Virus record (IMG/VR): IMGVR_UViG_3300046011_001509
Coordinates: 1-58,499 of that record
DNA length: 58,499 nucleotides
Source of the DNA: a virus
Reading direction: 5' to 3' (one strand)
The translations under genes were made by a program, and so were the position numbers. The stretch's first letter is position 1; every line of letters starts with the position of its first letter. The notes under the pieces are model-generated. The model did not search any database. It had not been told where the DNA came from and saw only the letters and a program-made list of their open reading frames with translations. Positions 1 through 58,499 of the stretch are shown one piece after another.

Positions 1-126
1 GTGCATCAAGCAGTATCCGGGGTAAGGATACACAAATGTGGTATATGCCAGTCGAGATAAGGTGACTAACATTGCCCCTTCAAGAAAATAGGATAAAAAT
101 GAAAACAGGAATCTCGTGGGGGGGGG
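1..126. repeat. Left copy of the terminal direct repeat (circular assembly overlap)
   Basis: Bases 1-126 are identical to 58372-58497. The repeat starts inside the last codons of the deacetylase gene (its stop is at 23-25 here) and runs into the G-tract. This is the usual signature of a circularly closing assembly, or of a circularly permuted phage genome, rather than a true packaged terminal repeat. The copies diverge only at the end, where this one has 10 G and the right one 9 G. Confidence 0.9.
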
Positions 127-127
127 G
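118..127 (+). repeat. Poly-G tract (10 G) in the first codons of a gene
   Basis: Ten consecutive G lie 16 bases after an ATG at 99. That ATG is preceded by an AGGAT ribosome-binding site. With 10 G the frame from ATG 99 stops at 129-131; with 9 G (right-end copy) it stops after about 19 codons; with 8 or 11 G it would run into the long ORF ending at 511. The tract length therefore decides whether the gene is expressed from its best start. Confidence 0.75.
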
Positions 128-511
128 ATGATTGCCAGACATCATTCAGCGCAAGTTAGGTCGCTTCCATACGGTCAGCGAATCGTCCACGAATCGTACA
201 CCGGGGTCTTGACCAGTAATTCCTGCACATCGCTTGCAACAGCAGCAGCTAGAAGTCACCCATTGACTAGCGGCGTACTGTTCGACAAGTCCAAGGCCGT
301 CATCACCTACCACTCAATGGAAGGCATGAAGCCAATCAGAAAGAATCCACCCTGCGTGGCGTTCATTGTCCCTGACGGGTCTTTCTTGATGGTTGCCGAC
401 TACTGTCAGGCAATGGCAGTAGCGGGACTTCATTGGACTGCTTGGCTTGACTCTCAGCGGGAGCAGGCACAGAACTGGCTAGAAGCCTTCTCTTTGCTGC
501 GAACGAAATAA
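128..511 (+). CDS. Hypothetical protein behind a frameshifting G-tract
   Basis: I do not recognise this protein of about 127 residues. The start shown is an in-frame ATG that abuts the G-tract, so its only Shine-Dalgarno would be the G-run itself with no spacing. The better start, ATG 99 with AGGAT about 7 bases upstream, is out of frame at the 10-G length seen here. The C-terminal third has a mixed composition with Trp and Leu (residues around LHWTAWLDSQ) and looks like a folded protein. The gene follows the deacetylase gene across the genome junction, about 70 bases away. Its last 149 bases overlap the end of the repressor gene on the opposite strand, which is unusual, and one of the two reading frames may be shorter in reality. 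Confidence 0.5.
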   Translation: MIARHHSAQVRSLPYGQRIVHESYTGVLTSNSCTSLATAAARSHPLTSGVLFDKSKAVITYHSMEGMKPIRKNPPCVAFIVPDGSFLMVADYCQAMAVAGLHWTAWLDSQREQAQNWLEAFSLLRTK

Positions 512-845
512 GGGTCTGGCTGGCTGCAACGAAGGCGCTCTGCTTTGTTGCATCATCCATATCCATTGAATCAAAGGTAGCTGCCAGCAGGTTCGCAAGT
601 TCCGAGAAGTCCTGCGAAGCCTTTGGCATCTCCTGCTCTCCGTCAAGCCACTTCTTTGGCATGTGCAGACATGTCTCAAAGTGCCGCGCAGTCTTCTCGC
701 CGAATGATTTTCCTGCACTCAGCACCAGCGACACATAAGAGCGGGTCTTCCCGGTTCGTGTAGCCACATCCACTTGGGATAGATGTCGGGTACTCATCCA
801 CTCGGATAGCCGGGTTCGTCTCATTTCAAACGTTTTGTTTTCCAT
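363..845 (-). CDS. CI/C2-type phage repressor, N-terminal HTH
   Basis: This 160-residue protein is the probable lysogeny repressor. Residues about 8-45 form a helix-turn-helix of the lambda-repressor type (RLSEWMSTRHLSQVDVATRT then SYVSLVLSAGKSFGE), followed by the MPKKWLDG segment often seen after such domains. The C-terminal half is predicted helical and then polar and disordered; no LexA-type Ser/Lys protease motif is visible, so induction may not be by RecA-stimulated self-cleavage. A longer reading frame exists upstream, but ATG 845 is preferred. It lies exactly 6 bases after a -10 box on the minus strand and mirrors the cro start across the promoter centre. It is divergent from cro, and its 3' end overlaps the convergent gene at 128..511. 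Confidence 0.8.
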   Translation of the reverse strand: MENKTFEMRRTRLSEWMSTRHLSQVDVATRTGKTRSYVSLVLSAGKSFGEKTARHFETCLHMPKKWLDGEQEMPKASQDFSELANLLAATFDSMDMDDATKQSAFVAASQTLISFAAKRRLLASSVPAPAESQAKQSNEVPLLPLPDSSRQPSRKTRQGQ

Positions 846-851
846 AGAGGA

Positions 852-880
852 ATCATCCCAGATATTTGTTTCCTTTTCTA
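852..880 (-). promoter_or_regulatory. Repressor (PRM-like) promoter
   Basis: On the minus strand TAGAAA (875-880) is separated by 17 bases from GATGAT (852-857). The repressor ATG begins 6 bases later, where transcription should start, so the mRNA is predicted to be leaderless. The -35 matches consensus at 4 of 6 positions, as in weak, activator-dependent repressor promoters. It abuts the cro -35 back to back. Confidence 0.6.
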
Positions 881-909
881 TTGCATGCAACTTTACCTTT
901 TGGGATAAT
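881..909 (+). promoter_or_regulatory. cro (PR-like) early promoter
   Basis: TTGCAT (881-886), a 17-base spacer ending in CCTTTTGG, and GATAAT (904-909) form a good sigma-70 promoter. The cro ATG at 916 is at the expected +1, so the transcript is probably leaderless. The -35 is part of a perfect 10-bp palindrome (881-890), a possible operator. The spacer ending resembles those at 4243 and 52875. Confidence 0.7.
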
Positions 910-915
910 GCCGCT

Positions 916-1134
916 ATGTCTAAATTCTCACAATGGCTTGAAGCCGAACCCGGTAGATCGTCAGCATTGGCTAGGCACATTGGGTACTCCCGTTCATTTG
1001 TTGCAAATGTCAAAGCTGGTCGCAAGAGGATGCCGCCCCACTGGTTTGAGCATGTCGTTGAGTTCGCCAGTGGCGACTTGTCGTATGCAGACCTCGTACC
1101 CAAACAACCGTTGGGCACCAGAAGGCGTGTATGA
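916..1134 (+). CDS. cro: Cro/YdaS-type DNA-binding protein
   Basis: A 72-residue helix-turn-helix protein divergent from the repressor. The N-terminal part (SKFSQWLEAEPGRSSALARH, then SRSFVANVKAGRKRMP) is typical of the YdaS/Cro superfamily, in which short proteins bind the operators between the divergent genes and shut off repressor synthesis. The longer upstream reading frame is rejected because ATG 916 lies exactly where the promoter would start transcription and the protein then begins with the conserved domain. The stop overlaps the next start (ATGA at 1131), so downstream genes are probably translationally coupled. Confidence 0.8.
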   Translation: MSKFSQWLEAEPGRSSALARHIGYSRSFVANVKAGRKRMPPHWFEHVVEFASGDLSYADLVPKQPLGTRRRV

Positions 1135-1346
1135 GAAACGTCAAAGCTGGAAAAGACTTTCATATCCGTATCTCCGAGTCAATGGCTGACAGATTGCGGG
1201 TCATGGCTGAGTTTCATAACCAGCCTGAGAACTTCCTTGCTGCGATTCTTCTGGAGGAAATTATTGCGGGGAAATTCCACAGCTTCAGTATGGCTGCAAA
1301 GCGAATCAACAGTTTGGGATTGACAGGGATTGACCGTGACGAATGA
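1131..1346 (+). CDS. Small hypothetical protein, possible ribbon-helix-helix regulator
   Basis: A 71-residue protein starting in the ATGA overlap with cro. The N-terminus (KDFHIRISESMADRLRVMAE) is a short strand followed by two helices, as in ribbon-helix-helix proteins of the Arc/MetJ fold, so a DNA-binding role is possible. In lambda this position is held by cII, but no similarity to CII is visible. Its stop overlaps the GTG start of the next small gene. Confidence 0.6.
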   Translation: MRNVKAGKDFHIRISESMADRLRVMAEFHNQPENFLAAILLEEIIAGKFHSFSMAAKRINSLGLTGIDRDE

Positions 1347-1470
1347 CCTTCGTGAGAGTGTACTGGCCCATTGCAAGTGGATCGCCACGTTCGACAGGGA
1401 CTACGCAGTCTGGGCGTTCAAGCGCTACTGCGAACAGATGCCTTGGCTTGAATTGCGGAGGCGCAAGTGA
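1336..1470 (+). CDS. Small hypothetical protein (44 aa)
   Basis: GTG at 1336 begins a 44-codon frame running to TGA 1468-1470. The product is aromatic and basic (VLAHCKWIATFDRDYAVWAF near the start, RRRK at the end). It overlaps the previous stop by 11 bases and shares a GTGA overlap with the next gene, which is the coupling style of the whole operon. An alternative frame beginning at ATG 1343 runs to 1561 but has poor composition and would overlap the nuclease gene. No function is recognised. Confidence 0.55.
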   Translation: MTNDLRESVLAHCKWIATFDRDYAVWAFKRYCEQMPWLELRRRK

Positions 1471-1991
1471 TCGTTCAGTTGACTGCTCAAGAATTAATCC
1501 TTGCCGCCCACTATGCAGGCTTGATAGAGGGCGTCAAAAGCGTTCAGGTAAAGGCCCATAGCGCATCGAACAAACGCATATCCAGCATGGGCGACTTCGC
1601 AATCCAGTACGCCGGGATGCTGGGCGAGGTTGCAGTTGCAAGGGTAATAGGCGCAGACGTTCAGCACGCCATTACTCGCGGTGGTGATGGCAAGTCAGAC
1701 CTTGATGTAAATGGTCGCACCATTCAAGTCAAGACCAGCACACACACAAAGACCGGGGAAGAGCGCAGGTTGATATTCAACAACGAGTCTGACTTTGCAA
1801 CAGAGTGGGCAGTATCCTGTTCCATTCAATCCGCATCGACTGTTGAGATTCACGGCTTCATTAGCAAGTCCCGTTTCCTGAAAAGGATGTTCATAGATGA
1901 CTTCGGCTACGGAGACAGAAGTTGCGTTGTTGAAAGCGACCTTACCCCAATCGAGAGATTCCAAGAGGCACTAAAGGCGACGGCACCATGA
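1467..1991 (+). CDS. PD-(D/E)XK nuclease-fold protein
   Basis: 174 residues, GTG start overlapping the previous stop. The core fits a PD-(D/E)XK nuclease: a helix with E54 (MLGEVAVARVIG), an acidic strand with D78 and D80 (GKSDLDVNGRT), and a Q87-x-K89 motif (IQVKTSTH). This arrangement is shared by restriction endonucleases, VRR-NUC-like and other phage nucleases. It lies between the switch and the recombination genes, so roles in recombination, host DNA breakdown or exclusion of other phages are all open. Which subfamily it belongs to cannot be told by eye. Confidence 0.65.
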   Translation: MIVQLTAQELILAAHYAGLIEGVKSVQVKAHSASNKRISSMGDFAIQYAGMLGEVAVARVIGADVQHAITRGGDGKSDLDVNGRTIQVKTSTHTKTGEERRLIFNNESDFATEWAVSCSIQSASTVEIHGFISKSRFLKRMFIDDFGYGDRSCVVESDLTPIERFQEALKATAP

Positions 1992-2266
1992 AACAAACCG
2001 ACATTCTCAGAGGATTTATGAACGAAGACTCCAGCGCTACGACAAATGTAATGAACCTACTGATTATTCTCCTTAGCAAACTCTGGGACGAGTATGACCG
2101 GGATACAGGAGAGTTGCATCCAAGAGGGGTTGACTATCTTGAGACGGCGGCGGCTGTATCAATTTTCTACTACGGCAAGCTAACTGGTGGCAACCCAAAG
2201 CCAATAACCGGGGCACCAGCAGAAATACTCTCCGAAATCGAATCTATGGGAGCGCAACTGCAATGA
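1988..2266 (+). CDS. Hypothetical protein (92 aa)
   Basis: Starts in an ATGA overlap with the nuclease gene and ends in an ATGA overlap with the nucleotidyltransferase gene. Helical and slightly acidic, with a hydrophobic stretch near residues 20-32 (NVMNLLIILLSKLWDEYD) that looks like a buried helix rather than a membrane span. No family recognised. Confidence 0.6.
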   Translation: MKQTDILRGFMNEDSSATTNVMNLLIILLSKLWDEYDRDTGELHPRGVDYLETAAAVSIFYYGKLTGGNPKPITGAPAEILSEIESMGAQLQ

Positions 2267-2652
2267 AAAGAGCTACTGCGCTAAGGTATTGCACCGAAAT
2301 TAACCGCAGAGTTTCATCTGTTAGTGGGCTGCTCTCTACCCCTCTTTGCGATTACGAAGCCGCAAGAATCTCAAGGATATGGTGTTTCGGAAGCACCGCA
2401 AAAGGGTCATTTACTCCAAGGGACTTGGACTTGCTAATTGAGATGAAAGATGCCGGTAGACACCTAACATGGAGGCAATCACGGGTTGACAAAAGATACC
2501 TACACTCCTATGGAATCAAGTCTGCACCTAGCTCAAGAGAGTATGCGCTGAAGTGGCTAACCAAAGGAATGAGGATGGTTAGCCGCCATGTGGATGACGA
2601 CCCAAACGGACCAAGAATTCTCGTCTATCCGAAGTGTGAGATGTTGGCATGA
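2263..2652 (+). CDS. MNT-type nucleotidyltransferase domain protein
   Basis: 129 residues with the polymerase-beta/MNT nucleotidyltransferase signature: a Gly-Ser at residues 43-44 (CFGSTAKGSFTPRDLDLLIE) followed by the metal-binding D54-x-D56. Family members transfer an NMP to a protein, antibiotic or RNA, and many are antitoxin or toxin partners. No HEPN partner is visible next door; the neighbours are a hypothetical protein and NinB, joined by ATGA overlaps. The third catalytic acid cannot be assigned confidently, so the substrate and even activity are open. Confidence 0.7.
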   Translation: MKRATALRYCTEINRRVSSVSGLLSTPLCDYEAARISRIWCFGSTAKGSFTPRDLDLLIEMKDAGRHLTWRQSRVDKRYLHSYGIKSAPSSREYALKWLTKGMRMVSRHVDDDPNGPRILVYPKCEMLA

Positions 2653-3044
2653 AACAAACATTCAGATTGGTTCACTCAGAGGCAAGAGCAAGGGCCGCGT
2701 CAGCAGTTGAGAAAGCACCAGACGAATGGGTTGTCACGGTGTCTGAGCCGAATAGGTCATTGGAACAGAATGCCGCGCAATGGCCGCTCTTGCAGGCGTT
2801 TGCAGATCAGCACCAGCTATGCATCAACGGAAAGATGGAGTGGGCTACAGCAGACGATTGGAAAGACATTCTGACTGCCACCTACAAGGCAGATATGCGG
2901 GTAGCAGTGTTTGAGGATCGGATGATTCTTTTGGGCCAGCGTACCAGCAAGTTCGGCAAAAAAGGATTTTCTGAATGGCTTGAGTACCTTCATTCAATGG
3001 CTGCGCAGATGGACATTGACTTGAACTACCGGGATGCCGCATGA
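2649..3044 (+). CDS. ninB: NinB-like recombination protein
   Basis: 131 residues, matching lambda NinB (Orf) in length and pattern: a basic N-terminus (KQTFRLVHSEARARA), the central PNRSLEQNAAQWPLLQAFAD block, the W-x-x-x-L-x-A-T-Y segment, and the conserved TSKFGKKGFSEWLEYLHSMA near the C-terminus. NinB binds single-stranded DNA and acts as a recombination mediator with SSB and Red-type enzymes. It is followed by RusA and a YbcO-like nuclease, a lambda nin-region order. The phage's own SSB, RecT and exonuclease lie further down the same strand. Confidence 0.85.
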   Translation: MKQTFRLVHSEARARAASAVEKAPDEWVVTVSEPNRSLEQNAAQWPLLQAFADQHQLCINGKMEWATADDWKDILTATYKADMRVAVFEDRMILLGQRTSKFGKKGFSEWLEYLHSMAAQMDIDLNYRDAA

Positions 3045-3403
3045 ACAGTTACGAGCTTGTGCTACCGCTTGGACCTTCAGACAACCACTACTACGGGCAG
3101 CATGGTCATAGGAAGTACATCAAGCCTGCTGGCGTTGCGTTTCGTCAAGAGGTGGCTCTCGCTGTTAGGTTAGCGAAGCTACCAAAGATGGAGGGTGATC
3201 TGTGCATGGTTGTAAGGGTGTACGCCAAAACAAAACACAAGCTGTTCGACCCACTCAACAGGGCAAAAGCGTTGTGTGACGCGCTTACACATGCTGGCCT
3301 TATGGAAGATGACAGCCAGCTAAAAGACTCTCGCTTTATCTACGGTGGCGTATCCCCACCCGGCAGGATTGAAGTGCTGATTGGAGAGCTATATGCATCG
3401 TGA
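3041..3403 (+). CDS. rusA: RusA-like Holliday junction resolvase
   Basis: 120 residues, the usual length of RusA. The conserved segments are visible: a PLGPSDNHYYG start, KAxxxFD/N acidic motif in HKLFDPLNRAKALCDALTHA, and LMEDDSQLKD with the paired aspartates needed for metal binding. RusA cuts four-way junctions and resolves recombining phage DNA. Start ATG 3041 overlaps the ninB stop. Its last 11 bases overlap the next gene. Confidence 0.88.
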   Translation: MNSYELVLPLGPSDNHYYGQHGHRKYIKPAGVAFRQEVALAVRLAKLPKMEGDLCMVVRVYAKTKHKLFDPLNRAKALCDALTHAGLMEDDSQLKDSRFIYGGVSPPGRIEVLIGELYAS

Positions 3404-3680
3404 TAAGAAGCTGCTCAAGCTGGCTCGTGACCAGTCATGCGTGTCTTGCGGGGCGCAGGATGGAACTGTGGTGTGGGCGCATGCCAACGGTGGAGAGTGG
3501 GGCAAGGGCATGGGCATCAAGGCACACGATTGCATGGGCATGTTCTTGTGCAGCATCTGCCACCACCAGCTTGACCAAGGGTTCCTGTGGACCCGCGAAG
3601 AGAAGCGTGAGTTCACCTACAAAATGATTTGCAAAACCCATATCAAGCTGTGGGAAGAAGGGCTGGTGAAGGTTGCATGA
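3393..3680 (+). CDS. YbcO-like (DUF1364) zinc nuclease-domain protein
   Basis: 95 residues starting at ATG 3393 behind GGAGAG; a TTG 12 bases earlier is a poorer start. The sequence begins HRDKKLLKLARDQSCVSCG and contains a second cysteine/histidine group, LCSICHHQLDQG, giving the Cys-x2-Cys ... Cys-x2-Cys-His-x-x-x-Asp pattern of the DUF1364/YbcO family. These HNH-like proteins sit beside rusA and ninB in many lambdoid phages and are thought to act in recombination. The gene overlaps rusA and shares an ATGA overlap with the next gene. Confidence 0.8.
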   Translation: MHRDKKLLKLARDQSCVSCGAQDGTVVWAHANGGEWGKGMGIKAHDCMGMFLCSICHHQLDQGFLWTREEKREFTYKMICKTHIKLWEEGLVKVA

Positions 3681-4183
3681 GTGATGACGAACAAACAACA
3701 ATGGTCGAGCGATACATGGTCGCCACCACAACCAGCAATCTAAAGGTCGTAGAGCGCACCACACTTAGCGCCACCGACATCCTTGCAGCAGCAGGCATGG
3801 CTGGTCGCAAGCATGGTCTGGCAACACAACTATGGATGCTAAACCACTCGCCAACACCAGCACTCATTAAGCGTGTCAAGCCCAAGCTAATGGCGCGGCT
3901 TGATGATTACATGCAGTACAAGAAACTCAAAGGAAGAGTCAGCCGCATCACCGAGCAAGTCATGGTGTGGCACATCGACAACGTATGCCCAGAGTGCGAT
4001 GGTCAGATGCGAGAACGCATAGGTGGAACGCCACACCTTAGCGATACACCCTGCCCTGCCTGCAATGGGTCAGGGCACAGGGAACTGCACACAGAGAACG
4101 ACCAAGCGGCTCTGTGGTTGGCTGATGAAATCAAAGCACTGTCATCCAGTGCCGAGACTGCCATCAGAAGACGAATCAAGTAA
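3677..4183 (+). CDS. Zinc-finger protein, possible late antiterminator
   Basis: 168 residues from ATG 3677 (ATGA overlap); an upstream ATG in the same frame is ignored. The C-terminal third carries two cysteine pairs, CPECDG and CPACNGSGH, about 20 residues apart, as in DnaJ-type or Q-type zinc fingers. The N-terminal two thirds are helical. Its place at the end of the nin-like block, before a new promoter, is where lambda-like phages keep gene Q, and a terminator does stand before the late genes at 50.9 kb. That role is inferred from position only, and the late genes are far away. Confidence 0.55.
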   Translation: MSDDEQTTMVERYMVATTTSNLKVVERTTLSATDILAAAGMAGRKHGLATQLWMLNHSPTPALIKRVKPKLMARLDDYMQYKKLKGRVSRITEQVMVWHIDNVCPECDGQMRERIGGTPHLSDTPCPACNGSGHRELHTENDQAALWLADEIKALSSSAETAIRRRIK

Positions 4184-4219
4184 AGGTTAATTTTTTTGCT
4201 TAAATTATTCACCTTTTGC

Positions 4220-4248
4220 TTGCTTCTGGGTTGTCCTTTTGGTAAACT
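4220..4248 (+). promoter_or_regulatory. Promoter for the recT operon
   Basis: TTGCTT (4220-4225), 17-base spacer ending CCTTTTGG, and TAAACT (4243-4248). Transcription should begin near 4255, ahead of AGGGGA and the recT start at 4273. The spacer end and -10 match the promoter at 52852 nearly base for base. Confidence 0.7.
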
Positions 4249-4272
4249 GAAATTCAAATAAAGGGGAATGAA

Positions 4273-5196
4273 ATGAGCAACATATCTGTCATTCAAGGTG
4301 ACATCTACGGAGTCCAAGCGCAGTTCAATTCTGTGCTGACGGACAAGTCAATCAACTTCGAGCGTGAAGCTGGCTTTGCCTTGCAGATCATTGAAGGCAA
4401 CGACTATGCCCAGCGAATCGCAATCAGCAACCGCCAGTCGGTCATCAACGCTGTGGTCAACATCGCAGCCATTGGCATCAGCCTGAACCCAGCCAAGAAG
4501 CAAGCCTACCTTGTGCCACGCGACGGGAAGATTTGCTTGGACATTTCGTACATGGGCCTGATTGACTTAGCTGTGCAAGACGGTGCTTGCAAGTGGGCCA
4601 AGGCAGAGCTTGTGTACGAGACGGATGCATTCACCCTCAATGGCGCAGGCATTGCCCCTACCCATACCTACAACCCGTTCTCGAAAGAGCGTGGCGCAAT
4701 TGTTGGCGCGTACTGCGTAGCCAAGCTGCCTGATGGCGACTACCTGACAGAGACGATGAGCTTGGACGAAATCAATTCCATCCGTGACCGTAGCTCTGCA
4801 TGGAAGGCATGGATTGAAAAGCATAAGAAGTGCCCGTGGGTCACAGACTTTGGCGAGATGGCGCGGAAGACAGTCGTCAAGCGTGGGTCCAAGTATTGGG
4901 CATCGTCAGGCAGCGACCGACTCCAGCAGGCAATCCATCACCTGAATGTGGACGGTGACGAAGGTCTTGCCTCTATCAATGAGAAGCCAGTTTCCAGCTT
5001 TGATGTCTTGACCGCATGTGAACTGGTCAACAACTGCAAAACCATAGAGAAATTGCAAGAGGTCTGGAAAGAGCAAGGCGCAAAAGCCGTAGCCCAAAAA
5101 GACAAGGGTGGTCATGCCGCTCTAAAGAACGCAGTGCTTGAAAAGAAAGATGCGCTTGAGAAGGAATTGATTGTTGACATGGAGGAGGAGAAATGA
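4273..5196 (+). CDS. recT: RecT-family single-strand annealing protein
   Basis: 307 residues, typical RecT length. The family core is visible: IAISNRQSVINAVVNIAAIG, then ISLNPAKKQAYLVPRDGKIC and DISYMGLIDLA, then GAIVGAYCVAKLPDGDY and WVTDFGEMARKTVVKR. RecT anneals complementary single strands and pairs with a 5'-3' exonuclease, here the YqaJ gene immediately downstream (4-base overlap). The C-terminal tail is acidic and charged, as in relatives where it modulates DNA binding. An AGGGGA ribosome-binding site precedes the start. Confidence 0.92.
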   Translation: MSNISVIQGDIYGVQAQFNSVLTDKSINFEREAGFALQIIEGNDYAQRIAISNRQSVINAVVNIAAIGISLNPAKKQAYLVPRDGKICLDISYMGLIDLAVQDGACKWAKAELVYETDAFTLNGAGIAPTHTYNPFSKERGAIVGAYCVAKLPDGDYLTETMSLDEINSIRDRSSAWKAWIEKHKKCPWVTDFGEMARKTVVKRGSKYWASSGSDRLQQAIHHLNVDGDEGLASINEKPVSSFDVLTACELVNNCKTIEKLQEVWKEQGAKAVAQKDKGGHAALKNAVLEKKDALEKELIVDMEEEK

Positions 5197-5816
5197 TTGT
5201 CATCGACGTAGCGCAAGGAACAGATGCTTGGTATCAAGCGCGGCTTGGTCGCCCAACTGGAAGCGTGTACTCGGATGTGCTTGCGAAAGGGACAGGAATT
5301 ACTCGCCGCAAGCTGGTTGTGAAGCTGGCGCTTGAGCTTGTGACTCAGAAGCCTGCTCCATCAATCTTCAAGAACCAAGCGATGCTGGATGGAACTGAGC
5401 GCGAGCCATTTGCAAGAGCGCTGTATGAGTCATCTCGTGGCGTGTTTGTTGATGAGGTTGGGTTCTGCCAGCACGACACGATCTTCACTGGCGTCAGCCC
5501 TGACGGGTTGATTGGTAAAGACGGGATGTGTGAGTTCAAGTGTCCAGTCGAGTCTACGCACCGTGACTATATGCAGCGCAAGGATGAGCCACCGGAGTAC
5601 CGCGCACAGATTCAGGGCCAGTTATGGGTTGCAGAACGTGAATGGTGCGATTTCGCCAGCTATCACCCGGATTACCCAGAGAACGCGCAACTGATTGTTC
5701 GTCGCGTGTTTCGCAATGAGGACTACATCAAGAACCTTGAAGCCGAAATCATTCGGTTCAACGAAGAGGTATTGATTGAGGCTGAGTCAATTCGCAACTA
5801 CAAGGAGGCCGCATGA
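5193..5816 (+). CDS. YqaJ/lambda-exonuclease-family recombination nuclease
   Basis: 207 residues. Catalytic landmarks of the YqaJ (lambda exo) fold are present: W13 and R17 in the N-terminal GTDAWYQARLGRPTGS, E70 in DGTEREPFARALYE, D105 in GVSPDGLIG, E115 and K117 in CEFKCP, and the later QIQGQLWV helix. The enzyme digests one strand of duplex DNA to expose the single strand that RecT anneals. Both genes overlap by ATGA and should be made in equal amounts. Confidence 0.92.
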   Translation: MIVIDVAQGTDAWYQARLGRPTGSVYSDVLAKGTGITRRKLVVKLALELVTQKPAPSIFKNQAMLDGTEREPFARALYESSRGVFVDEVGFCQHDTIFTGVSPDGLIGKDGMCEFKCPVESTHRDYMQRKDEPPEYRAQIQGQLWVAEREWCDFASYHPDYPENAQLIVRRVFRNEDYIKNLEAEIIRFNEEVLIEAESIRNYKEAA

Positions 5817-5998
5817 CCGCAGACGAATACCGGGATGAGCTTAACAAGCTGGTCCGCAAGGCACCAAGGCCCGAGTCAATCGCAACTGTGCAGGCAGCTA
5901 GAGCTTTCAAGGATGCGGCAAAGAAAGCGCAGAAGGTAGGCAGCAAAAGCCTGATGCAACTCCAAACCATTTACAACCAACTTAGAGGATTTTACTGA
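5813..5998 (+). CDS. Small basic hypothetical protein (61 aa)
   Basis: ATGA overlap with the exonuclease gene and a TGATG overlap with the next. Helical, lysine- and alanine-rich (AFKDAAKKAQKVGSKSLMQL). Its coupling to recT/exo suggests a role in recombination or replication, but no family is recognised. Confidence 0.6.
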   Translation: MTADEYRDELNKLVRKAPRPESIATVQAARAFKDAAKKAQKVGSKSLMQLQTIYNQLRGFY

Positions 5999-6204
5999 TG
6001 GCTACGAGGATTTACAAAACCATACAAGGCGACACAGTTCGCCTTGTCCGTGCAAACACACCAGCTACTGCGCGTAGCTTTGTCGCAAAGGACACGATTC
6101 AAGTGAGCGTTGCATCGCCTGATGACACCTACGAACTTGCGACCAAAGGCGTGAAGGTTGAAGACACAACGGATGCGCCCGCACAACTGGAGATTGGCGA
6201 ATGA
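5998..6204 (+). CDS. Small hypothetical protein (68 aa)
   Basis: 68 residues, predicted mostly beta (TRIYKTIQGDTVRLVRAN, then the TYELATKGVKVEDT region). Starts in a TGATG overlap with the previous gene and ends in an ATGA overlap with the MazG gene. No function recognised. Confidence 0.6.
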   Translation: MATRIYKTIQGDTVRLVRANTPATARSFVAKDTIQVSVASPDDTYELATKGVKVEDTTDAPAQLEIGE

Positions 6205-6506
6205 AAACATTTGAAGAACTTGAATCATTGGTCGTTGGTTGGGCTAAGGCGCGACGAATCATTCCTAATGCGAAGCCGCACACGCAACTGATGAAAGCGT
6301 TCTCGGAAATGGGAGAGATTGCTGATGCAGAAATCAAAGACGACACCGCTGGGATTGTCGATGGATTGGGCGATGTCATCGTATGCCTCCTTAACTACGC
6401 AGCACTCAAGAATCTAAATCTTGTTGCCTGCCTTGAGGTCGCCTACGACGAAATCAAAGACAGAACCGGAACTCTTACGCCAGAAGGCGTCTTCATCAAG
6501 GATTAA
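6201..6506 (+). CDS. MazG-like nucleotide pyrophosphohydrolase
   Basis: 101 residues, the size of a single MazG domain. The metal-binding pattern is visible: E in KAFSEMGEIADAEIKDD (E-x-x-E type) followed by IVDGLGDVIVCLLNYA, the D-x-x-G-D motif. MazG enzymes hydrolyse NTPs or dNTPs to monophosphates; phage versions are thought to adjust nucleotide or (p)ppGpp pools. It sits between recombination genes and SSB, separated by 2 bases from the latter. Confidence 0.82.
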   Translation: MKTFEELESLVVGWAKARRIIPNAKPHTQLMKAFSEMGEIADAEIKDDTAGIVDGLGDVIVCLLNYAALKNLNLVACLEVAYDEIKDRTGTLTPEGVFIKD

Positions 6507-6508
6507 AA

Positions 6509-6949
6509 ATGAACGTTATATCTATCAGCGGCAACGTAACTAAGGATGGAGAAATCCGCACCATCCCGTCAGGAGAGTCAGTCCTGCAATTCAGCGTTGC
6601 TGACAACATGATCGGCAAAGACAAAGGCGCTATCTTTTGGAACTGCTCGTTCTGGGGTAAGCGCGGGGTTGCAGTTGCAGACTTCATTCGCAAGGGACAG
6701 CCAGTAACCGTGAACGGGTCCATCTCAGAGCGGTCATACGTTGACAAGGATGGGCAGCAACGCAAGTCTATAGACGTGCATGTCAATGACATCGCATTGC
6801 AAGGTGGGAAGCCACAAGGAACACAGGAGCCACGCGAACCACGGCAGGCACCTACCCCATCGCCACGACCACAAGCGCAGCGCACAGCCCCGGCTGCTGC
6901 GTCTGGTAGCGGGTTTGATGATTTCGACAGTTCGGACGTGCCGTTCTAG
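6509..6949 (+). CDS. ssb: Single-stranded DNA-binding protein
   Basis: 146 residues. The OB-fold begins with MNVISISGNVTKDGEIR and includes SFWGKRGVAVADFIRKGQPV and NGSISERSYVDKDG, all standard for bacterial SSB. A Pro/Gln-rich linker (from about residue 105) leads to the acidic tip DDFDSSDVPF, which recruits recombination and replication partners in this family. It should coat single strands made by the exonuclease and work with RecT and NinB. The MazG gene ends 2 bases before. Confidence 0.93.
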   Translation: MNVISISGNVTKDGEIRTIPSGESVLQFSVADNMIGKDKGAIFWNCSFWGKRGVAVADFIRKGQPVTVNGSISERSYVDKDGQQRKSIDVHVNDIALQGGKPQGTQEPREPRQAPTPSPRPQAQRTAPAAASGSGFDDFDSSDVPF

Positions 6950-6951
6950 CC

Positions 6952-7191
6952 ATGAACAAACGCTGCAATCGCTGTGGTGCGCGTAAAGACGAGACTCACT
7001 TTGAGCTTTCGTCTTTAGCAAAGGATGGCTACCGAGCAACATGCAACGAGTGCCTTGCCAAGCCAGAGCCGAAAGCTACTGTCAAGGCAGGCACCATCAA
7101 TAAGTTCGCCGGAACTTACAAGCCAGAGAAGAACCTTTACTGCCGTGAGCAGGACAACAAATCCATCAAGTCTCACGGAACACCTTGCTAG
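6952..7191 (+). CDS. Small zinc-ribbon protein
   Basis: 79 residues. The N-terminus has CNRCGARKDETHF then CNECLAK, two Cys pairs about 25 residues apart with a Lys and Phe between, the layout of short phage zinc-ribbon proteins often seen near HNH nucleases. A related pattern recurs in the protein at 10566. The SSB stop is 2 bases upstream. Function unknown. Confidence 0.65.
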   Translation: MNKRCNRCGARKDETHFELSSLAKDGYRATCNECLAKPEPKATVKAGTINKFAGTYKPEKNLYCREQDNKSIKSHGTPC

Positions 7192-7199
7192 GAATCATC

Positions 7200-7373
7200 A
7201 TGACAAAAGACCCGTTTGATGTAACCAGTTCGCTCTTTGTCGATGATAAAGAAGATCGCACATGGTCGTTCATTGACAAGGCGTTTGGCCTGATCTGGAA
7301 CTTCTTTGCTGCCATCGGCATGACCGTCTTTTTGATGTTCTCGATTGGCTACTTTATGGAGACGTGGAAATGA
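7200..7373 (+). CDS. Small single-span membrane protein (57 aa)
   Basis: ATG 7200 is preferred to an upstream TTG. Residues about 29-50 (FGLIWNFFAAIGMTVFLMFS) form one hydrophobic span after an acidic N-terminus. It ends in an ATGA overlap with the next gene. Possibly an inner-membrane effector of the early phase; no family recognised. Confidence 0.6.
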   Translation: MTKDPFDVTSSLFVDDKEDRTWSFIDKAFGLIWNFFAAIGMTVFLMFSIGYFMETWK

Positions 7374-7576
7374 TCGAAGACACAGAATCAATTGTCATAG
7401 CCGACATCAAGAAGCGCCAGCAACTGGGCATTAAGAAGTACGGCACTACTGTCGCAAACAACCCTCTATATCTGCGTGAATGGCTTGAGCATGCCTACCA
7501 AGAAAGTCTTGATTTGGCGATCTATCTTAAGCGTTCGATGCAGGAAGCTGACAGGCTTGGAGATGATGGCAAATAG
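7370..7576 (+). CDS. Hypothetical protein, conserved phage type (68 aa)
   Basis: 68 residues, helical. The pattern KYGTTVANNPLYLREWLEHA followed by ESLDLAIYLKRS recalls small phage proteins with an all-alpha MazG-like helix pair (H-A-x-x-E-x-x-D), but the metal site is incomplete. Start in an ATGA overlap; the end overlaps the next tiny gene by 11 bases. Confidence 0.6.
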   Translation: MIEDTESIVIADIKKRQQLGIKKYGTTVANNPLYLREWLEHAYQESLDLAIYLKRSMQEADRLGDDGK

Positions 7577-7652
7577 CATCACTTGGCGCTGCGGACTGTG
7601 CGGCGCAGTATTTACCCACCCATCACCCGTGTGTAGAAAGTGCCACCCATGA
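7566..7652 (+). CDS. Tiny zinc-knuckle-like protein (28 aa)
   Basis: 28 codons from ATG 7566 to TGA 7650-7652. It contains two Cys-x2-Cys pairs (CGLCG and CRKCHP) 13-14 residues apart, enough for one zinc site. It overlaps the neighbours on both sides, the downstream one by ATGA. Support comes from the cysteine pattern and the unbroken chain of coupled genes. Confidence 0.45.
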   Translation: MANSITWRCGLCGAVFTHPSPVCRKCHP

Positions 7653-7762
7653 AGCGCCTACTTGAAGCAATCGCAGTGCTGTTCCTCGTAGTGTGGGCAC
7701 TGCTCTACTTTATTTTCATTGGCCCTTACAACAAATGGACTACAGGAAGGTGGTGGTTATGA
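7649..7762 (+). CDS. Tiny membrane protein (37 aa)
   Basis: ATG 7649 overlaps the previous stop. Residues 7-25 (AIAVLFLVVWALLYFIFIG) form one membrane span, with a basic N-terminus and an aromatic C-terminus. ATGA overlap with the next frame. Confidence 0.45.
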   Translation: MKRLLEAIAVLFLVVWALLYFIFIGPYNKWTTGRWWL

Positions 7763-7827
7763 AACTAATCTGGACACCAACAGACTGGGGCCGCGCACGT
7801 GTTGTAGCGCGGTGGGTGCGGGTATGA
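7759..7827 (+). CDS. Micro-ORF (22 aa) in the ATGA chain
   Basis: A 22-codon frame, basic and Trp-containing, that starts and ends in ATGA overlaps. It may be a real micropeptide or simply a coupling device that passes ribosomes from the membrane peptide gene to the next gene. Confidence 0.3.
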   Translation: MKLIWTPTDWGRARVVARWVRV

Positions 7828-8036
7828 CTGACCTACCAGAGCCAGCAATCAAAGTGTGGCTGCACGAAAACCCAAACTCGCCTGAGTTCACGCCCCTCAT
7901 TGGCTACACCGCCGCCCAAATGAAAGCCTACGGCGAAGCGTGTCGCAAGGCTGCGATTGCTGGGTGCATCGAAATCACAGAGCAATGGGGTCCGCTTGGC
8001 GTCCACTTTGCACAGACATTGAAGGAATTGAAATGA
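7824..8036 (+). CDS. Hypothetical protein (70 aa)
   Basis: ATG 7824 chosen because it sits in an ATGA overlap; a longer frame begins at 7719 but crosses three coupled micro-genes. The product has an acidic start and a helical C-terminus (AYGEACRKAAIAGCIEITEQ). Coupled to the next gene by ATGA. Confidence 0.55.
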   Translation: MTDLPEPAIKVWLHENPNSPEFTPLIGYTAAQMKAYGEACRKAAIAGCIEITEQWGPLGVHFAQTLKELK

Positions 8037-8533
8037 CCGAAGCTGAACGACTGGCAGCAGAGCTGCAACGCTACGGCGTAACCACCATGAACCGATGGGC
8101 AATTGACGGGGCTTTAATGATCCGCAAGCTGGCAGCGGAGAACGAAGCACTGCGTATGCACTGGGAAACTCGGGCTAACTTTGACGCACTGCAGGCGGAG
8201 AACGAAGCACTGAAAGCTACAAGCCGAGTTGCGCAGATGGCTGTAGTAGACAAGTGTGCAGAAATCTACATGCTAAAGCAGGATAACGAATCCCTACAAG
8301 ACTTGCTGAGCGACGCGCTGGCGAATCTCAACGAGATGACAGACGCGAAGAATGCGGAGAACGAATCACTGCGCGTGGATGCGGAACGTATGGATTGGCT
8401 TGAGAACAACGCAGTCATCACATACGGGTATGAAGCCACTGTGAAGGTTGCATTCCCATTGGCAGAACTTGGACGGACAGTAGTAACGCTACGGCAGACC
8501 GTGGATGAAGCAATGAAAGGAGAACAAACATGA
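8033..8533 (+). CDS. Coiled-coil hypothetical protein
   Basis: 166 residues from ATG 8033. The centre is a long coiled coil built on a recurring AENEAL/AENESL element (about residues 35-125), encoded by near-identical copies of a GCGGAGAACGAA-type sequence. The C-terminus (RMDWLENNAVITYGYE) resembles the tail of many phage proteins of unknown role that end an Ead/Ea22-like coiled coil. Coupled on both sides. Function unknown. Confidence 0.6.
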   Translation: MTEAERLAAELQRYGVTTMNRWAIDGALMIRKLAAENEALRMHWETRANFDALQAENEALKATSRVAQMAVVDKCAEIYMLKQDNESLQDLLSDALANLNEMTDAKNAENESLRVDAERMDWLENNAVITYGYEATVKVAFPLAELGRTVVTLRQTVDEAMKGEQT

Positions 8534-9195
8534 AAACTACACTCAACAAAATCCGCGAGCATTTACCCTACTCCGACGGCTGGGCCAAACTACTCAAGGA
8601 CTTGGGCAAGACCGAAGCCGATGATGAGCCTCTACTTATCACAACCCTCTTAGACAACAACGGGCTGGATGATGCCCTGTGGTGCCTACGTGCCGTAGAC
8701 GGGCACCAGCGCGAAATGCGTCTGTACGCTGTGGACTGCGCTCGCAGTGTTCAGCACTTGATGACTGACGCGAGAAGCGTCGCAGCTATCGACGTTGCTG
8801 AACGCTATGCAAACGGCCTTGCTACCGAATCCGAGCTGACCGCAGCATGGACCGCAGCATGGGCCGCAGCAGGGGATGCAGCAAGGGACGCAGCAGGGAC
8901 CGCAACATGGGCCGCAGCAAGGGCCGCAACAAGGGCCGCCGCAAGGACCGCAGCAAGGGCCGCCGCAAGGACCGCCGCAAGGACCGCAGCAAGGGCCGCC
9001 GCAAGGACCGCCGCAAGGACCGCAGCAAGGGCCGCCGCAAGGACCGCAGCAGGGGCCGCAGCATGGGCCGCAGCAGGGGGTGCAGCAAGGGACGCAGCAT
9101 GGGCCGCAGCAGGGTACGCTGCAATGGAAATCCAAGCTGACTTATTGCGGATTGTTTGTGCAGAGATTGAGCAGGGAGAGCACCATGCTGACTAG
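8530..9195 (+). CDS. Alanine-rich repeat protein
   Basis: 221 residues. The first about 105 are ordinary sequence with a helical VDCARSVQHLM region. Residues about 105-195 are made almost only of Ala, Arg, Thr, Trp and Gly in a four-residue rhythm (AARTAARAAART), encoded by a 12-bp minisatellite, then a normal C-terminal helix. Such Ala-rich helices occur in several phage early proteins of unknown role. Copy number is probably variable. The stop overlaps the next gene's start region by 11 bases. Confidence 0.6.
   Translation: MKTTLNKIREHLPYSDGWAKLLKDLGKTEADDEPLLITTLLDNNGLDDALWCLRAVDGHQREMRLYAVDCARSVQHLMTDARSVAAIDVAERYANGLATESELTAAWTAAWAAAGDAARDAAGTATWAAARAATRAAARTAARAAARTAARTAARAAARTAARTAARAAARTAAGAAAWAAAGGAARDAAWAAAGYAAMEIQADLLRIVCAEIEQGEHHAD
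8840..9118 (+). repeat. 12-bp-period minisatellite
   Basis: About 280 bases built from variants of GCAAGGGCCGCC, GCAAGGACCGCA and GCATGGGCCGCA. The unit is 12 bp (sometimes 15-18 near the edges). All forward frames are open across it: Ala/Arg-rich in the annotated gene, GPQQ/GPPQ tetrapeptides in a second, Arg/Lys/Gly/Ser in the third. The reverse strand is open too. Confidence 0.85.
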
Positions 9196-9769
9196 AGAAG
9201 AAGTTGTGAAGCTGGCAATGAAAGCCGGGTTTAGGCATCCAGTGCGTAGTGATGGCTACATGGGTACGGCTTTCGACTACCGAGATGGAAACGACAGCGG
9301 TGCAAGCCTTGAAGTGTTTGCCAAGGAAGTTTGGCAAGCCGCCCTCGCGCAGAAGGAATCAGATTGGAACCGCTTTCACCATGTCATGCACAAACATGGG
9401 CTGCACCCCGGACGTACTGACGATGACTTGATTGATATTCTGGATAAGGCTTTGTCTCCACGTACCGCGATGCAGAAGGAAGCGCATCGTCTTCCCGACG
9501 CCAGGGAACCGATAGAGCCTATCGGTGAAGTACAACTAATCCAGACAGGTGTGCATGACGAAGCACAAGTACGGTTCCACATGTACGGCAGCATCCCAGC
9601 ACTTGGAACAAAGCTCTATACCACCCCACCCAACCACACCGCCGTGCTGAAGATGGCGTTGGAGGCGCTTGCAACCGCACAAGAGGCACTCCCACCTTAC
9701 GGAGCCATTCGTAGGGAGCTTGATGCTGCCATCGCCGCGATTCGTGCAACCTTGGGAGAAACGAAATGA
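9185..9769 (+). CDS. Hypothetical protein (194 aa)
   Basis: ATG 9185 is preferred, although the frame stays open leftward through the minisatellite to 8876, where it would add a GPQQ/GPPQ repeat tail. The protein starts LTREEVVKLAMKAGF, has a central EFW-like FAKEVWQAALAQKESDW, and a C-terminal helix (AVLKMALEALATAQEALP). This resembles mosaic phage proteins that join several short conserved modules. No activity recognised. Confidence 0.6.
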   Translation: MLTREEVVKLAMKAGFRHPVRSDGYMGTAFDYRDGNDSGASLEVFAKEVWQAALAQKESDWNRFHHVMHKHGLHPGRTDDDLIDILDKALSPRTAMQKEAHRLPDAREPIEPIGEVQLIQTGVHDEAQVRFHMYGSIPALGTKLYTTPPNHTAVLKMALEALATAQEALPPYGAIRRELDAAIAAIRATLGETK

Positions 9770-10038
9770 CTAACAAGGTAAGACTCTGGTATCCAGAACT
9801 TGAAGATTTCGCGCATGAGCTTCTTGGTTTGCCTGATAACTTCGATGGTGAAGTTACTGAGGTGTTGGAAGAACATTTTGATTGTGACTTTGACACGTTC
9901 ACTAAGATCATTGAAGCCGTTATTCAGTACACACCTACGCATATTTCGCCGCTGACAAAACGGTTACATCGTGGATTCATTAAGGACGGTCACTTCATCC
10001 TGAAGTACGAAGTAAAGGAGCAACACCATGAGCGTTGA
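9766..10038 (+). CDS. Hypothetical protein (90 aa)
   Basis: Acidic and aromatic, starting in an ATGA overlap. Residues around LEEHFDCDFDTFTKIIEAVI suggest a helical fold. The last 11 bases overlap the next gene. No family recognised. Confidence 0.55.
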   Translation: MTNKVRLWYPELEDFAHELLGLPDNFDGEVTEVLEEHFDCDFDTFTKIIEAVIQYTPTHISPLTKRLHRGFIKDGHFILKYEVKEQHHER

Positions 10039-10339
10039 ACTTGAAATGATGAACGAGGAAAACGGCAGGCTGCGTAGGCACATCAAGACGCTTGGGGTGG
10101 AGATGCAAAGGCAATCGGATTTGCTCGAAGGCTATGAGTACAACCACAGCCTGTTGGTCAACATCCTTGACGCTATCGCCACCCAGCTAAAGGGAGAACC
10201 AAAGGCAGGGTCTATGCACGGTTGGCAGGACTTGCCGGACGTGTTGAAGAAGAAACTAGATGAGTCGTGGATTGAAGGCTACAAGCACGGAGCTTGGGCC
10301 AACAAGCCGAAGACAGACGTGGAAGGACACCCGGTATGA
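10028..10339 (+). CDS. Hypothetical protein with N-terminal coiled coil (103 aa)
   Basis: ATG 10028 overlaps the preceding gene. The first about 40 residues form a coiled coil (ELEMMNEENGRLRRHIKTLG). The rest is charged, with a Trp-rich C-terminus. Ends in an ATGA overlap. Confidence 0.55.
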   Translation: MSVELEMMNEENGRLRRHIKTLGVEMQRQSDLLEGYEYNHSLLVNILDAIATQLKGEPKAGSMHGWQDLPDVLKKKLDESWIEGYKHGAWANKPKTDVEGHPV

Positions 10340-10569
10340 ACCGCACTATCGCAGCAGCACGGGCACTGTGCCGCCACGCATCAATTGAGTGCAATGTTGA
10401 TGCCGATGACAACTGGACGCACTACAGCGCCATGTTTATCAGTGATGCAAAGGCCGCACTCAAAGCGGCTGACAGCATCCTTGACCCTGACGAAAAGCTG
10501 ACGAAGCAAGTCGCAGCGCTGCAAGAGCAGGTGAACTTTTACAGAATGAAATATGGAGCAGAGGCATGA
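10336..10569 (+). CDS. Hypothetical protein (77 aa)
   Basis: ATG 10336 in an ATGA overlap; an upstream in-frame ATG is ignored. Helical, with a C-terminal coiled coil (LTKQVAALQEQVNFYRMKY). No function recognised. Confidence 0.55.
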   Translation: MNRTIAAARALCRHASIECNVDADDNWTHYSAMFISDAKAALKAADSILDPDEKLTKQVAALQEQVNFYRMKYGAEA

Positions 10570-10826
10570 CTATTAAAAGACGTTGCAAAGCCTGTGGTCA
10601 GTCAAAGCCATTGACTGAGTTTTACGCAGACCAGCTTAGATATGAATCAACCTGTAAATGCAAAGTGTGCGTGAAGGCTGGGCGAAAGCCGCGCGAAGAT
10701 GTACCAGAGGTCGAACGCAAGCAAGGATCGAATCCTTGGGAAAGTCTTGGATCGGAGTGGAGTCAGCGCCAGCCATACGATCCATACACAGCAAGTAATC
10801 GCTATGGAGATTTACGCCATGAGTAA
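10566..10826 (+). CDS. Small zinc-ribbon protein
   Basis: 86 residues. CKACGQSKPLTEFY and CKCKVCVKA give two Cys pairs with the same K-x-x-x-x-F spacing as the protein at 6952. The C-terminal half is polar and probably disordered. Coupled to the previous gene by ATGA. Function unknown. Confidence 0.6.
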   Translation: MTIKRRCKACGQSKPLTEFYADQLRYESTCKCKVCVKAGRKPREDVPEVERKQGSNPWESLGSEWSQRQPYDPYTASNRYGDLRHE

Positions 10827-11055
10827 GGGTTCTGGACGTAGGCCGGGTGAAGGATATGAGGATGGATGGAGTCGCATCTTTGGAAACAAGGATGCGGAGC
10901 GCAAGAAGAATCAAGACTTGCGTAAGCGCCTTGATGCAATGCCAGTAGAGAAGCTGCACCAGATCACTGAGCCGTGCAGCATGAAGAGCGTGTGCAAATG
11001 CGCTCATCCATTCTGTTCCTGTGAAGAGGGTAAGTGCTTGATGGAGGATGTATGA
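10819..11055 (+). CDS. Hypothetical cysteine-rich protein (78 aa)
   Basis: ATG 10819 lies just before the previous stop; a longer in-frame start at 10699 is unlikely. A basic N-terminus (SKGSGRRPGEGYEDGWSRIF) leads to a C-terminal cysteine cluster (CSMKSVCKCAHPFCSCEEGK) with spacing suited to zinc. Coupled by ATGA to the excisionase gene. Confidence 0.55.
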   Translation: MSKGSGRRPGEGYEDGWSRIFGNKDAERKKNQDLRKRLDAMPVEKLHQITEPCSMKSVCKCAHPFCSCEEGKCLMEDV

Positions 11056-11360
11056 ACGTCAAAGAAGCATCCAGAACTCTTGGCATATCAACGCGAATGG
11101 TCTATGCACTTTCTGCCCCAGCAGGACCGATCCCATGCTATCGGATTGGTAGGCGTATCATTTTCGACCAGTCAGATATTTTGGAGTACCGGAAACAATG
11201 TCAATATACAGGGACAAAAAGCGCGGTTGCTTCGTATTTGAGTTCTCGCGCACCATTGAAGGTCAGAGGGTCAGGACTACGAAAAGCCTTCCTCGCGCTT
11301 GGAATCAAGCCCAAGCCGATGCTTATGACAGACAGGAGTCTGCAAAGCTCTACGCCATAG
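11052..11360 (+). CDS. xis: Excisionase-like HTH protein
   Basis: 102 residues. The N-terminal half is a MerR/AlpA-type winged helix (VKEASRTLGISTRMVYALSA, then IPCYRIGRRIIFDQSDILEY), the fold of many phage excisionases and directionality factors. The reading frame then runs 163 bases into the integrase gene in another frame, giving a basic, low-complexity tail that may or may not be functional. Its place directly before the integrase supports a role in controlling recombination direction. Confidence 0.7.
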   Translation: MNVKEASRTLGISTRMVYALSAPAGPIPCYRIGRRIIFDQSDILEYRKQCQYTGTKSAVASYLSSRAPLKVRGSGLRKAFLALGIKPKPMLMTDRSLQSSTP

Positions 11361-12166
11361 CGACACAGGTAGAGGGTGCTGACTTCTTGATTGAGGATGC
11401 GGTGGAGAAGTATGTCACTGAGAGGTGCCCTCAGTTGAAGCATGGCAAGGGCTGCGCCTTGGAGCTTCAGGACTTGATGCCGTTCTTTGTTGGGCGACCA
11501 CTGTCAGCACTGGTGGATGTGTGCAAGACCATCAGGCTGAAGGCGGTCAAAAGAAACGGTGAGCCGCTTGCGCCAGCCACCATCACCAACAGGATCAGAT
11601 ATCTGACTGCTGCATGTAGGTACGGCTGGAAGCATCACAGTATGGGCAAGCATGACCCTGCTGCCGGGGTTGTAACTCCTGTGGTTAAGAACCAAAGGAA
11701 TAACTACATCACCCGCAAGGAGATGCTTCAGGTTGCAATGCGAGTTGATAACCGGGAGGCACGGGCTGCAATCCGAGTCCTGTTTTATACGGGAATGCGA
11801 ATCGGTGAACTGCAACGCGCTGAGATTATCGGCAGCGCCTATGTCCTGAGAGACACCAAGAATGGCGACCCAAGAATCATCCCGATACACCCAAAGATAC
11901 GGTGCTGCCTAAAGTATTCAGTCCCGTCAAAGTTCACTGTGCGCTACCACCTGTACCTGCACAAAGAGGTCGTCGGGATACCTTGGGTTCACGTTCACGA
12001 CATACGGCACTCAGCCGCCACAGCAATGATTGAGTCTGGGGTTGAGGTATATACCGTAGGCGCTGTGCTTGGACACAAGTCTTCTGCCAGCACAAAGAGA
12101 TACGCGCATCACTCTATCGGGAAACTGACGGAAGCAATAAATTCAATCGGGAGGAAAGTGGCATGA
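11198..12166 (+). CDS. int: Tyrosine recombinase (phage integrase)
   Basis: 322 residues. An N-terminal arm-binding type domain (IYRDKKRGCFVFEFSR) is followed by a core-binding domain and the catalytic domain. Active-site residues are visible: R201 (TGMRIGEL), K221 (DTKNGDP), H267 and R270 (VHDIRHSAATAM), H293 (VLGHKS) and the nucleophile Y302 (STKRYAHH). It should integrate the phage at the tRNA-Cys-derived site 0.24 kb downstream (12405-12453). The beginning overlaps the excisionase frame by 163 bases, so translation of the two is likely to be linked. Confidence 0.93.
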   Translation: MSIYRDKKRGCFVFEFSRTIEGQRVRTTKSLPRAWNQAQADAYDRQESAKLYAIATQVEGADFLIEDAVEKYVTERCPQLKHGKGCALELQDLMPFFVGRPLSALVDVCKTIRLKAVKRNGEPLAPATITNRIRYLTAACRYGWKHHSMGKHDPAAGVVTPVVKNQRNNYITRKEMLQVAMRVDNREARAAIRVLFYTGMRIGELQRAEIIGSAYVLRDTKNGDPRIIPIHPKIRCCLKYSVPSKFTVRYHLYLHKEVVGIPWVHVHDIRHSAATAMIESGVEVYTVGAVLGHKSSASTKRYAHHSIGKLTEAINSIGRKVA

Positions 12167-12366
12167 CTGAGCGATGCGATAACTGTAAGTTTCATCGGAA
12201 CATTTATTCCGACGAAGCAACTCCACCAACCGTGTACTGCAAAAGGTTCCCTCCATCCACCCCTGTTATGGAAGAAGGGGAATGGAACTGGTACACACCT
12301 GAAGTTGACGCCGATGGTTGGTGCGGAGAATGGAAGAAAGCCAAGAATCTTCCAGAGCAAATCTGA
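12163..12366 (+). CDS. Small cysteine-containing protein (67 aa)
   Basis: Starts in an ATGA overlap with int. CDNCKFHRN near the N-terminus and YCKRFPP and WCGEW later give four cysteines in a pattern found in many small phage proteins that probably bind zinc. Last gene of the left rightward operon. Function unknown. Confidence 0.6.
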   Translation: MTERCDNCKFHRNIYSDEATPPTVYCKRFPPSTPVMEEGEWNWYTPEVDADGWCGEWKKAKNLPEQI

Positions 12367-12404
12367 TTGCTATAGATTAAGTAGCATCAAACCCGCTTGG
12401 TTAC

Positions 12405-12453
12405 TGGAGGCGCGATCCAGAGTCGAACTGGACTAACCGGATTTGCAATCCAA
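12405..12453 (-). other. attP: Candidate attP core: 3' half of a tRNA-Cys(GCA) gene
   Basis: On the minus strand this reads as the anticodon arm (anticodon GCA, loop TTGCAAA, plus-strand anticodon at 12444-12446), a variable loop, a canonical T-arm (TCCAG-TTCGACT-CTGGA), an acceptor strand TCGCGCC, discriminator T and CCA (12405-12407). No matching 5' acceptor or D-arm is present upstream on that strand, so it is not a complete tRNA. A 3' tRNA fragment close to an integrase is the standard look of an attP that restores the host tRNA after integration. Confidence 0.8.
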
Positions 12454-12589
12454 CATGCGAATGTAGCACACCGCTGTAACCCGCATGGATACTGGGCTAC
12501 TGGTCGTGCATACAGCGCATAGGTGCCACCACTTGCACCCTGTTTGCCAGATATTTACCAGAGGAGTATTCCCCCTACTAGAATGCGCC

Positions 12590-12850
12590 ATGCGGTTTGC
12601 CATAGTGATTACCCTTGCCCTGCTTGGCTGCTCAAAGGAGACGCCAAAATCTAATGCGCTCAACGTTGAGCGCATTGCGCCAGAGCCGCAGCGCACACTT
12701 CAAGTGGGAACCAACCAACTCATCTCGGTACAAATCCCCGGACAAGAGTGGCACTCCACCCAGAAGTGCTACATCTTCCGCGACTTGGAGTTCAAGACAT
12801 CCAGCATAAGCTGCCCAGCCGGGGCTACTGGGAAGATCGAACCGGACTAG
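12590..12850 (+). CDS. Small lipoprotein next to attP
   Basis: 86 residues from ATG 12590; the upstream in-frame extension is not signal-like. The N-terminus MRFAIVITLALLGCSKE is a short type II signal peptide with lipobox LLGC, so Cys14 should be lipidated after cleavage. The mature part contains two more cysteines near the C-terminus (WHSTQKCYIF, SSISCPAG) that could form a disulfide in the periplasm. It stands alone between attP and the convergent late block, overlapping the giant gene's end by 4 bases. Isolated genes here are often expressed from the prophage, so superinfection exclusion or another change of the lysogen's envelope is plausible. A weak TTGCCA/TATTCC promoter pair (12544-12572) precedes it. 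Confidence 0.6.
   Translation: MRFAIVITLALLGCSKETPKSNALNVERIAPEPQRTLQVGTNQLISVQIPGQEWHSTQKCYIFRDLEFKTSSISCPAGATGKIEPD
12653..12676. repeat. Perfect 24-bp palindrome
   Basis: The sequence from 12653 to 12676 equals its own reverse complement without a mismatch and is centred on AACGTT. It lies inside the lipoprotein gene, about 200 bases from attP and near where the rightward and leftward transcription units meet. There is no T-run for an intrinsic terminator. It could be a protein-binding site or a transcript-stabilising hairpin. Confidence 0.8.
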
Positions 12851-15800
12851 CTTTTGCGCTTCAGCTTCGACTCCTTCTTGTACCAATCGGTATTGAAGTC
12901 TTCAGCCATCTTCTCCCGCTTCTTCTGAACCATCCGGCGCTTGAGTTCCTTCTCCTTGTCGGTTGAGTTGCTCTCAGCGATCTTGACCTCTTCCTTCTTA
13001 AGGTCACCCATCATTTCGCTAATGTTCTCGGCGTAAGCCCCCATTCCTTGTAGGAACTTCTTCTCGTCTGAGTACTTGGGCTGGATGCCTATCTTGGCTT
13101 GCGCCTTCATGTCAGCGAACTCTTTCTTCGCTTCCTTGGAGCGGTCATAGAACAGGCTCATCCCAGACTTGGAGTCGTACTCGCCATAGAACGCCTTGTA
13201 GATTGGGATGTCTCTGGTGTTTATTGGCGCATCGATTGCTCCCAAGTACCCAAGGTTGATCACATCTCCGACAAACCTACCAAGCCCACCGCCAACAATC
13301 CCCTCAAGGTTTTTGATCGTGCCGGGTTCAATGTCAACCGCACCCTTTAGAGCCATGTTCCCACCAGACACGCTATTGAGCCACCTTGCTATGCGATGCT
13401 CCACTCGACCATGATTTGTGGCAGAGACAGTTTCAGAGTCAGGCTTCTGGTCGTATGGTGACTTCTCTGGCCCAAGCTTCCTTCCGAACCCGTCAACACC
13501 CTCTCGGATTTGGTACTCAGCATCCAGTATCGTCGGCCTCCATGCTAGTGCTGCCTGATGCTCATCCCGTGGATCGAACGACCCGCCAGCAGGGTTGTAT
13601 GACCCAGCCGTGGCACTCAGCATGTTGATTGCAACCTTAACAGCGCCAACGCCTCGCGCAGGGTCTTTGACGTTCCTTGCGAGGTCAGCCAACTGATACC
13701 CCAGCACAGGGAACACGTTTAGTCCATACGCCATTGGGAACTTCATGTACCTTCCATGTGTGCCAACCTTCTCTCCAATGTCTGCACCCGGTGTCAGCAT
13801 GATGATTAGGTTCCGCTCTTTCTCAAAGTCCGGTATCTTGTCCCAGTAAGCCTGACCGTCTTCGTCATCTCCACCCACTGAAGCAGCCCACAGAGCCAGT
13901 CCCATACCGACTGACGCCATGCCAGCCATTGCGTAGCGGACCTTCGGGTTCTTTGCCATCTGGTAGATTCGCACGGAACCCTGCACCGATGCGTTGTAGA
14001 ACAGGAAGGCTGTGTTGATAAGCTGCCCCTGTTCGCCAAACCTATTGAAGTTCACCGTCAGATTCTTTGCAATCGAAGCGGCTTGAGCCGGAGTCTTGCC
14101 CATCTCTCGGGCAGTCGCATAAGCCGCCAGACGCGCAGTATTCTCCGACATTGACCCAACCAACTCCAGCCCGTGAAGAAGCTTCCCAGTAGCCCACCAA
14201 GCCGTGGTCTTCCTAGCCCTCTCCCCTGCGGCTGTAGCATAGTGATCTAGTTTGTTAATGACCCCGCTCTTGTTTGACGCATCAAATGATATGGGTGCTG
14301 CTCCAGCTTGCAACATGGCGTCACGAAGCTCCTGTCGTATAGACGCATGGTCGCGCATGAACACGCCACCCGTGGTCCCACCAGCAAAGCGCATCTCACG
14401 CATCCACTTGTCCATTGGGTGAGCTTGTGGGTCAGAGGTGTTCCTCTCAACTCGCCAAGACGCAACACCAGCAGCACCATAGTTCGCTGTGTATCTACGC
14501 AAGCCCTCTGCTCCAAGCTCGTCAAAGATTGCAGCCGCGCCCATCTGAGCGTCCCGTGCCGCATTGACCAATCCGAACACAGGGTTGTAGCGGGTAATCG
14601 TATTGCGAAGCAGTGATGTGTACACGCCAAGCGTCTTGGTCATCATCATCTCTGCATCACTTGTCTCTGCCTTGAACGTGTTCTGCATGGCGCGAAGCAG
14701 CAGCGGGTCATTGATCTTGATGTAGACCTGTTCACCACCAACCTTCACAGAGATGGTTTCGTCACCCTTGTCGAGTGTGTCAACGTACTCAATCAACCCG
14801 TTCACCTTGCGGGTGGCGCGGGTCATTGGCTGCACTTCCCATAGATTTGCATCTGGGTTCGATGTCACCAAGTCGAGGAACGTCTTGCCTACAGCGTTGC
14901 GCTCTGCGCGAATTGTGATGCGCTCGTAGTCACGGATGATGTTCTCAATGATGTCGCCAGCCTTGGAGTCACGGCCCATCGCTGCGATGGTTTCTTTGCC
15001 CTTGGTGTTGAATCCCCTGCCGAGTCCGGGGCGCACACTACCGCTGTCAGGATCGACATCTTCAAAGCCGCGCAACGGAACGTAGTTCTCGTACTGGCTC
15101 TCCAACCCATCGTACTGGTCTTGCGTAATCAAGCCCTCATCCAGCATCAGCCTGCGGGTTGTGGATGTGATTGCCAGAAGGTCCGCATGCAACTCTTCAA
15201 ACTTTGCTGCGTCTTGCGATAGTTCCACCAGTTGGATGATGTTGTCAGCTTCGGCGTCACTCATTCCAGAGCCAGTCTTCACATGCTGGTTCGTCTTCTG
15301 GATGTGAGCGTTGCGCTCTTTGGCATGTTTTGCATAGGCATAGGCAGCAAGCTCATTCAAGTCAACCTTGTACTCCACAGCCTTATTGATCAGCGGGTGG
15401 ACTACGTTGTCAGCAAAGTCTCGCAGAACCTCATGGACCCGCCCGTGCATGCGCTCTTCAGCGCGATACACATCCTGCTCTTCGCCAACCACTCCACCAC
15501 CCTCTAGCAGCAAGTCCTGCACCATCTTGACACGGTTGTACTTGTCCTGCATCACGCGCTGAATCGCTTGGCCCTTTGACTCTTCTGGAAGTCCTTGTGC
15601 TGCTGGGTATCCTTTGCGTTTAAACATTGGCACATCGACCACGCCAGACTTCTCGAACGCTGCTACCCTAGACTGCTTCAAGATATGTGCAATGTCAGCC
15701 ATATCGAGTTTCGCAAGCTGCATAAATCCGTTGTCACGCAGCCAAGACTTGATTGCACCGACAACCTCTAGCGCAAATTGCCTCAATGATCCCGTTTCAT

Positions 15801-18800
15801 TTTCCGCTATGTGCGAAAGAACTTCCTCCATAAGCCAAGCTCGGCGAATCTCACTTTGCCCTCCTGCCGCACGGTTCATGTGTTGGCTTGTAGTGATGTT
15901 GTTGGCAAAGTTCACATAGCCGTTGGTATCCAGCTTGTATTTCTGAACCAAATAAGCTATCTTCGACTCGCCAAGAGACAGCGATAGTTTGTTTAGGCGC
16001 TTGTATATCTCTGGCCCGAACAAGGCTCTAAGGCCAATGTGCCCATAAAGCTCATGGATTACAGTGGATTCAAAGTCTTCAGCAGAATGGATATTATCTT
16101 GAACGATATAAACATCACCCCTACCGAAAGTAATGCCCATGTCTCCGGGGCTAGAGACTTGCTGCACATTGACAGGCAAGTCCCCGTGAGTCTTGACAAG
16201 GTGGATGGTGTTGCCGGAACCAAGCAGACTCTGGTTGAGCTTCCCGATGAAGGCGGCTTCCTGCCCTGCCGTTATTTTGGTAGAGACTCCGCCAAGACTG
16301 GTGATTGAGCGCTTGTAGCCCGTCAGCCCTTCTTCGGAGTCCCGTACACCCGGTTCATTACTTCCTTGTCCTGCTGCGCCGTCGTTGGCTTCTGAAGTTG
16401 CAGCTTCATTCGCTCCATCGCTGCCTTCGCTTTCGGACTCAGAGACTCCTGCGCTGTTGCGCCATCCGTCGAAGATTTGTGGGTCAACATAATGTTCTTT
16501 CGTGGTCGCTAGGGTATCCCCTATTTTAGTCGCTGCTGCCTGTAAAGCCAAGTCAACATAGGCTTTGAACTCCGCTTCGTTGGTAGGCTGTGGCATGCCA
16601 TCCACAACCAGTTGCGCAGACTTCGTGGCCTGCCAAGTCCTGAAGTCATGCACCTTATATTTCTTGCCGCCATCCAGTGAATCCTTGTACTTGCGTACTG
16701 CGCGGTCTGCGGTTTTGAACAATGATTCTCCACCCATGCGCTTGGATATATCCTTTGCGATGTCGGCATTCTTAATGCTGTGACGTTGCTGTACGCCAGA
16801 CTTTCCAATGAAGTCAAACTGCGCCACATCTCCAGTCACCTTCACATGCTCTGGCCTTAGAGTGGACGCGCCGTAGGTAGGACCAGACTTGCTCATGCCG
16901 CCGCCAATGCGGAAGCCTGTGTGTGCGATCAGACGTAGGACCACGGCCTCTTCCTTGCCTGCTGTAGCGTCACGCTCAATCTGCGTCAACAGCGAGTCGC
17001 GGTCATTGTGGAAGTCGCGCATGCGCTTGAACTTCTCCACCAGCGCAGCGGCTTTCTGCTCCTTGGTGTAGCCCTTCTCTGCAACACCTTCGACATCCTC
17101 AACTGCAAGAACGTCAATGCGCTTGCGTGCGTAGGCGATTGGCTTGGCAAACTCATTGACTTCATTGGCATCAACCTTGCCCATGATGATTCCGTTCGTC
17201 ATCACGGCCCGGGCCAAAGTTGATTCACCTATCCCTGTGCCACGATTCTTTGGATCATTCAACCAACGCTGAATTCCCTTGGTTACATCCTTGCCAGACG
17301 AATCGGTGAACACTCCAGTCTCAGGGTCCAATGAAAGACGGGTCAAGCCAATCATTGTCGGGCTGTCGTTCTCGTCAATCCACTGGCTAGTGGATGGCTT
17401 GTAGGTAGCCTTGTGACTTCCATTCTCAGTAGTCGTTGTGTCGGGCAACACCTCCATCACATTACGCATATTGGCAATTGCCAAGCGCGATATGTTCATC
17501 AGATGCTCTTCTGGTGTTGATGCGTTTTCATCAAACCCATAGATGCGGTTCTGCTGTCCGGGGAGCAGGGTCGTTGAGTCACCCGTCTTGATGGCGAACG
17601 AGAATGATTGCTCAGTCCTGCGGAACGTGTTAACTGCTGAGATATTGGTATCGCAGTAAAACTTTTCCTTCTGGTTCTTTGCCCACTGACCAATCACTGC
17701 ATACACGGCGGTGCCAACGCGACTTCCTTTAAGGCCCATTGTGTTCACAGCAAATCCGTCGTCATCTGACAACTCGGAGAAGTGCGTTACCGCCAAGTAA
17801 TTGTGATTGGTTGATTTATCAATGAAGCGTATCGTTGCGTCACGAATGTTGGTGCTATCCACTGACACGGAGTACCCGTTGAATGCATCCAAATCTTTGC
17901 CTATTTGCGTGAAGTCAGTGGACGTGCTGGTCTTGTACTTGAAAGCATTCTTTGCCTTTGCCAGTTCAAGCCACGCCTTCGCTATCTTCAGGTTCGTGCC
18001 TTTCTTGTAGGCTGATGCAATGTCGTACCCCGAGTCGTGAATAAACCCGCGAACCAAGTGCGCCTTAAACAAGTTGATAGCAACGTTCTTGGTGTAGTTT
18101 GAACCATTGTCAAACCATCCAGCCGCTGCGCTTACCTTGTACTGGTCATCGCCAACCTTGGTTATTGTCGAGTGAGGGTAGGCTGCATTCGGATTCATTC
18201 CGACTGAACTGCCAACAGAGTCACCGTTAAAGTCCGGGTTTCCAAACGTGTGTGCGAATGCGCGTTCTGGGAATATGCCGTGCTGCGCCATGCTCTCTTT
18301 GGTAACAGCTTTTGGGCCTTGCGGGTTGTCGATCCTTCTGGCCCTATTCACCATCCGTTGACGGAACGCAGCCTCATCAGCAAGAGCGGAAAGTGCGTCA
18401 TCATCTGGAGAAGTGAAGTCCAAGTCTCCTATGTCTTCCTTGTCTAGCTCTTCAACCTCTATGGCGTCTAGGTTGAAATTTCCAAGGTCGCCAGTCGTGT
18501 CTTCATCGTAAACAAAGTCGTCCACCGATTTGGTGCGGCGTTTGTAGGATGGCATTTCAATTGAGTGCTTGCCAAGCAGCACGGCGAAGTCTTGATTCGC
18601 TGCCTTGTCCATGAAGTAGCCATCAAAGCCAGCATTCTTGACAAAATTCTCAAACTTGGTTTGACGCTCTTGCTCTGTTGCGCCAGTGGACATGCGGCCA
18701 AAACCCTTGTGATCTTTGGACACATCGTACAAATTGTTAAGCTTGATGATGTGCTTCACACCACCCACACCCGCTTCAGGCGTTACCCCATTGCCCCTGT

Positions 18801-21800
18801 CCACATAGAAGTAAAGGCGGTCTTTGATGTAGCCGCTTGATTGAGCGCGGTCACGCTCTGCGCCATTGAGACCGGAGCCGTGGAACTGGCTGCTGAGTAT
18901 CTTCCGGCGCTGCTGGCTGAAGTGAACTCCAACCTTGGCTACCGATCCTTCTCTGGCAACTCCGTAGTCGCGTTCGGCTTCTGCTGAAGACTGCGTAGCG
19001 TCTGCGAGAGCGCGTTCCTGAACTCTTGATCTTGTGCGTCCAGCGCTGCTATTGTCGATCCAGTCTTGTCGCTTACCAATAGATTCTCTTGCGAGTTTTC
19101 TGAGTTGAACGAGGTGATCCCTTTTCTCACTCCGAAGAATGGTCCGTCCTTCACTGGATCGTGTTTGCTCCGAATTACCTTTGCCATACTTGCCTTCTTT
19201 CAAATAGTCGCCACGGTTATCTGACCAAATCAACTCACTCTCATAGCGCTCAATCTCTTTGATATCCAATGCTGCGCCATCCCATTCAAGAGACTCAACT
19301 GCACTCACAATTCCAGCTTCAAACTCCTCATCACTCAGCCTTGACTCACCATTGAATGCTGTGAAGTTTCCAAACACCAACTCACTCGGCTTTGTTTGTG
19401 TGTTTGCGTCAGCGCGTGGGAACTTTTCGTGAATCAGATCGCGCAGTTCTTGTAGCTTACTGCTAGGGAACCCTTCAGGCAAGATCACCTTGATAAATGA
19501 GTTCTGATTACCACCGCTGGTGTTGCCCTCATCAAACACAACCATTGATTGCTGGTCGAGGATGTAGCCAAGCTCACGGGCTACATCGTTCAACTGGTCT
19601 TGAGTTGCGCTCTCTGGCGCGTCAATGATGAAGTTCGGATTCGTCTTTCCTTGGTACTGACCAGTGGACATATCAATGTCCCAGCCACGAAGACCGTGCA
19701 TATCCATCAAACTTCTGAATAGCTTTTGCGCTACGTTGCGATTGGCCGCAGCCTTCTCGCTCCACTCTTGCGCATCCCATTCCTGCGCCGTGCTTTCTCG
19801 CCTGCGCATCAACTTTTCCTTGTCACTCATTAAAGAGTAGTCTCTGGAAATCTTCTTGCCACCAAGCAATATTTCTTCGCCGGACTGGTCTTGCTCGTAC
19901 CCCCTGTCGACCGGGTGCGGAGCAACCTCACCGATTACACCCTTGCGGCTGTAGTCGGGATCATCCACCACTGAATCGCTGATAGTCCCGTCACGGCGAA
20001 GCTCAACAATCGCATCGCGCAGAACCATCTTGGCTTTGGTCAGGTCCGCAACATACTGGTCTACCGCTTTGGACTTGGCATTACCTTTGCCACCACGCAG
20101 TTCAGCGATCAGATCGTTAATGGTTTGCAGCCACTTGCTTGCCCATTGCTGGAAGTTCTTGGGGTCAGCTTTCGCAAGAGACTTGATGAACTCACGGTCT
20201 GTGGCGCGGTTGCCAACAAAGTCAGCCATCATCTCCTTGCGCGTCTCAGCCTTGTCAAGATAGCCCTTCGCGGCTTCCATCCTCAACGCACTGAGCTTGG
20301 CTTTCTGCGACACCGACCAATACTTCTGTGGCATCGGGTTACCCTTGCCGTCCTTGATCGAATCCGTGTAAGCGACTATCTCTGGAGAGGCGTTAATCCT
20401 GTCTGACGCAAGGAAGTTGGCGATGTAATCCAGCTTGCCTTTCTCCCCCATTGAGTCGTAGATTGCATCGACCTTGGAGATGTACTTCTGCGCGGGTGTG
20501 TTTGTCTTGCCGTCGCGTGTGTCAGCTTCGGCTTGCGCCTGCATGACGTGGTGGGTTTCATGCCACCCAGTTGTCAGTGCATTGGAGGTGAGTCCCTTGG
20601 TGTTGATGTAGACCTTGCCATCAAGCTGGATGCCATTGACTGAGTCAGGGCTTGGGTCACTGAATGCAACCACTTCAGCGGTAACGCCAAACAGCGCCTT
20701 CGCCTGCTGCATAGCAGCTTGAATCTGTGAGTCAGCCTTTGCATCTGGCGCTCCCAGAGTTATCTTCGGGTTGGTCGCCGGGTCTTTGGCGTTCCAGTGG
20801 TCTAGGACTTTTTGGGCTGACTCTCTGCTGGCAACGGCTGCTTGTTGAACAGACTGTTGTACGCTTGATCCCGCTGTGTTACCCACAACTGGAACTCCTG
20901 CGGCGACAGTGTTCGTCGCATTTCCTGTTCCTTGGCTTGCTCCAGTAGCGCTGTTCCGCACTGCCTCTGATTCATTTGCAACCTCCGTTGATTGTGGAAC
21001 CCGAGATAGTAAATCCGAATCACTGGTCCGCGCAATCGGGTTCGTTACTGTCGTTGCATTTGCTCCACTGGCTGGTTGACGTGGTTCACCCACAGCAGCA
21101 GCCGCAAGTCCTCCCGTGTCGGTTCCCACTCCATTTCCAGTCGCAGTTGCATCGACCACGCCTGTCGTGGCGTCAGCGCTCCCGCTTGGTAGGCTGACTG
21201 GATCGGTTGGTAGAACTCCAGTTGTGTTGCCATTAAGTACGCCTTCGATGTTTGCAGTTGCGGCTTGGATTGCCGGGTCAGCTTGCGCTTCACCGACTTG
21301 AGCTACGCCCCCCACAGACGCTTCAAACGCAGCGATGGCTGTGCTGGTATCAGGCGCGGAACTTATCGCAGCCGTGGCCCTATCCTGCCTCTGCTCTGGG
21401 CTATTGGCAAGGTTTGGATTCAGCGTTGTAGGCACATAGCGCTCTGGCTCTTTGCGTGACTCGCTGAGTGCAGCAACTCCTGCAAACGGACCGCTCGTCA
21501 ACGTTGCAGTAGCCATTGCCTCTGCAACACCCTCATCCCACTTCCTGCTCGGGTCAATGGTTTGTATTTGCTTGTTAGCGATGACGTTTGACGAACCTTC
21601 GTCAATGTTCTCGCCAGCCAATTCTTTGGCAACAATCTTGGCGAAACCTTGCTTCTCGGCAGTTTTACCAGCAGCCTTCGCTAGACCTGATGCAACCATT
21701 GCCGCTTCAGCGCCGCCATAACCAAACGCCATACCAATGGGGGCAGCTATCAGAGCAGCCATCCTTGCCTTGGTAGTGGCGATCTCTTTCCTTGCCTCAA

Positions 21801-22827
21801 GAGGGTCCATCCCCTTGTTGTCAACCAAGTCACGATAGTCTGGGTTCGCATCCATTAACGACTGTTTCGCCGCCATGACACCGTCATAGGTTGAACCAGC
21901 AGCGTCACCCGCTGACATACCGCCAGCCGCTGACATACCGCCAATCGTCCCGCCAAGCTTTGATGCCGTGCTGGCAATAGCTCCGCCAGACACAGCCTCT
22001 CCAAGCGCCAAGGTAGGGGATGCCCTGCCAGCAAGACCAACCGCTCCAGCCGCAGTTCCAGCCACAAGCTTAGATGCGCCAAGAATGCCGATGAAGTTTG
22101 GTATTTGCTTGATGCCCTCTTGTATTCCAAGAGAGGGGTTCGCCACAAGTGATGTCAATGTTTCAACATACTTGCCAAAGAAACCATCCTCTTCATCGAT
22201 ACGCTTACGCATGAGTGCGCGTTGCGCCTTTACTGTCTCAGACTCCTCGCCAGCAAAGTCTGCCTGTACTGCGCGGAAAGTATCTGCCAGCATGCTGCCG
22301 GGAGCGATGATGTTGGTTGGCAACTGTGCAAGCGATAAGGTTCCTTGCTTTAGCGCAGCAACTGAATCTCCAGCCCACTCACCAATACTGCGGAACTCAT
22401 CTGCCTTGGCTTTCAGAAGTGTGCCGTCATCTCCTGAGTCGTTGGCTTTTCTGGACGCATCAACCCCTCCAGCCAAAACCTTTGCGCCCCTAGCCGTAGA
22501 CCTGTCCGCAATGTCAGTCGCATTGGCTTTGGTGAACATGACAGACTGCGGACTCTTGCTTCGATTACGCGCTTCGCGGTTAGCAGCGAGGTCAACGTCA
22601 TCAGTCATTCCAGCAGGAGCCTCCATCGTCACATCCTGAAGAACGCTCTCCTTCTTTGGCGTACTTGCGCCAGTGGCAAAGTTACGCACGGAGTTCATAG
22701 CGCTGCCGACCATATCCATCATGGATGGCTCTGGAATCGCCTCAACTGCTTTAGCCTCTGGTGCGTCTGGCAAGTCGTCAAACAAGCCACTATGCGTCAC
22801 TGGCAAGTCATCAAATAGTCCAGCCAT
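12847..22827 (-). CDS. Giant polyvalent virion protein with topoisomerase IB core
   Basis: 3326 residues. N-terminus: two GLFDDLP motifs, then Ala/Gly-rich hydrophobic segments (about 245-310 and 350-385). Near 756 HETHHVM is a zinc-protease motif. Near 1314 FHGSGLN followed by DRLYFYVD recalls an ADP-ribosyltransferase-like fold (tentative). About 1920-2115 is a type IB topoisomerase core: TGFRIGG (about 1965), YGASTLRPEHV, GKSG, HDFRTWQAT (about 2059), IGDT, and the tyrosine in KEHYVDP (about 2112). A second zinc motif, HELYGHIG, is at about 2258 with EEVLSHIAE after it. About 2730-3010 resembles LPD38-type C-terminal domains, with hydrophobic helices. Giant proteins of this kind in podoviruses are packaged and ejected with the DNA. 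Last gene of the late block, starting at the stop of the coiled-coil gene. Single-frame throughout. Confidence 0.85.
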   Translation of the reverse strand: MAGLFDDLPVTHSGLFDDLPDAPEAKAVEAIPEPSMMDMVGSAMNSVRNFATGASTPKKESVLQDVTMEAPAGMTDDVDLAANREARNRSKSPQSVMFTKANATDIADRSTARGAKVLAGGVDASRKANDSGDDGTLLKAKADEFRSIGEWAGDSVAALKQGTLSLAQLPTNIIAPGSMLADTFRAVQADFAGEESETVKAQRALMRKRIDEEDGFFGKYVETLTSLVANPSLGIQEGIKQIPNFIGILGASKLVAGTAAGAVGLAGRASPTLALGEAVSGGAIASTASKLGGTIGGMSAAGGMSAGDAAGSTYDGVMAAKQSLMDANPDYRDLVDNKGMDPLEARKEIATTKARMAALIAAPIGMAFGYGGAEAAMVASGLAKAAGKTAEKQGFAKIVAKELAGENIDEGSSNVIANKQIQTIDPSRKWDEGVAEAMATATLTSGPFAGVAALSESRKEPERYVPTTLNPNLANSPEQRQDRATAAISSAPDTSTAIAAFEASVGGVAQVGEAQADPAIQAATANIEGVLNGNTTGVLPTDPVSLPSGSADATTGVVDATATGNGVGTDTGGLAAAAVGEPRQPASGANATTVTNPIARTSDSDLLSRVPQSTEVANESEAVRNSATGASQGTGNATNTVAAGVPVVGNTAGSSVQQSVQQAAVASRESAQKVLDHWNAKDPATNPKITLGAPDAKADSQIQAAMQQAKALFGVTAEVVAFSDPSPDSVNGIQLDGKVYINTKGLTSNALTTGWHETHHVMQAQAEADTRDGKTNTPAQKYISKVDAIYDSMGEKGKLDYIANFLASDRINASPEIVAYTDSIKDGKGNPMPQKYWSVSQKAKLSALRMEAAKGYLDKAETRKEMMADFVGNRATDREFIKSLAKADPKNFQQWASKWLQTINDLIAELRGGKGNAKSKAVDQYVADLTKAKMVLRDAIVELRRDGTISDSVVDDPDYSRKGVIGEVAPHPVDRGYEQDQSGEEILLGGKKISRDYSLMSDKEKLMRRRESTAQEWDAQEWSEKAAANRNVAQKLFRSLMDMHGLRGWDIDMSTGQYQGKTNPNFIIDAPESATQDQLNDVARELGYILDQQSMVVFDEGNTSGGNQNSFIKVILPEGFPSSKLQELRDLIHEKFPRADANTQTKPSELVFGNFTAFNGESRLSDEEFEAGIVSAVESLEWDGAALDIKEIERYESELIWSDNRGDYLKEGKYGKGNSEQTRSSEGRTILRSEKRDHLVQLRKLARESIGKRQDWIDNSSAGRTRSRVQERALADATQSSAEAERDYGVAREGSVAKVGVHFSQQRRKILSSQFHGSGLNGAERDRAQSSGYIKDRLYFYVDRGNGVTPEAGVGGVKHIIKLNNLYDVSKDHKGFGRMSTGATEQERQTKFENFVKNAGFDGYFMDKAANQDFAVLLGKHSIEMPSYKRRTKSVDDFVYDEDTTGDLGNFNLDAIEVEELDKEDIGDLDFTSPDDDALSALADEAAFRQRMVNRARRIDNPQGPKAVTKESMAQHGIFPERAFAHTFGNPDFNGDSVGSSVGMNPNAAYPHSTITKVGDDQYKVSAAAGWFDNGSNYTKNVAINLFKAHLVRGFIHDSGYDIASAYKKGTNLKIAKAWLELAKAKNAFKYKTSTSTDFTQIGKDLDAFNGYSVSVDSTNIRDATIRFIDKSTNHNYLAVTHFSELSDDDGFAVNTMGLKGSRVGTAVYAVIGQWAKNQKEKFYCDTNISAVNTFRRTEQSFSFAIKTGDSTTLLPGQQNRIYGFDENASTPEEHLMNISRLAIANMRNVMEVLPDTTTTENGSHKATYKPSTSQWIDENDSPTMIGLTRLSLDPETGVFTDSSGKDVTKGIQRWLNDPKNRGTGIGESTLARAVMTNGIIMGKVDANEVNEFAKPIAYARKRIDVLAVEDVEGVAEKGYTKEQKAAALVEKFKRMRDFHNDRDSLLTQIERDATAGKEEAVVLRLIAHTGFRIGGGMSKSGPTYGASTLRPEHVKVTGDVAQFDFIGKSGVQQRHSIKNADIAKDISKRMGGESLFKTADRAVRKYKDSLDGGKKYKVHDFRTWQATKSAQLVVDGMPQPTNEAEFKAYVDLALQAAATKIGDTLATTKEHYVDPQIFDGWRNSAGVSESESEGSDGANEAATSEANDGAAGQGSNEPGVRDSEEGLTGYKRSITSLGGVSTKITAGQEAAFIGKLNQSLLGSGNTIHLVKTHGDLPVNVQQVSSPGDMGITFGRGDVYIVQDNIHSAEDFESTVIHELYGHIGLRALFGPEIYKRLNKLSLSLGESKIAYLVQKYKLDTNGYVNFANNITTSQHMNRAAGGQSEIRRAWLMEEVLSHIAENETGSLRQFALEVVGAIKSWLRDNGFMQLAKLDMADIAHILKQSRVAAFEKSGVVDVPMFKRKGYPAAQGLPEESKGQAIQRVMQDKYNRVKMVQDLLLEGGGVVGEEQDVYRAEERMHGRVHEVLRDFADNVVHPLINKAVEYKVDLNELAAYAYAKHAKERNAHIQKTNQHVKTGSGMSDAEADNIIQLVELSQDAAKFEELHADLLAITSTTRRLMLDEGLITQDQYDGLESQYENYVPLRGFEDVDPDSGSVRPGLGRGFNTKGKETIAAMGRDSKAGDIIENIIRDYERITIRAERNAVGKTFLDLVTSNPDANLWEVQPMTRATRKVNGLIEYVDTLDKGDETISVKVGGEQVYIKINDPLLLRAMQNTFKAETSDAEMMMTKTLGVYTSLLRNTITRYNPVFGLVNAARDAQMGAAAIFDELGAEGLRRYTANYGAAGVASWRVERNTSDPQAHPMDKWMREMRFAGGTTGGVFMRDHASIRQELRDAMLQAGAAPISFDASNKSGVINKLDHYATAAGERARKTTAWWATGKLLHGLELVGSMSENTARLAAYATAREMGKTPAQAASIAKNLTVNFNRFGEQGQLINTAFLFYNASVQGSVRIYQMAKNPKVRYAMAGMASVGMGLALWAASVGGDDEDGQAYWDKIPDFEKERNLIIMLTPGADIGEKVGTHGRYMKFPMAYGLNVFPVLGYQLADLARNVKDPARGVGAVKVAINMLSATAGSYNPAGGSFDPRDEHQAALAWRPTILDAEYQIREGVDGFGRKLGPEKSPYDQKPDSETVSATNHGRVEHRIARWLNSVSGGNMALKGAVDIEPGTIKNLEGIVGGGLGRFVGDVINLGYLGAIDAPINTRDIPIYKAFYGEYDSKSGMSLFYDRSKEAKKEFADMKAQAKIGIQPKYSDEKKFLQGMGAYAENISEMMGDLKKEEVKIAESNSTDKEKELKRRMVQKKREKMAEDFNTDWYKKESKLKRKS

Positions 22828-23894
22828 TACAGTCCTTTGGTGTCGATGCCCATCATCTTCAAACGGGCTTTCACTTTTTCTGGGTCTTTGCCAGCCTTGA
22901 TTGCAGCCTTGGCTTCTGTCAGTGCAGAATCCTTATTCACGTTCTTGGGTGGAGTCCACGAGTCAGCCTTTGGCTTTTCTGCTTTCGATGGAGAGCTTTG
23001 TTCTCCAGACTGTGAGCCAGCAAGCAAGCTCATATAAGTCCGCTGCTCTTCTCGCATAACGGAAATATTGTCTTGCACAGCCTTCTTCTCTTCTTCGTTG
23101 TAAATGTTTTTCAACGATGCAGTAGCGGTCTTGATGTCAGAGCCAACGCGATTCATAAGCGCTGTGTAAGTCTTCCGTTCGCCCTCGTTCAAGCTCTTTC
23201 CGCTGCCACCACCCATCTTCTCCAGACGCGCCATCGCTTCTACATGGCGTTGCCTACTTTCTTCCTTGTCTTGAATCAACCGCGCATCGCCTTGCTCAAC
23301 CTTGCGTTCAGCCAAGACTCTATCCGCTGCATCCTTGTTGTCCTTAAATACAGTGGCGCGAGACTCCTTCAGTGACTTCGATGTGTCGTAGTAGCCCTTG
23401 CTGTCAGAGGCTTTGATCTGGTCATCAATCTCTGATATCTGAGTCTTTGGCTTGACATAGCCAGCCTTCTCATAGGTGGCGCGGTTCGTCTTCAACAAGC
23501 CAGCCAACTCTTCAGGCGTAGCGCTAGGAGAGTCTCCAGCGATCTTCGACTGGGTTTCAATCAACCCGCCGACATCGCGCTTCTTGCCTATCTCTTCGGC
23601 ATCGGATTTGACTTCAGCTTCCTGCCTACCAAGGCGCTCTTCGGTACTCTTGCGAGTGTCTTCCTTCTGTTCGGCATCCTGCTTCAGCTTCTTCCCGTGG
23701 TCCTCAAGGTCGCGCTCTCTGCGAATCTTGTCCAGTCGCTCAGAGAGTTCCATCTTCTTCTGGTCGCGCAGTTCCTCGTAGGCATTCTTGCGAGTCTCGG
23801 CTTGCTGGCGTATTTCATCTTGAATCATCGCGCCGCCAAAGTCGCTGACGCTGCGTCCAAGCGCTTCACCCATGTAGTTGCCAATCATTCCCAT
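22827..23894 (-). CDS. Coiled-coil internal virion-type protein
   Basis: 355 residues. A short hydrophobic N-terminus (IGNYMGEALGRSVSDFGGAM) is followed by a long charged coiled coil, about residues 25-115 (ELRDQKKMELSERLDKIRRE) and again about 150-260, then a Pro/Lys-rich C-terminus. Its position directly before the giant protein suggests an ejection or internal core protein. Both genes abut with a 1-base overlap. No enzyme motif seen. Confidence 0.65.
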   Translation of the reverse strand: MGMIGNYMGEALGRSVSDFGGAMIQDEIRQQAETRKNAYEELRDQKKMELSERLDKIRRERDLEDHGKKLKQDAEQKEDTRKSTEERLGRQEAEVKSDAEEIGKKRDVGGLIETQSKIAGDSPSATPEELAGLLKTNRATYEKAGYVKPKTQISEIDDQIKASDSKGYYDTSKSLKESRATVFKDNKDAADRVLAERKVEQGDARLIQDKEESRQRHVEAMARLEKMGGGSGKSLNEGERKTYTALMNRVGSDIKTATASLKNIYNEEEKKAVQDNISVMREEQRTYMSLLAGSQSGEQSSPSKAEKPKADSWTPPKNVNKDSALTEAKAAIKAGKDPEKVKARLKMMGIDTKGL

Positions 23895-23896
23895 GA

Positions 23897-24337
23897 TTAC
23901 CTCCGAGCCATGTGTGCGTCAATCTGACCAGCAATGTCGTCTGGCGGAGCAAGCATCTCATCTGCCTTTGCAGGATCGACTCCGTTCTCCGACAGGAACC
24001 GCATCAGCATGTTCCGTGTCGCCATCGAAATCTCCTGCCCACCGATCTTTACTCCAGCCGCGATGCCAGCTTCAGCAACCTGCCCCAGCACATCAGCGGC
24101 AACAGCAGGCAGCATCTCTGGGTCCATCATCCCGCGCGACTTCTCGTCCAAGGTTGCGGTGATTTGGTAGGCAAACTTCGCAAGGTCGGTAGCAACATCC
24201 TTGCTGCTCTTCAAGGCTGCAACAACGTTGTCCGCTCCATTCGATTCTCCGAACAATAGCTCCATCGCAGCCGTGGAGAACTTCTCCAATTCAGCACGTT
24301 GCTCCTTGGAGAATCCTTCTGCTTGAGTCTTAGCCTG
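23897..24337 (-). CDS. Helical hypothetical virion protein
   Basis: 146 residues from ATG 24337; the longer frame start is unlikely. All-helical and acidic-basic mixed (FSKEQRAELEKFSTAAMELL near the N-terminus). Ends with residues proposing a helix hairpin (MATRNMLMRFLSENGVDPAK). Lies in the ejection-protein block. Function unknown. Confidence 0.6.
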   Translation of the reverse strand, partial: QAKTQAEGFSKEQRAELEKFSTAAMELLFGESNGADNVVAALKSSKDVATDLAKFAYQITATLDEKSRGMMDPEMLPAVAADVLGQVAEAGIAAGVKIGGQEISMATRNMLMRFLSENGVDPAKADEMLAPPDDIAGQIDAHMARR

Positions 24338-25076
24338 CATTGCCGTTCCTTTGTGCGTAGGTGTTTGGTACTTGCGTTGCATACCCTTTGATCAATCCGG
24401 GGATGGTGTACGCAGCGCGGAGCTTTTCTTCCTTGGCGCGTTCAGCCTCTTCAGCAGCAGCTCCCTTGAAGTAGCCACCAGCCAAGTCGCCAGCCATCTT
24501 GACGCCCTGCATTTGGACCAATGGGTTAGACATCATCTTGCCAATCAATCCTGCGGGTGCTGCTGGCGCTGCCGCTGGTGTTGCCAAAATATTTGCCAAT
24601 TCAGTTGGAGCGGCGTACCCAGCGTTAATCAACCCGCCAGTCTGTGTTGCGGCAGTAGATGCTCCACCAGCCACGGCTTCTCCGGCAGCGTATGTTTGAG
24701 CGCCAAAGTCAGCAGCAGCGCCAGCAGCACCACCGCCAGCCGTTGCCAGCCCTGCTCCAGCCACTTCACCACCGAACCCAGATGCAATAGCCGAGCCTGC
24801 CGCGCTAAACTCCCCGGCTAGTAGCGAAGTCCCCGCCGACATAAGACTGGACCCGGCAGCGCTCATTCCAGAGATTCCCCCTGAGATGGCACCCCCGATC
24901 CCGCTACCAGCGGCTGAACCCATAGCTCCTGAGATGAAGGCACCGCCGAAGTAGATGGCAGCAGCGCCAATGACAGCTTTGCCTATGCCGCTACTCGCAA
25001 CGTCTTTGACGGCTTTTACAACACCATTGACGACTGAGCCAACAGCGTCGAATACTCCAGTTACAACTTGCGACAT
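24330..25076 (-). CDS. Ala/Gly-rich hydrophobic virion protein
   Basis: 248 residues, mostly Ala, Gly and Ser with long stretches lacking charge (AVIGAAAIYFGGAFISGAMG and similar up to about residue 150), then a charged C-terminus (AAEEAERAKEEKLRAAY). This composition is common in podovirus DNA-ejection proteins that insert into the cell envelope after release. Start overlaps the GNAT gene end by one base. Confidence 0.65.
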   Translation of the reverse strand: MSQVVTGVFDAVGSVVNGVVKAVKDVASSGIGKAVIGAAAIYFGGAFISGAMGSAAGSGIGGAISGGISGMSAAGSSLMSAGTSLLAGEFSAAGSAIASGFGGEVAGAGLATAGGGAAGAAADFGAQTYAAGEAVAGGASTAATQTGGLINAGYAAPTELANILATPAAAPAAPAGLIGKMMSNPLVQMQGVKMAGDLAGGYFKGAAAEEAERAKEEKLRAAYTIPGLIKGYATQVPNTYAQRNGNAG

Positions 25077-25513
25077 TAAAGCCCCCTACAGAAAGTGAGT
25101 GATTGCGTCTGAAGCCCAAAGCCCAGTCGCTGTAAAAGTTTTGCCAGTCTCGGATCGGCATCCGGTTCCAAGCTGAAGATTGCCAGCTTGATTGATGGTC
25201 GGCTCTTGACCCACCGCGCGTACTCTCGCAGCAGTTCAATTCCAAGGCCGGGTGTTTTTGTGTAGAACATGCAGACGCTTGATTGCTGTCGCTCAAACCA
25301 GAAGCCGTTTCCAGTCTTGGCAGCAACACAAGCTTTGACGACACCATCAACCTCTCCAACCCACACAAAGTCTGCGCTGCATGAGATGCCTTGTGTCAGC
25401 ATGTTCACCATGCTTTGGCGATTAATCTTGAGTGGGAGTGGATTCCGAGACACCGATTCCACTGCAAGCTCAACGATTGCAGGGATATCGGAGGGTTTGG
25501 CTTTGCGGATCAA
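25076..25513 (-). CDS. GNAT-family N-acetyltransferase
   Basis: 145 residues, single GNAT domain: IRKAKPSDIPAIVELAVESV at the N-terminus (strand 1-helix 1), a central strand pair (FVWVGEVDGVVKACVAAKTG), a G-x-G-I-E-L-L acetyl-CoA loop (TPGLGIELLREYARWVKSRP) and LLQRLGF near the C-terminus. It would transfer acetyl from acetyl-CoA to an amine. Acetyltransferases occur in this position among ejection genes of other podoviruses, but the target is unknown. The same genome has an HDAC-family deacetylase at 57518. Confidence 0.82.
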   Translation of the reverse strand: MIRKAKPSDIPAIVELAVESVSRNPLPLKINRQSMVNMLTQGISCSADFVWVGEVDGVVKACVAAKTGNGFWFERQQSSVCMFYTKTPGLGIELLREYARWVKSRPSIKLAIFSLEPDADPRLAKLLQRLGFGLQTQSLTFCRGL

Positions 25514-26973
25514 CCTGCGCCTTCAGGCCAGAAGTCTGCGAGGTCAAGACCCGCAAGCTGGTAGTACACCTTGGCAGACGCGCGCGAACGGTCTTGCTCG
25601 GCTTGAATCAGTGCAGGCTTCAGGTCACCCGGTATCTCTGGGTTGTTCGTGATCTTGCTGATGTTCTGGTTGCCAATGTTGATCTCAGACACAAACGACT
25701 GGTAGGCTTGGCTCTCTTTGCCTGCCTTGGTCTTCATGTCCTGAAGCTCTTTCTCCATGCCGAACTTCTGGGCATTGAGCAGCGTGTCGTTGCTGAACTG
25801 AGCTTCCATCTTGGCTTTGTCGTAGCCATTGCCAATTGCCATAGTCGCCAGCGTATTGATCTGCTGCTGGCTCATCTTGCTCAAGTCGTAGCCGTACTGA
25901 GTCGCAAGCTTTCCAAGGTCGGCAATGTTCTGCACGTCCATCTTTTGCAGGTCGTATCCTTGACCAACAAACATCTTCTCCAGCGAGTTCTTCTGGTCAA
26001 CGCCCATCTTCTGGAGGTCAAACCCGTTGGCAACGCCCATCTTCCAGCCGTCAAGTGTGGCACCGTACTGCATCTCGTCTTTCGACAGCAATGACTTCTG
26101 GGTCAACTGGTCGCTGGTGATCTTGCCCTGAAGACCAACTGCGCCCAACTCTGCCGCCGTCTTGTACTGGAGATTCGATCTGTCGTTAGCAGCGCCGAAT
26201 GCAACCTTGGTGAAGTCGTTGAGTTGACCAGCATTGAACTGACTAGCGGTGTTCTGCGCGTTGACGTTGGTAGTCGCAGCGTTGGAGTAAATGTTTGAGT
26301 CGTTCAGAGCGAACTGACCAGCGGCGTCAATCGCTGCGTTAACCCCTGCGCCTTGAGCCAAGCTACTAGACAGCAGCCCACGCTCATTCATCTTATCCAT
26401 AGCCAACTCTTTGGCTCTGGTAATGTACGGGCTGTCAGACGCCAGCATGGCTTGCAGTAGACCAGCCGATGTCTTCGATGGGTCTACCGTAACCTGCGCG
26501 GCTTGGTATGTCTTTGCTGGTGCTATTGCTGGTGGTGGTGTCCCGGCAGCAGCCGCAGCAGCCAGTATCTTGTCGATTGCTGCGGAGTAGTCTGGAGCAG
26601 CAGCAGCAGCGGGTGCGGCTGACTGCTGTGTCACTGTCGATGGAGCCGGGGCTTGCGTAACAACTGGGGTAACCACCGCATCTGTGACAGCTTTTTCAAC
26701 GACAGCTTTGTCATTATTCTTGACAACCGCAGTAGCCGCTGGAGCCTTCCATGCAGCGACTTGGTCTGCCGTGTAGGTATTTCCACCTGTCCCAGTGAAG
26801 AGTGGCGCAAAGTCCTTGTCGGTAAATCCGTAGGTTTGCTGGTTCTGGTTATAGAACGCCTTGGCAGCGCCCTCGTTTCCGCCAGCAACCAAATCACCAA
26901 TCTTGTTGGCGACTCCTCTAGCTGCTGCTACATGCGCGGCATTATTGGGATCGTATACTTCGACATTCGCCAT
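25510..26973 (-). CDS. Repeat-containing virion protein
   Basis: 487 residues. Ala/Thr/Pro-rich region about 70-170, then a set of short helical repeats about 300-400 built on LQKM/LxKMx (for example YDLQKMDVQNIADLGKLATQ and YDLSKMSQQQINTLATM), reminiscent of a long fibrous or needle-like helix. Start overlaps nothing upstream (50-base gap to the holin). Probably an internal or tail-associated virion protein; no family name is safe. Confidence 0.6.
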   Translation of the reverse strand: MANVEVYDPNNAAHVAAARGVANKIGDLVAGGNEGAAKAFYNQNQQTYGFTDKDFAPLFTGTGGNTYTADQVAAWKAPAATAVVKNNDKAVVEKAVTDAVVTPVVTQAPAPSTVTQQSAAPAAAAAPDYSAAIDKILAAAAAAGTPPPAIAPAKTYQAAQVTVDPSKTSAGLLQAMLASDSPYITRAKELAMDKMNERGLLSSSLAQGAGVNAAIDAAGQFALNDSNIYSNAATTNVNAQNTASQFNAGQLNDFTKVAFGAANDRSNLQYKTAAELGAVGLQGKITSDQLTQKSLLSKDEMQYGATLDGWKMGVANGFDLQKMGVDQKNSLEKMFVGQGYDLQKMDVQNIADLGKLATQYGYDLSKMSQQQINTLATMAIGNGYDKAKMEAQFSNDTLLNAQKFGMEKELQDMKTKAGKESQAYQSFVSEINIGNQNISKITNNPEIPGDLKPALIQAEQDRSRASAKVYYQLAGLDLADFWPEGAG

Positions 26974-27023
26974 GATTTAAGCCTTTTGCGCGTCCAGCTT
27001 TCGCTTGACTTGTGGTTTATATT

Positions 27024-27530
27024 TTACTTGACAGGTGCAGAATTAGCCAGCATTTCGCTCTTGCGTTGACTGCCGCTTGAACTGCCAAGCCAGAAGTTCA
27101 CCACTGCGCCAAAGGCCGCGCCCAGCGCACCCAGCATGATGAGAAGTGGCTCAGTGGGCTTGTATTCCCAGACCAGCATCGTGATTAGGATGGAGAAGAA
27201 CCCAACAGTGATGAATGTGGACAACGTGGCTGGGAAGTAGCTCTTCGTCTGCTTCTGCATGTCCCGTGCATCTTGCGTGTTCTTGAATTCAAGTTCAGCG
27301 TAGCGGAACCCGCGCTCCTTTTCGTCGTTCTGGTATTTGAGTTCAAGCTGCTTGATGGCAGTCAACTGGTCAGGCGTCATCCGACCATCTTGGAAGACCT
27401 TTGACACTTGCTCAGTCGTGGCGCCATCAATGCCGAAAATCTTGCCCAGCGCGGCAACAGCTACGCCGCCCAACGGACCCATGATTGCGCTTGCCAGAGT
27501 AGGGGCAAGACCTGCCAGAAAGTCGTTCAT
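27024..27530 (-). CDS. Holin (three-TM type)
   Basis: 168 residues from ATG 27530. N-terminal hydrophobic segment (LAPTLASAIMGPLGGVAVAALG), a central charged amphipathic stretch with a coiled coil, and two C-terminal spans (LSTFITVGFFSILITMLVW and LLIMLGALGAAFGAVVNFWL) fit the three-TM holin family. It would make inner-membrane pores that release the endolysin encoded just upstream (4-base overlap). The end of the previous longer frame is ignored. Confidence 0.75.
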   Translation of the reverse strand: MNDFLAGLAPTLASAIMGPLGGVAVAALGKIFGIDGATTEQVSKVFQDGRMTPDQLTAIKQLELKYQNDEKERGFRYAELEFKNTQDARDMQKQTKSYFPATLSTFITVGFFSILITMLVWEYKPTEPLLIMLGALGAAFGAVVNFWLGSSSGSQRKSEMLANSAPVK

Positions 27531-28042
27531 GCGTAGCTCCTTGTTCCGAGTTGATCGATTACTAATGCCTGCTGTCTGTTGTTGTCGCTGAAGCTGATGT
27601 GTACCCAGCCACCGTTGACAGAGTTGGGGAATTCCAGAATGCATTGGTCGTATTCAAGACCGTTGCCGTGGTGAACGAGTAGCTTGACGATCTGTGCTGG
27701 TGTGCCGTAGTTCGACGTGAAGTCAACCGCTTGCCCTTTGACGTGCGACTTGGTTAACAGATAGTCAGACCACGATTGCGGGTTGACTTCCATTTCACGG
27801 CGCTTGCACCACGCGCGGTATGCTGAGTCACACAGCACACGCTCCAGTGCGGGGCTTCGGTAACCGCTTGAAATGTGGATGGCATTGTTATTCAACAACT
27901 GCCGCACTCGCTCCAATCCATTTGCAGTCCTCTTGAGGTTGAAGACGACATCAAGTGGTGGGTCGTTGTCGATTGACAGTCTTACAGCGGTGTCGCTTCT
28001 CGACATCTCCTGTAGAGAAAAGTGAGGTGATAGCTGTGTCAT
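27527..28042 (-). CDS. Endolysin, M15-type D-Ala-D-Ala-like peptidase
   Basis: 171 residues from ATG 28042 (overlap with the previous stop). The M15 zinc-peptidase signature is complete: H100 and D107 in SHVKGQAVDF and H148 in GGWVHISF, with the usual ISSGYRSPALE segment before. The family cleaves peptidoglycan peptide cross-links. There is no signal peptide, so export needs the holin next door. A longer upstream extension to 28144 is in-frame but would lie within the neighbouring gene. Confidence 0.9.
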   Translation of the reverse strand: MTQLSPHFSLQEMSRSDTAVRLSIDNDPPLDVVFNLKRTANGLERVRQLLNNNAIHISSGYRSPALERVLCDSAYRAWCKRREMEVNPQSWSDYLLTKSHVKGQAVDFTSNYGTPAQIVKLLVHHGNGLEYDQCILEFPNSVNGGWVHISFSDNNRQQALVIDQLGTRSYA

Positions 28043-28386
28043 TTTGCTGGCCCATGCAGGAACTGTTGCCAGAGTGCGTACGCTGCCCAGCCCAAGAATC
28101 CAATCAGCCCCCAGCGAGCAATCTCGAAAACCATCTTTTGCCAAAACACTGCCCTCGCTTCCGCTTGCCGAATCACAAGTTCGTGGTGGCGGCGATGCCC
28201 AGACGGGTCGCCCTCCGGGAAAGCATCTGTCATAAGGCGCGTGATTGCTTGCGCAAGCTCATCAGTTTCGTTGGTCATGTGGTGCGTGAGCTTCGCGTCG
28301 AGCGCCAGTTGGTTGTCGTGTATCTGTTTAATGATCTCAAGCATCTCTTGTGAAGTCGCTCGGCGGTCAATACTTGCTGCGGTCAT
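28039..28386 (-). CDS. Membrane protein of the lysis cassette
   Basis: 115 residues. A soluble helical N-terminus with a possible coiled coil (about 1-60) and one C-terminal membrane span (ARWGLIGFLGWAAYALWQQF). Located directly before the endolysin and after a small conserved protein. Could be an accessory holin, an anti-holin or a spanin-like subunit. Both ends overlap neighbours by 4 bases. Confidence 0.6.
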   Translation of the reverse strand: MTAASIDRRATSQEMLEIIKQIHDNQLALDAKLTHHMTNETDELAQAITRLMTDAFPEGDPSGHRRHHELVIRQAEARAVFWQKMVFEIARWGLIGFLGWAAYALWQQFLHGPAK

Positions 28387-28628
28387 GCTTGGTCCTTATA
28401 TAAATCTTTCTGCCACTCCCAACTCCCTTTGCAGTGGTTCTTGTCGAAGAAGAACAGGGCGTCGATCAGCGGGACCATTAGCTTGCCTTGCCAGCGGTTT
28501 TGAAGGTGTAGGTTCCATGCAGCCGACGAGGCGCACTCACCTTGCTTGATGTTTCCTGCCATTGCTATGGCGAACAGAAACGTATCAAGACTTGTCAGCA
28601 GTCGAAGGATGCGTGTTCTGAAGCTCAT
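28383..28628 (-). CDS. Conserved small phage protein in the lysis cassette
   Basis: 81 residues from ATG 28628. The pattern LLTSLDTFLFAIAMAGNIKQ followed by LIDALFFFDKNHCKGSWEW is typical of a small protein found beside lysis genes in many phages. Its function is not established to my knowledge. Overlaps neighbours by 4 bases. Confidence 0.65.
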   Translation of the reverse strand: MSFRTRILRLLTSLDTFLFAIAMAGNIKQGECASSAAWNLHLQNRWQGKLMVPLIDALFFFDKNHCKGSWEWQKDLYKDQA

Positions 28629-29317
28629 GGGATGCAGTTCACGGTGCCAGTCACCGACACGCCGCATACCGCAGAACTCGTCGCCGGGTTCGTAGTGGTC
28701 GTTGTCGTAGTAACAGGGTTACTCGTTGTAGTCGTAGTGACCGGGTTAGCTTGCGTGCTATATGCGCCACTGCCCAGCGTTCCAGTGCCTGAGAGGGTTG
28801 TCGTTGTCGTCGTCGGGTTAGCCGTAGTGGTCGAAACAGCATGGTTGTCTGTTGACGTGGTTGTCGTGCTAGTGGTCGTCACGTTAGCCTGTGGCAGTAC
28901 AGACACGGGGGCTTGAATCTTCCCGGCGATACTGGAGAACGTTGAGTTTGTAGACTCAGCAATCCGTGCCGAATATTCGGCAGTAGCCATGCTGGTTTTG
29001 TTTGCGTAGTGCAACCCTGCAATGTTGGTCAAACTGGGCACTAGGATGCTGGCCCATTGCAGCGCATTGCTCGCTTGTGGAGCTTGTACTACCGTTTGTG
29101 TGGAGGTAGTAGAGTTGCCGAGCGCCAAAGCCATAACAGCGGCAATCTTTGCAGAACCGTCGCCAGTCTCTGCGATCTTGCTAAGAGCGTTGTAACGCGC
29201 GGTGTCTGCGTTTGATTTTGCGACTGCGATATCTGATTGTGATTTTGCATAGGACTCGTAGTCCGTGGTTGCACACGCCGTTAGTGACAGCGCAATTGGA
29301 ATCAGTAGATATTTCAT
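28625..29317 (-). CDS. Thr-rich lipoprotein
   Basis: 230 residues from ATG 29317. MKYLLIPIALSLTACATT is a lipoprotein signal with lipobox LTAC. The middle is Ala/Ser-rich and helical, and the C-terminal third is a low-complexity Thr/Ser/Asn/Pro tract ending in a short cysteine-containing tail (AVCGVSVTG). It could act as an outer-membrane spanin-like anchor or a structural lipoprotein. Close upstream neighbours are a structural protein and the lysis genes. Confidence 0.6.
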   Translation of the reverse strand: MKYLLIPIALSLTACATTDYESYAKSQSDIAVAKSNADTARYNALSKIAETGDGSAKIAAVMALALGNSTTSTQTVVQAPQASNALQWASILVPSLTNIAGLHYANKTSMATAEYSARIAESTNSTFSSIAGKIQAPVSVLPQANVTTTSTTTTSTDNHAVSTTTANPTTTTTTLSGTGTLGSGAYSTQANPVTTTTTSNPVTTTTTTTNPATSSAVCGVSVTGTVNCIP

Positions 29318-30132
29318 TTGAGACTTCCTTGGTTGATTAATCCGCCTATGCGCTTGGATGTACCAAGCTTTGATGTGTCGTAGACAGTCGGTGCTGGCGC
29401 TGCAACTGCAACGGGTTGCGCGGCAACTATCGGAGCAGGTTGAGCAGCAACAACTGGAGCGGTTTCTTGAGGAGCAGCAGCAACTGGTTGACGGGCTGCG
29501 TTCCATGCGTTCCATCCGCCAACTATCTTGTTGACTCGGTCCGAGCCTACAGGCTGATACTTGTTGACGGTGGACGCCCACTTGTTGAGTTCGTCGCCCT
29601 TGTAGTTGCCGTAGGCGTCTTGGTTAACACCCTTCAGCCCAGCTAAAGCAGACTGGTAATCGCGCTGCCTGCTAGAGACATCTTCGACTGATTCATATTG
29701 GTCGAACGGCTTGTCGATCTTGTACTGGCTGTAGAACGCCTTGTTGACAAGCTCCTTGGCTTTCATTGCTTCTGCGACCAATGCTGGGTTTGCATTCTTG
29801 TCGCCAACAAAAGCGCCGCCATACTTTTTTGCAAGCGCTTGATACAGCCCGTTGTAGACGCCAGCCGCCTCTGGGTTATCAAGACCCTTCGGAACCCAAG
29901 CGCCGTCACCATTCTTGACATAGCCTGCCTGAGACATCTCTTGGTCAAAGTGCGGCTTAAAGTCATCGAACTGACCCATCTGGTCGAAAGCTTCTTGGTC
30001 TGTCCAATCAACCTTGCCAGCATCCTTGACTTGCCCCTGACCAGAGAACGCTTGACCAGAGCCGACCCACAGTCCATTGTTGGAAATAGTCCCAGTGAGT
30101 TGACGCTGCGAGTTGATAAGACCCTTGCTCAC
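29314..30132 (-). CDS. Hypothetical virion protein (272 aa)
   Basis: 272 residues: a globular part (about 1-190, including WTDQEAFDQMGQFDDFKPHF), then an Ala/Pro/Val-rich tail (about 205-245). Lies between the fibre-like genes and the lysis cassette. No family recognised. Confidence 0.55.
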   Translation of the reverse strand: MSKGLINSQRQLTGTISNNGLWVGSGQAFSGQGQVKDAGKVDWTDQEAFDQMGQFDDFKPHFDQEMSQAGYVKNGDGAWVPKGLDNPEAAGVYNGLYQALAKKYGGAFVGDKNANPALVAEAMKAKELVNKAFYSQYKIDKPFDQYESVEDVSSRQRDYQSALAGLKGVNQDAYGNYKGDELNKWASTVNKYQPVGSDRVNKIVGGWNAWNAARQPVAAAPQETAPVVAAQPAPIVAAQPVAVAAPAPTVYDTSKLGTSKRIGGLINQGSLK

Positions 30133-30647
30133 TTCACCACTCCAGTCAGAATCTCAGCCTTCCTGCCTACAGCAATCAAGCCAAGATAGGTCATGTAATC
30201 CAATGCATCTTGAATGGATTGGAGCGATAGATCGACGTTCACTGTGCGTGGGTCGTTCATCAACTCTTGCAGGTCAATGATGACGGGGTCAACAGAAGCC
30301 TTCACTGCGATTCGCTCTTGGCTGGTGAAGAGCATCTTCCATTCAATCACAGTGATTTTTGGAGGCTTCACTGTGACAACTGGTACTGGTGTGCTGTCAA
30401 CGTAGCGATGCTTGACAACAGGTGAGCCGTCAACCATTTCGTCGTAAGTCTCAATGGAGGTGTACGGGTTCTTGAACACCGTGTTCGCTGTGAGATTGCC
30501 GTCGATGATCTCTGTGATCTTTTTCCAACCGGGCTTCACATCGTCAGCAACTGCTACGAACTGAGCAGCGATGTCTGGTGTGAAGTTGAGAGTGGGGTTC
30601 GTAGATACGTCAATAGCTACGTCATTGATGATTCGTGCGTAGTTCAT
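30129..30647 (-). CDS. Hypothetical protein, possibly fibre-associated (172 aa)
   Basis: 172 residues from ATG 30647, the in-frame extension to 30704 being unlikely. The N-terminus MNYARIINDVAIDVST followed by FTPDIAAQFVAVADDVKPGW resembles small proteins encoded after tail-fibre genes (fibre assembly or tail-fibre tip). The centre is Pro/Val-rich. Placed directly after the glycine-rich protein gene. Confidence 0.55.
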   Translation of the reverse strand: MNYARIINDVAIDVSTNPTLNFTPDIAAQFVAVADDVKPGWKKITEIIDGNLTANTVFKNPYTSIETYDEMVDGSPVVKHRYVDSTPVPVVTVKPPKITVIEWKMLFTSQERIAVKASVDPVIIDLQELMNDPRTVNVDLSLQSIQDALDYMTYLGLIAVGRKAEILTGVVK

Positions 30648-30649
30648 GC

Positions 30650-31837
30650 TTATCCTATGTAGTAGATTGCGACATAGCCGGGACCGCCAGCGCCAGACCT
30701 GCATGCGGCACCACTACTGTTTGCATGAGCGGCACCACCACCTCCACCTCCAGCGCCTCCGGTTCCTGCGGTACTCATCCCAATGAGCGTACTAGAGCCG
30801 CTACCAATAGAAAAAATGCTTGCGCCGCCACCACCAAACAACCCGCCGCCACCACCCCACGAGTTGTGTGTTGTTGACGTTGCATCTGCCGTGATAATGG
30901 TTGCGCCACCTCCGCATCTTGCTGCTCCCTTGGCGGCATATATCTGAGTCCCAGCGCCTCCACCAAACGCACTCCCGCCACCGCCACACATACCAGTTGA
31001 TGTCGCCAGCGTAATAGCTGCCACAGCCACATCTCCACCTGTTGTGTATGGGCAGAGATGGAATCCAGCAGCACCATAAACAGTTAACGCCGATGAAGTA
31101 AGATTTCCATCGGTGCCGTCTGACTTAAGTCCAGCGCCTGTTGCAGTGGTGAAATCAATGCCAGCAGGACTTGCTGCATAGATAGAAGCCCCTCCAGTAG
31201 CCTGCATTGATGCGGAGCTAACGGATGTTGCAGAACCGCTTGAATACCCAGCCCCAATGAAGCTTCCTGATGAAGCTCCACCTGTTGCCGATACAGCCCA
31301 GTTGGTCCCAGAGACAGTCGCAGAACCAGCAGTTCCGCCAGCAACACTAGCAAGAACGTACCCGCCAGTTATCGTTGGGGCGCTTCCGCCAACGCCACCG
31401 CTTGATGTGCCTGCGGAATTCCCACCACCACCTCCTCCTCCTCCGGGCGATGAGATCATTGACCCGAAACTGGATGTCCCTCCTGCACCTCCTGCGCCAG
31501 CAGTATTCGCAGTCGCGTTAAAGTACGCGCCGCCTGCTCCAACTGTTACGCCATAGGTTGTTCCGGGGATGAGGTCAACAATAGCGGCTGCGAATGAGCC
31601 TCCACCTCCACCGCCCCCCATAGCACAATAGCCAGTGGATGATGTTCCTTGACCAGCCCCGCCACCACCTCCAGCGCCAACAACAACCACTAGAGCGCGC
31701 GTCATCCCGTTCGGCACCAAGAATGGGTAGCTCCCAGCCTCATACTGAACGAACAATTCCTTTGATACCGACCAGTCAATACCAAGGTCGCTTACAAGGT
31801 AGTTGCTCTGCGGCGTACCGAATGTGCCGATGTTCAT
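30650..31837 (-). CDS. Glycine-rich putative receptor-binding protein
   Basis: 395 residues. A short N-terminal domain (NYLVSDLGIDWSVSKELFV, then PFLVPNGMTRALVVVVGAG) leads into about 330 residues of Gly-rich loops, many with runs of five or more Gly and alternating Ala/Ser/Thr. Similar Gly-rich proteins in other phages act as tail-tip adhesins. The start lies 3 bases from the next gene. Folding as a polyglycine-II-like bundle is inference. Confidence 0.65.
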   Translation of the reverse strand: MNIGTFGTPQSNYLVSDLGIDWSVSKELFVQYEAGSYPFLVPNGMTRALVVVVGAGGGGGAGQGTSSTGYCAMGGGGGGGSFAAAIVDLIPGTTYGVTVGAGGAYFNATANTAGAGGAGGTSSFGSMISSPGGGGGGGGNSAGTSSGGVGGSAPTITGGYVLASVAGGTAGSATVSGTNWAVSATGGASSGSFIGAGYSSGSATSVSSASMQATGGASIYAASPAGIDFTTATGAGLKSDGTDGNLTSSALTVYGAAGFHLCPYTTGGDVAVAAITLATSTGMCGGGGSAFGGGAGTQIYAAKGAARCGGGATIITADATSTTHNSWGGGGGLFGGGGASIFSIGSGSSTLIGMSTAGTGGAGGGGGGAAHANSSGAACRSGAGGPGYVAIYYIG

Positions 31838-31839
31838 GG

Positions 31840-32226
31840 TTAGTAATCTCCACCGAACGCAATAACGTTGAATGACTCGCTTGAGTTATTCACGCTTGCA
31901 CGGAGTGACCATAGATTGGGCAGATTCAACCCGCCATCCAAAGTGATACTCTGGTTGAACGCTGGCTGCGTAGCAGATGGGACAATCGGCGTGATAACTA
32001 CTTCTCTGAAGAGCTTCGCCACAGTTCCGTCATGCAAGAACAGTCGAACGGTTCCCTGTGCTGTTGTTGTTGTTGCCTGTACTGTCACCATGTCAACCCG
32101 TGAGCCACTAGCGCCAGCAGTAAATACTGTCCCAATAGTCCCAGTTCCATCGCGCAACGTGTTTGCAGTAGCGACGACTGCGTAGCTGACGCGAGGGGTA
32201 GCGGTCCATGAAGGTGTAGATGCCAT
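31840..32226 (-). CDS. Small tail-fibre-region protein (128 aa)
   Basis: 128 residues, beta-rich (MVTVQATTTTAQGTVRLFLH), with a Gly/Asn-rich end. Lies between the fibre-like protein and the glycine-rich protein and abuts both. Likely a structural or baseplate-like component; not identified. Confidence 0.55.
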   Translation of the reverse strand: MASTPSWTATPRVSYAVVATANTLRDGTGTIGTVFTAGASGSRVDMVTVQATTTTAQGTVRLFLHDGTVAKLFREVVITPIVPSATQPAFNQSITLDGGLNLPNLWSLRASVNNSSESFNVIAFGGDY

Positions 32227-32868
32227 TTAGATAACTCCTTGAAGAAAAAGTGAGGTGTGATCGATGGGTGTGATGTTCACAACACCATTGACCGTTGCGG
32301 AAACGCTTGAGTTGAAACTGACACGGGTGTTGCCGATACCCTTGGAGACTCCGTTGACCAGAATCTCTATCGGGTATTGGAAGTTTGGTTTACCAGTGAC
32401 CGATGTCCAAGTGATCGTTGGGAACACTGTCCAAGAAGCTACTCCTGCGCTGGTTGTGAGGTACTTCCCATCCTGACCCGTTTGGTTTGGCAGAGAGAAC
32501 CCATCCGACCAGAAAGCCACGCCACCTGAAGTAGACAAAGCCTTGCCATCTTGTCCAGACTGAGGTGGCAGCAACGCGCCAGAAGCACCAAGGACTTGTT
32601 GCACAAAGTGCGTGTTAGCCGCCTTCGTTGAGTCATCCAGCGTACTGGCTACGTTCGGGATATTGAAGGTTGTCAATGACGAGAAATCACCCGCGCCAGA
32701 TGCTGTCGGATTCATCTTCGGCATCTTCAGCGAATCAAGGCTGTTGACCGCTGCGAACACTGCATCGAACCCGGTGTAGATCAGGTTGTACTCATCACGA
32801 ATCGTTCCGCTTCGACCTTGTGAATACGATACCGGGTTGGGCGTATTCGTGTAATACGGGTTGCTCAT
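32227..32868 (-). CDS. Fibre-like tail protein
   Basis: 213 residues. N-terminus (YYTNTPNPVSYSQGRSGTIR) and repeated Gly-Lys-Xaa-Leu-Xaa-Thr-Ser motifs in the middle (SGQDGKALSTSGGVAFWSDG and TGQDGKYLTTSAGVASWTVF) are typical of trimeric fibre shafts. The two copies are spaced about 27 residues apart. Starts in an overlap with the gp10-like gene. Probably joins the tail to receptor-binding proteins. Confidence 0.65.
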   Translation of the reverse strand: MSNPYYTNTPNPVSYSQGRSGTIRDEYNLIYTGFDAVFAAVNSLDSLKMPKMNPTASGAGDFSSLTTFNIPNVASTLDDSTKAANTHFVQQVLGASGALLPPQSGQDGKALSTSGGVAFWSDGFSLPNQTGQDGKYLTTSAGVASWTVFPTITWTSVTGKPNFQYPIEILVNGVSKGIGNTRVSFNSSVSATVNGVVNITPIDHTSLFLQGVI

Positions 32869-34712
32869 CTCTGAATCCTTCTAGGGGTGTAGTGCAGATT
32901 TACCGACTGGAGCGTGAAGGGTTCCGAGTACGCATCGTTGCTGAAGAACAGCAAGCTGATATTTCTGGATGTGCCGTTCAGGTCGTAGATCGGGGGCGAG
33001 ATCAAGGGTGAATCCCAAGTGAACTCATCCCATGTGAACTGGTCCCAGAATCCACCACCACCGGGTGTCTCTACCGTCTGCGCAAACTCTTCCAGTGAGG
33101 TTGCCGCTACAGGCAGCGAGTAGTCGCCGTAGTCCTGCTCATACGCCATGTAAATCTTCGCGTAGCTTGGAATGCGCGTCTCCAGTGATGCGCGTCTCCA
33201 GCGCTTCCTTGTCGTTGGACCGCGCTCTGCGTTGAACGCAAGGCGAATCCACGACTCAATCGCTACTCCGTCAAATGAAGACCCGACCTCTGTCTGGTAC
33301 ACATAGCCATTCGATGAGCCAAAGAAGACGACCTCCGCGCCATCGATGTCTTCACCAGAGACGATGCAAGAGACTGGGTCCGGGTAGATGATTGGCAGGA
33401 CTCCACGCATCTGACCGTTCTCAAGGTGGAACGCCAAGCCAGAGCCGTCAGAGAAGTACACACGGTACTGGTTCTGAGAGCGCAGAACACTGGAGTCAGT
33501 GACCAGACCAACCCGCTTGTCAATGTAGGGCTGCACCGCTTTGCTGATGCTTGACGCTGCGAAGTTGCCGAAGTTCTGCGTGGCTGACAAAGATGTCACT
33601 CCACGGTCATCCAGTGCAATACCCATCGACACATACTTCGCGGTGTGCGCCAGCGCTCCGGTGTCAGGAGATACTGAGACAATGTTCCATGTCGCAGTCG
33701 ATGACCCGTACAGAATCGCTGTCTTGTTGCGAGAATAGACCGCCATCGCGCCACCAGACGATGAGTCGGCTGGCAGTGGCAGCATCGCTGTAATCTCGTC
33801 GCCAATACCGATCTCAGCCGCTGTTGAGCCTACCGCTGCCCACACCCCCGTAGGCGCTCCGGGTGCAGACAGGAACATTGAACCAAGGATGGCTAGGAAC
33901 AAGCGGTTCTTGTGCGCTGCAATGTGGCTAGGCGTATCAGGAGACGCAGTCGAAGTGATCTGCGTGAAGGTCGTGCCGTCGTACTGGAACGCCTTGTTCT
34001 TGCCGTCACAGCCATACATCTTCAGGGCATTCGCAGCGCCTGAGAAGTTGTAATTGACGAACTCATAGCGACCACCAGCCACCAGAGCGGGCGTCGTAAC
34101 AACCTGCCAACCAGACGTTGTCGCAACATACATCACGGCAGCGGTGTTGCCTGCATTGTTCCTGAAGGCGTACATCTTGCCGTTGTAGACCCACACACCA
34201 AGGATGGGGCCAGAACCGGGGACGACTCCGATGTCGTTGCGATACTGTGTCGCCGCGAGGTTCAGATACTGTCTGTCAGTCAAGACATCCGTAGCGCCAC
34301 CCAGCGAGTACGAAAGCAGTGTGCAGCGCGGAGTGGCAGACACATTCAGCGTCTCCGAGATGGTCAGTGCGCCAGACAGCTTTGTCACCACCAAGCTTGT
34401 GGTCGATACCACGGCAATCACAACAGCAGTGTTTGTCGATGAAACGCCAGTGATGGTGTCGCCGACCACAATGGTTGACTGCGGACTCGTGGTCACCATG
34501 TAGTACACCGCATCACTTGGCTTCAGCCGCCCATCGAACCGCTCGTACCCCCCTACCCGCTTGTAGCCGCCGCTGATTTCAGGAACGAAGTTCCCGGCAT
34601 CAATGCAAACTCCGGGTGGAATCTGCAAAGCTGGCGTGAGCAAGTCAAGCCCACCCTCCAGCTTGACGTAGCTCTCCTTGATGGGGACTGGTCGGATTTG
34701 CTGGTGGATCAT
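32865..34712 (-). CDS. P22 gp10-like tail/stabilisation protein
   Basis: 615 residues. The beginning (PVPIKESYVKLEGGLDLLTP) and the beta-propeller-like body with repeated hydrophobic strands match the P22 tail-hub protein gp10 in size and position. In P22 gp10 sits under the gp4 adaptor ring, which is encoded just upstream here (4-base overlap). The propeller tail ends with LLFFSNDAYSEPFTLQSVNL. Role: closing the head after packaging and holding tail parts. Confidence 0.75.
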   Translation of the reverse strand: MIHQQIRPVPIKESYVKLEGGLDLLTPALQIPPGVCIDAGNFVPEISGGYKRVGGYERFDGRLKPSDAVYYMVTTSPQSTIVVGDTITGVSSTNTAVVIAVVSTTSLVVTKLSGALTISETLNVSATPRCTLLSYSLGGATDVLTDRQYLNLAATQYRNDIGVVPGSGPILGVWVYNGKMYAFRNNAGNTAAVMYVATTSGWQVVTTPALVAGGRYEFVNYNFSGAANALKMYGCDGKNKAFQYDGTTFTQITSTASPDTPSHIAAHKNRLFLAILGSMFLSAPGAPTGVWAAVGSTAAEIGIGDEITAMLPLPADSSSGGAMAVYSRNKTAILYGSSTATWNIVSVSPDTGALAHTAKYVSMGIALDDRGVTSLSATQNFGNFAASSISKAVQPYIDKRVGLVTDSSVLRSQNQYRVYFSDGSGLAFHLENGQMRGVLPIIYPDPVSCIVSGEDIDGAEVVFFGSSNGYVYQTEVGSSFDGVAIESWIRLAFNAERGPTTRKRWRRASLETRIPSYAKIYMAYEQDYGDYSLPVAATSLEEFAQTVETPGGGGFWDQFTWDEFTWDSPLISPPIYDLNGTSRNISLLFFSNDAYSEPFTLQSVNLHYTPRRIQR

Positions 34713-35380
34713 GCGAGACTACCGCCTAAAGTAAGCGATGGGAGTTGGTCAACACGCAGTGCGCCCATCAGCGATGAGTAGTTCTCAGCCGCTTCCTGCT
34801 TCGCCTCTTGAGCCGCCTCGTAGCCTGAATACTTCAGCATGGCCCGGTAGACGATTGCCATGTGGAAGTTGTCTGGCATCGAAGGGATGTCAGCGTCTAG
34901 CGCAAGGATGACAGGCTTGCAGAAGTAGTTTCCTACAAAGGTAAGCCCCACCGGAGGAATGCGGTCAAACCACAACGACTTGTCGGCAGGGTCGATGGAG
35001 AACGTATTGGGCCTTCCGTTTTGCCGTACTCCGTAGAGGTAGGTGTTGCGGAAGTCTTCCCACGGCATAGGGTCGAGGAACTGTTCATCCGCCACACCAG
35101 TTGCTGTCAGATAGCAGCGCATGCTGTCATCCTTCAGAACCCGCAAATCAGTCGCACCCATGTCTGTCAGCGAATACTGCTGAGTTCCATTGGACACGAA
35201 GCTCAGATTCTTACGCAGGAAGTTCCACTGGGCATGCTGGTTCTGGATGTCTTCCCAAGCACGGATAACCCAGTTGACAAAGCGCAAGCTCTCGCCAGAC
35301 TGGGACACAACCGTTACTGGTCCCGTACCCGTCCCACCGCATAGGCTGCGAGTCTCTTTGCACAGTTCCAGAAAGTTCAT
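34709..35380 (-). CDS. P22 gp4-like head-tail adaptor
   Basis: 223 residues. The N-terminus (NFLELCKETRSLCGGTG), the motif RFVNWVIRAWEDIQNQHAQW and the later YRAMLKYSGYEAAQEAKQEA are characteristic of podovirus tail adaptors such as P22 gp4. It would form the ring below the portal. Coupled to the gp10-like gene by a 4-base overlap. Confidence 0.78.
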   Translation of the reverse strand: MNFLELCKETRSLCGGTGTGPVTVVSQSGESLRFVNWVIRAWEDIQNQHAQWNFLRKNLSFVSNGTQQYSLTDMGATDLRVLKDDSMRCYLTATGVADEQFLDPMPWEDFRNTYLYGVRQNGRPNTFSIDPADKSLWFDRIPPVGLTFVGNYFCKPVILALDADIPSMPDNFHMAIVYRAMLKYSGYEAAQEAKQEAAENYSSLMGALRVDQLPSLTLGGSLA

Positions 35381-35381
35381 G

Positions 35382-35870
35382 CTAGACCGCCGATGCCAGA
35401 ACCTGTTTCAGCCATGCGCCACCCTTGGGGTTGCGGTCTTCCAGTACCGAGAACGGATAACGAACAGCGGTGTGACGATTGATTCGATTCACTGTCTCGT
35501 CGCCATTTGTGGCAACAGTGGTCTTGATGCTGGTCTGACGCGCACGGGCCAGAATCTCAACGAACTTGCGCTTGACGGTTTGCTCTTGTCCGCGCAGAAA
35601 ACGCTGCGGAGTACCGTTGCAATACACGTCTACCAAAGGCTCTGCATTTTCGTCAGTGCTTTCATGCACGATGACCTTCACAGGCTCTTCATTGAATGCG
35701 AGTTCCGCTGCGTAGTCACCCAACATTGGGCCGTCAGCGATGACAATCTCTTGGTCTGGGCGAACCATACCAGCCAATGGGCCAGTAGTTGGCATATCAA
35801 GACTTGCTGTCTGTCCGATGCTTTGCTCGGAAGAGGAAATCGCTTTGTTATTTGGGATACCACGGGGCAT
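35382..35870 (-). CDS. Hypothetical virion protein (162 aa)
   Basis: ATG 35870 is chosen because AGGAG lies 7 bases upstream; a longer frame begins at 35903. Acidic middle (QEIVIADGPMLGDYAAELAF), then a basic region (RQTSIKTTVATNGDETVNRI). It is the first gene after an intrinsic terminator and ends a base before the adaptor start. Not recognised. Confidence 0.55.
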   Translation of the reverse strand: MPRGIPNNKAISSSEQSIGQTASLDMPTTGPLAGMVRPDQEIVIADGPMLGDYAAELAFNEEPVKVIVHESTDENAEPLVDVYCNGTPQRFLRGQEQTVKRKFVEILARARQTSIKTTVATNGDETVNRINRHTAVRYPFSVLEDRNPKGGAWLKQVLASAV

Positions 35871-35892
35871 TGTTAACTCCTGTTTGGACATG

Positions 35893-35915
35893 AAAAAAGC
35901 CACCCGAAGGTGGCT
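35893..35915 (-). terminator. Intrinsic terminator after the capsid genes
   Basis: On the minus strand AGCCACC and GGTGGCT (35898-35904 and 35909-35915) form a stem followed by a T6 run (35893-35898 in plus-strand coordinates). It separates the capsid-region genes from the tail genes and may adjust their relative amounts. Confidence 0.75.
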
Positions 35916-35934
35916 TTGCTAGGTGCGTGGTTGG

Positions 35935-36297
35935 TTAGGCGTAAGCCATCCACTGCATCGTCTTGGAGGCTACGATAACCAGCAGCGAACCGTTCTGCGA
36001 CACAAGGAAACCAGACTGATTCGGGGTGATACCCTTGTTAGTCGTTTCCAGTGTGACCGTGCCAGCGGCTGCGGTCTTGACGCAAGTGTCATCAGCCATG
36101 CCGTCAAAGAACTCAACCGCAATACGGTCAGTCACATTGACGAACTTCACATACTTTGGCTTGAAGCCGCAGTTGACTTGGATGTAGTCAGCAGCCGTGA
36201 TGGCAGTGCCGTCAAAAACGATCTTGCCAACTGCAAACTGACCTTGCTGCTGGGACGGTGTGGCGGTCAGTGTTTGACCAGCGGTATTGATTGCCAT
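35935..36297 (-). CDS. Small structural protein downstream of the capsid gene
   Basis: 120 residues, beta-rich with Thr and Asn (TTPSQQQGQFAVGKIVFDGT, then a region with FVNVTDRIAVEFFDGM). The position right after the capsid gene suggests a decoration or head protein. It is followed by a terminator. Confidence 0.55.
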   Translation of the reverse strand: MAINTAGQTLTATPSQQQGQFAVGKIVFDGTAITAADYIQVNCGFKPKYVKFVNVTDRIAVEFFDGMADDTCVKTAAAGTVTLETTNKGITPNQSGFLVSQNGSLLVIVASKTMQWMAYA

Positions 36298-36316
36298 GAT
36301 TGTGTTTCCTTAAAAG

Positions 36317-36517
36317 TTACTTGGCGAACTTGCCAGTGAAGGTTGTCCCGGTGTTAGTGGCAGTTACGCCAGCGTCACCATCGAGGATGGTTGTTACTGC
36401 CAGAATCCCGTCAACCAGAGCGTTCAGCAAATTGGTCAACGCTACTTGGTCAGCAGGGCTGATAGAGTTCAAAGTCCCAATGCGTTGGGCGATGTATTCA
36501 GGTACTTGAGATGCCAT
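36317..36517 (-). CDS. Small protein after the capsid gene (66 aa)
   Basis: 66 residues: a helical N-terminus (VPEYIAQRIGTLNSISPADQ) and Thr/Gly-rich C-terminus (TATNTGTTFTGKFAK). Between two terminators downstream of the capsid gene. Possible head-associated protein. Confidence 0.5.
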   Translation of the reverse strand: MASQVPEYIAQRIGTLNSISPADQVALTNLLNALVDGILAVTTILDGDAGVTATNTGTTFTGKFAK

Positions 36518-36532
36518 GTTGGTTCCTTAGTT

Positions 36533-36555
36533 AAAAATGGGAGCCGAAGCCCCCA
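36533..36555 (-). terminator. Intrinsic terminator after the major capsid gene
   Basis: On the minus strand a stem around a TTCG loop (36538-36544 with 36549-36555, one G-U pair) is followed by a T5 run (36533-36537). It lies directly downstream of the capsid gene. Confidence 0.65.
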
Positions 36556-36561
36556 TCAGAA

Positions 36562-37632
36562 TCACAGTGCTGGTGTACCGACCCAGACCAACGCTGCCCA
36601 GCCGTTATTCAGAATAACGGAGGTCATGTAGGTCTTGGCACCGATGTAACCACGCTGGCCCAAAGGATCGTTCTTATCCTTCTGACCGGGTGGAATCCAG
36701 CTAACGTCCATCGAATCAGCACCGCGCAGAGCGACCTGACCCCATGCGTCTTCAGCCACAACTATGACTGGGTAGCAGTCAACCTTGGTGCCGCTGGAGT
36801 ACAAGCCTGTGGAGCCAGTAGCAGCGCCAGCATCGGTGTTTGCAGCCAGTTCAGGCGACAGCACAAAGCGGAAAGATTCGACAGAGCCGATCTCTTGTTC
36901 ATGCACCACCTTGCGGTTGCCGTACTCAGCCACATGCTTGAAGCCGGGGAGGTCGCGGATAGCGGGTTCCAAGTCAGTCGAGCAGAACACCAGATACGAT
37001 GCTTCCACAGGAGCGGTAGCAAAGTTCGGGCTGGGTGCCAGAATGCTGGTGATCATCTTGCCGTGGTTACCCTTGATAGAACGTGTCACCTTGCGGATCA
37101 GGTTCAAGCTCAAGGTGCCATTCACGGTAGCGATGGAGTTACCAGTGCCGCCGTAGAACAGGTTGGTCAAACCCTTCAGAGCGCCATAGCGAACCATCTC
37201 GCGCAGCAAGCCGATACGCTCGCCAGCCTGCTTCTTCATCTCAGCGGGGACATCATCTTCGTACAGGTCGAAGGTTTTGTCCGTCACTGCATAGAGGCAG
37301 GAATACTGCTGGAGAGTCGCCGTCACATCAGACGCCACAAGGGTGTCTGCTGCGGGTGTCACGCCTTCAGTCGTCAGGTGGCTGGACGCGAAGGTCGCCA
37401 CGTTAGAGCCGGTAATCCAGCGTGATTGCGGATCAACACCACCAGACAGAGCGCCAGCAGATGTGCCATAAGGCAACCAGCGACGGAACTGAACCGTGTC
37501 GCCGTTGTTCTTTGGAATCTGTTTTTGCGTTCCAGTGATACCGAGAATTTCTACCGGCAGAGCGTGAGCCAACACCTCGCCTTTTAACTTACCAATTCGC
37601 TGCGCTTGCGTCAGCATTGTTTGAGTAGCCAT
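36562..37632 (-). CDS. Major capsid protein, N4-gp56 family
   Basis: 356 residues. The sequence follows the N4 gp56 capsid family: TMLTQAQRIGKLKGEVLAHA at the start, the FRRWLPYGTSAG and LTTEGVTPAADTLVASDVTA block, the long helix (KKQAGERIGLLREMVRYGAL) and the NTFKHVAEYG-like part (LPGFKHVAEYGNRKVVHEQE). HK97-fold protein forming the shell. Upstream neighbour is the scaffold gene and downstream is a terminator, as expected for a protein made in large amounts. Confidence 0.88.
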   Translation of the reverse strand: MATQTMLTQAQRIGKLKGEVLAHALPVEILGITGTQKQIPKNNGDTVQFRRWLPYGTSAGALSGGVDPQSRWITGSNVATFASSHLTTEGVTPAADTLVASDVTATLQQYSCLYAVTDKTFDLYEDDVPAEMKKQAGERIGLLREMVRYGALKGLTNLFYGGTGNSIATVNGTLSLNLIRKVTRSIKGNHGKMITSILAPSPNFATAPVEASYLVFCSTDLEPAIRDLPGFKHVAEYGNRKVVHEQEIGSVESFRFVLSPELAANTDAGAATGSTGLYSSGTKVDCYPVIVVAEDAWGQVALRGADSMDVSWIPPGQKDKNDPLGQRGYIGAKTYMTSVILNNGWAALVWVGTPAL

Positions 37633-37653
37633 GATTTAATTTCCTTAAAAGGT

Positions 37654-38445
37654 TTACCCTCGTACCGCCTTAAAACCGGCGAGAAAGGCGTCTGTTTCTG
37701 ATAGATTGGGTTTTCCGCTGGCATTGCCTTTCGGCGTGATTGCAGCCTCTAACCGTTTCTGATTGGTTTGTTTTGACTGGGAGGCTTTCGCTTTCCAATC
37801 CTTGTAGGCAGAAATCTTTTCTCCGATGAACTCAGCGTCCCAACTTGCGTCGAGGGCTTCCTTTTCATCAGCAGGCAAGGTCTCTTTCCAGCCAACAAAG
37901 TCTTCCGATGCCACTACTGTTTTCCAGTCCCGATGCTGCACAGTGAGGAGCTTGGTTTCAAAGGCTTTCGTGGTTTCTTCCACGGAAGTCTTGAGTCGCT
38001 GCTCAAACTGATCTGAGTTGGGCTGACCTGCAACGCTCATACCGTTGAGGTCTTCGGCTAACAATGCGGCTAGTTCTGGATAGTCGGCAGACAAGCGCTT
38101 GAACTTGTCTGGGCTGAGTGCTAGAGCCTGTGACTGCTGCGGGGTTGACTTGAGAGAATCAATCGACTGCTTCAGCGAACCCATCGAACCAAAGATTTTT
38201 GACTCTCTCTGTTTCAACGCTTCCACTGTGGAGACAAGCTCCTTGATTTGCTCTTCGGTGTAACCGGCAATCAGCTTCGGCTCTGGTACGGGTTCAGGTT
38301 CGGGTTGCTCGATACCGTTTGCGGAATCAAATCCTGCCTGAAATGCAGCGTCTTCGTTGGCTTCGACTTGCGTCTCTTCCACTTGTGGCGCTTCAGCCTG
38401 TACTTCCTCTACTGCTACTTCCTGAACTTCGTTCTCTGTTGACAT
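37654..38445 (-). CDS. Scaffolding protein
   Basis: 263 residues from ATG 38445. Acidic and Glu/Gln-rich N-terminal half (EVAVEEVQAEAPQVEETQ), helical middle, and a basic C-terminus (KAKASQSKQTNQKRLEAA), the classic charge split of podovirus scaffolds. It lies between the portal and capsid genes, as in most such phages, and should guide procapsid assembly. Confidence 0.8.
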   Translation of the reverse strand: MSTENEVQEVAVEEVQAEAPQVEETQVEANEDAAFQAGFDSANGIEQPEPEPVPEPKLIAGYTEEQIKELVSTVEALKQRESKIFGSMGSLKQSIDSLKSTPQQSQALALSPDKFKRLSADYPELAALLAEDLNGMSVAGQPNSDQFEQRLKTSVEETTKAFETKLLTVQHRDWKTVVASEDFVGWKETLPADEKEALDASWDAEFIGEKISAYKDWKAKASQSKQTNQKRLEAAITPKGNASGKPNLSETDAFLAGFKAVRG

Positions 38446-38461
38446 ACACACTCCAAAATGC

Positions 38462-38484
38462 AAAAGCCACCCAAAGGCAGCTTT
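38462..38484 (-). terminator. Weak intrinsic terminator upstream of the scaffold gene
   Basis: Minus-strand stem (AAAGCTGCC with GGTGGCTTT, one G-U pair), but followed by only four T residues. Lies between the small protein at 38506 and the scaffold gene. Weak; the base composition resembles the other late-block terminators. Confidence 0.5.
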
Positions 38485-38505
38485 CCTAAATGAGTTCGGC
38501 TATTG

Positions 38506-38709
38506 CTAGTCGGACTCGGCTTGCACTGTCTCTTGTTGACCAAGGGACAGAATCTGTTTGATAGCAGAGATACGTCCCCGGAGTCGAGACGTTGCTATCG
38601 CATCAAGCTCACCATCGTTTTGTTGACGGCAAGCTTTGAGTTGTTCGTTAAGGTGTGCGTCCAGACGCAGCCAAACGGCTGACTGGCGCTCTAATTCACT
38701 GAGCTTCAT
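38506..38709 (-). CDS. Small helical protein after the portal gene
   Basis: 67 residues, helical (SELERQSAVWLRLDAHLNEQ and RGRISAIKQILSLGQQETV). Overlaps the portal stop by 4 bases. Position suggests a packaging or head-assembly helper. Confidence 0.55.
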   Translation of the reverse strand: MKLSELERQSAVWLRLDAHLNEQLKACRQQNDGELDAIATSRLRGRISAIKQILSLGQQETVQAESD

Positions 38710-41066
38710 GCTTGGTATGCCTCGCCCGGTTTAGCCCGTCCTGCGGGTTCTACTGGCGGCTTCAGCACTTGCTTGGTGTGTGAATCAAGGTGGGCGAGTT
38801 CGCGTTGCAGGTTGATCTTCGCGCTCTCGGTGGAGAGTTTTGCCTTCACTTGATCCAATGTGATCTGGTGCTTGTTGGCGTATTCCAGTTGAGCGAGTGC
38901 GTATTTCATTTCCAACTCGCGCTCCTTGGCGTTCGCCATGATTCGGTTCTTTTCTGTCTCCGACTCAACATAGGCACGGTCACGGTCAGTGTCCACATTG
39001 GTGCGGTGGATGTCTGCTTCGGCCTTGGTCTGCGCCAGCTTCATCTCAATCGCACCACGGGTTTCGATCTCGTGGACATCGCCCTCCGACATCGTCTGAA
39101 CCTTCTTGAGTTCGACCTGACCCTTCATCGCAGCGATCTCTTTGTCAGTCTCGGCGCGAATCTTCGCAACCTCAACCTGCGGCATGGGTGGAGGCTGAAC
39201 GTTCTGTGCCGCCTTCTTCTCTTCGTCGGTAGGCTCAAAGCGTTTGGCGTCAAACCTGCGAGACTTCAGGTACTCCGTCATCGCCTGCTTCGGAGAGATG
39301 CCAAACGCTGGGTTGAGTGACATCTGGAGAATCTGCGCGGCTTCGTTGTTCTGAAAATCCCGCTCAATCAAAGCGGTGGAGCCACGCGCATCGATCTGGA
39401 AGTCGCCCTTCGCCTCTTCATCCTCGCCGTATAGCATCAGGTATTCGTAATATCTGCGAATGTGCGGCTCTGTCAGCTTGTCATCGATGGTGCGAACAAT
39501 CCTGCGGAGAACCACGTTGGCGTTGTTGTTCACAATCGTCATACCGCCAACCGTGTCTGGTGCGGTTCCCTGAGAACCCTGCATCAGCATGGGCAACCCA
39601 GTTACATCCTCTGCCATCTTGAGCGCGAACTGGATGATGTTCGATAGCTCCTGCTGCATCGTCGGAATGTTCACGGCAATGAAGGCTTGCGCTGCGGCCT
39701 GTACGTCAGCGCCTTCTCGCACGAACCAAATCTTGCGCGGAGTGATCGTCCAGACACCATCAGCAGGCTCAATTGCATCGCGCTTCACGATCAACTGAGG
39801 ACCAGCAGAGAAGCCTGCGTTGTCCATCATGTTGCGTGTCGCAGCATTCAGCATCCGTTGTGGCGTATTGATCTGACGCGCTACACCCATACCCCACGGC
39901 ATGCCAGAGCGTCGTTGCCACGGCAGAACGTCGTATGGGAAGTCGCCAGAATCAAGCGGGTTCAGCGCTGCCTTGATGGGAACATCGTTGACCATCGTAA
40001 TAATGGCTGGCACCGACACATCGCCATCAAGCGGAATGTCTACGTTGGCCGCTTCCAAATCCTCGCGCTCTGCAAGACCATAGAAGTACCAAATCTCAAA
40101 CTTGTCGGCGTCATTGATCTTCTCTTTGAACTTCAGACTCTTGTTGGTCTTCCCCTTCTGCGGACCCAGTTCAAGCGCCTTGTCAATTTGTTCATCCAGA
40201 TACCCCGGGATGCCCTTGAGTTCACGCAACTGTTTTGCAGTGATCTCATCCATCTCCCACACATAGGAGCCGTTGTGGATGTCTTCTCCACAGGCGGGGT
40301 CCGGGTAGAACTTCCACAGATCAATCGACTTCGACTCTGGCGCAATGGTTTGCTCAATCGCCATCGCCAGCATGCCGCCATTGGAATTGGCTACACGGTT
40401 GTACTTCTTGGCAGGAGTCGGGCCTTTCAGGATACCTGTCCCCAGTCGAGCGCAGTTCTCCAATACCTTGCGTACTTCGGAGTGCCATTGGCATTGAACC
40501 AGCCAGTCTTCCAACTGGGTCTTGGCTTTCTCGCATGCAGCACGGGCTTGGTCCTGAATGGCTTCAGCCGGGTCAACCGTGGGAGCAGGAGGTTGTGGCA
40601 TGCCCTGCATGGCTGGATCAACGTTGGGCTGCGCTATCGCCTGCGCTACGGGTGTTGGCTGGAACTTGCCTTGAGAGATGGGAGTGGGACGAATACCCCA
40701 GTTCGTCTCATCATTGGGCAAGGTCATGTCCGCCACGCGCGCGGCAGCAGCATCCACATATGGGCGAGTGATGTTCAGGTAGACCGTTGAGCGACCAGCC
40801 ATCGACTTGCGGTTCGTCTGGAACCCGCCATTCGGAGTAGAAGGCTTCAGTACAGATTCGCGGTTCGTGTCATCGACGCCTTGGTATGCCTCTTCATCAG
40901 CAGTCCAGTCGTCCTCAATCCCGCTACTAGCCCGTCCTTGAATAGCCTCTTCCCGCTTCTTTGCGAGTGAAGCTCCGAATGCTTCAATCTTTTCGGCGAG
41001 TTTTGCCTTCTGAATCGCCATCGCTTCGATGACCTCATCCGGTAAGTCTTGAAGTTGTTCGTTCAT
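38706..41066 (-). CDS. P22-type portal protein
   Basis: 786 residues from ATG 41066. Landmarks: RSTVYLNITRPYVDAAAARV, MTLPNDETNWGIRPTP, WHSEVRKVLENCARLGTGIL and PYDVLPWQRRSGMPWGMG, typical of large P22-like portals. The C-terminal 200 residues are a long coiled coil (AEADIHRTNVDTDRDRAYVE) like the P22 barrel. It forms the dodecameric gate for packaging and ejection. It is preceded by a terminator and followed by scaffold and capsid genes. Confidence 0.85.
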   Translation of the reverse strand: MNEQLQDLPDEVIEAMAIQKAKLAEKIEAFGASLAKKREEAIQGRASSGIEDDWTADEEAYQGVDDTNRESVLKPSTPNGGFQTNRKSMAGRSTVYLNITRPYVDAAAARVADMTLPNDETNWGIRPTPISQGKFQPTPVAQAIAQPNVDPAMQGMPQPPAPTVDPAEAIQDQARAACEKAKTQLEDWLVQCQWHSEVRKVLENCARLGTGILKGPTPAKKYNRVANSNGGMLAMAIEQTIAPESKSIDLWKFYPDPACGEDIHNGSYVWEMDEITAKQLRELKGIPGYLDEQIDKALELGPQKGKTNKSLKFKEKINDADKFEIWYFYGLAEREDLEAANVDIPLDGDVSVPAIITMVNDVPIKAALNPLDSGDFPYDVLPWQRRSGMPWGMGVARQINTPQRMLNAATRNMMDNAGFSAGPQLIVKRDAIEPADGVWTITPRKIWFVREGADVQAAAQAFIAVNIPTMQQELSNIIQFALKMAEDVTGLPMLMQGSQGTAPDTVGGMTIVNNNANVVLRRIVRTIDDKLTEPHIRRYYEYLMLYGEDEEAKGDFQIDARGSTALIERDFQNNEAAQILQMSLNPAFGISPKQAMTEYLKSRRFDAKRFEPTDEEKKAAQNVQPPPMPQVEVAKIRAETDKEIAAMKGQVELKKVQTMSEGDVHEIETRGAIEMKLAQTKAEADIHRTNVDTDRDRAYVESETEKNRIMANAKERELEMKYALAQLEYANKHQITLDQVKAKLSTESAKINLQRELAHLDSHTKQVLKPPVEPAGRAKPGEAYQA

Positions 41067-41076
41067 ATTTGGTCGT

Positions 41077-41100
41077 AAAAAAACCACCTCATGGGTGGTT
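41077..41100 (-). terminator. Intrinsic terminator just upstream of the portal gene
   Basis: On the minus strand AACCACC and GGTGGTT (41082-41088 and 41094-41100) form a stem followed by seven Ts (41077-41083). The portal start is 11 bases further on, so read-through (antitermination) is needed for the portal to be made from upstream transcription, or the portal has its own promoter. Confidence 0.8.
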
Positions 41101-41105
41101 CGTGT

Positions 41106-41744
41106 TTATCTTCTTGCCCGTCTTCTCAACTGAGCAACGTAGTTAAAGTTGCCCTCATTCGCTGCCGTATCCCAGCAAATCCAACTGACCTTCACATCGC
41201 AAGGTGTCGCGTTGGTGTCAAACGCCAGCCACGAAACCTTGACATCACACGGCGTTGCGTTGGTGTCAAACGCCAGCCACGAAACCTTGACATCACACGG
41301 CGTTGCGTTGGTGTCAAGCTGCAGCCAACTGACCTTGACATCAATGGTCGCGCTTGACTGAGCCACCGTGGGTGCATAGCCCGTAATCGTCAGACTGCCA
41401 GCGCCAGCAACCACACTCTGATTCGCAGACTGCAAGACAGTCGGTGCATTACCAACCAGCGTTAAACCGCCCACACCAGCCGTTACAGCTTGATTCGCAG
41501 TCCGGGTGACTGTTGGTACATACCCGGCAATTGAGAGGCTTCCCGCCCCTGCTGTGACCGCTTGGTGTGCTGTCTGTAAAACCGTGGGCGCGTTACCGAC
41601 TAGGGCAATACTTCCAACGCCGGGGGTAATTGCAGTTGCCGCTGTCTGAATTACAGATGGCGCGTAACCCTGTATTGAGACAACGCCTTCCCCGGGTGTG
41701 ACCGTCGTGCCACCACCCGCTTGTAGGGCAAGTAGCAGTGACAT
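41106..41744 (-). CDS. Repeat protein with BIg-like and 16-residue repeats
   Basis: 212 residues. The N-terminal two thirds carry about five copies of a roughly 24-residue unit ending in GYAPTV or GNAPTV (for example TAGAGSLSIAGYVPTVTRTA). The C-terminal part has about four copies of a 16-residue repeat (CDVKVSWLAFDTNATP). The same 24-residue unit occurs in the protein at 43453. Probably a surface-exposed virion protein that changes length by recombination. Confidence 0.7.
   Translation of the reverse strand: MSLLLALQAGGGTTVTPGEGVVSIQGYAPSVIQTAATAITPGVGSIALVGNAPTVLQTAHQAVTAGAGSLSIAGYVPTVTRTANQAVTAGVGGLTLVGNAPTVLQSANQSVVAGAGSLTITGYAPTVAQSSATIDVKVSWLQLDTNATPCDVKVSWLAFDTNATPCDVKVSWLAFDTNATPCDVKVSWICWDTAANEGNFNYVAQLRRRARR
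41194..41345 (-). repeat. 48-bp tandem repeat
   Basis: Two near-identical 48-bp units with two diverged units at the edges encode the 16-residue repeats (VKVSWLAFDTNATP). The copies within are almost identical at the DNA level, so they are recent or homogenised. Confidence 0.85.
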
Positions 41745-41747
41745 AGG

Positions 41748-43190
41748 TTATTCCCAGTAACCGCCAATAGAGATTACAAAGGTGATTGCTCCGGTAGTCG
41801 TTACAGTGCCGATATTTCGCGCAACAATGTCAACGAATTCACCGGGGCGTACCACAATTGGTACATCGAGATTCAAGTCAACCACCCCGCCGAGTGTGCC
41901 AACAGCAGCGGTTGCCGCATAGCTTTGCATACCGATTTGCATAACTCGTGGTGCGTGGGTTGTAGCTGTCGCGAACGATGCTGTTTCACCTGTTGCCAAT
42001 GTTGTTGCAGTGTGCCCAACTGCCAAGGCAAGAGCGTAGATAACAGGTCCACCCGCCAAGATCACAGATACAGCGCCATTTAGCGTTACCCGGGTGATAT
42101 ACAGGTTGCGCCCTGTGATGTTGATTGACGGTACAGGGTTTTGATACGTAATCAGCTTACCGTCATTGTTTGCAGTGAGTGTCGGCAGTACAGCAACGAT
42201 TCCACCCAAACCAGTAAACGCCGCAGCAGTGTTTGTCAGTGCTACCGCTGTAGGTGCGGTGTTGTTTGTCCAGAGGGTTGTCTTTCCTTGTGTGTGCCCA
42301 TTCTGCCCAAACAGAGCGTGCTGCCCCATGCCTGCTACCTGATGTGCCCAAGGCTTGCTTGTTGCAAGGTCCATCAGGCTAACAGTAACGTCTGTCAATC
42401 GGATAACGTTGGTGTTTGCTACGACACCTGTGCAAAGTTTCTGCATAAACACCGGGAGAGAACCTTGCATAAACGGTTGCCCGTAGGCAACTGGGATAGC
42501 GATCTCTCCATACAACACATCGTTCACCCAAAACTCGATCTCCTCCTCGCCAACCACCATCGCAAACCGTGAGTTTGTAGCAAGCGGTATCTGAGTAGCC
42601 ATTAAGGTAACTTGGACAACCGTGTTGTTGTTGTACTGCAATTCACCGTACAGGCCAGTTGCATTCATCTTGAACCAGCAACCGTCAGTAGGAGCAACGC
42701 CACCAGCACTAGGCAATCCCAATCCTGCGTAAAACACCTCATTGGCAACCATTGACGCCGTGTTGCTTGCGCCTGAAAACTCCACCGATAGCGGTGCAGT
42801 GCCAATCAGCGGGAAGTATTGAAATGATCGAACAAACGCACCGTGAGCATTGGCCGTACCTTGTACCGTGCCAAATTGCAGATAACCACCCGGCTGAGTG
42901 CAAGTCAAAGTAGCAGCCGTATAGCTCCATAACGTTGTGTTTTGTGTAGTGGCGTTAAAGGTATCAGTGAGCAATACCGTATCAACACCTACCCGCAATC
43001 GGAAATCTGGTGAAGTCTCTGGGCTTTTTAGATACGGATCGCCAGTGATAGAACCATCGTCGTTTTCACTAAACAAGCGAACACCACCTACACCCGCAGG
43101 AGCAGCAGAAGCATCACCTGTGAAAACAGGCACACCGTTTGCCGTTGTAGCTATGTCTGTGCCATTTTTACCAATGATTGAAATGCTCAT
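41748..43190 (-). CDS. Large structural protein (480 aa)
   Basis: 480 residues from ATG 43190; the upstream MGLRMS extension is less likely as it would overlap another gene. Beta-rich with many Gly, Thr and Ala; a mid segment (GLPSAGGVAPTDGCWFKMNA, WVNDVLYGEIAIP) looks like a lectin/jelly-roll-type domain. Probably a tail or head-fibre component. Not identified. Confidence 0.55.
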   Translation of the reverse strand: MSISIIGKNGTDIATTANGVPVFTGDASAAPAGVGGVRLFSENDDGSITGDPYLKSPETSPDFRLRVGVDTVLLTDTFNATTQNTTLWSYTAATLTCTQPGGYLQFGTVQGTANAHGAFVRSFQYFPLIGTAPLSVEFSGASNTASMVANEVFYAGLGLPSAGGVAPTDGCWFKMNATGLYGELQYNNNTVVQVTLMATQIPLATNSRFAMVVGEEEIEFWVNDVLYGEIAIPVAYGQPFMQGSLPVFMQKLCTGVVANTNVIRLTDVTVSLMDLATSKPWAHQVAGMGQHALFGQNGHTQGKTTLWTNNTAPTAVALTNTAAAFTGLGGIVAVLPTLTANNDGKLITYQNPVPSINITGRNLYITRVTLNGAVSVILAGGPVIYALALAVGHTATTLATGETASFATATTHAPRVMQIGMQSYAATAAVGTLGGVVDLNLDVPIVVRPGEFVDIVARNIGTVTTTGAITFVISIGGYWE

Positions 43191-43456
43191 GCGTAGACCC
43201 ACCCAATGTTATATATACCGTGCGCGAAACCTGTCCTGCACTTGGCGTAAATAGTGAAGCCAACACCGCTATTAGCAGGCCCGGCAATCACCACCAAATC
43301 CTCTACCCAATGGTTATCCAAAGTGTTTGAAGCAGTGTCGGCAGGAATAATCCATGCCTCTACCTTTTCAGCCAAAATAGAAGGCTCAGACACCGCAACT
43401 GATGCGTCAGTCTTGCCCGTACCAAAATCAACCGTTGTTGTGCCAGTTGCCATCAA
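43187..43456 (-). CDS. Small structural protein (89 aa)
   Basis: 89 residues (MATGTTTVDFGTGKTDASVA at the start), beta-rich, overlapping the next gene. Resembles short phage proteins encoded beside fibre-like genes. Unknown function. Confidence 0.55.
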   Translation of the reverse strand: MMATGTTTVDFGTGKTDASVAVSEPSILAEKVEAWIIPADTASNTLDNHWVEDLVVIAGPANSGVGFTIYAKCRTGFAHGIYNIGWVYA

Positions 43457-44460
43457 GCGCTCTCCAATTCAACACTTAACGCACCAGAGGTTATTGCGGC
43501 AATCTCGCCACTCGTGAGCGCGATGCTGTACTCTGTGTCCGATGCTGTCAGAACCTGTGTCTGCTCCCGCACCGTTGTAACGCCCTGCTTCAGTCTCACG
43601 ATGACTGAGTTTCCTGTGCTGGATGACGCGCGGTACTTCAGCACTTGGCTCGTTGGACTGCCGGGGTAGATCGTGGTGTTCATACCCATCTCGCATACCT
43701 GACCAACAGCGTTGCTGCTGATGTAGTCCAGTGGATCAGGGGTTACCTCGTCAACCATCGGGTACAAGTCTGTACCAGTGCTTGGAACCCAGCCACCGGG
43801 GCTGATATCGCTATTGGGTCGTGCAATAGTCTCTGTGTCAGCCGTGCGCGTAACTGTCGGTGCCCAGCCGTCGATGGTGAACACACCAAAGCCGGGGACG
43901 ACAACCTGATTCGCAGTCTGCTGAACCGTTGGTGCGTAGCCGTTGATCGTGAGGTTGCCAACAGCAGGAGCGACGATTGCCTCTTGCGTGACCGTTGGTG
44001 CATAGCCTTGGATGCTGACACTACCAACACCCGCTGTGACTGACTGGTTAGCAGTCTGTGTGACCGTAGGCTCATTGCCTGTGATCGTGATGCTGCCAAC
44101 GCCGGGTTGGATGGTGCCTGATGCGGACTGATCAACCGTGGGCGCGTAGCCAACAATGGTGACGTTACCAACGCCAGCGGTGACTGCTTGATTCGCGGTC
44201 TGAGCAACCGTTGGGGCTTGACCCGTGATAGTGACACTGCCGCCCCCTGCCGTGACTGCTTGATTCGCTGTCTGCTGAACAGTCGGTGCGTTACCTGTGA
44301 TCGTTACATTGCCGACACCCGCAGTAATCGCTTGGTTTGCAGTCTGCTGAACGGTGGGCGCATTGCCGACCAGAGTGAGACTTCCAACGCCTGCAGTAAC
44401 GGACTGATTTGCAGTCACGCTTGAGGTTGAATACTCCCACGCTCCAATGTCATAGGCCAT
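43453..44460 (-). CDS. Repeat protein with about nine BIg-like units
   Basis: 335 residues. Residues about 12-215 contain around nine tandem units of 24 residues with the frame ANQAVTAGVGNVTITGNAPT, then a different C-terminal domain (about 215-335, RVKQGVTTVREQTQVLTASD-like strands). It shares the unit with the protein at 41106. Such units resemble short Ig-like adhesion modules of virion surfaces. Confidence 0.7.
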   Translation of the reverse strand: MAYDIGAWEYSTSSVTANQSVTAGVGSLTLVGNAPTVQQTANQAITAGVGNVTITGNAPTVQQTANQAVTAGGGSVTITGQAPTVAQTANQAVTAGVGNVTIVGYAPTVDQSASGTIQPGVGSITITGNEPTVTQTANQSVTAGVGSVSIQGYAPTVTQEAIVAPAVGNLTINGYAPTVQQTANQVVVPGFGVFTIDGWAPTVTRTADTETIARPNSDISPGGWVPSTGTDLYPMVDEVTPDPLDYISSNAVGQVCEMGMNTTIYPGSPTSQVLKYRASSSTGNSVIVRLKQGVTTVREQTQVLTASDTEYSIALTSGEIAAITSGALSVELESA

Positions 44461-44463
44461 ACT

Positions 44464-45378
44464 TCATGACCTCGCAGTTCCAACAATGTCGTTGGGGGTG
44501 TTTGTGGCGTCCGTTGTTCCTACCCCGATAAGGGCACTTCCAGTAACCAGCCGGAAATCTTCAGACCCGCTTGTTACATTGACAAATGTTGCAGTGCTGA
44601 ACGGAATTGATCCAGTAAAGCCGGAATGGGGTGATGTATCGTCTGAGGCGCATGTTGTGGTCGTAGAGCCTGACGAATTGGCATTGGTTAAATCATTTGG
44701 GAAACCGAAAACAGCACAATTTCTAACGGTTGTTGCGCTGGAATAATCTAAAGCGATTCCTGCTCTGGAACCATTATTATCAAAACGAACTACTGTGCAA
44801 CCATAGACATTTGCATTGCCTGCAACGCTAACTCCACCCACTGACACGGCAGCACCGCTGGGCACAACAATAAGCGAGTTTTTTAGTATGCCATCTGAGA
44901 TAGCTGTAGCGGCTGGTGTTCCTTTGCCATACAGAATGCATGCGTCTTGTACCGTACCCGTCCCGCTGATATTTGTTGCGCCTGTACTACTTGCAGCGAC
45001 CCCTGTGGACTTGATCTGTAGATTAGACAGTCTGAAATAGTTTTCAGTAGCAAGCACCGTGAAGACATATCCACCACTCTGCGTTATGGCAACACCGTTC
45101 GCTTGGTTGTAGCGCAGGGCATTTGTCAGCTTGTTGGCGTTATCCGCAAAACTCTCGCCTGCCGCTGCTGTCAATTCTTTGTAGCGAGTGGAATCAGAGG
45201 TGGACCCTGCTACGGTCAGCATGGTTGTTGCTCCCGTGAACTCGGTATCGTTGTAGCATTCGCCACGCCATATCTGGTCAGCCGTTACAAGGTTTGCAGG
45301 CGCGGAGTCTTCCCACGCTTGCAGTGTCGAGTAGTCTCGGCTTGATGTTCCAATGGAATGAACGACTGTAGTTGCCAT
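44464..45378 (-). CDS. Parallel beta-helix-like virion protein
   Basis: 304 residues. Many short strands with Asn, Gly and Val, typical of right-handed beta-helix carbohydrate-binding or tail-spike proteins (NGVAITQSGGYVFTVLATEN, YGCTVVRFDNNGSRAGIALD). The N-terminal segment YSTLQAWEDSAPANLV is common at the start of beta-helix virion proteins. No catalytic residues recognised. Confidence 0.6.
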   Translation of the reverse strand: MATTVVHSIGTSSRDYSTLQAWEDSAPANLVTADQIWRGECYNDTEFTGATTMLTVAGSTSDSTRYKELTAAAGESFADNANKLTNALRYNQANGVAITQSGGYVFTVLATENYFRLSNLQIKSTGVAASSTGATNISGTGTVQDACILYGKGTPAATAISDGILKNSLIVVPSGAAVSVGGVSVAGNANVYGCTVVRFDNNGSRAGIALDYSSATTVRNCAVFGFPNDLTNANSSGSTTTTCASDDTSPHSGFTGSIPFSTATFVNVTSGSEDFRLVTGSALIGVGTTDATNTPNDIVGTARS

Positions 45379-45380
45379 GT

Positions 45381-45791
45381 TTAGTCAAACACGTTGGGAT
45401 CAGCCAGTGGTGGCTTTTGTATTTTCAGGGCCGCTATGTCTTGCGCTGACATTGAGGTACGGGCAGTCGGGTTGCGCCGTTTAACATCAGCCATTACCGC
45501 TGCAACGCTGGCGGGGAGGTTATCCAAGTCCAGCTTAAATCCACGCGCCTGTAGCATCATGCTTGGGTTTAACGGGTCAATCTCAGGCTCAGAACTAAGA
45601 AACGTGGTGACCATAGTTACCGGGACACCCGGTAGCTTGACGATGCGCCACGCTGGGTTCTTTTGTTCTTGCTTACCCCACACCCACCCGTCAGGCTGCA
45701 CAACGATCACGTCACCGCGCTTGGTGCATTTAGCGTCCAAGTACGGGTCTGCGTTGATCTTGTCAACGACCCTGACCAGTAGCTCTGCCAT
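45381..45791 (-). CDS. Hypothetical protein (136 aa)
   Basis: 136 residues. N-terminal ELLVRVVDKINADPYLDAKC, then DGWVWGKQEQKNPAWRIVKL, a Trp-rich segment seen in small phage head proteins. It lies between the cupin and beta-helix genes. Unknown. Confidence 0.55.
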   Translation of the reverse strand: MAELLVRVVDKINADPYLDAKCTKRGDVIVVQPDGWVWGKQEQKNPAWRIVKLPGVPVTMVTTFLSSEPEIDPLNPSMMLQARGFKLDLDNLPASVAAVMADVKRRNPTARTSMSAQDIAALKIQKPPLADPNVFD

Positions 45792-46228
45792 CAGACATAC
45801 GCCTCTGACCAGCCGTCATAGTGCTGGACGATGTTGCCGAATTTCAGTTCGCACAGTTCCATGAGTCGTGCCAACAGTGCATCGTATTCAGCGTCGATCT
45901 CTGGGGCCACGTCAGTGATGCCACCGTGGTCTGCTGTCAGGCCCATAGGGGTGCGGTGCGAGTAAACGCAATGCGCCATGCAGTTGTCTTCAAGCGCAGT
46001 GATGCGATGCTTGACGTTAGCTTTGATAAGCACCCAGTTGCGCCCATCCTGCGCCCGCTTGATAGCGGACTGCTTGACCGTATCGTCATCGTTCAACGAC
46101 TCCACGCGAACAGAGCCACGCACCACATAGGTGGTGTGGTCGAAGTTGTGGGTATGGCCGTTAACTACCTCGCCAGCCTTTTGGAATGGCATTTCGCGCA
46201 AGTAAATATTGCCGCTGACATATTCCAT
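45791..46228 (-). CDS. Cupin-fold protein
   Basis: 145 residues. The motif VNGHTHNFDHTTYVVRGSVRV contains HTH and H, the first cupin motif, and IKANVKHRITALEDNCMAHC supplies the second (H-x-I-x-A). Such metal-binding cupins occur in virion genes of several phages, where they may modify surface sugars or act structurally. An enzymatic role is not shown. Confidence 0.65.
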   Translation of the reverse strand: MEYVSGNIYLREMPFQKAGEVVNGHTHNFDHTTYVVRGSVRVESLNDDDTVKQSAIKRAQDGRNWVLIKANVKHRITALEDNCMAHCVYSHRTPMGLTADHGGITDVAPEIDAEYDALLARLMELCELKFGNIVQHYDGWSEAYV

Positions 46229-46552
46229 TTAGACCACCCGCAGTTGTTCGTAACGCAGCACTGCAAGCACTTGCAGCATCGCCATGTTGAGTGATGTGTC
46301 GGCACCCAGCGGCAATGCCGTTTCGGGGTCTATCAGAGGGATTGGGTCATTGCCAGCGTTTGGCATGTCGAGTTGTCGGTGCAACGGCAGCAAGTCTTCA
46401 ATCTTGCGTACCGTACCGTCTGCCAGTTTTACGGCTAGTGATTGATCAATCTTGACACTAGGCAACAGGTTGTTGTCTGGATAGTCGATAGTGATCTTGT
46501 GGGCGCGGACGTATGGCGCACCTACTTGCGAAGGGTCGTAATTAACGGTCAT
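46229..46552 (-). CDS. Hypothetical protein (107 aa)
   Basis: 107 residues (NYDPSQVGAPYVRAHKITID at the start), Pro- and Leu-rich. One base after the cupin gene in transcription order. Possible small structural or tail component. Confidence 0.5.
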   Translation of the reverse strand: MTVNYDPSQVGAPYVRAHKITIDYPDNNLLPSVKIDQSLAVKLADGTVRKIEDLLPLHRQLDMPNAGNDPIPLIDPETALPLGADTSLNMAMLQVLAVLRYEQLRVV

Positions 46553-46632
46553 TTATAGCTCCAGACTAGATAGACGAATACTGCGAGGGCGAGGATGTAG
46601 GTCAGCCAGAATAGGGCTGCTGCGCGGGTCAT
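46549..46632 (-). CDS. Tiny membrane peptide (27 aa)
   Basis: ATG 46632 to TGA 46549. The sequence TRAAALFWLTYILALAVFVY is a single membrane span with a short basic end. Both ends overlap neighbouring genes by 1-4 bases, the style of the whole block. A second, similar micropeptide is at 47118. A role in membranes of infected cells is likely but undefined. Confidence 0.45.
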   Translation of the reverse strand: MTRAAALFWLTYILALAVFVYLVWSYK

Positions 46633-47114
46633 TACGTTGCGCTGAGTACGCCTGAAGGAACGGTGACCGTTAGGGTGTTCCCGCTTGTGGTGATAGCGAT
46701 GTTTGCACCACCAGAGTCACCAAGGAAGTGGCCCACGATAGGGTTCAGCTTTCCGTTCAATGTTCCGCTTGCGTATAAGACGCCGTACTTCCACGCTGGA
46801 ATACCAGTACCGTCTGCGGTCCATGTTGGGCTTGGTCCAGTGAATGTAAAGCTCACGTTGTTTGAGCCACCCAGTGCGGTGGAGTCCCCAGTTACAGTTG
46901 CGCCGCCATCTGCGTAGGCGGTCTGACTACCTAAAGCCACCTGATAGGTTGATACATCACCCCACAACTCGTTGCCAGCGTCTCCGTTGTTAGGAGTCCA
47001 TCCTGATGTGACAAGAGCCAGCTTGTAGGTGTTGTTGGTTGCGTCAAGTAACTTCGTTGCGTTGAAGAAGTTCAGCTTTGATTTATTAGGGAAGATGAAA
47101 GGTCCGGCGGCCAT
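46632..47114 (-). CDS. Hypothetical virion protein (160 aa)
   Basis: 160 residues, beta-rich, with Asn/Gly/Thr-rich segments (NATKLLDATNNTYKLALVTS, FTFTGPSPTWTADGTGIPAW). Similar short proteins near the terminase end of other phage late regions are head or tail surface proteins. Unconfirmed. Confidence 0.55.
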   Translation of the reverse strand: MAAGPFIFPNKSKLNFFNATKLLDATNNTYKLALVTSGWTPNNGDAGNELWGDVSTYQVALGSQTAYADGGATVTGDSTALGGSNNVSFTFTGPSPTWTADGTGIPAWKYGVLYASGTLNGKLNPIVGHFLGDSGGANIAITTSGNTLTVTVPSGVLSAT

Positions 47115-47117
47115 GAT

Positions 47118-47192
47118 TTACTCCTTGTTGATTCCGAATAGTGCGTACATAAAGATGTAGCCGATGATGGTTAGGATGGTCAGGATGCTCAT
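47118..47192 (-). CDS. Tiny membrane peptide (24 aa)
   Basis: ATG 47192 to TAA 47118. The product is almost entirely one span (SILTILTIIGYIFMYALFG) with an NKE tail. Its end carries the Shine-Dalgarno (AAGGAG) of the next gene. Start overlaps the previous stop by 4 bases. Confidence 0.45.
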   Translation of the reverse strand: MSILTILTIIGYIFMYALFGINKE

Positions 47193-47704
47193 GCCAGCTT
47201 CGCTTTCAGCTTACTCAGCGCATCATTCAGGCTGTCAAGCTGCTTCTGCTTCGATACGATGTCAGACTCAACCACAACCAGCACAGCCTTGGCTTCGCGC
47301 AGTTGATACTGGACACCAGTCACATCATCAGTGACCTTCTTCAGTTCGCTCTTGGCTGCGAGGATGATCTTGTCGGACTGCTCGTTCGCTGCCTTGACAG
47401 CGTCAACAACGATGTGGTCAGCTTCCGCCAATGCCGATTGAGTTGCAGCATCTGCCCTAGCCTTGGCGTCTGCGACATAGTTGTCAGCGTCGAGTCGCTT
47501 GCCTTCAGCTTGCAGGATCAAAGAGGCGAGTTCTGCTTGTACGGCATCGCGCTCCTTGACAGCTTTATCTAGTGCTGCGGCAGCTTCCTTGGCAGCGTTG
47601 TCAACAGAACCGATAGAGTCCAGTGCCTCTGCTGCAATCTTGAAGCCCTCCAGCAGCTTGGATGCGCGGCGAATGGCGTCTGCCGCCTCGTTAAAGTTGC
47701 TCAT
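47189..47704 (-). CDS. Long coiled-coil protein
   Basis: 171 residues from ATG 47704; an in-frame extension to 47725 is less likely. Almost wholly alpha-helical and Ala-rich with heptads (for example DKAVKERDAVQAELASLI, KADAATQSALAEADHIVV), resembling a tail-length or scaffold-like rod. Next to terminase-side genes. Function unknown. Confidence 0.55.
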   Translation of the reverse strand: MSNFNEAADAIRRASKLLEGFKIAAEALDSIGSVDNAAKEAAAALDKAVKERDAVQAELASLILQAEGKRLDADNYVADAKARADAATQSALAEADHIVVDAVKAANEQSDKIILAAKSELKKVTDDVTGVQYQLREAKAVLVVVESDIVSKQKQLDSLNDALSKLKAKLA

Positions 47705-48075
47705 TGGTAAGCCTTTCGCATGCAAATAGTGACTGTCAGATTGGTTGTGCCGTCACCCGCAGTCACCTTGGGGCGAACGTAACGTGGAAGCTCCAGTAGC
47801 TGCTCACCGCCCAGCGCGGTCTTGGTCACAGCGTTCCCTTGTGGATCAGCGAGGGGGAACCAGTCCGCTGCTACGACTCCACCGATGTTGGAGCCTTCCA
47901 GAGTGACAGAGCCGCCAACGCCTAGAGTGCCTGTGAGTTGGAAGCAGCGGTCAGCGTACTCAACCCACTGCACTGGTGATCCATCGTCTAGGTTCAGCAA
48001 TCCCGTCCAAGTGACGAGAACCGCTGCGTTGCTGTCTGATACGGTTCGATCAAACGTTGCACTTCGTGTTGCCAT
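47701..48075 (-). CDS. Small structural protein (124 aa)
   Basis: 124 residues, beta-rich: TVSDSNAAVLVTWTGLLNLD, then a hydrophobic strand-turn set ending FPLADPQGNAVTKTALGGEQ. Between the coiled-coil gene and terminase. Probably a head protein; not identified. Confidence 0.5.
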   Translation of the reverse strand: MATRSATFDRTVSDSNAAVLVTWTGLLNLDDGSPVQWVEYADRCFQLTGTLGVGGSVTLEGSNIGGVVAADWFPLADPQGNAVTKTALGGEQLLELPRYVRPKVTAGDGTTNLTVTICMRKAYQ

Positions 48076-48083
48076 GCTGTCTC

Positions 48084-49358
48084 CTACGTCCCGAACTCGG
48101 GATCAAATGCCTCGAAAGGCGTGATGTGAATGTGCGGTCTTTCGTCGTCGTTCGTCATCATGTCTGCACATAGCGACAGATAACGCCAGTTGTCAGCACC
48201 ATGCGAGTATTCGTCGTGCAGTGGTGCGCCGGGTTCGTTTGTTGTGCTGTTGACTGATCGTCTGTAGCGCTTCAGGCACTCGACTAGCCTGTCGGTCTTG
48301 CCCTTGTTAAACACGGCTTGACCCAGAGCCATGCGACCCGACTTGATGCCGTTCTCAATCGACTCATTTGGCACAGGCTTCACTGTGCGACCAAACGCCT
48401 TCAGGATTTGCTCTGCGCTCTTGCCGCTCTTGAAGTCTTTGTGATACCCATCGTGGGGCAGGAAGTCGAAGCCCCAGTTGTACCTGCGCTCCTTGATCTC
48501 TGCGACATAGCTGTCAAGGGTGCGGTGGCTGTCTTCGATGTAGTCAATCACTCTAAGCTCTGAGCGCACACGCTGCACAAAGCTCACAGTCATTGAGTCG
48601 TTCCAGCCCAAATCCCAAACGGTGTGGACCTTCAGCTTGGGGTCGTAAGGGATGAAGCACACACGCTGCTCACGCTGCGCTGTGTCTATCTCCTTGGCAT
48701 AAATCGCACCCACCACGGCAGAGCGGCACTTGCCTTCCCAAATAGTGGGGTAGTCATCAGGGCTGGCAGCTAGGCAGTGCTGGCGCTCAAGCTCCAGAAC
48801 CTCACCAAACCACGGGTTGTCTTGCCAGTTGACTTCTACTGCCATGCAGTGGTCTGGCTTGTTGACGATGAAGCGCTTGTATGTCTCGTCGGTGTCCAAC
48901 TCTGGGTTCAAGCTCACCCAGATTTCTGAGCCGGGGCGGCGAATCGTGGGTGTCAGCACGTCCCATGACTTCTTGCTGACCGATTGACCTTCCTCTACCC
49001 AGCATATGTCCGCACCCTCAAAGGACTTGATTGAGTCCACGGTGTGCTGTGAGAGGCCAGAGAAGCTAAAGGTCGTGCCGTTCTTTCCTCTGATCTCCGT
49101 CTCCAAGACTTCGTAGAAGCTTGACAGGTTTAGGTCACGGATGCGGTCACTCAGGAGCCTATGGACAGACTCTTTGATGGACTTCTGCACCTCACGCGCA
49201 CAGATGATACGGGTCTGCTCCTGCGTACCCATGACCAGCAAAGCCGTGGCAAACGACCACGATTTTCCCGACCCCCGTCCTCCATAGGCCACCTTCAGTC
49301 TATGTGGCTCAAACAGGAAGCGCAGCTTCTTAGGAAGCTCTACCGCAGTTTCAGACAA
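48084..49358 (-). CDS. terL: Terminase large subunit
   Basis: 424 residues. Walker A GGRGSGKS (26-33), Walker B with catalytic glutamates around 116-123 (ADICWVEE), and a nuclease domain with acidic residues in the WDLGWNDSMTV and FLPHDGYHKDF segments. It packages DNA into procapsids through the portal and cuts concatemers. Overlaps the small-subunit gene by 8 bases. Family relation to PBSX-type (Terminase_3) enzymes is likely. Confidence 0.92.
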   Translation of the reverse strand: MSETAVELPKKLRFLFEPHRLKVAYGGRGSGKSWSFATALLVMGTQEQTRIICAREVQKSIKESVHRLLSDRIRDLNLSSFYEVLETEIRGKNGTTFSFSGLSQHTVDSIKSFEGADICWVEEGQSVSKKSWDVLTPTIRRPGSEIWVSLNPELDTDETYKRFIVNKPDHCMAVEVNWQDNPWFGEVLELERQHCLAASPDDYPTIWEGKCRSAVVGAIYAKEIDTAQREQRVCFIPYDPKLKVHTVWDLGWNDSMTVSFVQRVRSELRVIDYIEDSHRTLDSYVAEIKERRYNWGFDFLPHDGYHKDFKSGKSAEQILKAFGRTVKPVPNESIENGIKSGRMALGQAVFNKGKTDRLVECLKRYRRSVNSTTNEPGAPLHDEYSHGADNWRYLSLCADMMTNDDERPHIHITPFEAFDPEFGT

Positions 49359-49824
49359 AGCTCACCTTCAGGCTGAAGTCGATTGGAGCGCCGTCCTTGC
49401 CGGTGATTTCCTGCTCGGTCTTATCGCGCCAGCGTCCACCTTGTCGATTGCGAAGCCAAAGGCTTGCTGCCGTTGTGTCTGGAGGGTAATGCTTAATCAG
49501 GTGCGTCTCAACGATCTGATTCTGAATAACCTTGATATCCACCTCTGGATGCGAGTAGCCTTTTGCTCGGTGATATAACGATTCCGCTATATCGGAGTCA
49601 GCAATTACCTTTCCAAGGCGTATGGACTCAAGAAATTCTGGGTGAGCAGTCTTCCAAGCGTTTAGTGTTTGCTCTGAAACTCCAAAGAAGTCAGCCATCT
49701 CGCCATCTGTGAACCCAAGCAAACAAAGCTTTCTGCCTTGCTCTGCATATTCTGGCTTGTAAGCGCTTGGCCTACCTACTGGCGCAGCCTTAACAGCAGG
49801 CTTCACAGCCTTCTTGGTAGCCAT
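49351..49824 (-). CDS. terS: Terminase small subunit
   Basis: 157 residues. Basic Ala/Lys/Pro leader, then an HTH-like DNA-binding domain (KLCLLGFTDGEMADFFGVSE, LNAWKTAHPEFLESIRLGK) and an oligomerisation C-terminus. This layout and its place directly before terL identify it. It recognises pac and hands DNA to the large subunit. Confidence 0.88.
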   Translation of the reverse strand: MATKKAVKPAVKAAPVGRPSAYKPEYAEQGRKLCLLGFTDGEMADFFGVSEQTLNAWKTAHPEFLESIRLGKVIADSDIAESLYHRAKGYSHPEVDIKVIQNQIVETHLIKHYPPDTTAASLWLRNRQGGRWRDKTEQEITGKDGAPIDFSLKVSFV

Positions 49825-50330
49825 TAGACCAACTCTCCCTTGCGGGATGCCACTCGGCGTTGAGTTGCTACGGCAGCAGCTACCTCTGGGCTGTATGAAG
49901 CAAGTCCATAGGCGACTATCTGCTTCACTGCGTTTGAGCCAACCCCTAGCTTTCGTCTTACATCAACAATTGTTTTGAACTCATCCAACACAGCGGAGAC
50001 TTCAACCGCCCTGCTTCTCAAATAGGCTTCGTTCTTCTCTTTGTTTTGCTTGGCAAGCTTTGCTTTACCAGCATCTGACATTTCATGGGTTTTCCCGGCG
50101 TTGTTCTTGGAATTTTCAAGACACCGTAAAGTCGCTGCCGCTTTGTAGTCCGGGTCTTGCAGTGCCCGTCTCTGCGAATCAGCTATCCGGGTAGAGAGTT
50201 CGTCATCAACCAACGCTTTCGTCTTTAGCAATCCAAACTCATGCCTATACTCGGCTGGGGTAATCTTGTGCTTGTGCTTTACATGAACCCCAAGCGCAAC
50301 AAAATCCCTCTGGCAAATCAGGCAGCGCAT
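49824..50330 (-). CDS. ROS/MucR-like zinc-finger protein
   Basis: 168 residues from ATG 50330. The N-terminal CLICQRDFVALGVHVKHKH and ITPAEYRHEFGL match the C2H2-type zinc finger of the Ros/MucR family. The rest is a basic helical region (AAATLRCLENSKNNAGKTHE). Such proteins bind DNA; here, at the terminase end of the late operon, it might regulate late genes or help recognise pac. A longer frame starts at 50363 but lacks support. Confidence 0.7.
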   Translation of the reverse strand: MRCLICQRDFVALGVHVKHKHKITPAEYRHEFGLLKTKALVDDELSTRIADSQRRALQDPDYKAAATLRCLENSKNNAGKTHEMSDAGKAKLAKQNKEKNEAYLRSRAVEVSAVLDEFKTIVDVRRKLGVGSNAVKQIVAYGLASYSPEVAAAVATQRRVASRKGELV

Positions 50331-50331
50331 C

Positions 50332-50559
50332 TCAGTGATCCACCACAAGCATCTGCGACTCAAGGGATGGAAAGGTTCCGAGGTTCTTTTGCAGGCCAGT
50401 CAGACCAGCATCTTGGCGTTGCATCAACTCGTCCATGCGCTTCAACAGCAGATAACCGACTTGGTGCGCGTTGGAACGCTGGTCAAAGTCCGTATCCATT
50501 ACGACTTGGGACTCTACTGCGCCATCCACATCGTCCAGAGTGATTGTGATCTTTGGCAT
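50332..50559 (-). CDS. Small hypothetical protein (75 aa)
   Basis: 75 residues. N-terminal KITITLDDVDGAVESQVVMD, then a helix (VGYLLLKRMDELMQRQDAGL). Separated by 1 base from the zinc-finger gene. No function recognised. Confidence 0.55.
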   Translation of the reverse strand: MPKITITLDDVDGAVESQVVMDTDFDQRSNAHQVGYLLLKRMDELMQRQDAGLTGLQKNLGTFPSLESQMLVVDH

Positions 50560-50868
50560 TTACGCTCTCCGACCTTGTGACATTTGTTCGGCTGGTGAGC
50601 CTCTTACGCTCTGGAATCCATTGGAAAAGGAGTCAACAGCTTCTTGCTCACCATCCATCATTGGAGCCTGCTCTTCTGCGGGTCCACCAGAAAGCATCTG
50701 CTTGGCAGCGTTCAGCGCTTCATCAATGCTGGCAAAGATTGAGCCTTCAGCTTTGTCTTCAGCCATGTCAGCTTGACCCATCTCGCCACCCATAGGCTCG
50801 GCTTCACCTTCAGGGGCCACCTCAAAGGTGCCGTCTTCTAGCGCGGTGATGCAGATGGTTTGAGACAT
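50560..50868 (-). CDS. Acidic hypothetical protein, first gene of the late block
   Basis: 102 residues from ATG 50868, beginning SQTICITALEDGTFEVAPEG, with Glu/Met-rich regions (AEPMGGEMGQADMAEDKAEG) and a polar Ser/Gln C-terminus. First gene after the late leader and its terminator. May be a head-associated or regulatory protein. Confidence 0.55.
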   Translation of the reverse strand: MSQTICITALEDGTFEVAPEGEAEPMGGEMGQADMAEDKAEGSIFASIDEALNAAKQMLSGGPAEEQAPMMDGEQEAVDSFSNGFQSVRGSPAEQMSQGRRA

Positions 50869-50884
50869 GGTGGCTTTCAAGAAT

Positions 50885-50907
50885 AAAAAAGCCAGAGCTA
50901 GTCTGGC
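50885..50907 (-). terminator. Intrinsic terminator in the late leader
   Basis: On the minus strand GCCAGA and TCTGGC (50891-50896 and 50902-50907) form a stem followed by six Ts (50885-50890). It stands about 20 bases before the first late start. A second inverted repeat (50911-50916 with 50926-50931) lies just upstream. A terminator in this place implies antitermination or attenuation of late genes. Confidence 0.75.
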
Positions 50908-50908
50908 A

Positions 50909-51204
50909 AGGGTCAGACAGGGGGACTGACCACGGGGAGGTAATGGGTGCGGGGTGCGGGTCTTTGTGTACAGGTACGGATAAAGGATGATTCCCGACCC
51001 CTACATAGGTTGGAACAGAAGGCTTGCATAAAGCAGCATTCAGTTAAACCGTATCAACAACAAGAGATATCAAGTTACACGGCGCTAACCCGTGTCACCT
51101 TCAGTTCCAAAAAAGCCGACTGAGCCAGATGGCTTGTTTGGAGACACCTATCCAAAAACACGGTTGGGCATCTGTTGCTGTTACTGGAACACCCAGTATT
51201 TCTT
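50909..51204 (-). other. Late leader region without a gene
   Basis: About 300 bases between the leader terminator and the predicted late promoter. Apart from a short inverted repeat (50911-50931) I see no gene or obvious site. It is Gly-coding-like by chance only in short frames. A pac or antitermination site may be here. Confidence 0.4.
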
Positions 51205-51215
51205 GCCTTGCACAC

Positions 51216-51243
51216 ATTTTACCTATTTATTGCACATTTGCAA
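51216..51243 (-). promoter_or_regulatory. Leftward late promoter
   Basis: On the minus strand TTGCAA (51238-51243), a 16-base spacer and TAAAAT (51216-51221). The start point should be near 51209, giving a roughly 340-base leader before the first late gene. It stands back to back with the rightward promoter at 51252-51280. The spacer ends in AGG before TAAAAT, resembling the phage's other promoters. Confidence 0.6.
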
Positions 51244-51251
51244 CATCCCTC

Positions 51252-51280
51252 TTGACATATTGTTGAGTCTTTGGTAAATT
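51252..51280 (+). promoter_or_regulatory. Rightward promoter of the small RNA
   Basis: TTGACA (51252-51257), a 17-base spacer ending CTTTGG, and TAAATT (51275-51280). The -35 is perfect. It should start transcription near 51287, giving the small RNA that ends at the terminator 51396. Confidence 0.78.
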
Positions 51281-51286
51281 CTCTTC

Positions 51287-51397
51287 ATCGACCTTGGCAG
51301 GAAGATGAATCCAGACCCCTTTGGTCTTAGCTTCCTAGCCCCTCACCGGGCGTCACCACCTGCCAAGTGGGGAGCTAAGAACCAAAGGGGTTTTTTG
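51287..51397 (+). ncRNA. Candidate structured small RNA, about 110 nt
   Basis: From the promoter above to a strong terminator. A 17-bp stem (51316-51332 with 51373-51390, one bulged A) is followed by six Ts (51391-51396). In its loop, 51359-51367 is complementary over 9 bp to 51293-51301 at the RNA's 5' end, giving a possible H-type pseudoknot; 51338-51352 can also form a small GCCC/GGGC hairpin. An ATG at 51305 with AGGA upstream opens a 71-codon frame through the terminator, so a leader with attenuation is an alternative. Confidence 0.6.
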
Positions 51398-51725
51398 CTT
51401 TCTGGAGCCAGAACCGAAGTTCGTCTGGCACGAAGTGGGACTCAGAACCCAGCCAGAACCCAGTTGATTGACTTGAATGTGGGCGGGCTTAACAGCGTCA
51501 ACAGCGCATCAAGTGAGTAGCGGTACTGGTGGGAAAAGGTCTGCAACACCGCGCAGATGGGTGGCGAAGCTAGTGCCCATGACCTGAACGACTGGCGGGT
51601 GTCGAGTGTCCGTACTGGATTTTGACTGAAGGCTTTTCTCTTTATTGAGGAAAGGCTAGGTGCGCTCGGAACCGTTTGGATTAGAGGTTTCTTAGGTAAG
51701 TAGTTACTAACAAGGAGTAAGTTGA
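51398..51725 (+). other. Gene-free stretch before the replication genes, possible origin
   Basis: About 330 bases with no clear gene. CAGAACC occurs at 51409, 51443 and 51454; the last two are 11 bp apart, one helical turn, as in iterons. The region lies between the small RNA terminator and the replication initiator gene, where lambda-like phages could hold an origin or promoter. Neither is proved. Confidence 0.35.
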
Positions 51726-52121
51726 ATGAACGATCTTCCAAGCTATATCGACCCCGAACTGTGGGCTGGGTTCCTTGAATCACGCAAGGCAATGAAAGTC
51801 CCGTTTACAGACTTTGCCAAAAAACTGACCCTGAAGAAGCTGATGGGCATGTATGAAAACGGCTGGTGCCCGAACTCTGCGCTGGAGAAAAGCATTACCC
51901 ACGGTTATAGGGGCGTTTTTGAGACTGACCGCCGTGATGCTGGGCAAAAGATGATTGGTCAAAGTCAGCGCACCTACCTTGAGAGCTTCAAGGAGCGCGA
52001 CACCCGGATAGCCCAGCAGCGCTGGGAAGAGATGACTGGCCTAAAGCACCCGGGCAACAGCCATCCTGACTTTATTGACGTAATCGGTTCCAACCAACTG
52101 TTTCTGGAGGTGCAGCAATGA
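51726..52121 (+). CDS. Replication initiator-like protein (lambda O-type C-terminal part)
   Basis: 131 residues. PELWAGFLESRKAMKVPFTD and LKKLMGMYENG, then SALEKSITHGYRGVFE, match the C-terminal segment common to phage replication initiators and DnaT-like proteins. The usual N-terminal winged-helix domain is absent or very short. It overlaps a P-type helicase-loader gene by 4 bases. An AAGGAG box precedes the start. It would recruit the loader or helicase to the origin. Confidence 0.7.
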   Translation: MNDLPSYIDPELWAGFLESRKAMKVPFTDFAKKLTLKKLMGMYENGWCPNSALEKSITHGYRGVFETDRRDAGQKMIGQSQRTYLESFKERDTRIAQQRWEEMTGLKHPGNSHPDFIDVIGSNQLFLEVQQ

Positions 52122-52534
52122 TCCGCGCTATTGACCGCTTGTTCCACCGATTGGGGGCTACCTACGGAGCAGAATGGGACCGTTCACTGGGCGCAACTCC
52201 AATTGGAGACGCCAAGACTGTATGGGCGCATGAACTGTCTTGCTATACAAGCAACCTGCAATCCATCGCATGGGCACTGGAGAACCTGCCAGAGCGCTGC
52301 CCGAACGTCATCCAGTTCAAGAACCTCTGCCGCCAAGCCCCTGCGGCAGCTACCGAGATGCTGCCAAGCCCGAAGGCTGACCCAGCCATTGTCAAGATGA
52401 TTACCGAGAAGCTGGCGTCTGCACCAGTGCATCAGATTGGTAGACACGACTGGGCTAAGTACATCCTGCAAAACCCAAAGGGACGCACACCAACTGTGAT
52501 CCATATGGCTAAGAACGCACTGGAGTATGCATGA
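52118..52534 (+). CDS. Replication protein P-like helicase loader
   Basis: 138 residues. The start IRAIDRLFHRLGATYGAEWD and the region TVWAHELSCYTSNLQSIAWA, LENLPERCPNVIQFKNLCRQ are typical of lambda P-family loaders, which hand the host DnaB helicase to the initiator at the origin. Coupled to the initiator and to the next small gene by ATGA overlaps. No phage helicase is seen, consistent with use of the host one. Confidence 0.78.
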   Translation: MIRAIDRLFHRLGATYGAEWDRSLGATPIGDAKTVWAHELSCYTSNLQSIAWALENLPERCPNVIQFKNLCRQAPAAATEMLPSPKADPAIVKMITEKLASAPVHQIGRHDWAKYILQNPKGRTPTVIHMAKNALEYA

Positions 52535-52665
52535 CCTACTCAGAAGCAGTTGTAATCCTCTCCCGGGTCCGCGCCGGGGACAAGTCACCCACATCATTGC
52601 AGATTAACCAAGCGCTCGTGCTGACGGGCGACTTGGAAGGCGTGAACCTGCAACTCGCAGACTAA
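52531..52665 (+). CDS. Small hypothetical protein (44 aa)
   Basis: ATG 52531 overlaps the loader stop. 44 residues (TYSEAVVILSRVRAGDKSPT...) with a helical start and LTGDLEG near the end. Short proteins like this occur after loader genes in related phages. Function unknown. Confidence 0.5.
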   Translation: MTYSEAVVILSRVRAGDKSPTSLQINQALVLTGDLEGVNLQLAD

Positions 52666-52851
52666 CCCACAGGCTCACCCGTTGAGCCTACGCATCGTTC
52701 ACACGCAGGACATGCGCGATCCCGCATCGCATAAATCCAAATCAGTTGCACACGTAATGCGCGGGACTTGAAACCCATGTTGTTGCGTTTTTGCAACATG
52801 ATCGTTTCATTGGGGAATTCACATTATTTTGAACTTTTGTTGAAATATCGC
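52666..52851 (+). other. Gene-free stretch with hairpins
   Basis: No supported gene. Two inverted repeats are seen: GGCTCA/TGAGCC (about 52672-52688) and CATGTTG/CAACATG (about 52777-52801). Neither has a T-run. They could be operators, RNA hairpins or part of an origin region near the replication genes. Confidence 0.4.
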
Positions 52852-52880
52852 TTGACTGCTTGTTTTCCTTTTGGTAAAGT
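52852..52880 (+). promoter_or_regulatory. Promoter of the 53-58 kb operon
   Basis: TTGACT (52852-52857), 17-base spacer ending CCTTTTGG, TAAAGT (52875-52880). Start near 52887. The spacer end and -10 nearly match the recT promoter. Between here and 53152 no clear gene is visible, so a long leader of about 265 bases is predicted. Confidence 0.75.
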
Positions 52881-53152
52881 TCAACCCATCGAATCGCATC
52901 GTCGGTATCGAAAGCCAGCAAAAACGGCGACCCGCTCTCAACGGCGGCATAGAAAAGAGTTGACGCCCTTGCATCCCCATAACAACGGGAAGCGGCCTAC
53001 AGCAGCAATGCTGGCCTCAAAGCGACGGTGTGAAGAGTGGCCCGGTAACGGCTACAGATGGAACCCAACGGGATATGCCATTGACCTACCTCTCACAAGA
53101 GGACAGGAGCATGGGTACTCGTTGTGAGTGTCCATACCACTGGAGATGAACC

Positions 53153-53314
53153 ATGAGCAGAAAGCACTTTGTAGCCCTAGCGTCAGAAATCCACAAAATC
53201 CAAGACGATGCCTCTCGCCGCGCCGCAGCAATTGCAGTTGTCGCTGCATGCCGCCAATTCAACGGCGCGTTTGATGCAGGCCGTTTCTATACAGCTTGCG
53301 GGGTGGAGATATGA
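53153..53314 (+). CDS. Conserved small phage protein (53 aa)
   Basis: 53 residues from ATG 53153 to TGA 53312-53314. SRKHFVALASEIHKIQD and VAACRQFNGAFDAGRFYTAC form a pattern I associate with small helical phage proteins of unknown role. ATGA overlap with the next gene; short GAG/GGAG stretch upstream. Confidence 0.6.
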   Translation: MSRKHFVALASEIHKIQDDASRRAAAIAVVAACRQFNGAFDAGRFYTACGVEI

Positions 53315-53505
53315 GCCTCCGTCTTATCCGCACAGAGAAGTCAAACGGCGACACACACATCGCCAAGATTTATCGCAATGCTGAGTACGACGAATACGTT
53401 GTCAAGTTCTACCGCGATGGCGTCTACCAAGTCGATGCCGACTACTTCACTGACGACATCGGCGATGCGATCTCCACGTCGACCCACTTCACATCAAACA
53501 AGTAA
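53311..53505 (+). CDS. Small hypothetical protein (64 aa)
   Basis: ATG 53311 in an ATGA overlap. Beta-rich (SLRLIRTEKSNGDTHIAKIY, VVKFYRDGVYQVDADYFTDD). Typical short early protein; function unknown. Confidence 0.6.
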   Translation: MSLRLIRTEKSNGDTHIAKIYRNAEYDEYVVKFYRDGVYQVDADYFTDDIGDAISTSTHFTSNK

Positions 53506-53514
53506 GGAGCAGAT

Positions 53515-53721
53515 ATGTACCAAGGACATTGTGCAGACGGCAGCAGCATCCAGAAACATAGCTGCGGTGCTTTGTACCCACTTGTGCTTGTGTACACAGA
53601 GGGTGCAGGGTATTACTTCCTTTGCCCAGATGGGTTGGAACTCAAAACCATCAGCGGCGATTTTGAAACTGCGCACAAGGTAGCAGATGCTTACAACGGG
53701 TTGAAAAGCGTACTGCACTAA
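53515..53721 (+). CDS. Small hypothetical protein (68 aa)
   Basis: AAGGAG lies 6 bases before ATG 53515. 68 residues with two cysteines near the N-terminus and C-terminal FETAHKVADAYNGLKSVLH helix. Not recognised. Confidence 0.6.
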   Translation: MYQGHCADGSSIQKHSCGALYPLVLVYTEGAGYYFLCPDGLELKTISGDFETAHKVADAYNGLKSVLH

Positions 53722-53777
53722 AGCTCAGCCTATTGCCAGCGATGGCAATGGAGTGTGTTTTACCCAAGGAGAACAGC

Positions 53778-53969
53778 ATGATTGATATGGGACAAGCTGA
53801 TAGCTCATTACGCCGCAGACAACTCAGCGAACAAAGCCTTGTTTGCTGGACTGTAGCGCTCAAAAGAGCCGCAGAGCAGATGGGGTTCAAGCATTACATG
53901 GACGTTCCAATGGAGCGCGATGAAGAGTTGCGTTCTCTGGCACACGAAATACGGGGGACAGTCGTATGA
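53778..53969 (+). CDS. Small hypothetical protein (63 aa)
   Basis: ATG 53778 with AAGGAG upstream; a longer start at 53733 lies before that box. Basic and helical (DSSLRRRQLSEQSLVCWTVA). Ends in an ATGA overlap. Confidence 0.58.
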   Translation: MIDMGQADSSLRRRQLSEQSLVCWTVALKRAAEQMGFKHYMDVPMERDEELRSLAHEIRGTVV

Positions 53970-54127
53970 AGTACATCCAGCGAAACGGACAAGGCTACCT
54001 TGAAACCGTTGATGAGTTCACGACTTACCGCGAGGCCCGGGACATGCTCAAGGAATACCGCATGTCTGACCCAAGCGCTCACTACTACATCAGCCAGCGT
54101 TGCTGTGCGAATTGGAGGCAATCATGA
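53966..54127 (+). CDS. Small conserved phage protein (53 aa)
   Basis: ATG 53966 in an ATGA overlap to TGA 54125-54127. YREARDMLKEYRMSDPSAHY and YISQRCCANW match a small conserved protein seen in many phages. Ends in an ATGA overlap with the next gene. Function unknown. Confidence 0.6.
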   Translation: MKYIQRNGQGYLETVDEFTTYREARDMLKEYRMSDPSAHYYISQRCCANWRQS

Positions 54128-54333
54128 AACAACCACGCTACTACGCCCTACGTTGCTATGCCAGCACGGGGTTCCCAAAGTTCTATGACTCATTCAAGAC
54201 GCTCACTCTGGCACGACAGTGGGCGAAGCAAGCACTCAAGGATGGGTATCACACAGTCGAGATTCTGCGGGATCAACCCCGGAAGGTCGGCTACTTCGGA
54301 ATTGAACGTGAACTACTGGAGACACTGCAATGA
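54124..54333 (+). CDS. Small hypothetical protein (69 aa)
   Basis: ATG 54124 in an ATGA overlap; the frame continues upstream but no start there is supported. Basic and aromatic (KQPRYYALRCYASTGFPKFY, then ARQWAKQALKDGYHTVEILR). Possible nucleic-acid-binding small protein. Unknown. Confidence 0.58.
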   Translation: MKQPRYYALRCYASTGFPKFYDSFKTLTLARQWAKQALKDGYHTVEILRDQPRKVGYFGIERELLETLQ

Positions 54334-54563
54334 AGATCATTGGCTACACCTATGAGGCAGACGTTCACTGCCCTGCTTGCACACTGAAGGCCACCGAGCA
54401 TCCGTATGCATGGATTTCAAACCCGGTCCCGCTGCGAGATGAGCATGGCATCTTGCAAGATGCAGTTGACCGCGAAGGCAACACTGTGCGTCCAGTCTTT
54501 GACATTGACGAAGACCCGGATGGTTCTGTTACCCACTGTGGCGATTGCCACGAATCACTCTGA
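54330..54563 (+). CDS. Zinc-ribbon-like small protein (77 aa)
   Basis: Coupled by ATGA. HCPACTLKATE near the N-terminus and HCGDCHESL at the end give two Cys-x2-Cys pairs that could bind one zinc. Acidic middle (VFDIDEDPDGSVT). Found beside small early genes in related phages; role unknown. Confidence 0.65.
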   Translation: MKIIGYTYEADVHCPACTLKATEHPYAWISNPVPLRDEHGILQDAVDREGNTVRPVFDIDEDPDGSVTHCGDCHESL

Positions 54564-54611
54564 CCCTACCGCATTGCATCCTATGGGTGCAATCCAGTGG
54601 AGTTACTAACC

Positions 54612-54632
54612 AACCGCTTCGGCGGTTTTTTT
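54612..54632 (+). terminator. Intrinsic terminator
   Basis: AACCGC-TTCG-GCGGTT (54612-54627) with a run of seven Ts (54626-54632). It closes the small-gene group beginning at 53153. Confidence 0.9.
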
Positions 54633-54649
54633 ACGACTGGAGGTCAATC

Positions 54650-55156
54650 ATGGGATGGTCATTTGAAATTCGTGAACGTAGCCGCAAAGACTTTATCGAG
54701 AGCCTGACCGGAGATAGACACTTCAGCGAAGACTACAAGGCGCTGGAGTACCGAGTCGTCGGCAACCATGTGTGGCAGCTTGTCCGTCAGGTGTCTGCGA
54801 ACCGTGTGTTCATCTGCTTGGACCTGATCGCCAAAGAGCGTGGCGGCGGCTGGGGCTACAAGGGCTTGAGCGAAGACATGGGACCGTACACCTATGACTG
54901 CCCATTGGCGCTGCTGAATAAGGCATCTGAGCCTATCAACGAGAACGCAAAGGAATGGCGTATCAAAGTGCGTGAGTTCCACGCCAAGAAAACAGCCAAG
55001 CGCAAACCAGCGGCTGGGATTGTCGTCAAGTCTGGCTCTCACCAGTACGAACTGCTTGAGCCATGTGCGCCCCGTAAAGGCTGGCGCGTCAAGGACATTG
55101 AGACTGGCGCTACCTACCGTATGCCAGCAGCACAACTATCGAGGGCGTTGGCATAG
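54650..55156 (+). CDS. DUF6927-like hypothetical protein
   Basis: 168 residues from ATG 54650 behind GGAGG. GWSFEIRERSRKDFIESLTG at the start and WQLVRQVSANRVFICLDLIA, YKGLSEDMGPYTYDCPLALL follow a conserved phage/bacterial family of unknown function. The C-terminus is basic (KKTAKRKPAAGIVV). Bounded by terminators at both ends, so it may be a separate transcript; no clear promoter was found between. Confidence 0.6.
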   Translation: MGWSFEIRERSRKDFIESLTGDRHFSEDYKALEYRVVGNHVWQLVRQVSANRVFICLDLIAKERGGGWGYKGLSEDMGPYTYDCPLALLNKASEPINENAKEWRIKVREFHAKKTAKRKPAAGIVVKSGSHQYELLEPCAPRKGWRVKDIETGATYRMPAAQLSRALA

Positions 55157-55176
55157 CGCCATTCACAACAGCATCA

Positions 55177-55202
55177 GCCACCTACGGGTGGTTTTCTTTT
55201 TT
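55177..55202 (+). terminator. Intrinsic terminator
   Basis: CCACC-TACG-GGTGG (55178-55191) followed by TTTTCTTTTTT. It ends the transcript of the DUF6927-like gene. Confidence 0.85.
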
Positions 55203-55213
55203 AAGGAGTAATC

Positions 55214-55666
55214 ATGGGAACAAGAGCGCGAGTCGGAATCGTCAGGCCAGACGGCAGCATTATCAGCATCTACACCCACTGGGATGGCTACCCAGCGCAC
55301 CATGCACCCATCCTGCTGGGCCACTACGACACCCCTGAGAAGATGGGCGAACTGCTGGCTCTGGGTGACTTGTCTGTGCTGGCCGAAAACATCGGTGAAA
55401 AGCAGGACTTCGATGACCGCGACCACCGCGACTGGTGCAAGTCCTATGGCCGTGACCGTGGCGAAAAAGACTGCAAAGCGAATCTCAGCCCAAGCACCAC
55501 CGCATTTGAGCAATCAGCCCATGACTGCGGAGCAGAGTATGTCTACCTGCTTGATGGTGGGGGGTGGATTTACAGCGAAGTGCCGATGTACGCCACGCAG
55601 TCATTCCACTACGGCGAACTGAAAATTCCGGCTCCACGGCCAGACACCATTAGCGACCCGTATTGA
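55214..55666 (+). CDS. Conserved phage protein (150 aa)
   Basis: 150 residues with AAGGAG 6-7 bases upstream of ATG 55214. The start (GTRARVGIVRPDGSIISIYT, HWDGYPAHHAPILLGHYDTP) is typical of a small family present in many phages that has no known function. The C-terminus is rich in Tyr and Asp (EYVYLLDGGGWIYSEVP). Nearest downstream gene: a 31-residue membrane peptide. Confidence 0.65.
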   Translation: MGTRARVGIVRPDGSIISIYTHWDGYPAHHAPILLGHYDTPEKMGELLALGDLSVLAENIGEKQDFDDRDHRDWCKSYGRDRGEKDCKANLSPSTTAFEQSAHDCGAEYVYLLDGGGWIYSEVPMYATQSFHYGELKIPAPRPDTISDPY

Positions 55667-55667
55667 T

Positions 55668-55763
55668 ATGAACCGACACCGACTGCTGAATTTCACCCTT
55701 GGGGCTGTGTACATCGCAGCCCTTTTTGTTTTGTACCTTGACGTTTTTATTTTTAGGAGTTAA
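55668..55763 (+). CDS. Tiny membrane peptide overlapping a terminator (31 aa)
   Basis: ATG 55668 to TAA 55761-55763, 31 residues. A membrane span (LGAVYIAALFVLYLDVFIF) after a short polar start (NRHRLLN). The terminator hairpin 55702-55727 lies inside it, so the peptide may be a by-product. The stop is 2 bases before the next gene and the AGGAG box for that gene lies inside this frame. Confidence 0.35.
   Translation: MNRHRLLNFTLGAVYIAALFVLYLDVFIFRS
55702..55727 (+). terminator. Intrinsic terminator
   Basis: GGGCTG (55702-55707) pairs with CAGCCC (55717-55722), followed by five Ts. It lies between the 150-residue gene and the DUF932 gene and would cut transcription between them unless read through. 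Confidence 0.7.
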
Positions 55764-55765
55764 TC

Positions 55766-56758
55766 ATGGCCGCACTACTCGACGAATCAAACAGCCAATT
55801 CAACATCGCCTACGTTGGTGACGTTCCTTGGCATGGCAACGGACAAGCGCTGGAGGCTGGTCAGTCCATCGAAGTCTGGGCGAAAGCCGCAGGCTTGGCA
55901 CACGAAGTCAAGCGCACCATCGTGCAGTTCCACAACGGCAACGAAGTCGCACTCTACGGGGACCGCGAAGTGCTGTACCGCAGCGACACACTGCAACCAC
56001 TGGGTGTGGTCGGCAACAAGTACAAGATCGTTCAGCCTGCACAGGTGTTGGACTTCTTTGCGAAGCTGGCGCAGAACAACCACTTCCAGATTGAGACGGC
56101 TGGATCACTTGCTGGTGGTCGCCGCATCTGGGCATTGGCAAAGGTCAGCGATGGCGCTCCTGTGCTGGGTCAGGATGTGGTCAAGCCTTACGTCCTGCTG
56201 GCTACGTCTTATGACGGTACGTTGGCTACCACTGCCCGGTTCACTACGGTGCGGGTTGTGTGCCAGAACACACTTGGCTATGCCACCGAAGAGGCAGGCG
56301 ACACCGTGAAGGTGCCACACAGCGCAGAGTTCGATGCAGACGCTACCCGCTTGGACTTGGGCATTGCATTCTCTGGCTTCGACAAGTTTTTGTTCGATGC
56401 TCGCAAGCTGGCAAAGCGTGAGGTCAATGAAACCTTTGCGATTGAGTTCCTGAAGCAGTTGCTGCCTGACACCGTGAGCGTGAAGACCGAGAAGGATGGA
56501 CGCCGCACAGTCACCCCTGTACCAGCGGAAGAGACGAAGGCATTCGCCGCCATCTTGGACTTGTTCAAGGGCAATGCGCTGGGTTCAGGATTGCCTGAGT
56601 CCCGTGGTACTGCATGGCAGTTACTCAACAGCGTGACCCAGTACACGGACCACGTTGCAGGACGCAGCGTTGACACCCGCCTGTCATCGGCATGGTTCGG
56701 TCAAGGCAATGCACTGAAGTCTCGGGCAAGGGACCAGTTGCTGGCGGTGGTGGCGTAA
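55766..56758 (+). CDS. DUF932 (phage/plasmid-type) protein
   Basis: 330 residues. Typical of the DUF932/TIGR03299 family common in phages and plasmids: WHGNGQALEAGQSIEVWAKA near the start, YRSDTLQPLGVVGNKYKIVQ, TRFTTVRVVCQNTLGYATEE and a helix-rich C-terminus with VTQYTDHVAGRSVDTRLSSA. The family's function is unproven; it is often carried near replication and small early genes. Here it precedes the deacetylase gene by three small genes. Confidence 0.8.
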   Translation: MAALLDESNSQFNIAYVGDVPWHGNGQALEAGQSIEVWAKAAGLAHEVKRTIVQFHNGNEVALYGDREVLYRSDTLQPLGVVGNKYKIVQPAQVLDFFAKLAQNNHFQIETAGSLAGGRRIWALAKVSDGAPVLGQDVVKPYVLLATSYDGTLATTARFTTVRVVCQNTLGYATEEAGDTVKVPHSAEFDADATRLDLGIAFSGFDKFLFDARKLAKREVNETFAIEFLKQLLPDTVSVKTEKDGRRTVTPVPAEETKAFAAILDLFKGNALGSGLPESRGTAWQLLNSVTQYTDHVAGRSVDTRLSSAWFGQGNALKSRARDQLLAVVA

Positions 56759-56796
56759 ATCAATGGGGCTTCGGTCCCTTTCCTTTTGGAGGGTCT

Positions 56797-57027
56797 ATGG
56801 AAAGCACTGTCGCAGGCATCCCCTGCATCATCAATGTGACCTACTACTTCAAGCAGGAACCGCTTGGCCCAATGTGTGATAGCGACTTGGATTGCTATGG
56901 ATACACGGAGATTGAGTTTGAAGTCTGCGACAGGCGTGGCAGGCCAGCACCTTGGCTGGAGCGCAAGCTGACGCAGGAAGAGAAAGAGCGCATCGAAACC
57001 GAAATAGAGGAGTATCAAAGTGATTAA
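56797..57027 (+). CDS. Small hypothetical protein (76 aa)
   Basis: ATG 56797 with GGAGG upstream. 76 residues with a likely beta-rich start (GIPCIINVTYYFKQEPLGPM) and acidic helix end (TQEEKERIETEIEEYQSD). Similar short proteins occur around DUF932 genes. Unknown. Confidence 0.58.
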   Translation: MESTVAGIPCIINVTYYFKQEPLGPMCDSDLDCYGYTEIEFEVCDRRGRPAPWLERKLTQEEKERIETEIEEYQSD

Positions 57028-57292
57028 GCAACTACCAGCCTACCTGCTGTATAGCGAAGACTACAAGGGCAACCCGCAATACATCTTGTCGCTTTGCGAG
57101 TTGAAAGTCGCAGGCTACGTCACCGTCAACCAGCAGCAGTTCGACGTTGAAATTCCAGACGACTTCGATCCCCGCAAGCTTCAAGTGGAGGCGCTGCGCG
57201 AAGAGAAGCAACGCATCAGCGCAGAGTTCGCAAGGCGCTGCACCCAGATTGAAGAGCAGATAAATAAGTTGACTGCCTTGGAGTACACATGA
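57020..57292 (+). CDS. Small hypothetical protein (90 aa)
   Basis: GTG start at 57020 with GAGG 8 bases upstream. 90 residues: IKQLPAYLLYSEDYKGNPQY, then coiled-coil C-terminal half (REEKQRISAEFARRCTQIEE). Ends in an ATGA overlap with the next gene. Confidence 0.58.
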   Translation: MIKQLPAYLLYSEDYKGNPQYILSLCELKVAGYVTVNQQQFDVEIPDDFDPRKLQVEALREEKQRISAEFARRCTQIEEQINKLTALEYT

Positions 57293-57507
57293 CACAAATC
57301 ATCAACAACACAGGTGGCTTCGTAGAGCGCGTCACCATCGACCGGGTTGACGCACTACCCGGGAGTTTTCACATCCATGTGGAGATGCAGTACGCCGACT
57401 CTCGCAACCCTGATGCATGGCGTACCGTCTACCGTACAACATGTGAGCAGTGGGCGCTGGAGTCTTTTGGACGCGAAATCTATGAGGCTGTGGTTCAATC
57501 AGAATAA
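57289..57507 (+). CDS. Small hypothetical protein (72 aa)
   Basis: ATGA overlap with the previous gene. Beta-rich start (TQIINNTGGFVERVTIDRVD) and C-terminal helix (CEQWALESFGREIYEAVVQS). Lies 10 bases before the deacetylase gene. Unknown. Confidence 0.58.
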   Translation: MTQIINNTGGFVERVTIDRVDALPGSFHIHVEMQYADSRNPDAWRTVYRTTCEQWALESFGREIYEAVVQSE

Positions 57508-57517
57508 GGAGTAATTT

Positions 57518-58396
57518 ATGCCGATCAAAGTGTTTTATGACCCCCGTCAGTCCTGCGAATCGGCAAACAGCTACAGCCCATCAGCCGCCAAGCCTGCGAA
57601 GGTTGTGGCTGATTGGTTGAGCGATGAGCGCATTGCTCCACACATCCAAATTGAGACGTTCAACAAGGCCACGGATGATGTCCTGTGTGAAGCGCATGAC
57701 CCGGCGTACATCGCAGGCATCTTGGACGGTTCAATCGACAACGGCTTTGGAAACAATAGCCCAGAGATCGCAGAGTCCCTGCGCTACACCGTAGGCTCTA
57801 TGCTGGCTGCTGCGAAGTACGTCTTGAACAAAGACCTCTTCAATGAAGAGCGCGTTGCTGTGTCTCCGACATCTGGTTTCCATCATGCGGGTCACTCGTT
57901 TGGTGGTGGCTATTGCACGTTGAATGGCTTGGTCATCACGGCGAAACGGCTAAAGACGTTGGGGCTTGTGAACCGTGTGTTAATCCTAGACCTTGACCAA
58001 CACTACGGCAACGGTACACAAGACATCATCGACACGCTGGGGCTTGATTGGATCACCCACATCACGGCAGGCAAGTCGTATGACACGGCAAGAGATGCGC
58101 TATCACATTGCTGGCTTGCGAAGGAGTATGCACCTACCGGACGTAATCCGCATGACCTTTTACTGTATCAGGCTGGTGCTGACATTCATGTGGACGACCC
58201 GCTTGGTGGGCGTATGACGACTCAGCAAATGCAAGAGCGTGACAAAGCCGTGTTCCTTTGTGCATCAGGATATGGGTTGCCATGCGTGTGGAATCTTGCT
58301 GGCGGCTACAAGCGTGATGCACAAGGGACGATTGAGCCAGTGCTTGCACTGCACCGCCAGACCATGCTGGAGTGCATCAAGCAGTATCCGGGGTAA
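57518..58396 (+). CDS. Histone-deacetylase-family (HDAC-like) amidohydrolase
   Basis: 292 residues, HDAC/acetoin-utilisation/acetylpolyamine-amidohydrolase fold. Catalytic residues are all visible: the His pair H122-H123 in SGFHHAGHSFGGGYCTLNG, zinc ligands D160 and H162 in LDLDQHYGNGTQ, third zinc ligand D222 in QAGADIHVDDPLGG, and the catalytic Tyr Y264 in NLAGGYKRD. The family removes acetyl groups from lysine side chains or small acetylated amines. The AAGGAG box precedes the start. It is the last gene of the rightward operon, and its last 25 bases are repeated at the left end of the window. Substrate unknown; the phage also has a GNAT acetyltransferase. Confidence 0.9.
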   Translation: MPIKVFYDPRQSCESANSYSPSAAKPAKVVADWLSDERIAPHIQIETFNKATDDVLCEAHDPAYIAGILDGSIDNGFGNNSPEIAESLRYTVGSMLAAAKYVLNKDLFNEERVAVSPTSGFHHAGHSFGGGYCTLNGLVITAKRLKTLGLVNRVLILDLDQHYGNGTQDIIDTLGLDWITHITAGKSYDTARDALSHCWLAKEYAPTGRNPHDLLLYQAGADIHVDDPLGGRMTTQQMQERDKAVFLCASGYGLPCVWNLAGGYKRDAQGTIEPVLALHRQTMLECIKQYPG

Positions 58397-58497
58397 GGAT
58401 ACACAAATGTGGTATATGCCAGTCGAGATAAGGTGACTAACATTGCCCCTTCAAGAAAATAGGATAAAAATGAAAACAGGAATCTCGTGGGGGGGGG
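58372..58497. repeat. Right copy of the terminal direct repeat
   Basis: Identical to bases 1-126. It starts within the deacetylase codons, and the G-tract near its end has 9 G instead of 10. Confidence 0.9.
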
Positions 58498-58499
58498 AT

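Follow-up and report, generated by a model that had tools for sequence, protein, structure and literature searches.

A type IB topoisomerase catalytic domain within a giant LPD38-family polyvalent protein of a temperate phage

Introduction

Known examples of proteins that phages inject are RNA polymerase, ADP-ribosyltransferases and anti-restriction proteins. The window analysed here, which is the whole stretch of 58,499 nucleotides of the IMG/VR record IMGVR_UViG_3300046011_001509, raises the question of whether a DNA topoisomerase could be delivered together with a phage genome. The window holds a gene for a protein of 3326 residues, and a sequence-only reading of it had placed the core of a type IB topoisomerase (TopoIB) inside a giant ejected polyvalent protein, between two zinc-protease-like motifs. 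All the motifs named in that reading are found at the residues it gave: TGFRIGG at 1970, YGASTLRPEHV at 1985, GKSG at 2008, HDFRTWQAT at 2060, IGDT at 2102 and KEHYVDP at 2110, together with HETHHVM at 756 and HELYGHIG at 2258.

Genomic context of the giant gene

The late (virion) operon ends with the giant gene (Table 1). Upstream of it, on the same strand, are genes for the portal, the major head protein and the tail fibre, and the late genes follow one another as in phage JC1 (portal, head, tail fibre, giant gene). No match was found for the 355-aa gene directly upstream in a PHROG search. The phage is temperate, and a separate integrase gene is located at 11198-12166.

The combination of TopoIB and LPD38 is known in one contig only and no near relative of it was found, as would be expected if the fusion were an artefact of assembly or gene calling. 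Such an origin is highly improbable: the reading frame is continuous over the 3326 aa with zero internal stops, GC content and codon usage are even along the gene (the topoisomerase segment is within the range of the other segments), a flexible linker borders the domain, and independent fusions of TopoIB occur in many other contigs. Besides, the record has exact 126-nt end repeats, which indicate a closed genome. An assembly chimera was rejected on the basis of frame, composition and end repeats.

Table 1. Positions in the window of the giant gene, its encoded regions and the late genes discussed in the text.
Feature	Residues	Coordinates	Strand	Basis
Giant polyvalent protein gene, 3326 aa		12847..22827	minus	ATG-to-stop ORF; LPD37 and LPD38 Pfam matches
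HETHH (HExxH) zincin-like motif	756-760	20548..20562	minus	sequence only
Mobile 'ART-like' domain	~1283-1425	18553..18981	minus	relatives in two phages
LPD37 domain	1617-1879	17191..17979	minus	PF18853, 52 bits on isolated piece
Type IB topoisomerase catalytic domain	1910-2127	16447..17100	minus	PF01028, phmmer, profile, AlphaFold2/Foldseek
Ser/Glu/Gly/Asn-rich linker	2123-2169	16321..16461	minus	read from translation
HExxGH...EE metallopeptidase-like motif region	2258 to about 2334	15825..16056	minus	32-homolog alignment
Conserved C-terminal region	2413-3318	12874..15591	minus	tblastn, blastp, Pfam PF18857
Gene directly upstream, 355 aa		22827..23894	minus	ORF; overlaps giant gene start
Major head protein, late operon context		36562..37632	minus	PHROG 1357, E=4.5e-56
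Portal / head-tail adaptor protein, late operon context		38706..41087	minus	SU10_portal E=5.5e-16 (Pfam); PHROG 332 and 1216

Identity and fold of the topoisomerase domain

The Pfam family Topoisom_I (PF01028) matches the isolated region at 7.4e-19, scoring 68.5 bits where the cut-off is 23.7. The same domain is missed in a Pfam scan of the full 3326-aa protein, so that its detection requires a scan of the isolated region. With phmmer, the topoisomerase of Deinococcus radiodurans (TopIB, 2f4q) is matched at E=1.8e-14 along the whole catalytic domain including the Tyr, and a TopoIB profile built without this sequence gives 210 bits, the maximum among 2000 shuffles being 7.9 bits. The AlphaFold2 model of the region has pLDDT values of 84-98 from about model residue 71, and its Foldseek matches include 3m4a, 2f4q, 1a35 and 2h7f. 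The best PDB matches are those of the D. radiodurans enzyme, which superposes on the model with an rmsd of 1.7-2.3 Angstrom over 209-214 aligned columns. The profile, the predicted structure and the catalytic residues thus bear out the proposal that a giant polyvalent protein contains the core of a TopoIB, and the search and the model that the sequence-only reading had suggested both match TopoIB. On this sequence and model evidence the giant ORF encodes a genuine type IB topoisomerase catalytic domain.

The catalytic constellation is common to TopoIBs and tyrosine recombinases (PMC2747268), and H2060, in an HxxR motif, is a residue of the recombinase type. It could be asked, therefore, whether the domain resembles a tyrosine recombinase in function and serves to circularise or resolve the genome on entry instead of relaxing it. 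This is very unlikely, since TopoIBs are well ahead of recombinases in profile and fold searches, the phage has its separate integrase, and the TopoIBs of jumbo phages also carry the His. Foldseek ranks TopoIBs at the top, with E values as low as 6.7e-11, and lists tyrosine recombinases only at E >= 1e-3. A tyrosine recombinase was rejected as the identity of the domain by this ranking; of the His/Trp residues of recombinases, the domain has only the His of HxxR.

The bacterial N-terminal clamp (Top1B_N_bact) had no Pfam match in residues 1530-2138, and the AlphaFold2 model is disordered where this domain would be; the Top1B N-terminal domain is present in 31 of 41 viral TopoIB relatives. The isolated catalytic fragment of the Pseudomonas aeruginosa enzyme (PAT) relaxes DNA without its N-terminal domain (PMC2666729), so the clamp is not counted here as a defining feature of the TopoIB catalytic family. 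In the tree the domain lies on a long branch, and no supported sister was found for it, the free-standing phage enzyme L075 included.

Active site

The catalytic positions are R1973, K2009, H2060, R2063, D2104 and the nucleophile Y2113. Four of the six (R1973, K2009, R2063 and Y2113) are standard and stand in order. D. radiodurans TopIB (2f4q/3m4a), PAT and vaccinia/variola Top1 have the same catalytic fold and residue order, and R, K, R and Tyr are common to them and to the giant protein. Unlike these bacterial and poxviral enzymes, the domain described here is internal to a 3326-aa phage protein, it has His for Lys220 and Asp for His265/Asn, and its N-terminal clamp is not recognisable. The sequence-only reading had noticed the Asp of IGDT, which is real (D2104), and had overlooked the His at the position of vaccinia Lys220, which is the residue found in tyrosine recombinases. 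In a survey of 64 TopoIB domains, Lys was found at vaccinia position 220 in 47 and His or Asn at position 265 in 62. Both sites vary in accepted members (Asn in bacteria, His in jumbo phages), and the pair is consequently treated as a variant and not as a reason for exclusion.

The His or Asn at the position of D2104 normally contacts the scissile phosphate. With an acidic residue there, and His instead of the usual Lys, activity could be reduced or lost. Related to this, the domain might be a decayed or repurposed TopoIB which binds DNA without relaxing it, for example by coating or anchoring the genome. The two replaced residues, the loss of a recognisable clamp and the long branch all fit such a state, whereas the intact R, K, R and Tyr and the activity of the clamp-free PAT fragment speak for a working enzyme. 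Besides, the His and Asp pair is also present in L075, which is 40% identical; this is unlike random decay, and it makes an error in the sequence improbable. On balance, a non-relaxing protein is considered unlikely.

The TopoIBs of the jumbo phages PaBG, NCTB, Lu11 and Motura (PMC7824862) share the domain and the His at the Lys220 position. However, they are separate enzymes of ~560 aa, outside virion proteins, they have His at the last position, and they are only 23-27% identical to the domain described here.

Remaining domains of the giant protein

Several unrelated domains (LPD37, TopoIB and LPD38) are combined in the giant protein. LPD37 adjoins the TopoIB domain directly upstream, and the Ser/Glu/Gly/Asn-rich linker marks the boundary between TopoIB and the HExxGH domain. 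The latter, with H2258, E2259 and H2263, keeps HExxGHxG and a downstream EE across 32 aligned homologs, and the motif is found in most LPD38 relatives. Its fold model is only moderate and the Foldseek matches are non-significant (best E=0.8), some of them being metalloproteases. Of the two zinc-protease-like motifs proposed before, HExxGH is therefore conserved in the family, whereas no relatives of HETHH were found in a search with residues 680-996.

An ART-like segment had also been suggested near residue 1314. It is a real mobile domain, whose residues ~1283-1425 share 41-43% identity with parts of Limnohabitans phage DC33 (in a 3125-aa ORF) and Phage zth2-2, but it has no ART match in Pfam. 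A match of the giant protein to the EndoS TIM-barrel was set aside as weak (E=0.002, below the cut-off).

Relatives in other phages and evidence from virions

The conserved C-terminal region, which includes LPD38 (PF18857) at residues 2995-3209, is common to Bcep22-like, Vibrio, Ruegeria and other phages. By its sequence, the giant protein belongs to the LPD38 family of phage polyvalent proteins. A tblastn search with this region gave matches in 142 phage records, and an alignment-based search of viral contigs gave 71 further loci. The relatives in viral contigs were found by alignment queries, since single-protein searches of these contigs with the C-terminus or with TopoIB peptides of the giant protein returned zero matches, and an 11-member alignment (A1) was too diverse for searching. 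Stx-converting phages are among the matches that share the C-terminal region.

The 'DarB-like' proteins of Bcep22-like podophages (BcepIL02 gp70 and JC1 gp69) are homologous over the C-terminal ~900 residues, as seen by blastp with BcepIL02 gp70, and their genes likewise close the virion operon. Their cargo consists of a transglycosylase and a methylase/helicase (DarB), not a topoisomerase. JC1 gp69, the family counterpart of BcepIL02 gp70, was identified from 51 unique peptides in virions purified with CsCl (PMC9144972). Delivery had been proposed from gene order; packaging in the virion is now supported beyond it, by homology with JC1 gp69 and by the TopoIB fusions to head proteins described below.

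Among about 70 relatives of the C-terminus no TopoIB was found, the cargo being InPase, ART-PolyVal, PBECR, ddrB-ParB, GNAT or methylase/helicase domains. Within the large-protein relatives, TopoIB is present only in the giant protein of this record. The polyvalent proteins of Iyer et al. 2017 (PMC5512222) are likewise giant multidomain late proteins with LPD37, LPD38, metallopeptidase-like motifs and a swappable central cargo. In the main text of that paper TopoIB is not among the cargo, and the word 'topoisomerase' occurs in the reference list only.

Topoisomerases joined to head proteins

A further 41 TopIB ORFs were found in viral contigs, and in at least 17 of these the domain is joined to a portal protein, a MuF protein or a head protease. 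The portal matches are to Phage_portal_3 (seven), Phage_portal_2 (two), Portal_Mu (one) and Phage_portal (one), and there are also seven matches to MuF and one to a Mu-like protease. ART-PolyVal, InPase, Acb1, NUDIX, GNAT and 2H domains occur in some of these proteins too. As in the giant protein, TopoIB lies in a head polypeptide in these uncultivated contigs (L073-L139), often with polyvalent effector domains; the carriers are, however, unrelated to the giant protein, and they usually have an intact N-terminal domain and Lys/Asn as catalytic residues. In eight of the portal/MuF contigs a search run without a positive control found no LPD38. No description of TopoIB fused to a portal, MuF or polyvalent protein was found in the open-licence literature.

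These fusions join TopoIB to proteins located at or inside the procapsid, and the enzyme requires no ATP. Both facts would suit a topoisomerase that acts within the head, near the DNA channel, where it would relieve the twist that arises as DNA is packaged or ejected, with no effector role in the cell. This explanation seems improbable, because the same polypeptides hold domains targeted to the cytoplasm (Acb1 anti-CBASS, ART-PolyVal, InPase and NUDIX), which suits delivery, ejection is the presumed fate of MuF and polyvalent proteins (PMC5512222), and the giant protein is not a portal.

A possible role in infection

The preferred reading, to which a probability of roughly 0.6 is given, is that of a virion-carried LPD38-family protein with TopoIB as its central cargo, packaged in the head, ejected with the genome and following the usual TopoIB chemistry. 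The giant protein would be packaged and then leave the head together with the DNA, with the cargo directly upstream of the family-wide HExxGH peptidase-like domain, which may cleave the polyprotein and free the cargo. If the His/Asp site is active, Y2113 would attack one strand to give a 3'-phosphotyrosyl intermediate, and relaxation would proceed without ATP. The enzyme might act ahead of all phage gene expression and take positive or negative supercoils out of host DNA, or out of the phage genome as it comes in or just after it has formed a circle. Since linear DNA on its way in may be free of supercoils until circularisation or transcription, the relaxation of entering DNA is one of several options.

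Implications

The best reading of these data is that TopoIB is a new type of cargo for phage polyvalent head proteins, and they suggest that the particles of some phages contain a topoisomerase encoded by the phage itself, which is probably used during DNA entry. More tentatively, virion-carried TopoIBs may be an overlooked and recurrent strategy, in which several lineages would have independently fused the enzyme to portals, MuF proteins, head proteases or giant ejected proteins, setting the topology of entering or host DNA before phage transcription, with the His and Asp variant shared with a free-standing enzyme. If present in the virion, a DNA topoisomerase would add a new class to the enzymes that phages deliver, and it would bear on how phages control DNA topology in the first minutes, ahead of their own gene expression. 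With its Asp/His active site the domain would probe which catalytic residues of TopoIB are replaceable, and because TopoIB recurs on portal and MuF proteins, the idea can be tested in phages that grow more readily.

Identity of the topoisomerase domain

The giant open reading frame encodes 3326 residues with no internal stops, and each motif listed in the sequence-only reading falls at the residue given there. The identity of the type IB topoisomerase (TopoIB) core is confirmed by sequence search, Pfam, an independent profile and a structure match. Deinococcus radiodurans TopIB matches the region with E=1.8e-14, in an alignment that extends through the catalytic Tyr. Pfam Topoisom_I (PF01028) scores 68.5 bits (cut-off 23.7) when the region is scanned as an isolated piece and is not detected in a scan of the full-length protein, so that Pfam scanning of giant proteins is best done piecewise. 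A profile made without the window sequence locates the domain at residues 1910-2127 of the full protein with 210 bits (maximum of 2000 shuffles, 7.9 bits). The AlphaFold2 model, based on an alignment including 44 phage relatives, has pLDDT values of 84-98 across nearly the entire catalytic core; Foldseek ranks type IB topoisomerases at the top (3m4a, 2f4q, human and variola enzymes) and XerH-type recombinases far lower. The TopoIB assignment is solid. Besides, phrog_23460, of unknown function in PHROGs, has matches to this domain both in the window and in several contigs; it appears to be a phage TopoIB family.

Active site and N-terminal region

Using the alignment and the residue list in PMC2666729, vaccinia R130, K167, K220, R223, H265 and Y274 correspond to R1973, K2009, H2060, R2063, D2104 and Y2113. 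The Asp at the His/Asn position had been correctly read from the sequence, whereas the His at the Lys220 position had been overlooked. At these two sites the recombinases Cre and Flp have His and Trp, against Lys and His in TopoIBs (PMC2747268); thus the window domain is recombinase-like at the Lys220 position and of neither type at the His265 position. In a survey of 64 domains, including some near-duplicates, the patterns are RKKRNY (45), RKHRNY (9), RKHRHY (6), RKHRDY (2) and two others (1 each). The second RKHRDY domain is a free-standing enzyme of 311 residues, 40% identical to the window domain, whose gene (locus L075) adjoins helicase and RecA genes on an 87.7-kb contig. This recurrence argues that D2104 is neither a sequencing error nor random decay. 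In a tree of 55 domains the window domain lies on a long branch with no supported sister, and common descent with L075 is therefore not established.

Top1B_N_bact is present in 31 of 41 relatives and was not found by Pfam in the window protein, where LPD37 (residues 1617-1879) occupies the usual position of this clamp and the model is disordered N-terminal to the catalytic core. Clamp loss does not exclude activity, since the P. aeruginosa enzyme relaxes DNA when reduced to a catalytic fragment that lacks the N-terminal domain (PMC2666729).

Carrier protein and probable virion location

The C-terminal region (residues 2413-3318) has matches in 142 phage records, including Bcep22-like, Vibrio, Ruegeria and Methanosarcina phages, and was located at 71 loci among viral and genome contigs, all of which lack TopoIB (phmmer E<=1e-5 and profile search). 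These relatives carry InPase, ART-PolyVal, PBECR, ddrB-ParB, GNAT, methylase/helicase and transglycosylase domains. An HExxGH...EE motif is common to the family, mostly ~130-400 residues N-terminal of the C-terminal region (H2258 in the window); structure modelling and fold search did not confirm its fold. In the window protein a Ser/Glu/Gly-rich linker separates it from TopoIB. TopoIB therefore fills a variable cargo slot immediately ahead of a family-wide peptidase-like domain.

Limnohabitans phage DC33 (PQ492659.1) encodes a 3125-aa protein sharing the domain at residues ~1283-1425 of the window protein (41% identity). Its record is 39 kb and is filed under Inoviridae; this taxonomic assignment merits attention, as does the giant protein.

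Portal, major head and tail fibre genes lie upstream of the giant gene on the same strand, and gene order is the same in the 61-kb Bcep22-like phage JC1. Its 4515-aa counterpart gp69, annotated DarB-like as is BcepIL02 gp70, yielded 51 unique peptides when CsCl-purified virions were analysed (PMC9144972); BcepIL02 gp70 aligns to residues 2200-3228 of the window protein. This homology is support for a virion location of the window protein, not for its ejection.

TopoIB fusions in other phages

Searching viral contigs with TopoIB alignments gave ~50 phage loci. According to Pfam, polypeptides among 41 TopoIB ORFs also contain portal matches (7 Phage_portal_3, 2 Phage_portal_2, 1 Portal_Mu, 1 Phage_portal), 7 MuF and 1 Mu-like protease domains, and ART-PolyVal, InPase, Acb1, NUDIX, GNAT or 2H. 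Head-protein fusions amount to at least 17 of the 41, an undercount because contig ends cut some ORFs. They were not seen among the isolated-phage matches examined, where TopoIB genes are free-standing (unannotated LR745208 left out). A search of eight contigs whose TopoIB is either fused or free-standing, run without a positive control, found no LPD38.

Features of the window and of related loci (L numbers, loci in other viral records)
Feature	Location	Strand	Remarks
Giant ORF	12847-22827	-	3326 aa
Exact direct repeat, 126 nt	1-126 and 58372-58497		
RecT-like, YqaJ-exonuclease-like, SSB-like, NinB-like, RusA-like ORFs	2649-6949		by eye
12-nt tandem repeat, ~33 units	8780-9172		in + ORF 8530-9195
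Tyrosine integrase, HDIRH...LGHKS...RYAH	11198-12166	+	
Degenerate 72-nt (24-aa) repeats	41353-44410	-	across ORFs 41106-41744 and 43453-44460
DC33 giant ORF	L141, 22242-31619		3125 aa
TopoIB with portal, MuF or head protease	L077, L078, L083, L091, L094, L098, L106, L126, L127, L130, L131, L139		uncultivated phages
TopoIB with ART-PolyVal, protein adjoining portal gene	L086		uncultivated phage
TopoIB with Acb1 anti-CBASS domain and GNAT	L084		

The window genome

Given its exact terminal repeats, the contig probably represents a complete and closed genome of ~58.37 kb. The integrase, together with the ORFs called by eye at 2649-6949, points to a temperate phage. The tandem repeat is Ala/Arg/Thr-rich coding sequence, other frames being likewise open. 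The degenerate repeats adjoin the portal gene and possibly encode a repetitive virion surface protein.

Implications

No description of TopoIB as polyvalent-protein cargo was found in the open-licence literature or in the main text of the polyvalent-protein paper (PMC5512222). Judged against that literature, the window protein is a polyvalent virion protein whose type of cargo was not found described, and its TopoIB active site is unusual. As rival readings, the enzyme could act at the packaging stage, be a remnant that binds DNA, or be a joining enzyme; the co-packaged domains have cytoplasmic targets, which favours delivery over packaging. Most likely, the topoisomerase would be delivered with infection and would then relax DNA at an early stage.

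Follow-up and report, generated by a model that had tools for sequence, protein, structure and literature searches.

A conserved pseudoknotted terminator upstream of RF02932 and other phage RNAs

In the late leader of phage lambda (pR'–tR', the 6S RNA), an intrinsic terminator lies within 100–200 nt of the promoter, a short RNA is made and the operon is held until antitermination. We know of no pseudoknot described for this leader or for the StxS RNA of Stx phages. StxS is presented, in the sections of the source used here, as a 74-nt small RNA acting in trans (PMC12197685), and RydC as a small RNA with a pseudoknot and a U-rich 3' tail, the pseudoknot being needed for stability (sections of PMC4337610). 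Among phage leaders, put of HK022 is a structured RNA located 3' of an early promoter (sections of PMC9378689).

The DNA analysed here (the window) is a 58,499-nt viral stretch, IMG/VR record IMGVR_UViG_3300046011_001509, with an element of interest at positions 51287–51397. Like pR'–tR' and StxS, the element has an intrinsic terminator shortly behind a promoter-like site; unlike them, it stands at the head of early/middle or structural operons, with RF02932 or a short module, M, behind it. A general family scan found no Q-like or N-like antitermination family among the window proteins scanned. The 5' seed of RydC is exposed, whereas the 5' segment of the element is itself a pseudoknot strand, and the stem, at 20–25 bp, is also unlike RydC. 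The likeness to put is that of a structured leader RNA behind an early promoter, but put consists of two stem-loops in ∼70 nt and the sections of PMC9378689 used here mention no terminator of its own, whereas the element has one. RF02932 belongs to the same leader, but the pseudoknotted terminator lies outside its Rfam model.

Structure and setting of the window element

A sigma-70-like promoter, TTGACA-17-TAAATT, lies at 51252–51280 on the + strand, confirming the good promoter with a perfect −35 hexamer of the original prediction, which had been made from the sequence alone. In a consensus scan of 50500–52500 it was the sole + strand site with at least 9 of 12 matches; on both strands together there were three such sites, against 1.3 expected by chance. 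The promoter scans used the sigma-70 consensus and could miss operon promoters of another type. Judged by the position of the −10 box, transcription would start near 51287. A 5' hairpin, P1 (51284–51309, +), pairs TTCATC at 51284–51289 with GATGAA at 51304–51309 and holds pseudoknot strand a, CTTGGCAGG (51293–51301, +), in its loop; if the start is near 51287, only ∼3 pairs of P1 are available in the window.

The strong terminator that had been predicted to close ∼110 nt is likewise present on the + strand, as a stem, P2, with its 5' arm at 51313–51337 and its 3' arm at 51368–51390, followed by a T6 tract at 51391–51396. It was missed by a short-loop terminator scan because its loop is 30 nt long. 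The loop contains a GCCC/GGGC hairpin, P3 (51338–51351, +), and pseudoknot strand a', CCTGCCAAG (51359–51367, +), which abuts the 3' arm of P2. The two strands are perfect 9-bp complements, as originally stated, with a duplex energy of −15.2 kcal/mol, and none of 300 shuffled 5' segments equalled the match. Folding 51287–51397 gives a minimum free energy of −48.9 kcal/mol (z −4.34), which none of 200 shuffles reached, and z is −5.51 for a fold begun at 51284 (51284–51397). Since a' abuts the 3' arm of P2 without overlapping it, the terminator stem and the pseudoknot helix can coexist, and the a:a' helix is a pseudoknot compatible with the terminator. We propose that the first ∼15 nt of the transcript pair with the loop of the terminator in a loop–loop contact, kissing or H-type. 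The original prediction had also raised an alternative fold that competes with the terminator; this was rejected, as the pairing leaves the terminator stem intact and a' is outside the stem. Searched against Rfam 15, 51287–51397 matched no family at its gathering score (best sub-threshold match 18.9 bits, against a cut-off of 80).

Downstream, a rightward operon starts at 51726 on the + strand. Its first gene (51726–52121, +) has a partial match to an O-like replication initiation family (phrog_678, E 3e-10), and it also holds a DUF932 gene, a YuA Gp49-like gene and a histone-deacetylase-like gene, the product of which (57518–58396, +) matches PF00850 at E 3.5e-32. The sole strong short-loop + strand terminator of the operon (51.7–58.4 kb) is at 55722, between two ORFs. 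Elsewhere in the window, the + strand carries a RecT-like gene, a RecE-like exonuclease and an integrase at 4–12 kb, a 3326-codon ORF (12847–22827, −) closes the leftward region, and a large terminase-like gene occupies 48.1–49.4 kb, also leftward. The element had been described as back to back with a late promoter. Below 49.4 kb the terminase-like gene is indeed leftward, and a − strand site with 9 of 12 matches exists at 51243–51216, but such a site is within chance expectation. The suggested role on late genes was not upheld: the element faces the operon from 51726 and heads a longer leader that contains RF02932.

Relatives and compensatory changes

A pattern for the RF02932 core was found in 81 stretches of viral contigs, many of which, by eye and by detector, have an analogous long-stem terminator just upstream, the loop of which is complementary to a more 5' segment. 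The distance from the start of the T tract to the RF02932 core motif is mostly 86–106 nt, with 169 in the window and 224 in L081. A pattern made from one terminator stem gave 19 stretches, the core of M 40 viral-contig stretches, and a search for relatives of the first gene, aimed at the kin of the window, two loci, which were set aside. Applied to genome contigs, the RF02932 pattern gave 15 stretches, at least five of them chance-like by eye (L084, L086, L087, L093 and L094); a bin contig, L096, carries the element. Leader parts compared with 50,697 phage records by blastn matched three: MW202426.1 (L099) and MW202484.1 (L151), which carry the element, and Acidovorax phage AP1, where an RF02932-like RNA follows a primase gene without the terminator.

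Altogether 148 anchor clusters were examined, and a stem above threshold was detected in 95, giving 79 distinct element sequences; these sit just upstream of RF02932, M or other unnamed RNAs in viral contigs. The stem was present at 40 of 90 anchors with the RF02932 motif only, 28 of 31 with M only and all eight with both, as well as at 19 of 19 stem-pattern anchors, which had been selected for it. The 50 stemless RF02932-only anchors include chance motif hits and sites directly after primase genes. M anchors without a detected stem were L130, L132 and L134, in the last of which the detector scored another helix although a stem of this kind, with an 8-bp loop pairing, exists. A background survey of 150 sequences (1.32 Mb, both strands), under criteria stricter than those of the anchor survey, covered 6572 T tracts; long stems were found at 62 near anchors and at 40 elsewhere, most of these 40 being gapped. 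On the − strand of L032 near 1329, away from RF02932 and M motifs, there is a second clean terminator with a long stem, L122-like.

The specificity of the loop pairing was assessed in 53 elements that remained after clustering on common 6-mers. The a:a' scores of matched strands sum to 1024.6, compared with a mean of 664.8 (sd 21.2, maximum 760) over 20000 partner reassignments. At the sequence level, this shows selection on the a:a' pairing. A second lineage of ten distinct sequences, upstream of ParB-like/helicase or capsid-like genes, has loop pairings that differ among its members; it scores low in the permutation because its a' does not abut the stem, and with the whole loop allowed its best pairings are of 8 to 17 pairs (in L047 a longer GU-containing pairing was picked).

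In an alignment of 34 elements, an unsupervised scan of columns returned the terminator stem and the pseudoknot as the top two helices. In the pseudoknot helix, pairing reaches 97.5%, five of the seven pairs show both-side changes and one-sided changes are absent. In the terminator stem, 12 of 17 pairs show both-side changes; the covariation that the original prediction had proposed to seek in relatives is thus found in both stems, and its structured RNA with a pseudoknot is strongly supported. P1, counted as 4 bp, is paired at 93.3%. Sliding the partners lowers the covariation score from 0.456 to 0.115 or less; having been drawn from this same alignment, the structure is favoured over the slid versions. 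In L121, the nearest relative of the window, an A-U pair of the pseudoknot has become G-C by a compensated change, and the inner hairpin carries the only other difference in the terminator–pseudoknot part. P1 is not kept in the same form, since its 3' strand and the linker differ there.

A covariance model of the 34 elements, R1, with the pseudoknot left out, matches L007, L096 and L151, none of which was in its training set. It does not match the window at E 0.05, nor anything in 50900–51700 at E 10. The window element has the features by which the element is defined: the promoter, the stem of ∼20 or more pairs ending in a T tract, and a loop strand that can pair with a segment lying 5' of the stem. 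Its membership therefore rests on this architecture, on M and RF02932 behind it, and on L121, rather than on the model, and it is a divergent member of the group. A chromosomal home for the element was considered and dropped: R1 matched two of 399 genomes of the order of a Betaproteobacteria bin, one being that bin itself, and in the other (L154) the detector found no long stem. We conclude that the pseudoknotted terminator is real and conserved, and that it has no Rfam name. A literature search, the scope of which did not extend to the probable defining paper of RF02932, found no description of it.

RNAs and genes behind the terminator

In the window, the terminator is followed on the + strand by M (51404–51454), a recurring module of 50 nt in which a GCCAGA/TCTGGC hairpin around ACCGAAGTTCG precedes AAGTGGGACTCAGAACCCAGCC; its hairpin has both-side changes at all six pairs in 25 copies. 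RF02932, the Betaproteobacteria-1 RNA, is at 51471–51600 (+; 87.6 bits, threshold of the covariance model 49.4), starting ∼75 nt 3' of the pseudoknotted terminator, and is the sole Rfam family in the whole window. It looks like an orphan RNA, as the same literature search found no paper naming it within its scope. An extra pairing beyond a nested model is present in RF02932: AGGTC at 51537–51541 with GACCT at 51581–51585 in the window, joining the second loop to the stretch before CGAA. At least four contiguous pairs form in all 40 aligned copies, and the matched sum is 528.4 against a permuted 364.6 (sd 14.0).

The RNA 3' of the element is of several kinds. It may be RF02932 or a variant of it, M followed by RF02932, or M followed by one of two unnamed conserved stretches (L113-like and L118-like); L110 and L152 have another kind in common, and L105 and L151 have yet others. 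The element is also present in L105, L110, L113 and L118, where the Rfam scan gave no RF02932 match, and in L152, which was outside that scan. Over the 24 loci scanned with Rfam, RF02932 was the sole family in the leaders, the remaining matches being tRNAs and one sub-threshold match in L118. The stretches after the T tract in L113, L118 and L110 are three conserved leader kinds without an Rfam match, and long stretches are identical between L110 and L152, with paired-looking changes. The folding energies of 14 downstream RNA stretches were unexceptional (z −1.5 to 2.0). In L063 (6516–7229, −), seven tRNA genes come immediately 3' of RF02932.

The genes downstream vary among relatives, and include an HNH endonuclease, a DNA polymerase, a glycosyltransferase and a methyltransferase, with capsid-like, YqaJ/RecT-like, ParB-like and helicase genes further identified by eye from translations. 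Several M loci have divergent recombination genes upstream (RecE-like, Erf), and other loci have helicase and primase-like genes upstream on the same strand. The recurrence of the promoter–terminator–leader order in all of these settings favours a general gate over service to one gene. A type III toxin–antitoxin system, with its order of promoter, pseudoknot RNA, terminator and gene, was considered for that order and dropped, since none of the genes found downstream was constant. In L138 (4442–5017, −), an HNH endonuclease comes right after an unnamed leader stretch, with a transposase-like gene further along.

A sigma-70-like site with at least 9 of 12 matches precedes the stem in 41 of 76 distinct elements (54%), compared with 6.5% of shuffled copies; an element that served to insulate against upstream transcription would have no need of its own promoter ahead of the terminator. 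A short-loop scan of the 640 nt after RF02932 found an intrinsic terminator at only six of 96 places, these being all places with enough sequence, chance motif hits included. This rarity makes RF02932 look like part of an operon leader or of intergenic mRNA and, with no second promoter-like site found, the operon seems to need read-through. L130 and L132, which are identical over the stretch examined, retain the promoter and the GTTGTCG start but not the terminator element, and M comes directly behind; transcription of M from that promoter would predict such an arrangement. Among elements without M (31), base pairing of the 5' end with the bases immediately past the T tract exceeds that of permuted partners (391.2 against 344.6, sd 12.8, p 0.00025, in a post hoc test made after seeing examples), and no such signal was obtained for the 20 elements of the M group (p 0.23). 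This pairing, which only a read-through RNA could use, is no more than suggestive.

Proposed gating of the leader and other explanations

Our preferred reading, to which we give a probability of ∼0.55, is that a pseudoknot-stabilised, promoter-proximal terminator gates a phage operon leader, with a compact short RNA as the default product. The element would be the first domain of the leader, an intrinsic terminator locked by the a:a' pseudoknot. By default, RNA polymerase would stop at ∼51396 and release a compact ∼110-nt RNA with its 5' end tied up; under some condition it would read through, make RF02932 and transcribe the operon. The pseudoknot would form once a' emerges, ahead of closure of the lower stem, and might tighten the stop, time it, or be what a regulator undoes. 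What was directly observed, and what this reading rests on, is a promoter-like site, a set of helices that covary in relatives, a constant position ahead of RF02932, M or other RNAs, and a scarcity of terminators after RF02932.

The main rival is a role in trans for the ∼110-nt RNA, which is compatible with the gate and does not exclude it. A stand-alone phage small RNA would act on host or phage targets, with the pseudoknot protecting it as in RydC and leakage serving the operon. We regard this as possible, if somewhat doubtful. The element has its own promoter-like site and terminator and a very stable fold, and in the sections of PMC4337610 used here the stability of RydC in vivo depends on an intact pseudoknot; against this, no single-stranded stretch of seed length is conserved among the 34 elements, the conserved letters being mostly those of helices and promoter, and the tight linkage to RF02932 or M is left unexplained. 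A coding function is barely credible. A 71-codon ORF does begin at 51305, and its translation and conservation as protein had been named in the original prediction as the case against an RNA, but it has no PHROG match and both its start codon and its frame are lost in L121, the closest relative, which retains the terminator, inner hairpin and pseudoknot.

An RNA acting in cis on polymerase, as put does, is unlikely here. The nascent pseudoknot, or M or RF02932, would make polymerase ignore later terminators, and a + strand terminator at 55722 does lie inside the operon of the window; it is the one internal terminator seen, and it would be odd for an antiterminator to precede, or lie within, a conserved terminator with a T tract. 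Put lies 3' of early promoters and, in the sections of PMC9378689 used here, needs no dedicated trans-acting protein; the RNAs described here likewise head operons, and the downstream slot is filled by several unlike RNAs. As for the pairing itself, two-loop covariation cannot separate intramolecular from intermolecular pairing, and in some elements a is joined to the stem by a short linker. The phi29 pRNA forms dimers or rings by loop pairing. We consider a comparable assembly very improbable for the element, as proximity favours intramolecular pairing and, by a hand estimate, the linker is long enough if the lowest stem pairs open.

Building on the gate, we offer tentatively, and with considerable doubt, that the element is an RNA-built phage switch, in which a regulator, possibly RNA alone, would open the pseudoknot-locked terminator, and the exchangeable RNAs behind it (RF02932, M and at least three unnamed kinds) would be leader devices, perhaps antiterminators, under the same gate in many phages. 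The gate itself would place RF02932, apparently an orphan RNA, within a transcript and give it a testable role. In the relatives, nature supplies compensatory mutants of a terminator pseudoknot by the dozen, with which the effect of loop–loop pairing on intrinsic termination can be tested directly.
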